From a virus: a stretch of 25,399 nucleotides of DNA. Where the stretch lies: IMG/VR virus record IMGVR_UViG_3300030329_000137, positions 1-25,399 of that record. One strand, 5' to 3'. This document shows, piece after piece, positions 1 to 25,399 of this stretch. Below the pieces are notes generated by a model, which was given only the letters and a program-made list of their open reading frames with translations, made no database searches and had not been told where the DNA came from. How positions within the stretch are numbered: the first letter of the stretch is position 1; every line of letters begins with the position of its first letter. A program made the translations under genes and the position numbers.

Positions 1-261
1 ATAAATAAAATAGACGAAGAGCGTCTATCTCAACCTGCTACTTATAATCAAGTAAGAGCTTTGAGTTTTAAATTTGCCAAAAGAAAGAATGGCACAATGG
101 ATTGGAAATTGCAGAAGCAATTGTTAGGTTGCCTTTATGGATTAATTAAAGCCAACAAACTAACCTTTCAGCAAGCTAATACTCTGTTCTCAAAGAAGGC
201 ACTTCCAAAGGTCTTTAAAGACATGATAAATGCTTACATAGAAAGCAATCCTGAAGCTTAG
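1..261 (+). CDS. hypothetical protein, 5' truncated by window edge
   Basis: The reading frame is open from base 1 to a TAG at 259-261, so this is the C-terminal 86 residues of a gene starting outside the window. A TTG at 61 could be mistaken for a start, but it has no ribosome-binding site and the frame continues upstream without a stop. The visible part is basic and mostly helical in character (KFAKRKNG, then WKLQKQLLGCLYGLIKANK). No family is recognised. It is the last gene of its transcription unit, because two intrinsic terminators follow at 278-367. Confidence 0.6.
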   Translation: MNKIDEERLSQPATYNQVRALSFKFAKRKNGTMDWKLQKQLLGCLYGLIKANKLTFQQANTLFSKKALPKVFKDMINAYIESNPEA

Positions 262-277
262 TTAATTAGCTAAAGAA

Positions 278-313
278 AAAGAGTAAGTTCTGAAAAGGGC
301 TTGCTCTTTTTTT
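278..313 (+). terminator. intrinsic terminator, first of a tandem pair
   Basis: AAAGAGTAAG (278-287) pairs with CTTGCTCTTT (300-309), ten pairs with one G-U, around a 12-nt loop, and runs directly into further T residues. It lies 17 bases after the stop of the first gene. Confidence 0.85.
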
Positions 314-335
314 ATGTCTATAAGGGTTACTAAGT

Positions 336-367
336 AGGCTTTACATCCTGTAAAGTCTTCTTTTTTT
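336..367 (+). terminator. intrinsic terminator, second of a tandem pair
   Basis: CTTTACA (339-345) and TGTAAAG (349-355) form a perfect 7-bp stem with a TCC loop. The stem can be extended by A336-T358, G337-C357 and a G-U pair. A run of seven T follows at 361-367, separated by a few bases. It probably backs up the terminator at 278-313 and insulates the iteron region from upstream transcription. Confidence 0.65.
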
Positions 368-460
368 AAGGAGACCATACCATATTAAGTATCCTATTCT
401 TATTAAAGAAATAGGACCTCTATTCCGAAAATGAAATTTGAATTGGGGCAACAGGTGGAG

Positions 461-526
461 GGCGTGTTAATAAGCTGTGGATAACTTGTTAATAATCTGT
501 TTAAAAGCTGTTAAAAAGCTGTGAAA
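461..526 (+). repeat. six 11-bp iterons in an AT-rich non-coding region
   Basis: Units begin at 461, 472, 483, 494, 505 and 516, each exactly 11 bp, with consensus close to AANCTGTTAAT. The units are GGCGTGTTAAT, AAGCTGTGGAT, AACTTGTTAAT, AATCTGTTTAA, AAGCTGTTAAA and AAGCTGTGAAA. An AT-rich tract follows (GTTTTAAAATT). Helically phased short repeats beside an AT-rich stretch are typical of replication origins or of arrays bound by one protein. A perfect DnaA box spans the second and third units. The whole gap 262-873 has no convincing gene: it holds the terminators, these iterons, a promoter and two copies of an 86-bp repeat. Confidence 0.7.
476..484 (-). promoter_or_regulatory. perfect DnaA box (TTATCCACA)
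   Basis: TGTGGATAA on the plus strand is the exact reverse complement of the bacterial DnaA consensus. It falls inside the iteron array. One 9-mer can occur by chance, but its placement within phased repeats supports a function, perhaps recruitment of host DnaA. Confidence 0.5.
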
Positions 527-535
527 GTTTTAAAA

Positions 536-563
536 TTTACTTAGAAAACTTGGGTGGTATATT
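536..563 (+). promoter_or_regulatory. candidate sigma70 promoter with extended -10
   Basis: TTTACT (536-541), a 16-bp spacer and TATATT (558-563) preceded by TGG, i.e. an extended -10. It lies just after the iterons and could drive the early genes or primer RNA for replication. Confidence 0.4.
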
Positions 564-618
564 AAAAACTAATTAAACTTATGCCTTGTTTAAATTTTTT
601 ATTTCAAGACAGCATCTC

Positions 619-704
619 TTTAATATATTTTCTGCCCTATATTGTCCTAAGAGATAGTGGATTTTGTCGCCAAAATTTGCTAGAATTTTAAAGGCTAGGC
701 AGAG
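619..704 (+). repeat. 86-bp direct repeat, copy 1
   Basis: Begins TTTAATATATTT, continues with CTGCC and TATATT, then AAATTTGCTAGAATTTTA, and ends near GGCAGA. Copy 2 starts 131 bp downstream at about 750. The -10-like TAGAAT of this copy is at 681-686, but its -35 position reads TGGATT, so it is probably a weaker or decayed promoter. Confidence 0.6.
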
Positions 705-749
705 CGACCTAGCGGTTATATCTTTAAAGATTTTACAAAACAACAAGTC

Positions 750-836
750 TTTAATATATTTCCTGCCGTATATTATCTTAGAGTATGCTTGCAATTTCCA
801 CCGAAATTTGCTAGAATTTTAGGGTCTCGGCAGACA
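750..836 (+). repeat. 86-bp direct repeat, copy 2, containing a strong promoter
   Basis: Same order of blocks as the copy at 619-704: TTTAATATATTT, CTGCC, TATATT, AAATTTGCTAGAATTTTA and GGCAGA. This copy has gained or kept a good -35 (TTGCAA at 789-794). Divergence is mainly in the middle third. Confidence 0.6.
789..817 (+). promoter_or_regulatory. sigma70-type early promoter with extended -10
   Basis: TTGCAA (789-794), 17-bp spacer, TAGAAT (812-817) preceded by TGC. The expected transcript starts near 824 and begins with a short hairpin, GTCT-CGGC-AGAC (824-835). The same -35, spacing and TGN extension recur at 1167-1195 and 6361-6389, so this looks like the phage's own promoter class read by host RNA polymerase. 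Confidence 0.7.
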
Positions 837-873
837 GGCAATTTTATAAACTAATAAACCTAAGGAGGTTAAA

Positions 874-963
874 ATGGAAAAGGTTAAGATTATACAAGAT
901 TGGGATTTAGTTGAAAGACTATTAGAAGAGATTGAAGAAAATAATAATAGTGAGGAGGACTAA
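874..963 (+). CDS. 29-aa acidic peptide
   Basis: ATG at 874 is preceded by a strong AAGGAGG ribosome-binding site, and the 29-residue product is acidic at its C-terminus (EEIEENNNSEED). The stop overlaps the next start in a TAATG junction, which suggests translational coupling. It is the first gene after the repeat promoters, a position typical of early phage genes that act on the host. No family is recognised. Confidence 0.6.
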   Translation: MEKVKIIQDWDLVERLLEEIEENNNSEED

Positions 964-1148
964 TGAACTTTAGAACACATGACTTGGCATTTAACCATTA
1001 TCAAAACAAAGGTTTCAAATATAATAAATCCATGAGTATCAAAGAAGATAAGTGGTTTATATTTAACAAGGGCAAAAGCTATGTAGTTATAACTCCTAAA
1101 TATGACAGCATATTAGGAACTAAATGGATAGCTAGAGCATGGTCTTAG
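963..1148 (+). CDS. hypothetical 61-aa protein
   Basis: It starts at the A of the preceding TAATG junction, with GAGGAG just upstream as ribosome-binding site. The product is basic and aromatic-rich with a likely beta-strand segment (KWFIFNKGKSYVVITPKYD) and ends ARAWS. No cysteine cluster, membrane segment or known motif is visible. It sits in the early region between two promoters of the same class. Confidence 0.6.
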   Translation: MNFRTHDLAFNHYQNKGFKYNKSMSIKEDKWFIFNKGKSYVVITPKYDSILGTKWIARAWS

Positions 1149-1166
1149 CCTTAAAGTATTATATGC

Positions 1167-1195
1167 TTGCAATCTGTGGCAAGATGTGGTAGACT
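1167..1195 (+). promoter_or_regulatory. sigma70-type early promoter with extended -10
   Basis: TTGCAA (1167-1172), 17-bp spacer, TAGACT (1190-1195) preceded by TGG. It is followed by TTTTAGGCTTCGGCAGAC, matching the segment after the 789-817 promoter. It should drive the gene at 1265. Confidence 0.7.
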
Positions 1196-1264
1196 TTTTA
1201 GGCTTCGGCAGACTGGTTTCTTTAAGAAACTTTTTAATAATAATACCTGAGGAGGTAAATAAAG

Positions 1265-1669
1265 ATGAGTAATATTACTTATACTAGAAAAGGTAGTGCG
1301 ACTACTAGAAAAATCGCAGATGCTCCACAATCAGTACAAGCTGTATGGAATCAGGCTTCTGATTTGGGAGTGAATGTTCTTAGAGTTAGAGTTGCTCAAG
1401 AGAGAAACGAAATAACTCAAGGAAATACTTTTGATGGCTATCATCAAGGTAAAGTATCTCTTTACAAACAGAGAGCTAATCCTATTGATAAGCTTTGGTT
1501 CAGAAGGTTTGTGAAGTTGAATGAATCCAATAAAGGTATGCAAGTTTTAGAAGTTGCACACAATATGGACGTTCAAAATACTTTAGAGACTATTGATGAC
1601 TATAATAGCTTTATCAATGGTAACATTTTTGTTAGATTGTTTACTGCAATCAGAAAAGTATTCGCTTAA
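1265..1669 (+). CDS. hypothetical 134-aa early protein
   Basis: ATG at 1265 follows a strong GAGGAGG site and a dedicated promoter at 1167-1195, so strong expression is likely. The product is basic (TYTRKGSATTRK at the N-terminus, RLFTAIRKVFA at the C-terminus) with an amphipathic C-terminal helix. It has no cysteines and no recognised domain. Position directly behind an early promoter, with a non-coding block following, suggests an early host-interaction or regulatory protein, but that is inference. Confidence 0.75.
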   Translation: MSNITYTRKGSATTRKIADAPQSVQAVWNQASDLGVNVLRVRVAQERNEITQGNTFDGYHQGKVSLYKQRANPIDKLWFRRFVKLNESNKGMQVLEVAHNMDVQNTLETIDDYNSFINGNIFVRLFTAIRKVFA

Positions 1670-1929
1670 TTACTAAGCTAAAGTAGAAAGGTGCTAGTAC
1701 CTAGAATAACTAGCAAGGTTTTCTAGTTGTCCTTTAACAAGCTAGAGACAGGTTAGACTATGATAGTAAACTAACTTGGGTAAAACTATCAAGTGTATCT
1801 AGTGCGTGATGGTTGATAGGGAAATTAGCAGTTACTGAACTATCCAAAGTGTAAAACCTAGATTAAATTTGGGGTATCTTTGCTAACCCAACTGCCCACT
1901 AGCTACACACTTTTAATTGAGGAGAAACT
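1670..1929 (+). ncRNA. structured non-coding block upstream of the GP88-like gene
   Basis: No ORF or strong promoter is seen in these 260 bases, but complementarity is dense. AACTAG (1708-1713) pairs with CTAGTT (1723-1728). A long-range stem AAGTGT/CTAGTG (1791-1804) pairs with CACTAG/ACACTT (1897-1912). Inside it are GATAG (1815-1819) with CTATC (1840-1844) and TTGGG (1869-1873) with CCCAA (1887-1891). GCAGTT (1828-1833) could alternatively pair with AACTGC (1890-1895). The block shares GTGCTAGTAC and a hairpin-CCCAA-CTGCC-closing-stem ending with 5085-5290. It may be a cis-regulatory leader or a free RNA; no known riboswitch class was recognised. Confidence 0.45.
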
Positions 1930-2658
1930 ATGCCAACATATAAATTACTATCAAGCTCTAGTCCTAAGATAGACAAGAGCAATAAGATACAGGACAAATA
2001 CTTTAGTAGGATTATGTATTTAGCACCACATAATCTAGCAGATAACAAACGTACTGTATGTCCATATGCTACTATTGCAAAATGCCATGAGCCATGTTTA
2101 AATACAGCAGGTCTTGGTGGTGTTTACTCTAGTATTCAGAAAGCTAGGATTAGAAAGACCTTAATGTTCTTAGATGATAAAGGAACTTTCATGGCAGAAT
2201 TGTTTAAAGACATTTTTAAATTTCAAAAAGAATGTGAGGACTTAGGAAAGCTACCTGCTTTAAGGTTGAATGGAACGTCAGATATACAATGGGAGACTAT
2301 TAAGATTAAGAATAAAAACATCTTTGATTATTTTCCTGATGTGTTGTTCTATGATTACACTAAGATACCTACAAGAAAGGTTGAGGGAATAGATAACTAC
2401 CACTTGACATGGAGCTATTCAGAAGCACATAAGAAATATTCAGAGTTGTTTGATAAAGTTCCTTACAATAAGGCAGTTGTGTTTAGAAAAGAATTACCTT
2501 CAATGTTTAAAGGATTGAAAGTTATAGATGGAGATGCACACGATATGAGATTTTTAGATGAATCTAACGTAGTGGTTGGTTTAAAAGCAAAGGGCAAAGC
2601 TAAGAAAGATTATTCAGGCTTTGTAGTTGATAACTTAATAGAAGCGAGGGCAGTATGA
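1930..2658 (+). CDS. GP88-like phage protein (unknown function)
   Basis: This 242-residue protein has the features I associate with the phage 'gene product 88' family: LAPHNLAD near residue 31, a Cys cluster VCPYATIAKCHEPCLNTAG at about 43-62 (C-x7-C-x3-C), a following Q-x-AR-x-RKT helix, the signature RLNGTSDIQWE near 117, and FYDYTK near 140. The clustered cysteines suggest a bound metal or Fe-S cluster, but no spectroscopy-backed function for the family is known to me. The start ATG has a GAGGAG site 7 bases upstream. It follows the structured block 1670-1929, which may control it. The stop overlaps the next start (ATGA). Confidence 0.7.
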   Translation: MPTYKLLSSSSPKIDKSNKIQDKYFSRIMYLAPHNLADNKRTVCPYATIAKCHEPCLNTAGLGGVYSSIQKARIRKTLMFLDDKGTFMAELFKDIFKFQKECEDLGKLPALRLNGTSDIQWETIKIKNKNIFDYFPDVLFYDYTKIPTRKVEGIDNYHLTWSYSEAHKKYSELFDKVPYNKAVVFRKELPSMFKGLKVIDGDAHDMRFLDESNVVVGLKAKGKAKKDYSGFVVDNLIEARAV

Positions 2659-2788
2659 AAATAGATAAAAAATGGCAAGATGCATTACAACAAGCAGCCG
2701 AAGAAGGTTGGGAAGAAGAAGCATTAATAAGTAGAGCACAACAAATATGTGGGATAGACTAATGGATATAGAAGCGAGGGCAATATGA
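2638..2788 (+). repeat. two copies of a 21-bp gene-junction repeat
   Basis: The sequence ATAGAAGCGAGGGCA followed by GTATGA (2638-2658) or ATATGA (2768-2788) occurs twice with a single mismatch. Copy 1 is the end of the GP88-like gene (IEARAV-stop) fused to the next ATG. Copy 2 is preceded by ATGGAT, so 2762-2788 reads as an 8-codon ORF (MDIEARAI) ending at the next start in the same way. The repeat carries a ribosome-binding site plus overlapping stop/start. Confidence 0.75.
2655..2762 (+). CDS. 35-aa hypothetical peptide
   Basis: The start overlaps the stop of the GP88-like gene (GTATGA), and GCGAGGG just upstream can serve as ribosome-binding site. The product is a helical acidic peptide (WQDALQQAAEEGWEEEALIS) ending CGID. 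The stop is TAA at 2760-2762. Function unknown. Confidence 0.5.
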   Translation: MKIDKKWQDALQQAAEEGWEEEALISRAQQICGID

Positions 2789-2976
2789 TAACTTTAGACG
2801 AAATGAAAGATGCTTTAGTTGAGCAAGAAGTTGATTACATTAAAGAAATGGTAATTAAAGACAGACATGACGATTTAGTTGAGTTTGTTTATTTACATTC
2901 TTTTAATGATTTTAAACACATGGATGATGGAGACATCAAAGAATTATATAACCATTACTATGGAGATATGATATGA
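2785..2976 (+). CDS. hypothetical 63-aa acidic protein
   Basis: ATG at 2785 is the start inside junction repeat copy 2, with GCGAGGG as ribosome-binding site. The product is acidic and helical with histidines (KDRHDDLVEFVYLHSFNDF) and ends YNHYYGDMI. The stop overlaps the next start. No family recognised. Confidence 0.6.
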   Translation: MITLDEMKDALVEQEVDYIKEMVIKDRHDDLVEFVYLHSFNDFKHMDDGDIKELYNHYYGDMI

Positions 2977-3080
2977 TGATACTAAATTACGAAAGTAAAA
3001 AAGAGTTGAAAGAATATTTGATTTACCAATATGGAGATTGGGAAGATGACTATGGGTATGAGGAGACCGACAATGGATAA
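2973..3080 (+). CDS. 35-aa hypothetical peptide
   Basis: ATG at 2973 (a second ATG follows at 2976) overlaps the previous stop. The product starts MMILNYESKKELKEY, is rich in Tyr, Asp and Glu, and ends EETDNG. Its end lies in the duplicated junction at 3061-3081. Function unknown. Confidence 0.5.
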   Translation: MMILNYESKKELKEYLIYQYGDWEDDYGYEETDNG

Positions 3081-3270
3081 ACTAATTAATTTTTTACAAG
3101 ATGATTTAAAAGAAATAGATGAATCTTTTGAAAGTGTAAAACAAGTTATGGAGGATAAAATCTATTATGAGAATAGAGGTGATTTAGAAAACCATATTGA
3201 AAGAATAGATAGATTTATTTCTTATTGGCAACAACACGTTAAAAGTTTAAAGGAGTCCGACAATGGATAA
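3073..3270 (+). CDS. hypothetical 65-aa protein
   Basis: The start is placed at ATG 3073 (MDKLINFLQDDL) because AGGAG lies 7 bases upstream and the same junction recurs at the next gene. An upstream in-frame ATG at 3031 lacks a site. The product is helical and charged, with a coiled-coil-like middle and WQQHVKSLK near the end. It finishes ESDNG, paralleling the TDNG end of the preceding peptide. Confidence 0.6.
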   Translation: MDKLINFLQDDLKEIDESFESVKQVMEDKIYYENRGDLENHIERIDRFISYWQQHVKSLKESDNG

Positions 3271-3514
3271 AAAAATGAAATTAATAATAAAAGCAATTGA
3301 AGAAATTATAGAAGATTCAAATACAATTAGTGATATTAGAAATAATTTATTTGATATTGAAGAACGTCAAAAGTATGACCATGACTATGCTATTGAACAG
3401 ATTAGTCAGGGAGTTAATGATTTACATTATGATATTCAAGATGATTTAGATTCATTACAACAACAGATTGATGAACTGAAAGATTATATTGAAAAATTGA
3501 CGGAGAAACTATAA
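3263..3514 (+). CDS. hypothetical 83-aa coiled-coil protein
   Basis: ATG at 3263 with AGGAG upstream, in the second copy of the junction repeat. The product is almost entirely helical, with heptad-like hydrophobics in the C-terminal half (LDSLQQQIDELKDYIEKL), so a coiled-coil oligomer is likely. It overlaps the next gene by one base (TAATG). No known family. Confidence 0.65.
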   Translation: MDKKMKLIIKAIEEIIEDSNTISDIRNNLFDIEERQKYDHDYAIEQISQGVNDLHYDIQDDLDSLQQQIDELKDYIEKLTEKL

Positions 3515-3774
3515 TGACTGAAGAAGAAATAACGTGGAGAGAAGAAGTAATAGATTTTTTAGGAGACTATTGGGAAATAGAAGGTAGACCTGATCTGTTT
3601 AATGATGTGGTTGATCATGTTCTAAATGTATATCCTGAAAATAATTTTGATGATAAAGTTATCTTAGGTGAAGCGTTTGCGTTTTTACAAACTCATTGTA
3701 GATCAGCAGTATCATCAGCAGATTTAAATTTTATGGCAGAAGAACAAAGGAGAAAGAATGAGCAATCACTTTAA
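3514..3774 (+). CDS. hypothetical 86-aa protein
   Basis: It starts in a TAATG junction with CGGAG as ribosome-binding site. The product is acidic with aromatic residues (REEVIDFLGDYWEIEGRPDL) followed by a helical region, FAFLQTHCRSAV. No domain is recognised. The next gene begins inside its last codons. Confidence 0.6.
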   Translation: MTEEEITWREEVIDFLGDYWEIEGRPDLFNDVVDHVLNVYPENNFDDKVILGEAFAFLQTHCRSAVSSADLNFMAEEQRRKNEQSL

Positions 3775-3904
3775 TGATTTAAGAATCGAACAACTCTTTG
3801 ATGAAGGGTTAGAGATAGGGTTAGCTAAAGGTCTGACAGGAGAAGCATTAGATTTCTTTGCAGAAAAATACGCTAGAAAACATTTTAATAAATATGGAGA
3901 CTAA
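3758..3904 (+). CDS. 48-aa hypothetical protein
   Basis: ATG at 3758 lies in the last codons of the preceding gene, with AAGGAG upstream. The 48-residue product is helical (RIEQLFDEGLEIGLAKGLTG) with a basic tail (KYARKHFNKYGD). It ends one base before the next start. Function unknown. Confidence 0.5.
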   Translation: MSNHFNDLRIEQLFDEGLEIGLAKGLTGEALDFFAEKYARKHFNKYGD

Positions 3905-3905
3905 T

Positions 3906-4268
3906 ATGAAAGCAATATTAATAGATGTAAAAAACCAATTAGTAAAAGAAGTAGAGCACGATGATACTCTAGATAATATCTATGAGTTAATAGACTGCCG
4001 AACTTTTGATGTTGTTAGTATAGATGGGAAGAACTCAATCTATGTTGACGATGAAGGTTTATATAGAGAGGACCAATTATACTTTGAATACTTTGGAACT
4101 GAACACTCAGTTAGATTAGCAGGGAATGGTTTAATCTTAGGATTAAATAGAGAGACAGGTGATTCAATTAGTCCTACTCTAAGTGTTGAGGAAGTAGAAA
4201 ATAAAGTAAGGTTTATACCTTCAGGCTTTTCAATTGAGCCTGACTTCAGGATAACTGAATGGAATTAA
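3906..4268 (+). CDS. DUF3846-like protein
   Basis: The start is taken at ATG 3906 because GGAG sits 8 bases upstream and MKAILIDV is the expected N-terminus; an in-frame ATG at 3858 lies inside the previous gene. The 120-residue protein has the pattern I associate with DUF3846: an MKAILID strand, a middle IYELIDCRTFDVVSIDGKN, then IYVDDEGLYREDQ. DUF3846 proteins are common in phages and plasmids, with no established activity known to me. The end overlaps the next start by 10 bases. Confidence 0.55.
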   Translation: MKAILIDVKNQLVKEVEHDDTLDNIYELIDCRTFDVVSIDGKNSIYVDDEGLYREDQLYFEYFGTEHSVRLAGNGLILGLNRETGDSISPTLSVEEVENKVRFIPSGFSIEPDFRITEWN

Positions 4269-4501
4269 AATTTTATTATGATGACAAGGGTGTTCCTGTC
4301 CAATGGACATATGCTGTAAGACCTAAGAAACTAATCTTCTATAAAAATTGGAGACCTAAAAAACAGAACATAAAAGTTATAGGGTTGACAAACGAGAAGG
4401 AAAATGATAGACTACAGCAAGAAATTTTGGACGACATTAACAGAAAGGAACACCCTAAGAAAGAAAAGTTAACAGGAATGTATGCAAGGAGGACCAATTG
4501 A
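4259..4501 (+). CDS. hypothetical 80-aa basic protein
   Basis: ATG at 4259, inside the end of the DUF3846-like gene, with CAGGA upstream. The N-terminus looks like beta strands (ELKFYYDDKGVPVQWTYAV), followed by a Lys-rich stretch (RPKKLIFYKNWRPKKQ) and a charged helix. The high positive charge would fit nucleic-acid binding, but no motif confirms it. Confidence 0.55.
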   Translation: MELKFYYDDKGVPVQWTYAVRPKKLIFYKNWRPKKQNIKVIGLTNEKENDRLQQEILDDINRKEHPKKEKLTGMYARRTN

Positions 4502-4767
4502 ATTACAAACAATATAGAGCTCAAGTTATAGATGAAGATAATGAAGAGTTTATCATTAAAACTTTTGCAGTAACTATGCAAGAAGCGTTAGACAATATAG
4601 TTCTGATGCCTAGCATTACTCATGTAGTGCAGTTAAATTGTGATGAGACTGATGAAGAGTGGGTTAGACATGGTAACTTAGACTTAAATGATTTGAGGGA
4701 AGTAAGAGATTTAATTACAGATGAGAAAGAACTGTTGGAGGTACTAATTAATAATGAGAAAAGCTAG
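4498..4767 (+). CDS. hypothetical 89-aa protein with TTG start
   Basis: The start is a TTG at 4498, chosen because a perfect AGGAGG lies 5 bases upstream (4487-4492) and the stop of the previous gene overlaps it (TTGA). The product reads (M)NYKQYRAQVIDEDNEEF, then FAVTMQEALDNIV, then an acidic tail. This resembles small phage proteins with one beta-alpha-beta unit, but no named family is recognised. The weak start codon may keep its level low relative to neighbours. Confidence 0.6.
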   Translation: MNYKQYRAQVIDEDNEEFIIKTFAVTMQEALDNIVLMPSITHVVQLNCDETDEEWVRHGNLDLNDLREVRDLITDEKELLEVLINNEKS

Positions 4768-4903
4768 AACACAAGTAGAGCACGTATCTAAGACAGGTTC
4801 ACGAGGTAAAAAGACTTCGATTGGTAGAGGTAATGTAGGTTACTCGACCATGCCGAAGAGAAAGAAAGAAACCTACAAAAAATATAGAGGTCAAGGAAAA
4901 TGA
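4754..4903 (+). CDS. small basic phage protein (49 aa)
   Basis: ATG at 4754 overlaps the end of the preceding gene; TTGGAGGT lies about 17 bases upstream. The product is very basic, with TGSRGKKTSIGRG in the middle and KKYRGQGK at the C-terminus. I recall small phage proteins with a 'GKKTSIGR ... KKYRGQG' pattern in several marine phages, so it is probably a real conserved gene. Function unknown; nucleic-acid binding is a guess from charge. Confidence 0.65.
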   Translation: MRKARTQVEHVSKTGSRGKKTSIGRGNVGYSTMPKRKKETYKKYRGQGK

Positions 4904-5028
4904 AAATAACTGCATGGAATTTAGGTATTGTTTGGGAAGATGGTACGGAAGAAAAGATAGCAGACATACCTGATTGGGTAGCAAACAGAGTTGATAAATT
5001 CTTAAATGAATTAGAGGAAGAATATTAA
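4900..5028 (+). CDS. 42-aa hypothetical protein
   Basis: ATGA overlap with the previous stop; AAGGAAAA is the only upstream purine run. The product starts MKITAWNLGIVWEDG and ends with an acidic helix (NELEEEY). It is the last gene before the second structured block. Confidence 0.5.
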   Translation: MKITAWNLGIVWEDGTEEKIADIPDWVANRVDKFLNELEEEY

Positions 5029-5049
5029 ATATTGTCTACTCTATAGATG

Positions 5050-5078
5050 TTGGCACTTATTTATAGAATGACTTTAAA
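5050..5078 (+). promoter_or_regulatory. candidate sigma70 promoter for the second structured RNA
   Basis: TTGGCA (5050-5055), a 17-bp spacer and TTTAAA (5073-5078), i.e. 5/6 and 4/6 matches at -35 and -10. The transcript would start near 5085, at the beginning of the structured block. Confidence 0.45.
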
Positions 5079-5084
5079 GTTGCG

Positions 5085-5290
5085 TAGTGCTAGTACTTAG
5101 TTTCCTGATTCGTTGACTAATGCAGGATAGAAGGATTCCGATTCGGTAGGTACTGCAACTAAGTATAAGTCTGATTTTCCCACACTTGCGTGGAGGTTTG
5201 TACATACTTTAAACAACAAAGCCACAATTTGCGAAGTAGTGCTAGGCATCACTACCCAAAAACTGCCTACTTATATTAATAATTAATGGA
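5085..5290 (+). ncRNA. structured non-coding block upstream of the 77-aa gene
   Basis: There is no ORF in 5029-5298. TACTTAGT (5094-5101) pairs perfectly with ACTAAGTA (5158-5165), enclosing a CCTGATT/AAT-G-CAGG hairpin (5104-5126). TATAAGT (5164-5170) pairs with ACTTATA (5269-5275). GTAGTG (5236-5241) pairs with CACTAC (5250-5255), and its loop TAGGCA (5243-5248) is complementary to TGCCTA (5264-5269), an H-type pseudoknot. It shares GTGCTAGTAC and the 3' arrangement (hairpin, CCCAA, CTGCC, closing stem) with 1670-1929. It may be a leader controlling 5299 or a free RNA. Known classes such as glnA/Downstream-peptide or cobalamin riboswitches were considered, but their core motifs are absent. 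Confidence 0.5.
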
Positions 5291-5298
5291 GGGTAAAA

Positions 5299-5532
5299 AT
5301 GAAAGTAAAACATTTAAAAACAAAAACAGTTATCGAGTTAACTCCAAAAGAGTTAGACCAATACTCAAAGTATCTAAGAGAATTAGATTCGGCAACACAA
5401 ATGTTAAATGAATGCGGAGACTTATATGTAAGTGACCTGCAAAATTTAATAAACTTAGAATGGAGACTAAGAGAATTGTTAGGTCTTAGATTTAATAGAG
5501 AGACTTGGCAGTATGAAAAGGATAAAAAATGA
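5299..5532 (+). CDS. hypothetical 77-aa protein
   Basis: ATG at 5299 has a good GGAGGG site. The product is helical (ELTPKELDQYSKYLRELDSA) and ends in an amphipathic segment, LEWRLRELLGLRFNRETW. It overlaps the next gene by 4 bases (ATGA). It is the first gene after the second structured block, so it may be that block's target. No family recognised. Confidence 0.6.
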   Translation: MKVKHLKTKTVIELTPKELDQYSKYLRELDSATQMLNECGDLYVSDLQNLINLEWRLRELLGLRFNRETWQYEKDKK

Positions 5533-6005
5533 TTGACGTATCAAAAGCAACACTAGATGTTATTGAAGCTATTAAAACTAAACAAACTATAAAGTTTAAT
5601 TATGGTATGGATATTGTTAGAGAGATAACACCTACAGGATTCTTCGGAGACTTCGATGGCTTTGAAGGTACTGATGAACAAACTGAATCAAGAGAGTTTA
5701 GAAGGTTTAGATTTAATAAAGTAAATCAATGGATAGGTATTAAAGATACACGACACGAATTAGAATGTGCTTTAAGAGAAGCTAGAGAGATAACTAAAGA
5801 AGCTAAGTATCTTTGTTATCCTGTGGGTGAAATCACAACAAAACTTTCTAGTCTAGCTGATCAGCATGGTTTACTTGACGAGATGAATGAACTATTAGAT
5901 CAAGTAACAGAAGCCGAACATAAATTAGAGAGTGCATTCTATGAATGTGAGTCAGTCTTTGAAGAAGCTATAAGTGAATTAGAATTAGAAGAAGACTATG
6001 ACTGA
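5529..6005 (+). CDS. protein with a WYL-like domain
   Basis: Residues about 15-75 resemble a compact WYL domain: IKTKQTIKFNYG, then REITPTGFFGDFDGFEG, then REFRRFRFNKVNQW, matching the WYL pattern of a Y-containing strand, an 'R-x-x-x-P' turn and a final 'R-x-F-R-x-x-K/R-I/V' strand. WYL domains bind ligands or nucleic acid in transcription regulators and in CRISPR and other phage-defence systems. Here no helix-turn-helix precedes it. Instead a long acidic helical tail (about 75-158) follows and ends ELELEEDYD. It may be a stand-alone sensor or decoy. The family call is from pattern only. It overlaps the next gene by 8 bases. Confidence 0.5.
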   Translation: MIDVSKATLDVIEAIKTKQTIKFNYGMDIVREITPTGFFGDFDGFEGTDEQTESREFRRFRFNKVNQWIGIKDTRHELECALREAREITKEAKYLCYPVGEITTKLSSLADQHGLLDEMNELLDQVTEAEHKLESAFYECESVFEEAISELELEEDYD

Positions 6006-6171
6006 GTATGATGTTAGACCTATGTATGAAGAGCAGGTTAAGAAAGATACTATCACCTCTCTTCATGCTAATGGTGGAGTACTTGAAGTTAGATATGCTG
6101 ATGGAACTATGGCAATCTATAAGAAAAGTAAATGGAGAAACAAGTTTAAATTAATAAGGAGAAGACAATGA
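5998..6171 (+). CDS. hypothetical 57-aa protein
   Basis: ATG at 5998 lies inside the end of the WYL-like gene. The first half is acidic, followed by a beta hairpin-like GGVLEVRYADGTMAIYKKS and a basic tail KFKLIRRRQ. It overlaps the next start (ATGA). The 'L-x-V-x-Y-x-D-G' stretch is common in small phage proteins of unknown role. Confidence 0.55.
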   Translation: MTEYDVRPMYEEQVKKDTITSLHANGGVLEVRYADGTMAIYKKSKWRNKFKLIRRRQ

Positions 6172-6371
6172 ATGAAGAACTATTCAAGTTAACAAAGGAC
6201 CAGTTCAGAGAATGGGATACCTTTTGTACAGAGAATGGTGCAGAGATGTATAAGAATAAAGATACTTATTCTATTGTACACTCAGCTACTTCTGATACAT
6301 ATAATTTATATGTAGATTCAAAAGAGCAATCAGGAATAATAAATTTCTTGAATAAATTGCTTGCATCGTAG
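6168..6371 (+). CDS. hypothetical 67-aa protein
   Basis: ATG at 6168 with AAGGAG upstream. The product has an N-terminal helix (EELFKLTKDQFREWDTFC), then strands (YSIVHSATSDTYNLYVD) and a C-terminal helix. The last codons contain the -35 element of the promoter at 6361-6389. No family recognised. Confidence 0.55.
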   Translation: MNEELFKLTKDQFREWDTFCTENGAEMYKNKDTYSIVHSATSDTYNLYVDSKEQSGIINFLNKLLAS

Positions 6372-6389
6372 AATTAGATGTGGTATACT
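6361..6389 (+). promoter_or_regulatory. strong sigma70 promoter with extended -10, upstream of SSB
   Basis: TTGCAT (6361-6366), 17-bp spacer, TATACT (6384-6389) preceded by TGG. The last ten bases match the 1167-1195 promoter (GATGTGGTANACT). The predicted start near 6396 coincides with the first base of a stem, as expected for a designed leader. Confidence 0.8.
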
Positions 6390-6395
6390 GCTTGC

Positions 6396-6557
6396 ACTCA
6401 AAGACATGACCTTAATATTAAAGGCAATTTCCTTGAGTCATTAAGTAGCTATGCCCTCTATCTCCATCCTCCTCAAGGTGCTACTTAATTCAGTTATCTG
6501 AGGTGATGGGGCAACTGGCTCATAGCCCCAACTCGAAAGAGTTAGCTATGGTTTTTT
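6396..6557 (+). ncRNA. switch-like leader or small RNA (about 160 nt) before SSB
   Basis: It runs from the predicted start of the 6361 promoter to an intrinsic terminator. One fold has ACTCAA (6396-6401) with TTGAGT (6433-6438), and ATTAAGTAGC (6440-6449) with GCTACTTAAT (6480-6489), ten perfect pairs. A competing stem is CCTTGAG (6431-6437) with CTCAAGG (6472-6478), which conflicts with the first and crosses the second. A small hairpin, TTCAG/CTGAG, follows at 6490-6502. TGGGGC (6507-6512) with GCCCCA (6525-6530) then competes with the terminator stem. Mutually exclusive pairings ending in a terminator are the hallmark of an attenuator or riboswitch, though a free-standing small RNA fits too. 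No known class was recognised. Confidence 0.6.
6521..6557 (+). terminator. intrinsic terminator in the SSB leader
   Basis: CATAGC (6521-6526) pairs with GCTATG (6545-6550), and AACTC (6530-6534) with GAGTT (6539-6543), closed by a GAAA tetraloop, with a small internal loop between them. Six T follow at 6552-6557. It stands between a strong promoter and the SSB start, so read-through must occur or be regulated for SSB to be made from that promoter. Confidence 0.8.
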
Positions 6558-6587
6558 ATAATACTGTTAAATAACAAGGAGAAAAAT

Positions 6588-7001
6588 ATGGCAGTACAAG
6601 AAGGAACTGCGTATTGGGCAAGTATTAAAACACCTAATACCAGATTTGAACCAGTATTCACAATCAACCTAGTGGTTGACGAGGATACTGCAAATGATTT
6701 TGCGTCAAGAGGACACACAATCAAACAACTTGATGAAGGACCATCAATAGTTATCAAGAGAAAAGTTAACGGACCAAATGGAATGGTCAGACCTGCACCT
6801 AGATTACTGGATGCAGACAAACAAGAAGTTAACTATTCAGTTGGTAATGGTTCTAAAGTCAAGGTTCAGTATAACGAGTACGAAGGCGAGAATAAGTTTG
6901 GACCTTATAAAGGGTTGGACTTACAAGCAGTTCAAGTGCTTGACCTTGTTGAGTATCGTTCCGAAGACGGAGCTGAATTACTTGACGGGGAGGAATTCTA
7001 A
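6588..7001 (+). CDS. T7 gp2.5-like single-stranded DNA-binding protein
   Basis: The 137-residue protein resembles phage OB-fold SSBs of the T7 gp2.5 type. It has an N-terminal strand region (GTAYWASIKTPNTRFEPVF), a middle IKRKVNGPNGM and the segment VQYNEYEGENKFGPYKGLDL. The acidic tail ends EEF: in T7 gp2.5 the acidic C-terminus with a terminal Phe contacts polymerase and helicase, and the same arrangement is seen here. It is shorter than T7 gp2.5 (232 aa). The start has AAGGAG 7 bases upstream. It opens the replication module and sits directly behind the switch-like leader 6396-6557. Confidence 0.75.
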   Translation: MAVQEGTAYWASIKTPNTRFEPVFTINLVVDEDTANDFASRGHTIKQLDEGPSIVIKRKVNGPNGMVRPAPRLLDADKQEVNYSVGNGSKVKVQYNEYEGENKFGPYKGLDLQAVQVLDLVEYRSEDGAELLDGEEF

Positions 7002-7282
7002 TGGCAGATACTCCCGAACTTTCAGGACCACCTATAACTATAAATAATGATGATGGTTCATCTAAAATTTATGACACGGGTTTATTAAGTCCTGAAGCAA
7101 GACAAGCTGTAGATATGATGGCTTTTATCAATCGATTAAGGCAAGTATTAGATACATCTAGTCAAGTATTCAGTAATGTTGTAACAAGCAATCTAACTGA
7201 TGAAGCTATGGTTGATGAAACTGTAGTAGCTGAAGAGGTTGCTGATGAAGACGACACTACTGATGAAAAAGATACTAAGTAA
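7001..7282 (+). CDS. hypothetical 93-aa acidic-tail protein
   Basis: It starts in a TAATG junction with GGGAGG upstream. The N-terminal half (ITINNDDGSSKIYDTGLLS, then a helix around INRLRQVLDTSSQVF) resembles small phage proteins grouped as DUF6447-like, though this is a weak match by eye. The C-terminal 30 residues are strongly acidic (EEVADEDDTTDEKDTK). It is coupled to SSB and ends before a strong terminator, so it may act with SSB. Confidence 0.55.
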   Translation: MADTPELSGPPITINNDDGSSKIYDTGLLSPEARQAVDMMAFINRLRQVLDTSSQVFSNVVTSNLTDEAMVDETVVAEEVADEDDTTDEKDTK

Positions 7283-7303
7283 TTTTAGTATCGTTGTTAG
7301 ATC

Positions 7304-7338
7304 GAGGGCAGGTAGTAGTGGCTTGCCCTCATTTTTTT
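7304..7338 (+). terminator. intrinsic terminator after the SSB pair
   Basis: GAGGGCA (7304-7310) pairs with TGCCCTC (7324-7330), seven perfect pairs with a 13-nt loop, followed by A and seven T (7332-7338). It separates the SSB unit from the primase-helicase gene and would reduce downstream expression relative to SSB. Confidence 0.85.
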
Positions 7339-7351
7339 ATGAGGAGGTTAT

Positions 7352-9004
7352 ATGGAACAAAGTAATTGGGATCGGCACAATCTACCATGTCCGAAATGTG
7401 GTGGAAGTGATCCTGTTTCTACAAATAAAGATGGTTCAGGCTACTGCTTTAGTTGCGAGAGCCATTTTAAAAACTATCAAGACTCTCTTGATGGGAATAT
7501 CGTAGAGATGTCTACACATAAAGAGCCTACCACATTCTTAAACTCATACACAGGAGTCTTTGGAGACTTGACTGATCGTAATATTAGTGAAGATGTTGCA
7601 AAGAAATATGGTGTACGAGTTATTTATGATAGTCAAGGTAATGTTCTTAAACATATCTACCCTTACTACAATAGTAATGAAATAGTTTCTACTAAAACTA
7701 GAACTGTATCAACTAAAGGCTTTGTAGTTAATGGAGGATATGAGGGGACTGGTCTTTTCGGAGAACAACTCTTTGGAAAGGGTGGTAAATACCTGACTAT
7801 AACAGAAGGTGAGTGTGATGCTATGGCAGTCTACGAAATCTTTGATAAGAAATGGGCATCTGTTTCTATCAAACGTGGTGCGAGTGGTGCAGTTAGAGAT
7901 ATACGAGACAGCATTGAGTTTGTAGAATCTTTTGATAATGTTATTATCTGTTTTGATAATGACAAGTATGGAAGAGAAGCAGCTAGGAAAGTTGCTCGTA
8001 TTATAAAACCCGGCAAAGCTAAGATAGTTTCTTTACCTGAAGGTTTTAAAGATGCTAATGCTATGCTTGAGCAAGGGCAGTACGCACAGTTTACTAAAGC
8101 TTGGTGGGATGCTAAGACATACACACCATCAGGTATTATGGAACTCTCTAGTGCCAAAGATAAATGGTTACATAGAGAAACCAAACCAAGTATTGCATAT
8201 CCATGGGAAGGCTTAAATAAAAAGCTATTTGGTATGCGAAAAAATGAACTCGTTTGTCTTACAGGTGGAACGGGTTTAGGTAAGTCAAGTATCACAAGAG
8301 AGCTTACTCATTATCTTATTAAGAACACAGAAGATAACGTAGGTATCATAGCTCTTGAAGAGAACTGGCTTAGAACTGCTGATGGTATTGTATCTATCGA
8401 AGCTAATGATCGTCTTTATCTTGAAGAGAAAAGAAAGAATTACACAGACGAACAACTCACCGAGTTATTTGATAAGGTAATTCAGAAAGATAAAGTATTT
8501 ATCCATGCTCATTTAGGAGCTACAGATATAGATGAAATATTTTCTAAGCTTAGATACATGATCGTTGGTTGTGAATGTGATTGGGTAATAGTGGATCACT
8601 TACATATGTTAGTGAATCAGCTTACTGAATCCGATGAACGTAGAGGTATTGATAATCTTATGAATCGTTTACGTTCTCTTGTTGAAGAGACAGGTGTAGG
8701 TATGTTCTTAGTATCTCACCTTAGAAGAGCAGCAGGAGAGAAAGGACACGAACAAGGTATTGAAGTTTCGTTATCGCATCTCAAGGGATCTCAAGGTATA
8801 TCACAACTATCAGATTGTGTTATAGCTTTAGAAAGAAACCAACAGTCAGAAGATGAGAAGGAAGCCAATACTACAAAGGTCCGAGTTCTTAAATCTAGAT
8901 ACACAGGAGACACAGGTTTAGCCTGTAGTTTATTATATAACCCACATACAGGTCGCATGAGTGAACTCACAGACGAGGATACTTTAGATGATCTACCATT
9001 TTAG
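7352..9004 (+). CDS. T7 gp4-like DNA primase-helicase
   Basis: This 550-residue bifunctional replication enzyme synthesises primers and unwinds DNA at the fork. The N-terminal zinc ribbon uses C13, C16, C32 and C35 (CPKC...CFSC). The TOPRIM domain shows TEGECDAMA near residue 150 and FDNDKYG near 201, supplying the catalytic acids. A RecA-like helicase follows, with Walker A GGTGLGKSS near 304-312, Walker B VIVDHLHML near 411 and SHLRRAAGEKGHE near 455. Length is close to T7 gp4A (566). ATG at 7352 has GAGGAGG upstream. It follows a terminator, with no clear promoter of its own, so expression probably depends on read-through. The short gap to the polymerase gene indicates co-transcription. 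Confidence 0.95.
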   Translation: MEQSNWDRHNLPCPKCGGSDPVSTNKDGSGYCFSCESHFKNYQDSLDGNIVEMSTHKEPTTFLNSYTGVFGDLTDRNISEDVAKKYGVRVIYDSQGNVLKHIYPYYNSNEIVSTKTRTVSTKGFVVNGGYEGTGLFGEQLFGKGGKYLTITEGECDAMAVYEIFDKKWASVSIKRGASGAVRDIRDSIEFVESFDNVIICFDNDKYGREAARKVARIIKPGKAKIVSLPEGFKDANAMLEQGQYAQFTKAWWDAKTYTPSGIMELSSAKDKWLHRETKPSIAYPWEGLNKKLFGMRKNELVCLTGGTGLGKSSITRELTHYLIKNTEDNVGIIALEENWLRTADGIVSIEANDRLYLEEKRKNYTDEQLTELFDKVIQKDKVFIHAHLGATDIDEIFSKLRYMIVGCECDWVIVDHLHMLVNQLTESDERRGIDNLMNRLRSLVEETGVGMFLVSHLRRAAGEKGHEQGIEVSLSHLKGSQGISQLSDCVIALERNQQSEDEKEANTTKVRVLKSRYTGDTGLACSLLYNPHTGRMSELTDEDTLDDLPF

Positions 9005-9012
9005 GAGGCAGT

Positions 9013-10746
9013 ATGAAAGAAATTGTATTTGATATTGAAGCCAATGGTTTGAAACCTGATACTATTTGGTGTATAGTAGCTAAACCTTTAGGAGAACCTG
9101 TCGTTTCCTTTGGTCCTTCTAGAATAAAAGAAGGTATTACGTATCTTAAAGAAGCAGATGTTCTAATAGGACATAACATTTTAGGTTTTGATATTCCTGT
9201 ACTTGAAAGACTACATGATGTTAAATTTAATGATAAAGTTATTAAAGATACTTTAGTTATGTCAAGACTTTTTAATCCGATCCGAGAGAATGGTCACAGT
9301 TTAAAGACTTGGGGATACGTAGTTGGTATGCCTAAGGCTGAACAACCTGAGGATTGGGATAGTTATAACACAGACATGTTGAAGTATTGTCAGCAAGATG
9401 TGATATTAAATGAAAGAGTTTACAAAAGACTTCTTGAAGAAGGTAAAGATTTTTCAGAAGAGTCTATTAATTTAGAACATTCTGTTGCTTTAGTATTAAA
9501 AGAACAGGAAGATACTGGATTTGAATTCAATCAAGAGCAGGCTATGTTATTAGTTGCACAATTAAAAGAAAGAATGTTCGAGGTTGAAAAGGAAGTTCAG
9601 AAGGTATTCAAACCTAAGATGGTTGATATAAAATTAGTAACACCTAAACTTAAAAAGAATGGTACACTATCTAAGTCAGGTTTGACTGCTGAAGAATATG
9701 AAAAAGTACTAGCAACTGCTGACTTAAAACCTTTTATGAGGCAGAAGTTACAACCTTTTAATCTAGGTAGTCGTAAACAGATTGGTGAATATCTTACAGA
9801 CTTTGGTTGGAAACCTAATAGGTTTACTCCTACTGGTCAACCAATTGTAGATGAATCTTCCTTAGCTAAGGTAAAGAAAATACCTGAGGCTAGATTAATA
9901 GCAGAGTTTCTTTTATTACAGAAGAGAATTGCACAGATAGATTCATGGATACTGGCTGTTGATGAAGACAGTAGAGTGCATGGTTTTGTAGTACCTAATG
10001 GTACTATCACAGGTAGAATGTCCCACAGGTCTCCTAATGTAGCTCAAGTTCCTAGTTTAGCTAGTGAATATGGGAAGGAATGTAGAGCCTGTTGGACAGT
10101 TAAAGATGGTTATAAATTATTAGGTGTAGATGCTAGTGGTCTTGAACTACGAATGCTTGCACACTATATGGACGATGAGGATTATATAAATGAAGTTACG
10201 ACAGGAGACATACACACAGCTAATCAAAGACTTGCAGGACTTGAATCAAGAGATCAGAGTAAGACTTTCATCTATGCCTTTATCTATGGGGCAGGAGATG
10301 CAAAAATTGGGAGTGTGGTTGGAGGAGGTAAAAAGCTTGGAGCAGAACTTAAAGAACGCTTCCTCTCTAATAACCCATCACTTAGAACTCTTAGAGAAAG
10401 AGTATTTAAAGCAGCTAAACGAGGATACCTCAAAGGATTAGATGGTCGTAAGATATTTATTAGAAATGAACATGCTGCTTTGAATAGTTTATTACAAGGT
10501 GGTGGTGCAATAGTTATGAAGAGAGCATTAGCTATGCTAGACTCTCTCATTAAATTAAATACATATGATGCTAAGTTTGTAGCTAACATCCACGATGAAT
10601 GGCAAATGGAAGTTAGAGAAGATTTAGCAGATCATATAGGAGAATTAGCTGTCGGTTGTATTGAGAAGGCAGGTGAATATTATAACATGCGTTGCCCTTT
10701 AACAGGGGAATATAAAATAGGAGGTGATTGGAGTGAAACCCATTAA
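9013..10746 (+). CDS. family A DNA polymerase (T7-like replicative)
   Basis: 577 residues. A DEDDy 3'-5' exonuclease domain comes first: FDIEANGL with D7 and E9, HNILGFDIPVL near 55, and YCQQDV near 126. The polymerase domain has motif A VDASGLELRML near 373, motif B KTFIYAFIYG near 416-428 and motif C NIHDEW near 526. The residue four after the motif B Lys, equivalent to E. coli Phe762, is Tyr, as in T7 gp5 (Tyr526). There is no 5'-nuclease domain. It is smaller than T7 gp5 (704), so any processivity insert must be short. The start ATG has GGAGG upstream, and the gene ends inside the HNH gene's start region. Confidence 0.95.
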   Translation: MKEIVFDIEANGLKPDTIWCIVAKPLGEPVVSFGPSRIKEGITYLKEADVLIGHNILGFDIPVLERLHDVKFNDKVIKDTLVMSRLFNPIRENGHSLKTWGYVVGMPKAEQPEDWDSYNTDMLKYCQQDVILNERVYKRLLEEGKDFSEESINLEHSVALVLKEQEDTGFEFNQEQAMLLVAQLKERMFEVEKEVQKVFKPKMVDIKLVTPKLKKNGTLSKSGLTAEEYEKVLATADLKPFMRQKLQPFNLGSRKQIGEYLTDFGWKPNRFTPTGQPIVDESSLAKVKKIPEARLIAEFLLLQKRIAQIDSWILAVDEDSRVHGFVVPNGTITGRMSHRSPNVAQVPSLASEYGKECRACWTVKDGYKLLGVDASGLELRMLAHYMDDEDYINEVTTGDIHTANQRLAGLESRDQSKTFIYAFIYGAGDAKIGSVVGGGKKLGAELKERFLSNNPSLRTLRERVFKAAKRGYLKGLDGRKIFIRNEHAALNSLLQGGGAIVMKRALAMLDSLIKLNTYDAKFVANIHDEWQMEVREDLADHIGELAVGCIEKAGEYYNMRCPLTGEYKIGGDWSETH

Positions 10747-11308
10747 AACATGTAGAGTTTGTGATGTTGTTTTGGTTAAAGGTAGTAGGGTAACTAATCC
10801 TAAAGGTAATTGTTATCCTAGTAATATGGAATCAGGAAAACGTATTTGTAATTCTTGTTTTAAAGCTTATTATAGAAATTTAGAAAAACAAAATAGAAAA
10901 ATAAAACAAGTGGGAGATAATCAACATCTTAGAGATATGCAAGAATCAGCTAGACATCGAGCTAAGAAAAACAATATTCCTTATAGTCTAAGCATTCATG
11001 ATTTACGAGAGATAATAACAGAAGAGTGCCCTATCTTAGGAATTAAGTTTGAATTAAATAAACAAGGACAAGAATGGGGTAAAGGTAAAAGTAAAAACAA
11101 CTGGCAAAATTCTCCATCTTTAGATAGAATAGTACCTGAAAAAGGATATGTAAAAGATAATATTATTATTGTTTCGCTTATGGCTAACTCTATTAAGAAT
11201 CAAGCAACACCGGAACAAATTTTAACAGTCGGTAACTTTTACAAACATTTATACAAAGAAAAAGGAATAAAAAATAATAATGAAAAAGAAATTAGAAAAT
11301 ATAGTTGA
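10733..11308 (+). CDS. HNH/endonuclease VII-like nuclease
   Basis: The start is taken as GTG 10733 because AGGAGG (10719-10724) is 8 bases upstream; GTG 10724 would overlap the site itself. The N-terminus has a Cys4 zinc-binding pattern (CRVC ... ICNSCFKAYY). The C-terminal half carries the HNH-family signature CPILGIKFE, then SPSLDRIVPEKGYVKDN, then VSLMANSIKNQAT, in which SLDRI replaces the usual His pair. Such proteins are DNA endonucleases, either homing or structure-specific. It lies between polymerase and exonuclease genes and overlaps both, so it could be the functional counterpart of T7 endonuclease I or a freestanding homing endonuclease. Confidence 0.75.
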   Translation: MKPIKTCRVCDVVLVKGSRVTNPKGNCYPSNMESGKRICNSCFKAYYRNLEKQNRKIKQVGDNQHLRDMQESARHRAKKNNIPYSLSIHDLREIITEECPILGIKFELNKQGQEWGKGKSKNNWQNSPSLDRIVPEKGYVKDNIIIVSLMANSIKNQATPEQILTVGNFYKHLYKEKGIKNNNEKEIRKYS

Positions 11309-12155
11309 TGATATATACAAAGCTTTAATTCCTCTATCAAAAGGAGAAGGCTTAGAGTTATCTGAAGACCTGATTGAATCATTCGGTGAAGATATGAAAG
11401 AAGCTCTTAGAGGGTGGACTAAGAAACAACCTAAGACTAAAGATGCTTTACGTATGTCTAATGTAGGTAAACCTGCTCGTCAACTTTGGTACAACAAACA
11501 TTCTAAAATAAAAGCAAAAGATTTACAGGCTACATTGCTTATTAAATTTTTATATGGACATATATTGGAAGCATTAGTAGTCTTTCTTGTAAAGCTATCA
11601 GGACATGAGATAACTGATCAGCAGAAAGAAGTTAAGGTTAATGGTATTAAAGGTCATATAGATTGTAAGATAGATGGAGAAGTGGTAGATATAAAATCTG
11701 CATCAGGCTTTTCATTTAATAAATTTAAGAATGGTACTCTACCTGAGAACGATAGCTTTGGATATATGGCACAGCTTGCCGGATATGAAGAAGCAGAAGG
11801 CACAGATCAAGGAGGTTTTCTAGCTATCAACAAAGAAACAGGAGAACTTTGGTTCTTTAGACCTGATGAACTTGACAAACCGGATATAAAGTCTAAAATT
11901 AAAGGGTTGAAGGCAACGCTAAAAAAGCCCGAACCACCTGAGTTATGTTATCAACCGATAGCAGAGGGAACGCAGGGCAACTTTAAACTTCCAAGAGAAT
12001 GTGTATGGTGTCCTCATAAACAGGAGTGCCATGCTGAATCAAACAATGGACAAGGCTTGCGTATATATAATTATGCAAGAGGTCCTGTCTTTTTCACAGA
12101 CCTAGTGGTAGAACCACGAGTACAGGAGATCACAAATGAATGGCAAGAAAGCTAA
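11280..12155 (+). CDS. RecB/Cas4-like PD-(D/E)XK exonuclease
   Basis: 291 residues. PD-(D/E)XK motifs: E97 in GHILEA (motif I), GHID at 125-128, D137-I-K139 in VVDIKSAS (motifs II/III) and QLAGY at 165-169 (QxxxY helix). Cysteines C223, C241, C244 and C250 (CVWCPHKQEC) form a likely zinc or Fe-S site near the C-terminus, as in Cas4/AddB-type nucleases. By position after the polymerase it probably plays the T7 gp6 role (host DNA degradation, primer removal), though it is a different family from gp6. The start overlaps the HNH gene by 29 bases; the end overlaps the next gene by 20. Confidence 0.85.
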   Translation: MKKKLENIVDDIYKALIPLSKGEGLELSEDLIESFGEDMKEALRGWTKKQPKTKDALRMSNVGKPARQLWYNKHSKIKAKDLQATLLIKFLYGHILEALVVFLVKLSGHEITDQQKEVKVNGIKGHIDCKIDGEVVDIKSASGFSFNKFKNGTLPENDSFGYMAQLAGYEEAEGTDQGGFLAINKETGELWFFRPDELDKPDIKSKIKGLKATLKKPEPPELCYQPIAEGTQGNFKLPRECVWCPHKQECHAESNNGQGLRIYNYARGPVFFTDLVVEPRVQEITNEWQES

Positions 12156-12387
12156 ATTTATTCGTAGACAAGCAGAGAAAATTCAGGTACAATGGATCAA
12201 TAGTTTATTGACTGATGATGCTGAACAAATAACTGAAGAGACATTAGATCAAGCTCTCCCTGACCAAGAATATTATTATAAAGGATATACTATTTGTCTG
12301 TCCTTTATGAATCATAAGTGGGTTGAGAAAAGATTAAAGAAGAATATTAATTTAACTCTTGAGGATTTGGTGAACGAAAATGCCTGA
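12136..12387 (+). CDS. hypothetical 83-aa protein
   Basis: ATG at 12136 lies inside the exonuclease gene, with CAGGAG upstream. The N-terminus is basic (NGKKAKFIRRQAEKIQ) followed by WINSLLTDDAEQ, then a beta-like EYYYKGYTICLSFMN and a basic helix. It is coupled to replication genes and probably conserved in related phages, but no function is recognised. Confidence 0.6.
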   Translation: MNGKKAKFIRRQAEKIQVQWINSLLTDDAEQITEETLDQALPDQEYYYKGYTICLSFMNHKWVEKRLKKNINLTLEDLVNENA

Positions 12388-12565
12388 CTATAATGTAAAC
12401 ACAATAAATTTAGATGATCTATTATTTATCTTAGGTGGTTTCATTTTTCAAGGAGACTCAACTGATGAAATAGATATAGGATTACTTTTAAGACTAGATG
12501 AATTAGTAACATTAAAATTACAAGAGAGAACAGATGAAATTTCTGAGGCAAAAACTATACATTAA
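12380..12565 (+). CDS. hypothetical 61-aa acidic protein
   Basis: ATG at 12380 overlaps the previous gene by 8 bases; the nearest purine-rich site (GAGGAT) is rather distant. The product contains a hydrophobic stretch (DDLLFILGGFIFQGD) within an acidic sequence. No family recognised. Confidence 0.5.
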   Translation: MPDYNVNTINLDDLLFILGGFIFQGDSTDEIDIGLLLRLDELVTLKLQERTDEISEAKTIH

Positions 12566-12574
12566 GGAGATACA

Positions 12575-12862
12575 ATGGAATATAAATTTAACGAAAAAAA
12601 TATACTAGAACAGATACAGAGGTATGTAGATGGAACATACGAAAGACATTACGCACAAGGAAAGTATCAAGCAACTGATATGATTATAGATGCAGGACAC
12701 GGTAAAGGTTTTTGTATGGGTAACATTATGAAGTATGCTATGAGATGTGGTAAGAAAGATGGGTCAGATGCAGAGATGGACTTACTTAAAATTATTCACT
12801 ATGCTATAATAGCTATAGCCTTAGAAGATACTAAGTATCATTTAGGAGACACGAATGACTGA
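12575..12862 (+). CDS. DUF3310 protein (related to part of T7 gp1.7)
   Basis: 95 residues with the DUF3310 pattern: HYAQGKYQATDMI, then FCMGNIMKYAMRCGKKDG, then a helix with DLLKIIHYAIIA. DUF3310 is found in T7 gp1.7, a nucleotide kinase that phosphorylates dGMP and dTMP, and in many small phage proteins. This copy is too short to infer full kinase activity. Its position immediately before NrdA (8-base overlap) supports a role in dNTP supply. The start has AAGGAG upstream. Confidence 0.7.
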   Translation: MEYKFNEKNILEQIQRYVDGTYERHYAQGKYQATDMIIDAGHGKGFCMGNIMKYAMRCGKKDGSDAEMDLLKIIHYAIIAIALEDTKYHLGDTND

Positions 12863-14732
12863 GGAATATTTAGGAATTCAAATAGATTATAGTAAGGATA
12901 GTAAACTTGATAAGTTTAGTATTGATACATTAAAGGACAGATATTTTTGGGCAGAAGAAGAAAGTCCTCAAGAAGCTTTTGCAAGAGCAGCCGTATTTGC
13001 TGCTACTTACAAAGGACATATAGATTTTAATTTAGCACAGAGGTTATATAATTATGCATCCGATCATTGGTTTATGTTTAGTACTCCTATACTTAGTAAC
13101 GGAGGAACAACTCGTGGGCTTCCTATCAGTTGCTTTCTCAATTACGTACCTGATTCGAGGGTTGGTCTTTCTGATCACTATGATGAAAACATATGGCTCG
13201 CAAGTTCAGGTGGAGGTATCGGTGGATATTGGGGAGATGTTAGGAGTGATGGCATTTCAACTGGTAATGGTTCTCGTTCTACTGGTTCAATCCCCTTTAT
13301 GCATGTCGTAGATTCAGAGATGCTTGCCTTTAATCAAGGCACAACAAGACGAGGAAGTTACGCAGCCTACTCAGATATATCTCACCCTGAGATTGAAGAG
13401 TTTATTAATATGCGTAGAGCATCAGGTGGTGATATAAATCGAAAGAACTTAAACTTACATAATGCTGTTAACATTACTAATGAATTTTTAAAGTGTGTTA
13501 GAGATGATGAAGAGTGGAGGTTGATTGATCCTAAAACTAACGAGCCTACTAAGGTAGTTAATGCTAGAGAGTTATGGATGAAACTAATTGAGGCACGAGC
13601 AGAAACAGGTGAGCCTTATCTTATTAATATAGATACTTGTAATGAGGCTTTACCTGACGAACAGAAAGATTTAGGTTTAGAAATTAAACAGAGCAACTTA
13701 TGTTCTGAGATTACTCTACCTACTAATGAAGAGAGAACTGCTGTGTGTTGTTTGTCAAGTGTTAATTTAGAATATTTTGACAAGTGGAAAAAAGATGAAC
13801 AATTTATAGATGATTTAATTACAATGCTTGACAATGTATTAGAACATTTTATTGAAGACATAGTAGATACATCTAGACTAGGTGGATATACTGCAAATTT
13901 TAAGAGGTTTAAAACTTATGTTAAAGAAGGTAAAGAAGGTATGGTCAAAGCTGCTTACTCAGCTTATAGAGAAAGGTCGATTGGTTTGGGAGCAATGGGA
14001 TTCCATGCGTATCTCCAAAGTAAAGGATTATCTTTTAATGGGTTACAACAAACTGGTATTAATAATACAATCTTTTCTTACATCAAAACCGAAGCTGTTA
14101 CAGCAACTCAAAGACTCGCTGAGATACGTGGTGAAGCTCCTGATGTACATGGTAGCAATAATCGTAACTCTCATCTTCTCGCTGTTGCTCCTAATGCCAG
14201 TTCTAGTATTATATGTGGTGGCACTTCCCCTTCTATTGAACCATATCGTGCTAACATATATACGCACAAAACTCTCTCCGGTAATTACAAAGTTAAAAAT
14301 AAATTCTTAGAAAAGTTACTTAAAAAGAAAGGATTAAATGTAGAGGAAAGAGAAAAAATTTGGAGAGAAATTTCAAATGAAAGAGGTTCTATTCAAAATA
14401 TTAAAATATTTAATAAAGATGAAAAAGAAATATTTAAAACTGCTGATGAAATAAATCAATTACAAATTGTAGAACACGCAAAGATTAGACAGCCTTACAT
14501 CTGTCAGAGTCAAAGTGTTAATTTATTTTTCGTTCCTCCTAAAGCAACAGAGGATCAAGAAGTACACAATGAATACTTACAATATGTAAACGATGTGCAT
14601 TGGTATGCGATGCATAATTTAAAATCTTTATATTACTTACGATCAGATGCAGCAAAGTCTGCTGAGAATGTAAATGTAAAGATACCAAGAATTAATTTAG
14701 AAGATGTTGAATGTTTAAGTTGCGAGGGTTGA
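12855..14732 (+). CDS. nrdA: ribonucleotide reductase class I alpha subunit
   Basis: 625 residues that reduce ribonucleotides to deoxyribonucleotides together with NrdB. Visible motifs: FSTPILSNGG, redox Cys C93 (SCFLN) paired with C298/C299, and the catalytic N281-L-C283-S-E285. Also present are APNASSSIICGG, the radical-transfer pair LYYLRSD near 592 and the C-terminal CLSC that accepts electrons from thioredoxin or glutaredoxin. The sequence begins just before the catalytic domain, so the N-terminal ATP-cone of E. coli NrdA (761 aa) is missing; loss of dATP feedback inhibition is expected. ATG at 12855 has AGGAG upstream. The beta subunit follows after three intervening genes. Confidence 0.95.
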   Translation: MTEEYLGIQIDYSKDSKLDKFSIDTLKDRYFWAEEESPQEAFARAAVFAATYKGHIDFNLAQRLYNYASDHWFMFSTPILSNGGTTRGLPISCFLNYVPDSRVGLSDHYDENIWLASSGGGIGGYWGDVRSDGISTGNGSRSTGSIPFMHVVDSEMLAFNQGTTRRGSYAAYSDISHPEIEEFINMRRASGGDINRKNLNLHNAVNITNEFLKCVRDDEEWRLIDPKTNEPTKVVNARELWMKLIEARAETGEPYLINIDTCNEALPDEQKDLGLEIKQSNLCSEITLPTNEERTAVCCLSSVNLEYFDKWKKDEQFIDDLITMLDNVLEHFIEDIVDTSRLGGYTANFKRFKTYVKEGKEGMVKAAYSAYRERSIGLGAMGFHAYLQSKGLSFNGLQQTGINNTIFSYIKTEAVTATQRLAEIRGEAPDVHGSNNRNSHLLAVAPNASSSIICGGTSPSIEPYRANIYTHKTLSGNYKVKNKFLEKLLKKKGLNVEEREKIWREISNERGSIQNIKIFNKDEKEIFKTADEINQLQIVEHAKIRQPYICQSQSVNLFFVPPKATEDQEVHNEYLQYVNDVHWYAMHNLKSLYYLRSDAAKSAENVNVKIPRINLEDVECLSCEG

Positions 14733-14733
14733 T

Positions 14734-15471
14734 ATGGAATTAAATACAGACGAATTAAATTTACAAGTACATAATTTACCTGCCGTTGTAATGTTAGAAT
14801 GTACTGTACCTCCAAAGTTAGTGGATGATATTAATACTTACTTAGATGAATATAGAGAGACAGCCGAAAAGAAATCTCTTGCTCATACTTTAGTTGGTCA
14901 GATTCATCAAGGAGAACAACTCTTAATGGATCACAAGCATGAACTATTAAGAGATTACTATACGTTTCTTACCTCTATGGGAGTAGCTTACTTACAAGCT
15001 TTTGGAAATATAACAGGACACTATCATAAAAATAGAATGGTAGATATAGATGAATTGTGGTCGGTACATAGTTATGAAGGAGACTATAATCCTATACATG
15101 ATCATGGTACTAAAACAATTATGGGTATATCTACAACTACATGGACTAAAGTACCTGAACAAATAGGTAAGCTTGGTAATAGTATGAAGAATCCTGAGAC
15201 ATTTACATTGTATAATGATTCAGGAGCTTGTGATGGTTTCTTAGCATTTACTTATGGACGTAATGAGATTATGAATACAGAAAAATTAAGACCACCACAA
15301 TCTATATCAGTAGAGCCTGTAGTAGGAAAACAATTAATGTTCCCTTCGTGGATGCAACATATGGTGTATCCTTTCTTTGGTGAAGGAGAACGAAGAACAG
15401 TAGCTGCTAACTTAAACTGTTGGCAAGCAGAACCACAAGGAGAAAAGAATGAAGACAGTAAGTCAAGGTGA
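14734..15471 (+). CDS. putative 2OG-Fe(II) oxygenase
   Basis: 245 residues resembling phage 2-oxoglutarate/Fe(II) dioxygenases of the cupin-like fold. The segment YNPIHDHGT (H122, H124) supplies the first metal ligands, and MQHMVYPF (H209) the distal His. RRTVAAN (R220/R221) is placed to bind 2-oxoglutarate. The first pair is H-x-H rather than the classical H-x-D, as I recall for several phage members. The substrate is unknown: DNA bases, proteins and small molecules are all possible. The gene sits one base after nrdA inside the RNR operon, and its last 23 bases overlap the next gene. Confidence 0.65.
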   Translation: MELNTDELNLQVHNLPAVVMLECTVPPKLVDDINTYLDEYRETAEKKSLAHTLVGQIHQGEQLLMDHKHELLRDYYTFLTSMGVAYLQAFGNITGHYHKNRMVDIDELWSVHSYEGDYNPIHDHGTKTIMGISTTTWTKVPEQIGKLGNSMKNPETFTLYNDSGACDGFLAFTYGRNEIMNTEKLRPPQSISVEPVVGKQLMFPSWMQHMVYPFFGEGERRTVAANLNCWQAEPQGEKNEDSKSR

Positions 15472-15673
15472 TACCCTATATGAAAGTAAGTATGATGCAC
15501 TTACAAAACTATACGAAGGACAGGTAGCTGTAGCTAAAGCAGAGTTACTTGTTTACTTCTCAACCTCAGTAGGTGTAGCAGAACACCCTGAATTAATTAC
15601 TTCAATGGATAATTTAATGGATAAGTTAACTGCTGCTGAAGAGAAACTTAAATCATTACAGGATAACTTCTAA
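15449..15673 (+). CDS. hypothetical 74-aa helical protein
   Basis: ATG at 15449 with AAGGAG 8 bases upstream, inside the oxygenase gene. The product is helical: KYDALTKLYEGQVAVAKAEL, then VGVAEHPELI, then a coiled-coil-like LTAAEEKLKSLQ. The 'VGxxEHP' turn between two helices recurs in small proteins of marine T4-like phages as I recall. Function unknown. TAATG overlap with the next gene. Confidence 0.65.
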   Translation: MKTVSQGDTLYESKYDALTKLYEGQVAVAKAELLVYFSTSVGVAEHPELITSMDNLMDKLTAAEEKLKSLQDNF

Positions 15674-15849
15674 TGTCAGATACATATAGAAGTTTTTGCA
15701 CCCGTATGTGGTTGGACCATTGTGATGAAAACTCAGCCTTCGGTGCAATTGCATTAGACAGAGAAGAATATATAAAAACATATAACAGTTGGCTACTTCA
15801 AAAGTATGCTGAACAAGTGGAGAAAAGAAATGAGTCTATTGAGCTCTAG
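15673..15849 (+). CDS. hypothetical 58-aa protein
   Basis: TAATG junction start. The product begins MSDTYRSFCTRMWLDHCDEN, is rich in aromatic residues, contains two Cys and one His near the N-terminus, and ends with a charged helix. It overlaps nrdB by 20 bases. No family recognised. Confidence 0.5.
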   Translation: MSDTYRSFCTRMWLDHCDENSAFGAIALDREEYIKTYNSWLLQKYAEQVEKRNESIEL

Positions 15850-16828
15850 AAATTATTACAAACCTTTTGATCATCCTTGGATGTATGATTACTGGGATTT
15901 ACAAACACAAATGCATTGGTCTCACAATGATATACCATTGTCAACTGATGTAAAAGATTGGAATACTATTTCAGATAGTGAAAGAAATTTATTAACACAA
16001 ATATTTAGATTGTTTACTCAGTCAGATGTTGATGTAGGTTCAGCTTATGTCAATACATTTATGAGAATATTTAAGAAGCCTGAAGCAGGTTTAATGATGG
16101 GTGCGTTTCATCATATTGAAGGCATACATCAAGCTGCATATAGTGCACTATTAGATACAGTAGGTATGCCTGAAATAGAATACAAAGCCTTTGCTGAGTA
16201 CGAAGAGATGGCTAATAAACATGAGTATATTCAAAAGTTTAAACCAACTCTTAAAGATAAGAAAGGAATAGCTAAAGCTCTTGCAGTCTTCTCAGCTTTT
16301 ACAGAAGGCTTACAATTATTCAGTAGCTTTGCAGTCTTGTTAAACTTCCCTCGCTTTGGTAAGATGAAGAACATGGGACAAGTAATAGCCTACTCAATAC
16401 GTGACGAGAGCTTACATGTTGAGGCAATGACAAGACTATTTAGAGAGTTCATACAAGAGAACATTGAGATATGGACCGATGATTTTAAGAAAGAACTATA
16501 TCAGATATGCAGAGATATGGTAGAGTTAGAAGATAAGTTTCTTGATCTTGTATTTGAGATGGGAGATTTAGAAGGTCTAACAAAAGAAGATATGTATGCT
16601 TACAATAGATACATAGCTGATAGAAGATTATTACAATTAGGATTAAAAACAAACTACGACCAAAGAGAGAACCCTCTAACATGGATAGATGAAGTGATTG
16701 GTATTGAACATCAAAACTTCTTTGAGGGTAAGGCAACTTCGTATATGAAGTCAGGGTTAAGAGGAGAACATGGAAGTATAACTTTTACGGATATAAAAAA
16801 TGAGAAAGAACGAAGCAACCTTGATTAG
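15830..16828 (+). CDS. nrdB: ribonucleotide reductase class I beta subunit
   Basis: 332 residues. The start is placed at ATG 15830 (MSLLSSRNYY), with GGAG about 8 bases upstream; ATG 15806 has no site. Di-iron ligands match E. coli NrdB spacing: D66, E97, H100 (IEGIHQAAY), E159 (FTEGL), and E193 and H196 (RDESLH). The radical Tyr is Y104, at the Tyr122 position, so this looks like a normal tyrosyl-radical enzyme, not a metal-free or Mn/Fe variant lacking Tyr. It supplies the radical to NrdA. The end overlaps the next gene by 29 bases. Confidence 0.95.
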   Translation: MSLLSSRNYYKPFDHPWMYDYWDLQTQMHWSHNDIPLSTDVKDWNTISDSERNLLTQIFRLFTQSDVDVGSAYVNTFMRIFKKPEAGLMMGAFHHIEGIHQAAYSALLDTVGMPEIEYKAFAEYEEMANKHEYIQKFKPTLKDKKGIAKALAVFSAFTEGLQLFSSFAVLLNFPRFGKMKNMGQVIAYSIRDESLHVEAMTRLFREFIQENIEIWTDDFKKELYQICRDMVELEDKFLDLVFEMGDLEGLTKEDMYAYNRYIADRRLLQLGLKTNYDQRENPLTWIDEVIGIEHQNFFEGKATSYMKSGLRGEHGSITFTDIKNEKERSNLD

Positions 16829-17018
16829 TTACAAATTAGTTATAGATCAAAAAGGAAAAGTCTATAGTGAAAGAAGTGTTAGTGAAATTGACACGCTTGA
16901 AGAAAGATTAAAGCCTGTACTCTTCAATACTTTAAAACAAGTATTAAGAAGAACGACTGTTGAATTAGATAAGATTCATAATAAGGTTGAGGCTGATCTT
17001 AATTCTAGAATACAATAG
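16800..17018 (+). CDS. hypothetical 72-aa protein
   Basis: ATG at 16800 lies within the end of nrdB, with no strong ribosome-binding site, so it probably relies on translational coupling. The product begins with strands (LISYKLVIDQKGKVYS) and continues as a charged helix (LKQVLRRTTVELDKIHNKVE). It is the last gene of the rightward operon. Confidence 0.55.
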   Translation: MRKNEATLISYKLVIDQKGKVYSERSVSEIDTLEERLKPVLFNTLKQVLRRTTVELDKIHNKVEADLNSRIQ

Positions 17019-17039
17019 GGCAGACCCGAAAGCCTGCCC
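17018..17039. terminator. stem-loop between convergent operons
   Basis: GGGCAG (17018-17023) pairs with CTGCCC (17034-17039) around a 10-nt loop, in the 27-base gap between the last rightward gene and the leftward Hsp20 gene. Neither flank has a long T-run, so as a bidirectional terminator it is plausible but not textbook. Confidence 0.55.
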
Positions 17040-17045
17040 AATCTT

Positions 17046-17474
17046 CTAAGATATTTTAATCTTACGAGGTTTCTTTTCGTCAGGGATAATTATTTCCATG
17101 ACAACAGAAAGCAAACCATTCTTAAAGGAAGCTTTCTTAACTTCAATATCTTCAGCTAAGTTAAAGCTCCTCTTAAAAGAACGCATGGCTAATCCTTTAT
17201 GGATTACCTCTTCATCTTTATCCTCTACCTTTTCATACGAAATAGTCAGAACATTCTCTGCCACTTCGACATCAATATCTTTATCAGTCAAACCGGCTAG
17301 TGCCATTTCTATTGTGTAATTGTCACCATCCTTTACAAGATTGTAAGGTGGATAACTTGGTGGGGAATATTGCAGTCCTTGATGTTTGAATAACTCGTTG
17401 AAGAGTCTATCAAATCCTACAAATGAGGTTGTGAAATTTGGATGTTTTAAGTCCAAAAGAAATTTGCTATTCAT
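17046..17474 (-). CDS. Hsp20 small heat-shock chaperone
   Basis: 142 residues. The N-terminus VGFDRLFNELF (19-29) is typical of IbpA-type proteins. The alpha-crystallin domain spans about 41-130, with MALAGLTDKDIDVEV, NVLTISY and the signature NGLL at 119-122. The C-terminal I139-K-I141 is the I-x-I motif that drives oligomer assembly. Such ATP-independent chaperones bind unfolding proteins; phage versions are known in cyanophages and may help virion protein folding. ATG at 17474 follows AAGGAG on the minus strand. It has its own promoter region (17505-17540) and faces the RNR operon. Confidence 0.9.
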   Translation of the reverse strand: MNSKFLLDLKHPNFTTSFVGFDRLFNELFKHQGLQYSPPSYPPYNLVKDGDNYTIEMALAGLTDKDIDVEVAENVLTISYEKVEDKDEEVIHKGLAMRSFKRSFNLAEDIEVKKASFKNGLLSVVMEIIIPDEKKPRKIKIS

Positions 17475-17504
17475 AATTTTTACTCCTTATTTAAGCAAGT
17501 TAAT

Positions 17505-17540
17505 ATTATACCCTTAGAACGCACATAAAGCCATTCTAAG
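17505..17540 (-). promoter_or_regulatory. Hsp20 promoter with palindromic operator-like site
   Basis: A perfect TATAAT lies at 17505-17510 on the minus strand, giving a start near 17498 and a leader of about 24 nt. The -35 position reads TGGCTT, a poor match. An inverted repeat CTTAGAA (17513-17519) and TTCTAAG (17534-17540), with a 14-bp gap, spans the -35 area. A perfect -10, weak -35 and palindrome suggest activation or repression by a dimeric regulator. Confidence 0.55.
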
Positions 17541-17553
17541 AGCAGTTTAGGTG

Positions 17554-17572
17554 ATGCCCCTTATCGAGGCAT
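17554..17572. other. stem-loop upstream of the Hsp20 promoter
   Basis: ATGCCCC (17554-17560) and GAGGCAT (17566-17572) form a short stem around TTATC (seven pairs including a G-U when read on the minus strand). There is no T-run on the minus side. It may end or slow the transcript of the upstream leftward gene; function uncertain. Confidence 0.35.
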
Positions 17573-17644
17573 TATTTCTATATTTAGGCTCTTAAAGACG
17601 CTTAAATATAAAACTTATATATGGTCGAACTTTATAAATTCAAC

Positions 17645-18013
17645 CTAGTCTAATAAAGGATTTTTGTTTCCTTCTAAAATCTTATCAATTTCATCCTGAA
17701 TAAATTTTACTTCAGCTTCTAAAGCAACTATATCTTGACTCATTCCATTAGATGTTTGAGCAATATTCTTTAAAGAAGGATTGATACCTTCATCAATACT
17801 CTTATTGATATAATCAACAGATGTTTCAATAGACGCAAACCTTTCTTCAATTGCCTGTTGGGCTGACTCAGTATCCCCAATGCCTCCTATCTGTGCTTCA
17901 AGATTTTCTAATCTATTAACATAAGTAGCACCAGTATAACCAAAGCCTGCTAAAGTACCAACGATAGTTACTAAAGCTATTAGTTGTGTAGTTTTATTTT
18001 CAAACCATTCCAT
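17645..18013 (-). CDS. membrane-anchored coiled-coil protein (122 aa)
   Basis: One N-terminal transmembrane segment (about residues 9-32, LIALVTIVGTLAGFGYTGAT) after a short acidic start, then a long helical acidic region with heptad-like spacing (VNRLENLEAQIGG; VALEAEVKFIQDEIDKIL). The topology, with a TM anchor and a mostly extracytoplasmic coiled coil, would fit an inner-membrane spanin subunit or a membrane-stress/superinfection protein, but no signature settles it. ATG at 18013 has AAAGGAG upstream on the minus strand. It is separately transcribed from a near-consensus promoter, unlike its operon neighbours. Confidence 0.7.
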   Translation of the reverse strand: MEWFENKTTQLIALVTIVGTLAGFGYTGATYVNRLENLEAQIGGIGDTESAQQAIEERFASIETSVDYINKSIDEGINPSLKNIAQTSNGMSQDIVALEAEVKFIQDEIDKILEGNKNPLLD

Positions 18014-18045
18014 TTTTATTTCTCCTTTATAAATAAAGTATACCT

Positions 18046-18074
18046 ATCATATACCCACAGACGAAAAATGTCAA
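18046..18074 (-). promoter_or_regulatory. near-consensus sigma70 promoter (minus strand)
   Basis: On the minus strand: TTGACA (18069-18074), exact 17-bp spacer, TATGAT (18046-18051). The start would be near 18039, 26 bases before the gene at 18013. This is the closest match to bacterial consensus in the window. Confidence 0.8.
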
Positions 18075-18114
18075 TGCCCAATATGGTTCGGCTTGACAAA
18101 ATTCTATTAATTGA

Positions 18115-20454
18115 TTAAAAAACTCCATCCCTCAAATCCGGTTGTAAAGCTTTCATGGTAGTTAAAGTATTCAAATTATCTCCTGCTAGTTTATAAAAAG
18201 CGTTAATGTTATCATCTATTTTTACATCAGTATAGATGGCTCTAGGTTCATACCAATTAGTTTGTTTAGGTATGTCCCTTCCATAGTAATCTGTAAAGCC
18301 TGCGTTGTATCCTAAGTAAGCTACAAATACAGACTGATCACCGTACTCTCCTGTTTCTTCTTGAGAAGCTTGTGCTTGCTCTTGTTGTTCTTGTAAATTC
18401 TGTGCTACAATTTGATCGGCAACTTGGTCAGCTTCAGAAGGTGTACTAACTTCAGACATTGCTGTATCTATTTGTCCTTGCATATCTTGTACCTGTGTCT
18501 CAACTGTAGCAACTTCAACGGATACTTCAGTTGTTGGCATCGGTGAAGATGTTGTAGTTACATTACTTACTGATCCTGTATCAGCACTCATGGATAAGAT
18601 CGTATTAGTTTGTACAGATGCAGCAGTAAACTGATCCGATAGACTTGGAGAACTACTAGTACTAAAACTACTTCCACTTGATGAAGAAGCTACAGCACCA
18701 CTAACTCCTGATCCACCACTTCCACTTGACGAGCCTCCATAAGATGATGAAGCTCCTCCTGATGCTCTAGTATTACCTGTTGCATGAACAGACGTTCCTG
18801 CTGTCGTACCACTCACACTATTAGCAGCAGCTTGAACTGTACTAGCTACTACGTTGAGGGCTGTCTCCATATTCATTGAGCTTCCCTCTTCTCTGTCTAC
18901 TAACAAACCAACAACATCTGCCTCTTCTGACTCTTCGAGAAGTGCTTCTTCTTCTGCTTCTGCTACCCACTCTTCTTCGAGCTCTTCGTAGATTTCTTCA
19001 ACGGCTTCTTCCTCGAAGATTTCTTCTTCGGCTTCGGCATATAATTCTTCAGTTTCTTCTTCGCTGCCTTCATGCTCTTCTTGGATTTCTTCCATCTCCT
19101 CTTCAAACCATTCTTCAAGTTCTTCAAAGTCCTCGAAAGCCAAGTAGTTTTCTTCTTCGTCATAAGGTAGCTCCTCTCTTATTATAGTTTCAAACTCATA
19201 GAGTTCTGTTAAGTCTTCAGCATCAAATATTTCTAGATGCTGTATTGGTTCATATTGTTCTTCGTAGAATACAAACTCTTCTTCGTAATCATAAGTCTCT
19301 ATATATTCTATAAAATCAATTGTTTCTATATATGGGTCTTCCCAAAGTAATTCTTCTTCAAACCAAATCTCTTCCTCAACCCATGCGTAATCTTCTTCAA
19401 ACCAAATATCTTCTTCGTATCCGTAGTCATCTTCCCAAACAAACTCTTCTGTTATACCATAACTATCAGTAGTATGTTCGTCTTCATAACCATAATCAAA
19501 CTCTTCTTCGTATCCGTAATCAAATTCTTCTTCAATATAATAAGCTACTGAAGCCTCTTGTGTATAACCTGCACAGAACGGAGCATACTGTGGGTCTTCT
19601 TCACATTGTTGGTCATCATAAGCTTCCCAATATAAAGGACATGAAGTACTATGTAATGCATTTATACCACATTGCTGTGCTAAATAAGCTGCTGCATATC
19701 CTGAACAACTAGAATTATTTAAAGGATCACTACAGTCTATAGCATTTCCTGATCCTTCTCCATATAAACTACCACCATCTTCTAGTAAAGTATTACTAGC
19801 TGTACCATTCCAATTAGTGTTAACACATGTACCTGCAACATTAGTTGTACCTGTGTTACATTCATCGTGAAAAAGGTACGTATAGATTTCTGTTGCACTT
19901 CCTTGTTCTCCAATTAATACATCGTGGTTGGTGATATTTAAATCTCCATACCTATATTCAAAGGTATCATTAGTCCAAAGGATAACTTCAAAACTATTGT
20001 CAGTATTATTCCTACCATACTCTTTCATGTTATACCAACCAAAGACAGCTTTATCCGTAAAGTTTTTAGCAAGCATCTTTGAACCACCATCCCTAATTAA
20101 ATCAGTATAAAAAGGATATAGAGTATAGTTAGTATGTGGTAGTGGATCAGGTGTATAATCTCCACAATAGTTATTGTAGTTTACATTACCTGTTCCTAAT
20201 CCAAAATGAAGACAACCATTAGTAGCCATCCTAGCAGATGTAAAGTCTTCACCATATAAAGTAAACGTAAAGTCTAAATTAAAAGCACCTGCTAATTGAT
20301 CATCACCTGTATTAAAATTAGTAGTACCAGTAAGACTAGTTAAATTAAAAAGGTCTTGGTCAGCTTCATATACATATGCTGAATTACCTTTAGCTGCAAA
20401 AAAGAGAGCAGCAATTGACAATGCAGTTGCACATATAATGCTAACCTTGTTCAT
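18115..20454 (-). CDS. large secreted acidic protein with nidogen-like N-terminus
   Basis: 779 residues in clear blocks. (1) Signal peptide 1-26 (ALSIAALFFAAKGNSA). (2) Residues about 30-200 resemble a nidogen-like domain (FTLYGEDFTSARMATNGCLHF, then LYPFYTDLIRDGG). (3) Two exact-length 22-residue Cys repeats: C250 and C262, C272 and C284, then C294, each C-x-x-Y-x-x-AY-x-x-QQC. (4) An extremely acidic tract at 305-525 with FDYGYEEE and IWFEE repeats. (5) A Gly/Ser linker at 560-605. (6) A C-terminal domain, about 700-779, containing YLGYNAGFTDYYGRDIPKQ. It starts by TAATG coupling to the upstream gene. It could be a virion adhesin or a protein displayed on infected cells; no catalytic motif is seen. 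Confidence 0.75.
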   Translation of the reverse strand: MNKVSIICATALSIAALFFAAKGNSAYVYEADQDLFNLTSLTGTTNFNTGDDQLAGAFNLDFTFTLYGEDFTSARMATNGCLHFGLGTGNVNYNNYCGDYTPDPLPHTNYTLYPFYTDLIRDGGSKMLAKNFTDKAVFGWYNMKEYGRNNTDNSFEVILWTNDTFEYRYGDLNITNHDVLIGEQGSATEIYTYLFHDECNTGTTNVAGTCVNTNWNGTASNTLLEDGGSLYGEGSGNAIDCSDPLNNSSCSGYAAAYLAQQCGINALHSTSCPLYWEAYDDQQCEEDPQYAPFCAGYTQEASVAYYIEEEFDYGYEEEFDYGYEDEHTTDSYGITEEFVWEDDYGYEEDIWFEEDYAWVEEEIWFEEELLWEDPYIETIDFIEYIETYDYEEEFVFYEEQYEPIQHLEIFDAEDLTELYEFETIIREELPYDEEENYLAFEDFEELEEWFEEEMEEIQEEHEGSEEETEELYAEAEEEIFEEEAVEEIYEELEEEWVAEAEEEALLEESEEADVVGLLVDREEGSSMNMETALNVVASTVQAAANSVSGTTAGTSVHATGNTRASGGASSSYGGSSSGSGGSGVSGAVASSSSGSSFSTSSSPSLSDQFTAASVQTNTILSMSADTGSVSNVTTTSSPMPTTEVSVEVATVETQVQDMQGQIDTAMSEVSTPSEADQVADQIVAQNLQEQQEQAQASQEETGEYGDQSVFVAYLGYNAGFTDYYGRDIPKQTNWYEPRAIYTDVKIDDNINAFYKLAGDNLNTLTTMKALQPDLRDGVF

Positions 20455-21542
20455 TAGTTACTATGAAATTCTTTCTCACAAGTATGTCTTGATTTCTTTT
20501 TACCTTTAGCGTTACGTGTCTTTTTACATTTACTTAAGAATTTATTTCTATGTTCTTTGTAGTCAGGTCTATCAGTTTTGTTTTCTTTCCATCCTTTAGC
20601 AGCTTCTTTACCTACCTTACCCATGTAAGGACAAGGAGTACCTGCCATTTCCATAGCTTGAAAAACTCTCTTGTCTTGGCAAAGTATTCCAACTGAAGCA
20701 ACTTTCATACCTGTATCATATAGATACTTAGAAAGTTTTAACCTTTCACAGTTTTCGTCTCTTACTGTTCTACCTGTTGATATACCAAAGACCTGTCCTT
20801 GGAATGCTCCTGATCTACCAACAGTACAAAGGTCTTGTGAATAAGACATGATACTTGGTGCGATTGCAGAAGCAGGAGGAGCTTTACTAGTTATCTCCTG
20901 TTTGATTGTCTGAGTAGAGTTACTCTGATTGATGTTTCTGTTTGTGTTATCAGATGTAGTATTGTTATTATTTTGATTAACATTATTCGTAGTTACATTT
21001 GATTCAGATTCAGATTTATTAATGTTTGTATTTGTATTAGTGTTTGTGTTGTTTGAAGTACTATTATTAGTATTAACATTAGTGTTAGTACTTGTACTTG
21101 TATTGTTATTATTTACAGTCTGATTAACTGTAGAGTTTACAGTTGATGTAGCTGTTGAAGTACTAGTGTTAATGTTTGTATTAGCATTAGTATTTGTATT
21201 AGTATTATTAGATGTAGCGTTTGTTGTCGCTGTTGAAGTGTTTACGTTAGTGCTATTGTTTGTATTCGTATTTGTGTTCGTATTAGTATTGGTATTAGTA
21301 GCAGTAGACGTATTAGTATTTGTATTAGTATTGGTGTTAGTATTCGTATTGGTATTAGTATTAGTATTCGTGTTAGTATTTGTATTGGTATTAGTATTTG
21401 TGTTAGTCGTAGTCGTAGTATTAGTTGTCTCTAAACTATTTTGCTCACAATATTGTTCCCCTGCTGTACAGTTACCTGTTTGTTCTCCATATACTAATAT
21501 GGGTAACATTGATAAAAGTAGTGCTCCTAATACTTTTTTCAT
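20454..21542 (-). CDS. secreted Thr-Asn repeat protein
   Basis: 362 residues. The start is set at ATG 21542 (MKKVLGALLLSMLPILVYGE) because GGAG lies 6 bases upstream and it gives a clean signal peptide; ATG 21566 adds eight polar residues without a site. Residues about 38-225 are low complexity, dominated by Thr-Asn dipeptides with a pure run of more than 15 TN units. The C-terminal 130 residues form a Cys-containing domain (DLCTVGRSGAFQGQVFGIS, then ERLKLSKYLYD and GTPCPYMGKVGKEA) ending in a Lys-rich tail. This domain resembles C-termini of unnamed marine phage proteins, but I cannot name a family. It is coupled to the acidic secreted protein downstream. Confidence 0.75.
   Translation of the reverse strand: MKKVLGALLLSMLPILVYGEQTGNCTAGEQYCEQNSLETTNTTTTTNTNTNTNTNTNTNTNTNTNTNTNTNTNTNTNTSTATNTNTNTNTNTNTNNSTNVNTSTATTNATSNNTNTNTNANTNINTSTSTATSTVNSTVNQTVNNNNTSTSTNTNVNTNNSTSNNTNTNTNTNINKSESESNVTTNNVNQNNNNTTSDNTNRNINQSNSTQTIKQEITSKAPPASAIAPSIMSYSQDLCTVGRSGAFQGQVFGISTGRTVRDENCERLKLSKYLYDTGMKVASVGILCQDKRVFQAMEMAGTPCPYMGKVGKEAAKGWKENKTDRPDYKEHRNKFLSKCKKTRNAKGKKKSRHTCEKEFHSN
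20900..21430 (-). repeat. low-complexity Thr-Asn microsatellite in coding sequence
   Basis: On the minus strand the DNA is a tandem array of ACN-AAY codons, purest at about 21306-21430 and degenerate further toward the gene's 3' side. Synonymous third positions vary (ACA/ACT/ACG, AAT/AAC), so the peptide repeat is more regular than the DNA, which argues for selection on the protein as well as slippage. Confidence 0.75.
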
Positions 21543-21626
21543 TCTATCTCCATTTTTAGGGTGCATTATCCCTGTGAAGCTAACAATAGCATTCTTTTTA
21601 ATTTCCTCTTCAGTTTTTAGTAGTGG

Positions 21627-21704
21627 TTAGAAGTAGTAGTAGTATCCCGAAACTACTAAATATGTCCAACCAACAATACATATAACGCAGACACTATCGG
21701 TCAC
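21627..21704 (-). CDS. possible 25-aa single-TM peptide in lysis region
   Basis: A GTG at 21704, inside the last codons of the 56-aa gene, opens a frame reading (M)TDSVCVICIVGWTYLVVSG followed by YYYYF and TAA. The product is almost entirely hydrophobic, i.e. one membrane span. The ribosome-binding site is weak (GAAAG), so the case rests on overlap with the upstream stop, hydrophobicity and location beside the holin. It could be an accessory lysis peptide; a chance ORF is also possible. The rest of the 21543-21693 gap shows nothing clear. Confidence 0.35.
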   Translation of the reverse strand: MTDSVCVICIVGWTYLVVSGYYYYF

Positions 21705-21864
21705 TGCTTTCAGTTGATTTACACTCCTTTCTAAGTTCGTTCCATCTAAGGAACTTTTTGGTTTCTAAATCCCAAAACAATCCTTGATAACAAGAATCAT
21801 CTTGACCCTTTTTAGTTTCGCTTACTTTATATTTAGCGATTATATCTTGTAAAGTCTTTTCCAT
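21694..21864 (-). CDS. hypothetical 56-aa protein
   Basis: It starts in a TAATG overlap with the holin stop. The product is charged and soluble: MEKTLQDIIAKYKVSETKKG, then CYQGLFWDLETKKFLRWNEL. The pattern of a short helix followed by 'GLFWD-x-x-T-x-x-FLRWN' looks like a small compact domain. Function unknown; co-expression with lysis genes is the only clue. Confidence 0.6.
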   Translation of the reverse strand: MEKTLQDIIAKYKVSETKKGQDDSCYQGLFWDLETKKFLRWNELRKECKSTESSDR

Positions 21865-22334
21865 TAGTCAGATTTATGTGATGCTCCAAAGTAAAAACTT
21901 ATTACAGCACTTGCCAAGCCTCCTAAATATCCAAGTACTAAGTTGATTAATGCTTCTGAGTTCTGTTCAGGTGGTTGTAGAGTTACTAAGAATATGTAAC
22001 CTAAGAATCCACCTAATGTAGCTATGCCCATTATACGAGCAGTCCAGTCTTTACCAAACTTACTTCTTGCATCTTGAGTATCTGCTACTTCAAGCTTGAA
22101 TACATCTACATCAAGCTCTTTCATCTGAACTTCAAAAGCTTGTTCGGCTTTCTTGAGCTCAAGCATCTGTTCAGGTGTAGCTTCTTGTACAGCTTTCTCA
22201 ATTGCTTTAGGTGTATTAGGAACTCCCAATACATCAGCAATCATATTAGCTGCCATGCCTCCCATTGGTCCACCAAGGGCAGTACCAAGCGTAGGAGCTA
22301 CTGCACCTACTATATTTTTTAACATTGCTTTCAT
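21864..22334 (-). CDS. three-TM holin (GTA holin-like)
   Basis: 156 residues. The N-terminal Gly/Ala-rich hydrophobic segment (GAVAPTLGTALGGPMGGMAA, about 10-29) is followed by a charged helical region, then W-containing KDWTARIM and two clear transmembrane helices (IATLGGFLGYIFLVTL near 103-118; LVLGYLGGLASAVISFYFG near 131-149). This arrangement matches the GTA_holin_3TM family of phage and gene-transfer-agent holins, which permeabilise the inner membrane at lysis. It is adjacent to the lysozyme in the same operon. ATG at 22334 overlaps the upstream stop. Confidence 0.7.
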   Translation of the reverse strand: MKAMLKNIVGAVAPTLGTALGGPMGGMAANMIADVLGVPNTPKAIEKAVQEATPEQMLELKKAEQAFEVQMKELDVDVFKLEVADTQDARSKFGKDWTARIMGIATLGGFLGYIFLVTLQPPEQNSEALINLVLGYLGGLASAVISFYFGASHKSD

Positions 22335-22486
22335 GCTTCTTCCTCTTCTTTGTATATTACTGCCATTAAATCTTCAAACATTTCTCTAAAATCGTCTAAT
22401 GACATAAACGGCATGTCCTGTCTAACTTGATGTAAACAATATTGTCTATAACATTGTTCTAATTGCTCTTCTAAATACAGTATCAT
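22331..22486 (-). CDS. 51-aa hypothetical protein between lysozyme and holin
   Basis: ATG at 22486, with AAGGAAG upstream on the minus strand. The product reads MILYLEEQLEQCYRQYCLHQ, then VRQDMPFMSLDDFREMFEDL, and ends in acidic residues. The 'QVRQDMPFMSLDDFREMFE' pattern occurs, as I recall, in small proteins of other T7-like marine phages near lysis or packaging genes. Function unknown. Ends in an ATGA overlap with the holin gene. Confidence 0.6.
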   Translation of the reverse strand: MILYLEEQLEQCYRQYCLHQVRQDMPFMSLDDFREMFEDLMAVIYKEEEEA

Positions 22487-22495
22487 TATGCTTCC

Positions 22496-22954
22496 TTATT
22501 TTAATTTGTCAATAGCTGTTACGAAATCTTCTACTCTTACTGGTGTTTGTTCCTTCCAACGTGACTGTCCGTCCTTACCTGATCCTGTTGAGACTTGTTT
22601 AATAGCTTCATCATAGTCTTTTTCTTTTAAAGCTTTATAGGCTGAGGGAAATTTATTCATCCAACTAGTACCTAATTGAAAGTTTACTGATCCTAAAGCA
22701 ATAATAAATTCAAGATTATCTATGTTTAAATCTTGGAGCTGTTGTACTGCTGCATCCCAAGCCTTTTGTGCGTCTTCTTCTAACCATTTATCTCTAATTT
22801 TTTTATCAACATTCTCGTAGACTTTATAGAGTTTACATTCTTCTTCAGTTAAAAGATGTCCAACACCACATGTAGGCTTGCCTAGTGTGTCAAGGTATAC
22901 ATGATCTATGTTACCTTCTCGTAATTCAAGGTGTTCTAAAAAATGTTTGTACAT
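22496..22954 (-). CDS. endolysin, T4-type lysozyme (GH24)
   Basis: 152 residues that cleave peptidoglycan glycan strands at lysis. The catalytic triad matches T4 lysozyme spacing exactly: E13 (LREG), D22 (YLDTLG) and T28 (KPTCGVGHLL), against E11, D20 and T26 in T4. The rest is helical, with ALGSVNFQLG near 88-97 and SRWKEQ near 130. No signal peptide is present, so release depends on the holin. The start overlaps the stop of the large upstream protein by one base. Confidence 0.9.
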   Translation of the reverse strand: MYKHFLEHLELREGNIDHVYLDTLGKPTCGVGHLLTEEECKLYKVYENVDKKIRDKWLEEDAQKAWDAAVQQLQDLNIDNLEFIIALGSVNFQLGTSWMNKFPSAYKALKEKDYDEAIKQVSTGSGKDGQSRWKEQTPVRVEDFVTAIDKLK

Positions 22955-25399
22955 TAATCTAAAAAGCTATCTAATAATTTGGTATAAGCTGCAATGACTT
23001 GATCTTTCTCATCAGGTTTTAATGTCTTTACTGGAAAATTATCTATTAAAATATACTCACTAGGTTCTGACTTACCCTTTGCTTTAGCAAATTGTTGTAG
23101 TTTTAAATTATTAGCATGGGTACTTTTAGTTACAATTCTAATATTATTATCTCTTAAAAAAGAACGCTGATATAAAGTTAAATTAGGAAAATATGTAGGA
23201 TCATCTATACTTAATTTTTTATAATCTTTTAATTGTTTAAGCTGCCCTATACGAGTATTACTAGCCAATGGATCAATACCTGCTTCTGTTTTTTTCCTAG
23301 CACGTTCAAACTCAATCTGTTTATCTATTGTTTTTCTCATACCCTTAGAAGGTTTATCCCAAAAATGTATTTCTTTAGGCTTAATTCCCGAAACATCTAT
23401 CTTCATAAAACCGGGATACCCGTACTTTTCTATTTGAGCCTTTACTTCTTTTGGACGTAGGGCTTGTACTTTTGGATCATCAATTTTCATATGATCTAAG
23501 ATACCTTTGTCTTTAGTTTTTAAACTTCTAAATCTTTCCATATATCCTGCTGCATATTTCGGATCAGCAGATGTATAAACACCTGCTATCTCATCGGAGA
23601 ATTTAGATTTATGTAAACCTTCAGTATACACAGGCTTGTCTAGTTTTCCAAACTTCATTTTATCAAACTCTTGCCCACCATGATATACAGTTTTTGGAAA
23701 GTTCTTTAAAGACTTTGAAGCTTTTGAGGCAGCACTAGCTGCTTTAGCTCCCCAACCTACAAAACCTACACCCGGAATTAACATGGCATAATCTAAAGGA
23801 TTTGTGTGATCAAATAACCAACCATCTTTACCTACAAGTTTAAAAGAATCTTTCTCTTCTTCTTTCTTTTCTTCTTCAACTTCTCCACCTTTTGCTAGAT
23901 TAACTCTTCCACCTTCGGCAAAACCAATAGAGTTTTCATTTAACCTTAACTTCTTCGTAACTCTAAATTGATTGTTATCAAATAAAATATATTCAGTTTC
24001 ATTGTAACGAATACTATCATAACCTAAATCTGTTAATGCTTCTCTTAATTTAATACTTTGTTTTATATCTAATAAAGGTTGTGTAACTTCTATAGGCTGT
24101 GTAGAAAATCCTGTAATAAGTTTTTGTGTATCTTTATAATCTTCTATTAATTTATTTATAATTTTTTCTGCATCTAATTTAGGCAGGGGAGAGTTATTAA
24201 TAATATTATCTCGTAATACTCTACTTACTTGTAAAGATTCTACAAATCTTGAACCTGTTAATGCTTCAGGCGAAGCTTTTCCTAATTCAAGAGGTCTAAT
24301 TAATCTAAGTTTACCTTTATGTTTAACTTTCTTTTTACCAGAATCTTTAGGTTTAGAAGTTGCTTTAGCTCCTATTTCAGTTGTGTATCTTAATTCTTTT
24401 TCTATTTCACTTATTTTATCTGAATCTACATAACGAACTACTTCAGGGTCTACAGTTTTAGAAAACTTATCAGCGTCAGTTTTTTTATGAAGTGTTGTAG
24501 GTGTGTCTACTTCTAAAATTGGCTCAGCTTTTCTAATTTCTTTTGTAAGATGTTTAAGTACTTCATCTTCTGTTGCATCTTCTGTTAATCCAACAAAAGC
24601 TCTACGTGTTGTAGGCGATACATAATGAACTAATTGATTAACAAGTCCACCTAATACAAAACCTCTACGATCTTCAACATCTTGAGCTAAAACTCCTCCT
24701 AGTTCTGCATAAGTTAAAGGTAGTCCTCTTACTTTCTTTTCATCAGGTTCTGTAGATGCGTTAGGTATGTTAACTACTCCACCTTTTGCATACATACTAA
24801 TAGGTGAATAATATTTACTAGTCTTAGGCTCTTCAAACATCCCTCTTGTTAATTGTTTATTAAGTTCTCTAGCTCCTTTCTTCCATGAATCTCTTATATC
24901 TTTAGGTAAGGCACTATAAAAAGGAGTATTAGTTGCAAGTATTTCTGGAATTCCTTTTCGATAAGCTATTGCATCCACTACATCACTAACAATTGGTCCG
25001 GGTAAAGATTTTGTAATAGTACCTATTGGACCACTACCATGAATTGTGTTTTGTTGCATTCTATACAAGACATCTGTAGGACCTAATCCTCCCCATCGTT
25101 GTATAGCTTCTAAAATAATAGTTTCGTCCTCTTCTTCTAAACTTCTACCACCACTTCTAAGAGCATTCATAAATACAGCAATTGAGGTCATCGCTGTAGC
25201 AGTTCCTAAAATTCTTCCAGTAGCCTGAGGAACTTGTCCTTGACCAACTCTTTTTATATCTTCCGCAGTTTCATATGACCATCTTTTAAGAATAGTATTA
25301 TTGAACACAGTAGGATAACCTGCAAACTGAGCAAGCAATTGTCCTGCCGGATGTGAGAACCATAAAGGTCTATTTGCTTCTGCTGTTGATGGGTTTAAA
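22954..25399 (-). CDS. large polyvalent / internal virion-type protein, 5' truncated
   Basis: The frame stays open to the window edge, so at least 815 C-terminal residues are seen; the TTG at 25338 is internal. Two stretches carry the 'GGRV/GGVV' turns common in marine phage virion proteins (YAKGGVVNIPN, FAEGGRVNLAKGG). Two segments look like ADP-ribosyltransferase (ART-PolyVal-like) pieces: LREALTDLGYDSIRYNE plus EYILFDNNQF, and a fuller copy with TVYHGGQEFDKMKFG, AGVYTSADPKYAAGYMERF and finally EYILIDNFPVKTLK. A membrane-like Ala/Gly helix (LIPGVGFVGWGAKAASAASK) lies just before the second copy. Such proteins are probably carried in the capsid and ejected with the DNA. It heads the lysis operon. 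Confidence 0.65.
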   Translation of the reverse strand, partial: LNPSTAEANRPLWFSHPAGQLLAQFAGYPTVFNNTILKRWSYETAEDIKRVGQGQVPQATGRILGTATAMTSIAVFMNALRSGGRSLEEEDETIILEAIQRWGGLGPTDVLYRMQQNTIHGSGPIGTITKSLPGPIVSDVVDAIAYRKGIPEILATNTPFYSALPKDIRDSWKKGARELNKQLTRGMFEEPKTSKYYSPISMYAKGGVVNIPNASTEPDEKKVRGLPLTYAELGGVLAQDVEDRRGFVLGGLVNQLVHYVSPTTRRAFVGLTEDATEDEVLKHLTKEIRKAEPILEVDTPTTLHKKTDADKFSKTVDPEVVRYVDSDKISEIEKELRYTTEIGAKATSKPKDSGKKKVKHKGKLRLIRPLELGKASPEALTGSRFVESLQVSRVLRDNIINNSPLPKLDAEKIINKLIEDYKDTQKLITGFSTQPIEVTQPLLDIKQSIKLREALTDLGYDSIRYNETEYILFDNNQFRVTKKLRLNENSIGFAEGGRVNLAKGGEVEEEKKEEEKDSFKLVGKDGWLFDHTNPLDYAMLIPGVGFVGWGAKAASAASKASKSLKNFPKTVYHGGQEFDKMKFGKLDKPVYTEGLHKSKFSDEIAGVYTSADPKYAAGYMERFRSLKTKDKGILDHMKIDDPKVQALRPKEVKAQIEKYGYPGFMKIDVSGIKPKEIHFWDKPSKGMRKTIDKQIEFERARKKTEAGIDPLASNTRIGQLKQLKDYKKLSIDDPTYFPNLTLYQRSFLRDNNIRIVTKSTHANNLKLQQFAKAKGKSEPSEYILIDNFPVKTLKPDEKDQVIAAYTKLLDSFLD

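Follow-up and report, generated by a model that had tools for sequence, protein, structure and literature searches.

A DnaA-box array with an 11-bp period is a candidate start site of replication in marine phages with T7-like replication proteins

Phage T7 itself initiates replication from RNA polymerase transcripts. Where, then, does replication start in marine phages that have T7-like replication proteins and no detected phage RNA polymerase? Here, we analyze a repeat array that provides a concrete candidate for such a start. It lies in the virus record IMGVR_UViG_3300030329_000137, of which positions 1 to 25,399 were analyzed (the whole stretch of 25,399 nucleotides is referred to as the window). 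A preliminary description of this DNA had proposed that six phased 11-bp iterons with an embedded DnaA box, in an AT-rich gene-free region, form a replication origin that uses host DnaA or a phage initiator. We found no description of the array in the literature searched, mostly papers available without subscription.

The array consists of six 11-bp units in a common orientation, each made up of a 9-mer and a 2-bp gap. Units 1 to 5 match the DnaA box TGTGGATAA at 6 to 9 of 9 positions, and unit 6 is degenerate. Based on Tandem Repeats Finder, a repeat search, unit scoring, and comparison with TGTGGATAA, the features in the DnaA register are the following:

465-530, plus strand: array of six DnaA-box-like units with an 11-bp period
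465-475, plus strand: unit 1, TGTTAATAAGC, box-like with two mismatches
476-484, minus strand: perfect DnaA box TTATCCACA (TGTGGATAA on the plus strand; sequence match), in unit 2, TGTGGATAACT
487-497, plus strand: unit 3, TGTTAATAATC, box-like with two mismatches
498-519, plus strand: units 4 and 5, TGTTTAAAAGC and TGTTAAAAAGC, weaker box-like units with three mismatches
520-530, plus strand: unit 6, TGTGAAAGTTT, degenerate

The six 11-bp units of the preliminary description were borne out. Tandem Repeats Finder detected the array at periods 11 and 22, and a repeat search found four 28-nt copies at spacings of 11, 11, and 11. Among periods 7 to 24 in the gene-free stretch 262-873, a period of 11 scored best (38 of 55 matches), and this score was equaled by 1 of 1,000 dinucleotide shuffles of the stretch. 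The DnaA-box array score was 35; 300 Markov simulations of the window yielded scores up to 16, and the runner-up elsewhere in the window scored at most 12. No more than one array was found per scanned genome. The span given previously, 461-526, covers the identical array but is four bases out of phase with the DnaA register, and the perfect box said to lie across its units two and three is the one on the minus strand listed above. The gene-free location also holds, and the region is mildly AT-rich (73% AT in the array and 68% in 262-873). What does not hold is the division into iterons plus an embedded DnaA box: with five of the six units DnaA-box-like, these are one thing.

Judged by its sequence, each unit of the array is a DnaA box, either intact or degraded. 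Because five of six units are DnaA-box-like, host DnaA is the likely binder, and we consider it quite probable that the array is recognized by DnaA. In a pool of 60 units from the relatives and the window, positions 1 to 3 and 6 to 8 are nearly or mostly fixed, position 9 is mostly A, and positions 4 and 5 vary; this table was built by extending from exact boxes, so that a few flanking units are spurious (two in the window and one in L012), and three units of L083 are missing from it. The relatives' units are otherwise different (TGTATATAACC in the L009-type loci and TGTTAATTACC in L436 and L437), and they keep T, G, and T at positions 1 to 3 and mostly keep A, T, A, and A at positions 6 to 9. 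The phages themselves appear to lack the protein: a phage DnaA gene (PF08299) was found in none of 18 records, of which several are fragments, with controls detected in 10 of 14 genomes.

The spacing of the units has precedents in Escherichia coli. With 2 bp between neighboring 9-mers, the units are spaced like the sites in the low-affinity arrays of oriC, which are accompanied by consensus R boxes (accessible parts of PMC6727663 and PMC6784150). As in oriC, the phage array has 9-mers near TGTGGATAA in one orientation and 2 bp apart, and it combines one perfect unit with four box-like units; unlike oriC, there is one array rather than two opposed arrays, the consensus box lies inside the array or at its 3' end, no conserved DnaA-trios were found at the phage loci, and the carrier is a phage. 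Because DnaA look-alike sites are spaced as in E. coli oriC, the phage probably borrows host DnaA. We suggest that the array may work like an oriC DnaA array; however, we do not class it as an oriC-type origin, since it has no opposed partner array and the search for trios gave no conserved run. The GP88-like protein encoded nearby had no relative in the genome contigs searched for a host. E. coli DnaA in vivo favors box pairs 2 or 3 bp apart, of which one partner may be two bases off the consensus (PMC11317965, accessible part). The phage arrays share the spacing of these double boxes, but comprise five to nine units rather than two.

The same spacing is mirrored across viral genomes at large. 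In an exact scan of a viral collection for four copies of the degenerate unit TGTNNANAA, a pattern that did not require the consensus box, we obtained 11 stretches at period 10, at least 119 at period 11, 85 at period 12, and 3 at period 13; the mirrored unit at period 11 gave 21 stretches. A TGTGNATAA unit was present in 95 of the 119 period-11 arrays listed and in 52 of the 85 period-12 arrays, but in none of the 11 period-10 arrays and none of the three period-13 matches. Thus, the viral spacings that stand out, 11 and 12 bp, are the two spacings tolerated by E. coli DnaA. A strict four-box 11-bp pattern also occurred in 51 stretches of bacterial and archaeal contigs (L351-L401), including Aquificota and candidate division TM6. 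Two further measures were set aside: the overlap of the viral arrays with open reading frames is mechanical and uninformative, and a search of named phage records gave 562 matches with the E limit set at 10, compared with 6 for the mirrored query.

To determine how far the array is conserved, loci were collected in two ways. In a first pass via the GP88-like and 134-aa proteins, 9 of 83 scanned upstream rows scored at least 20 as DnaA-type arrays. A cleaner set of 53 loci was obtained by alignment of the 134-aa neighbor protein; leaving out L081, L415, L429, and L442, which have less than 1.2 kb upstream, gave 49 loci. Sixteen of these have a DnaA-type array at the corresponding position; they amount to approximately 12 distinct arrays because L083/L084, L405/L407, L406/L408, and L411/L416, judged by their arrays, are probable near duplicates. 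A lack of the 11-bp spacing in relatives, which according to the preliminary description would have counted against its proposal, was therefore not observed. The array occurred in 13 of 20 loci at 58% identity or more compared with 3 of 29 below, and an exact TGTGGATAA was found within 2.5 kb upstream in all 16 array loci compared with none of the 33 array-less loci. Between the window and L007, the array is 95.5% identical, while the six other intergenic segments are 47-89% identical, and exactly one whole 11-bp unit was gained or lost; in this comparison, no other part of the intergenic region is as well conserved as the array. In the four L009-type loci the contrast is smaller, with 90.7% identity in the array and 81-88% around it.

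Conservation has clear limits. No DnaA-type array was detected in 33 of the 49 homologous loci; these include seven of the 20 close relatives (L085, L086, L402, L403, L404, L412, and L413). Scans of the complete genomes of HTVC115P, HTVC103P, and HMO-2011 also gave no array. In L008/L413 (the same contig), the array is gone and both neighbor genes and a G-rich element are kept. This element, copies of which persist in array-less relatives, adjoins the array 5' in the window, and in L009, L011, L012, and L014 a second copy follows the array on its 3' side; because the copies flank the array in these four loci, deletion between them may be a route of array loss. A different 11-bp repeat, with a unit close to TGTCACATAAA in one orientation or the other, occupies the corresponding position in at least 11 of the 33 array-less loci (L417-L435, a cousin lineage). 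This count is partly circular because the motif was derived from these very loci; the repeat scored above the shuffle maximum of 3.5.

The array is embedded in a non-coding region. Upstream lie the end of a gene without assigned function (1-261), a hairpin, and the G-rich element; downstream follow AT-rich DNA, two direct repeats with promoter-like sites, and the early genes:

336-358, plus strand: terminator-like hairpin after the upstream gene (hairpin scan)
445-464, plus strand: G-rich element GGGGCAACAGGTGGAGGGCG, adjoining the array on its 5' side (comparison of loci)
531-600, no strand assigned: AT-rich DNA of low stability on the 3' side of the array, a weak candidate unwinding element (stability scan)
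789-817, plus strand: weak sigma70-like promoter TTGCAA-17-TAGAAT, upstream of the early genes (promoter scan)

The 60-bp windows at 521-600 fall in the 3rd to 5th stability percentile, and less stable stretches exist elsewhere in the window; the DNA flanking the array is thus moderately, not exceptionally, unstable, and immediately 5' of the window array it is the G-rich element rather than AT-rich DNA. A search for DnaA-trios gave no run conserved across the relatives, and a run of four upstream of the window array was rejected because it is the T tract of the terminator-like hairpin. The two direct repeats, 102 nt each (602-703 and 733-834), are 74% identical and contain promoter-like and hairpin sequences. 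The leader also has a AGACCATACCA element at 372, shared with L083, L084, L012, L008, L085, and L086, and three to four GTACCTT repeats at irregular spacing are present in the leaders of L083, L084, L012, L014, L008, and L020, with none in the window.

Farther downstream, the T7-like replisome named in the preliminary description was recovered by family searches:

6588-7001, plus strand: gp2.5-like single-strand binding protein, a presumed downstream player
7352-9004, plus strand: primase-helicase, presumed to load on opened DNA
9013-10746, plus strand: family-A DNA polymerase

The nearest named polymerases are those of the Pelagibacter phages HTVC103P, HTVC104P, and HTVC115P (50-51%), and BLASTN of window positions 1-8000 against named phages gave no match. 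The remark that no T7-type RNA polymerase is visible was also supported: PF00940 was detected in the positive control HTVC019P and in none of the 18 records, of which several are fragments. This result speaks against an origin of the T7 type, primed by transcription. In a report on HMO-2011-type phages (PMC9038755), the terms searched brought up nothing on RNA polymerase or on intergenic features. In the relative G004, the array lies between a leftward gene block and the rightward early genes, and the leftward genes appear similar in lengths and order to the HTVC115P genes for terminase and portal. A cumulative GC-skew check, which had been proposed for the origin, placed the minimum 0.5-0.8 kb from the array in G006 and G007; however, because this minimum coincides with the change in gene direction, it proves little for an origin.

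Taking these data together, we suggest that the array probably binds host DnaA and, with slightly less than even confidence, that it forms the core of the phage replication origin, the likeliest of the functions considered. Host DnaA would first bind the perfect box in unit 2, the presumed high-affinity nucleation site, and spread cooperatively over the adjoining weaker boxes, the 2-bp spacing allowing neighboring DnaA molecules to touch. The resulting filament would open flanking AT-rich DNA, on which the phage primase-helicase and then the family-A polymerase could load. T7-type helicases are able to load on exposed single strands. Of the two initiators initially considered, the DnaA-box units favor host DnaA; the absence of the array from seven of 20 close relatives and from three complete isolates weighs against an origin at this place. 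Predicted DnaA boxes have been described in one phage origin (PMC11512268, accessible part), and DnaA sites are reported to lack positional asymmetry in the phage genomes tested in PMC9437464.

The most serious alternative, which we regard as possible but rather unlikely, is that DnaA binds the array without starting replication, either titrating host DnaA or controlling the early operon just downstream. The sequence evidence for DnaA recognition serves this explanation equally well, the array is located ahead of early genes, and its loss in several relatives would suit a dispensable regulatory element. Moreover, similar clusters are present in early or terminal non-coding regions of named phages, among them the T7-like Berlinvirus P483 and the Klebsiella phage FBKp16, both of which encode their own RNA polymerase. 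The terminal clusters of Berlinvirus P483 and A7 resemble the array in that DnaA boxes, in part spaced by 11-12 bp, occupy a leader or terminal region; they differ in that their overall spacing is irregular and that P483 encodes an RNA polymerase. On the other hand, six sites seem few for titration, and control of the early operon finds little in the promoter scan, in which 10 sites compared with 6.9 expected make the individual sites weak.

It is unlikely that the units merely resemble DnaA boxes and serve as iterons of an initiator encoded by the phage. The TGTCACATAAA repeat of the cousin lineage suggests that the 11-bp period outlives the unit sequence and makes a phage-encoded initiator possible in that lineage, and the two conserved neighbor genes (86 aa, partial, and 134 aa) match no Pfam or PHROG family and might encode one. 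However, the exact consensus box tracks the arrays without exception in the 49 loci, both neighbor genes persist in the array-less L008/L413, and the model of the 86-aa protein (mean pLDDT 89) matched no fold in the PDB at an E value of 0.001 or better; the 134-aa protein gave a poor structure model.

Still less probable is that the array pauses or gates genome entry, by analogy with the proposed injection stop signal of T5, among the features of which are DnaA boxes (PMC13250531, accessible part). The T5-like phage Spc35 has box pairs within its first-step-transfer region, a non-coding stretch near early genes, and our array likewise precedes early genes; however, those pairs are 12 bp apart rather than part of a continuous 11-bp array, and T5-like phages have a terminal repeat and two-step entry, neither of which is established for the window phage. 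To our knowledge, two-step transfer is not known for these phages. In 262-873 of this 25.4-kb virus record, none of ten inverted-repeat pairs dominates the array.

That the 11-bp period reflects sites for CtrA (TTAA-N7-TTAA), which cluster between genes in some alphaproteobacterial phages and were shown to be bound in three phages (PMC9437464, accessible part), is very hard to credit and was rejected: TTAA occurs four times in the window array and one full site is present in each of the L007 and L083 arrays, but the arrays of the window, L009, L011, L012, and L014 have no full site, the latter four have no TTAA at all, and all seven arrays compared have an exact DnaA box.

Returning to the array as the core of an origin bound by host DnaA, we speculate about a more general function. 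DnaA arrays with 2- or 3-bp spacing, common to the leaders of many unrelated phages, might represent a shared handover of origin opening to the host by phages with their own replisome, and the array might be an exchangeable module in this marine group, lost in some members and replaced in others by another 11-bp repeat; we consider this combined proposal doubtful but worth stating.

Two further observations concern other parts of the window. Between the 134-aa and GP88-like genes, 1690-1920 is a conserved non-coding stretch (48% identity in an alignment of eight sequences) and may be a structured RNA with a long closing stem, GTGTAGCTAG / CTAGCTACACAC; the fold z-scores are −0.55 in the window, −2.78 in L003, and −2.00 in L083. 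Searches of the window gave no Rfam match and no tRNA. A tRNA-Tyr is present in L002, L003, L022, and L037, and by coordinates it lies directly 3' of the element in L002, L003, and L037. Finally, a long tract of Asn-Thr repeats is present in the protein encoded by 20454-21566 on the minus strand.

Follow-up and report, generated by a model that had tools for sequence, protein, structure and literature searches.

The leader of the ssb gene in virus record IMGVR_UViG_3300030329_000137 contains a conserved RNA domain. On comparison with related leaders, nucleotides 6435 to 6530 are better described in this way than as the set of competing hairpins put forward in a preliminary description of the same DNA. 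The domain is a four-way junction with no unpaired linkers between its helices (P1 to P4), to which a pseudoknot (P5) is added. It is almost certainly a real conserved RNA structure, and defines a family of phage leader RNAs that is new with respect to the libraries searched. Very probably it acts in cis to control ssb, which is the best reading because the element is linked exclusively to ssb, has its own promoter, occupies the extreme 5' end of the transcript and has a fold that is kept by compensatory changes. The whole of the DNA analysed, positions 1 to 25,399 of the record, is referred to here as the window, and the stretch studied within it is 6396-6557. Leaders were compared in a sample of 80 IMG/VR contigs with the closest ssb genes. 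The core GCCCU..AUCUCCA is present in nearly all of these leaders, which fall into two branches. Branch 1, which includes the window, is made up of leaders with a terminator (1a) and leaders with other 3' hairpins (1b); branch 2 is the larger. The features of the window locus are as follows.

6361-6366 and 6384-6389, plus strand: sigma70-type promoter, TTGCAT-17-TATACT with TG at the extended -10 (from the sequence)
6396-6401 / 6433-6438, plus strand: P0, a 5' hairpin occupying the 5' strand of P1, in branch 1 only (minimum free energy structure)
6435-6439 / 6517-6521, plus strand: P1, GAGUC/GGCUC, which closes the four-way junction (compensatory change in branch 1, RNAalifold in branch 2)
6440-6449 / 6480-6489, plus strand: P2, 10 bp (covariation in both branches)
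6453-6466, plus strand: L2, the loop GCCCUCUAUCUCCA with core GCCCU...AUCUCCA (nearly invariant, with few changes in element-bearing ssb leaders)
6490-6493 / 6498-6501, plus strand: P3, a small hairpin (covariation in both branches)
6502-6504 / 6514-6516, plus strand: P4, 3 bp in the window and 5 bp elsewhere, the loop of which contains the 5' strand of P5
6507-6512 / 6525-6530, plus strand: P5, UGGGGC/GCCCCA, the pseudoknot stem between the P4 loop and the strand 3' of P1
6521-6526/6545-6550, 6530-6534(GAAA)6539-6543 and T6 at 6552-6557, plus strand: intrinsic terminator (from the sequence)
6558-6587, plus strand: AU-rich leader with the ribosome-binding site AAGGAG (from the sequence)
6588-7001, plus strand: ssb, encoding a T7 gp2.5-type single-stranded DNA-binding protein of 137 aa (PHROG and structure match)

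Two alignments were used to examine the fold. Alignment A2 consists of 32 branch-2 leaders aligned with MAFFT, three leaders misaligned by the program and one more having been left out, and a hand-drawn structural model was tested on it. The branch-2 helices are P1, GAGY/RCUC; P2, of 4-9 bp; P3, a small hairpin; P4, NAACU/AGUUN; and P5, GAGAG/CUCUC. In A2 93.8% of the cells were paired, compared with at most 47% in controls with the model slid along the alignment, and changes to both sides of a pair were observed in 76 cells compared with 21.5 in shuffles; the model was drawn from the very sequences tested, trimming of the 3' ends at P5 makes that helix easier to align, and the cells are not independent events. 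P5 was paired in 96.9% of its cells and contained three double-changed pairs, as did P4 in this branch, and the changes in P1 were one-sided only. RNAalifold, used de novo on A2, returned P1, P2, P3 and P4; pseudoknots are outside its scope. Alignment A4, made separately from 15 branch-1 leaders, supports the same junction, with 93.8% of cells paired, nine double-changed pairs and at most 51% pairing in the slid controls. Here P1 shows compensatory change, P4 a change from G-C to A-U, and P5 is paired with no double changes. A covariance model built from A2, ie with no branch-1 sequence in its training, scored 27.7 bits at 6433-6530 of the window (E 0.004 in a search of 616 kb). The helices covary in two separate branches, each tested with its own controls. 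Folding of the window region also beats its shuffles (z -2.96, with 0 of 200 shuffles better). P4 and P5 together form an H-type pseudoknot with, in branch 2, a first loop of about 2 nt, no nucleotide between the 5' strand of P5 and the 3' strand of P4, and a last loop that contains the P1 strand. The invariant 14-nt loop L2 looks like a dedicated binding site.

Covariation in homologous leaders had been named in the preliminary description as a check on its proposals, and compensatory changes are indeed found in helices of both branches. Its 10-bp stem is P2, which covaries among the relatives. The UGGGGC/GCCCCA pairing is also conserved, and has compensatory changes in branch 2, but as a pseudoknot stem and not as the simple hairpin proposed. 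Of the two pairings said to compete for the same strand, ACUCAA with UUGAGU (P0) is in the sequence and in most of branch 1, but is confined to that branch; CUCAAGG (6472-6478) with CCUUGAG (6431-6437) is in the sequence but is not conserved beyond the closest relatives. A single coaxial pseudoknot made of the latter pairing and the 10-bp stem was rejected, because the coordinates would leave a sterically impossible 2-nt linker and the pairing is not conserved. P1, P3, P4, the pseudoknot role of P5 and the invariant loop of P2 are additions to the earlier picture.

The covariance model found the element in 78 of the 80 ssb leaders, with E values of about 1 to 2 for the weakest. One of the two leaders missed (L023) is on a truncated contig, and in the other (L020) the helices can be made out by eye. 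All credible matches lie directly upstream of ssb, including those in loci fetched by a P4/P5 pattern and not through their ssb, and each of the 16 carrier records searched has one credible copy. A candidate second copy on the minus strand of L059 (21 bits) was rejected, being antisense to predicted frames and having many of its pairs broken; further such candidates were weaker than this one. An exact-pattern scan of viral contigs with the 14-mer GCCCTCTATCTCCA gave further ssb leaders and many unrelated matches, and the structured ones were all 5' of ssb. The many exact matches in unrelated, unstructured sequence mean that the motif alone is insufficient, and it was discarded as a diagnostic.

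Among 50,697 phage records the nearest ssb genes are those of HTVC115P, 104P and 103P, and no similar leader DNA was found in any of the records. The covariance model found no copy in HTVC104P, and the ssb genes of the cultured relatives (HTVC103P type) are without one. None of 80 relatives of the HTVC103P/104P type has the element, the promoter there running straight into a short G-poor ssb leader, nor has any of eight intermediate relatives, whose ssb is 62-68% identical to that of L020. Rfam 15 gave no match in the window at its cut-offs, and a search at E up to 1 with the window locus and six relatives gave two sub-threshold chance matches only, to caiA and sR2. No earlier description of this fold or of its linkage to ssb was found in the open-access literature; one may exist elsewhere. 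One phage-like contig, placed by binning in the Candidatus Pelagibacter MAG MED605, carries a copy of the element with its ssb gene (L514:4051-4148), and a SAR11 host for the carriers is tentatively suggested.

The gene at 6588-7001 was assigned as ssb because its product matches PHROG 112 (gp2.5-like SSB, E 1e-6) and because the closest PDB structures to its AlphaFold model (pLDDT 83) are T7 gp2.5 (1je5, E 9e-7) and the Enc34 SSB (5odj, E 4e-6). The order of the replication operon is ssb, a small gene, primase-helicase and DNA polymerase. A terminator-like hairpin, GAGGGCAGGTAGTAGTGGCTTGCCCTC followed by ATTTTTTTAT, is located at 7304-7340, just 5' of the primase-helicase gene, and is a possible second control point of the ssb operon. 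Elsewhere in the window are genes for the large (12855-14732) and small (15806-16828) subunits of ribonucleotide reductase, and, lying between the two, a 2OG-Fe(II) oxygenase-like gene; none of these genes (12855-16828) carries the leader RNA described here. On the minus strand there are a gene for an Hsp20 small heat-shock protein (17046-17474), a 779-aa frame with a Glu/Tyr-rich middle (18115-20454) and a 370-aa frame with a long Thr-Asn repeat (20454-21566).

The position of the extended -10 promoter places the predicted start of transcription near 6396, in agreement with the earlier claim that the transcript begins on the first base of the 5' stem. That promoter had been called strong. In the window only 3 of the 6 positions of the -35 match the consensus, which is below the rule for listing in the promoter scan, but the relatives have a full or near-full TTGACA-17-TATAAT at this site. 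A promoter score of at least 9 was obtained for 88% of 87 leaders, compared with 23% of random windows. The distance from the start to P1 is 5-8 nt in most of branch 2 and 23-44 nt in branch 1, where P0 fills the gap. A further promoter-like sequence, TCGAAA-18-TATAAT (10/12), is found at 6533-6562, inside and after the terminator; the promoter scan overall gave no excess over shuffles.

The tetraloop terminator of the preliminary description is present in the window. The hairpin at 6521-6557 (-12.8 kcal/mol) is stable and stands directly before a U run, the arrangement by which an intrinsic terminator is recognised, and its upper stem covaries in branch 1a (AACUC/GAGUU, AACCC/GGGUU, AACUU/AAGUU). 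Branch 1b has no U run, and in branch 2 the situation is mixed. The terminator has base 6521 in common with P1, and bases 6525-6526 and 6530 in common with P5; formation of one fold thus precludes part of the other. Nearest-neighbour energies, which have no pseudoknot term, are -46.6 kcal/mol for the fold with P0 and the terminator and -33.5 kcal/mol with P1-P4 forced, ie the terminator state is favoured by about 13 kcal/mol. In most branch-1 leaders P0 has a better energy than most of its shuffles, but support for it is only moderate, because its pairing with the P1 strand is not above shuffles. An attenuator in the window's branch is plausible from these features. The earlier proposal that ssb is controlled in cis by premature termination fits this branch, but most of the family is without this terminator, and attenuation would therefore be a branch-specific output and not the common function.

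In branch 2, 30-51 nt of almost G-free RNA separate P5 from the start codon. The G content of this spacer, with the ribosome site left out, is 3.8% compared with 14% in other leaders (p 3e-8). TTAA and TAAA are commoner than in control leaders and TTAAA is rarer; by minimum free energy, the AU-rich spacer shows no less structure than other leaders. Leaders composed almost wholly of A, C and T, such as AACAATTAACAATAACAATAAAGG, also stand between promoter and ssb in HTVC103P-type loci (L286, L297, L332 and others), which have no such RNA; G makes up 2.5% of these leaders at -35 to -13. It seems that ssb genes of this family as a whole avoid G in their leaders. As relatives without the RNA also have a G-free leader, it is no specific evidence for a pseudoknot/spacer pair. 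The start of the spacer is T-rich in 21 of 45 branch-2 leaders, and termination may occur there in about half of the branch. In one sub-branch (L038, also L042-L064) the ATG that overlaps P1 (at about 377) opens a frame of about 39 codons (MSNQ..QALYLQ..), which runs the length of the RNA and ends just before the ssb ribosome site. A leader peptide is possible in that sub-branch. As a family feature it was rejected: the start codon and frame are not kept in other branch-2 leaders, and therefore it is the RNA that is conserved rather than the peptide.

Structured leaders that control phage ssb genes are already known in T4-type phages. In T4, gp32 represses gene 32 by binding to a leader pseudoknot and to the less structured, AU-rich ribosome site (PMC535899, PMC3014915). 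The gene 32 operator of T4 and RB69 has in common with the present element its position in an ssb leader and a pseudoknot some tens of nucleotides 5' of the start codon (PMC535899, PMC3014915). With branch 2 it may also have in common AU-rich RNA that spans the ribosome site and contains UUAA/UAAA elements. Because branch 2 keeps this order of parts, autogenous control by SSB is our leading guess: by analogy, we give an even chance to the leader being an operator that SSB binds, lowering ssb expression. SSB as the effector is likewise given about an even chance, and was preferred to a metabolite because the element was found before no other gene. The T4 pseudoknot has neither a four-way junction nor an invariant 14-nt loop, whereas the element here has both; the regulator in T4 is gp32, and here it would be an SSB of the gp2.5/Enc34 type by fold and PHROG; and in the window's branch a terminator lies in the stretch proximal to the ribosome site. 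The resemblance to the T4 operator would be one of convergence; there is no sign of common ancestry.

If SSB is the effector, the leader RNA at the start of the transcript of the ssb-led replication operon would set the output of ssb, and SSB in excess of the single-stranded DNA to be covered would bind it and reduce further ssb expression. In most of the family SSB would act on translation, since the pseudoknot precedes the 30-51 nt of almost G-free RNA in the manner of T4 gene 32. Only limited cooperativity on single-stranded DNA has been described for gp2.5-type SSB (PMC5686142), and therefore the cooperative spreading of the T4 system may not apply. In the window's branch the domain would act on transcription. 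The folded domain would correspond to read-through, because the junction and pseudoknot use bases 6521, 6525, 6526 and 6530 of the terminator stem, and loss of the fold, with formation of P0 and the terminator, would correspond to a stop. For branch 1a we infer that a helix-destabilising SSB would unfold the domain and favour the terminator, giving negative feedback.

Another candidate pseudoknot RNA, STAXI, is often found near genes for SSB and other DNA-handling proteins (PMC2864571). It consists of two or three pseudoknots in tandem, whereas the element described here has a single pseudoknot in one junction domain and no Rfam match. Autogenous leaders of ribosomal-protein genes are similar in that a structured leader is tied to one gene family, and different in that the protein here binds single-stranded DNA. 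We know of no natural RNA target mimicry for the ssb element.

A small-molecule ligand is possible, and is the main rival to SSB. The junction and invariant loop would then bind a molecule that signals the state of replication or of the nucleotide pool, and the fold would turn ssb expression on or off, through antitermination in the window's branch; we regard such a riboswitch as conceivable but on the whole improbable. The covarying, aptamer-like domain is conserved and is joined to what has the architecture of an expression platform. As in riboswitches with a terminator platform, the conserved fold of the window's branch shares bases, in P1 and P5, with a downstream intrinsic terminator, and the output differs between branches as it does in riboswitch families. 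The loop is invariant, and by the predicted energies the terminator prevails unless something stabilises the fold, a preference that fits a ligand-activated fold equally well. However, riboswitches differ from the element in that it is linked to a single gene: ssb alone follows all credible matches, and no metabolic-pathway gene does, the phage's own ribonucleotide reductase genes among them. That the element is a new class of ligand-binding regulatory RNA, so far found only before ssb in uncultured marine phages, which senses a replication-state molecule and switches the replication operon, is likewise judged unlikely.

It is more doubtful again that the RNA is a passive structured 5' end which, with no effector, shields the mRNA from degradation or keeps the ribosome site accessible. 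Its place at the very 5' end of the transcript and the G-poor stretch downstream would suit such a role, but an invariant 14-nt loop, four conserved helices and a pseudoknot are superfluous for protection alone, and the relatives with a promoter and G-free leader manage without the element.

The preliminary description had offered a free phage RNA of 160 nt as an alternative. In the window's branch the promoter and terminator would indeed yield a discrete RNA of about that size, and the loop, invariant and rich in pyrimidines, could base-pair with a partner. A small RNA released from the ssb promoter, or a transcript from it that primes or regulates replication, is nevertheless very unlikely. 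There is no conserved terminator hairpin after the element in branch 2, or anywhere outside the window's branch, which argues against a free 160-nt RNA as the general function, and the element is always directly 5' of ssb. With up to 3 mismatches allowed, the window contains three complementary matches to the loop, including the site itself, where a mean of 1.0 is expected; none is convincing. GC skew follows the gene strand and gives no origin signal at 6.4 kb. Finally, pairing of the invariant loop as an anti-Shine-Dalgarno sequence with the ssb ribosome site is highly improbable: AUCUCC can pair with GGAGGU or GGAGA, but the loop is no more complementary to the ssb site (-9.1 kcal/mol) than to the ribosome sites of other genes (-9.5 kcal/mol, p 0.53).

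Cis-acting control of ssb, with SSB itself as the leading guess for the effector, is the reading we prefer. The carriers of the element appear to be common ocean phages related to the phages of SAR11, in which the control of gene expression is hardly known.
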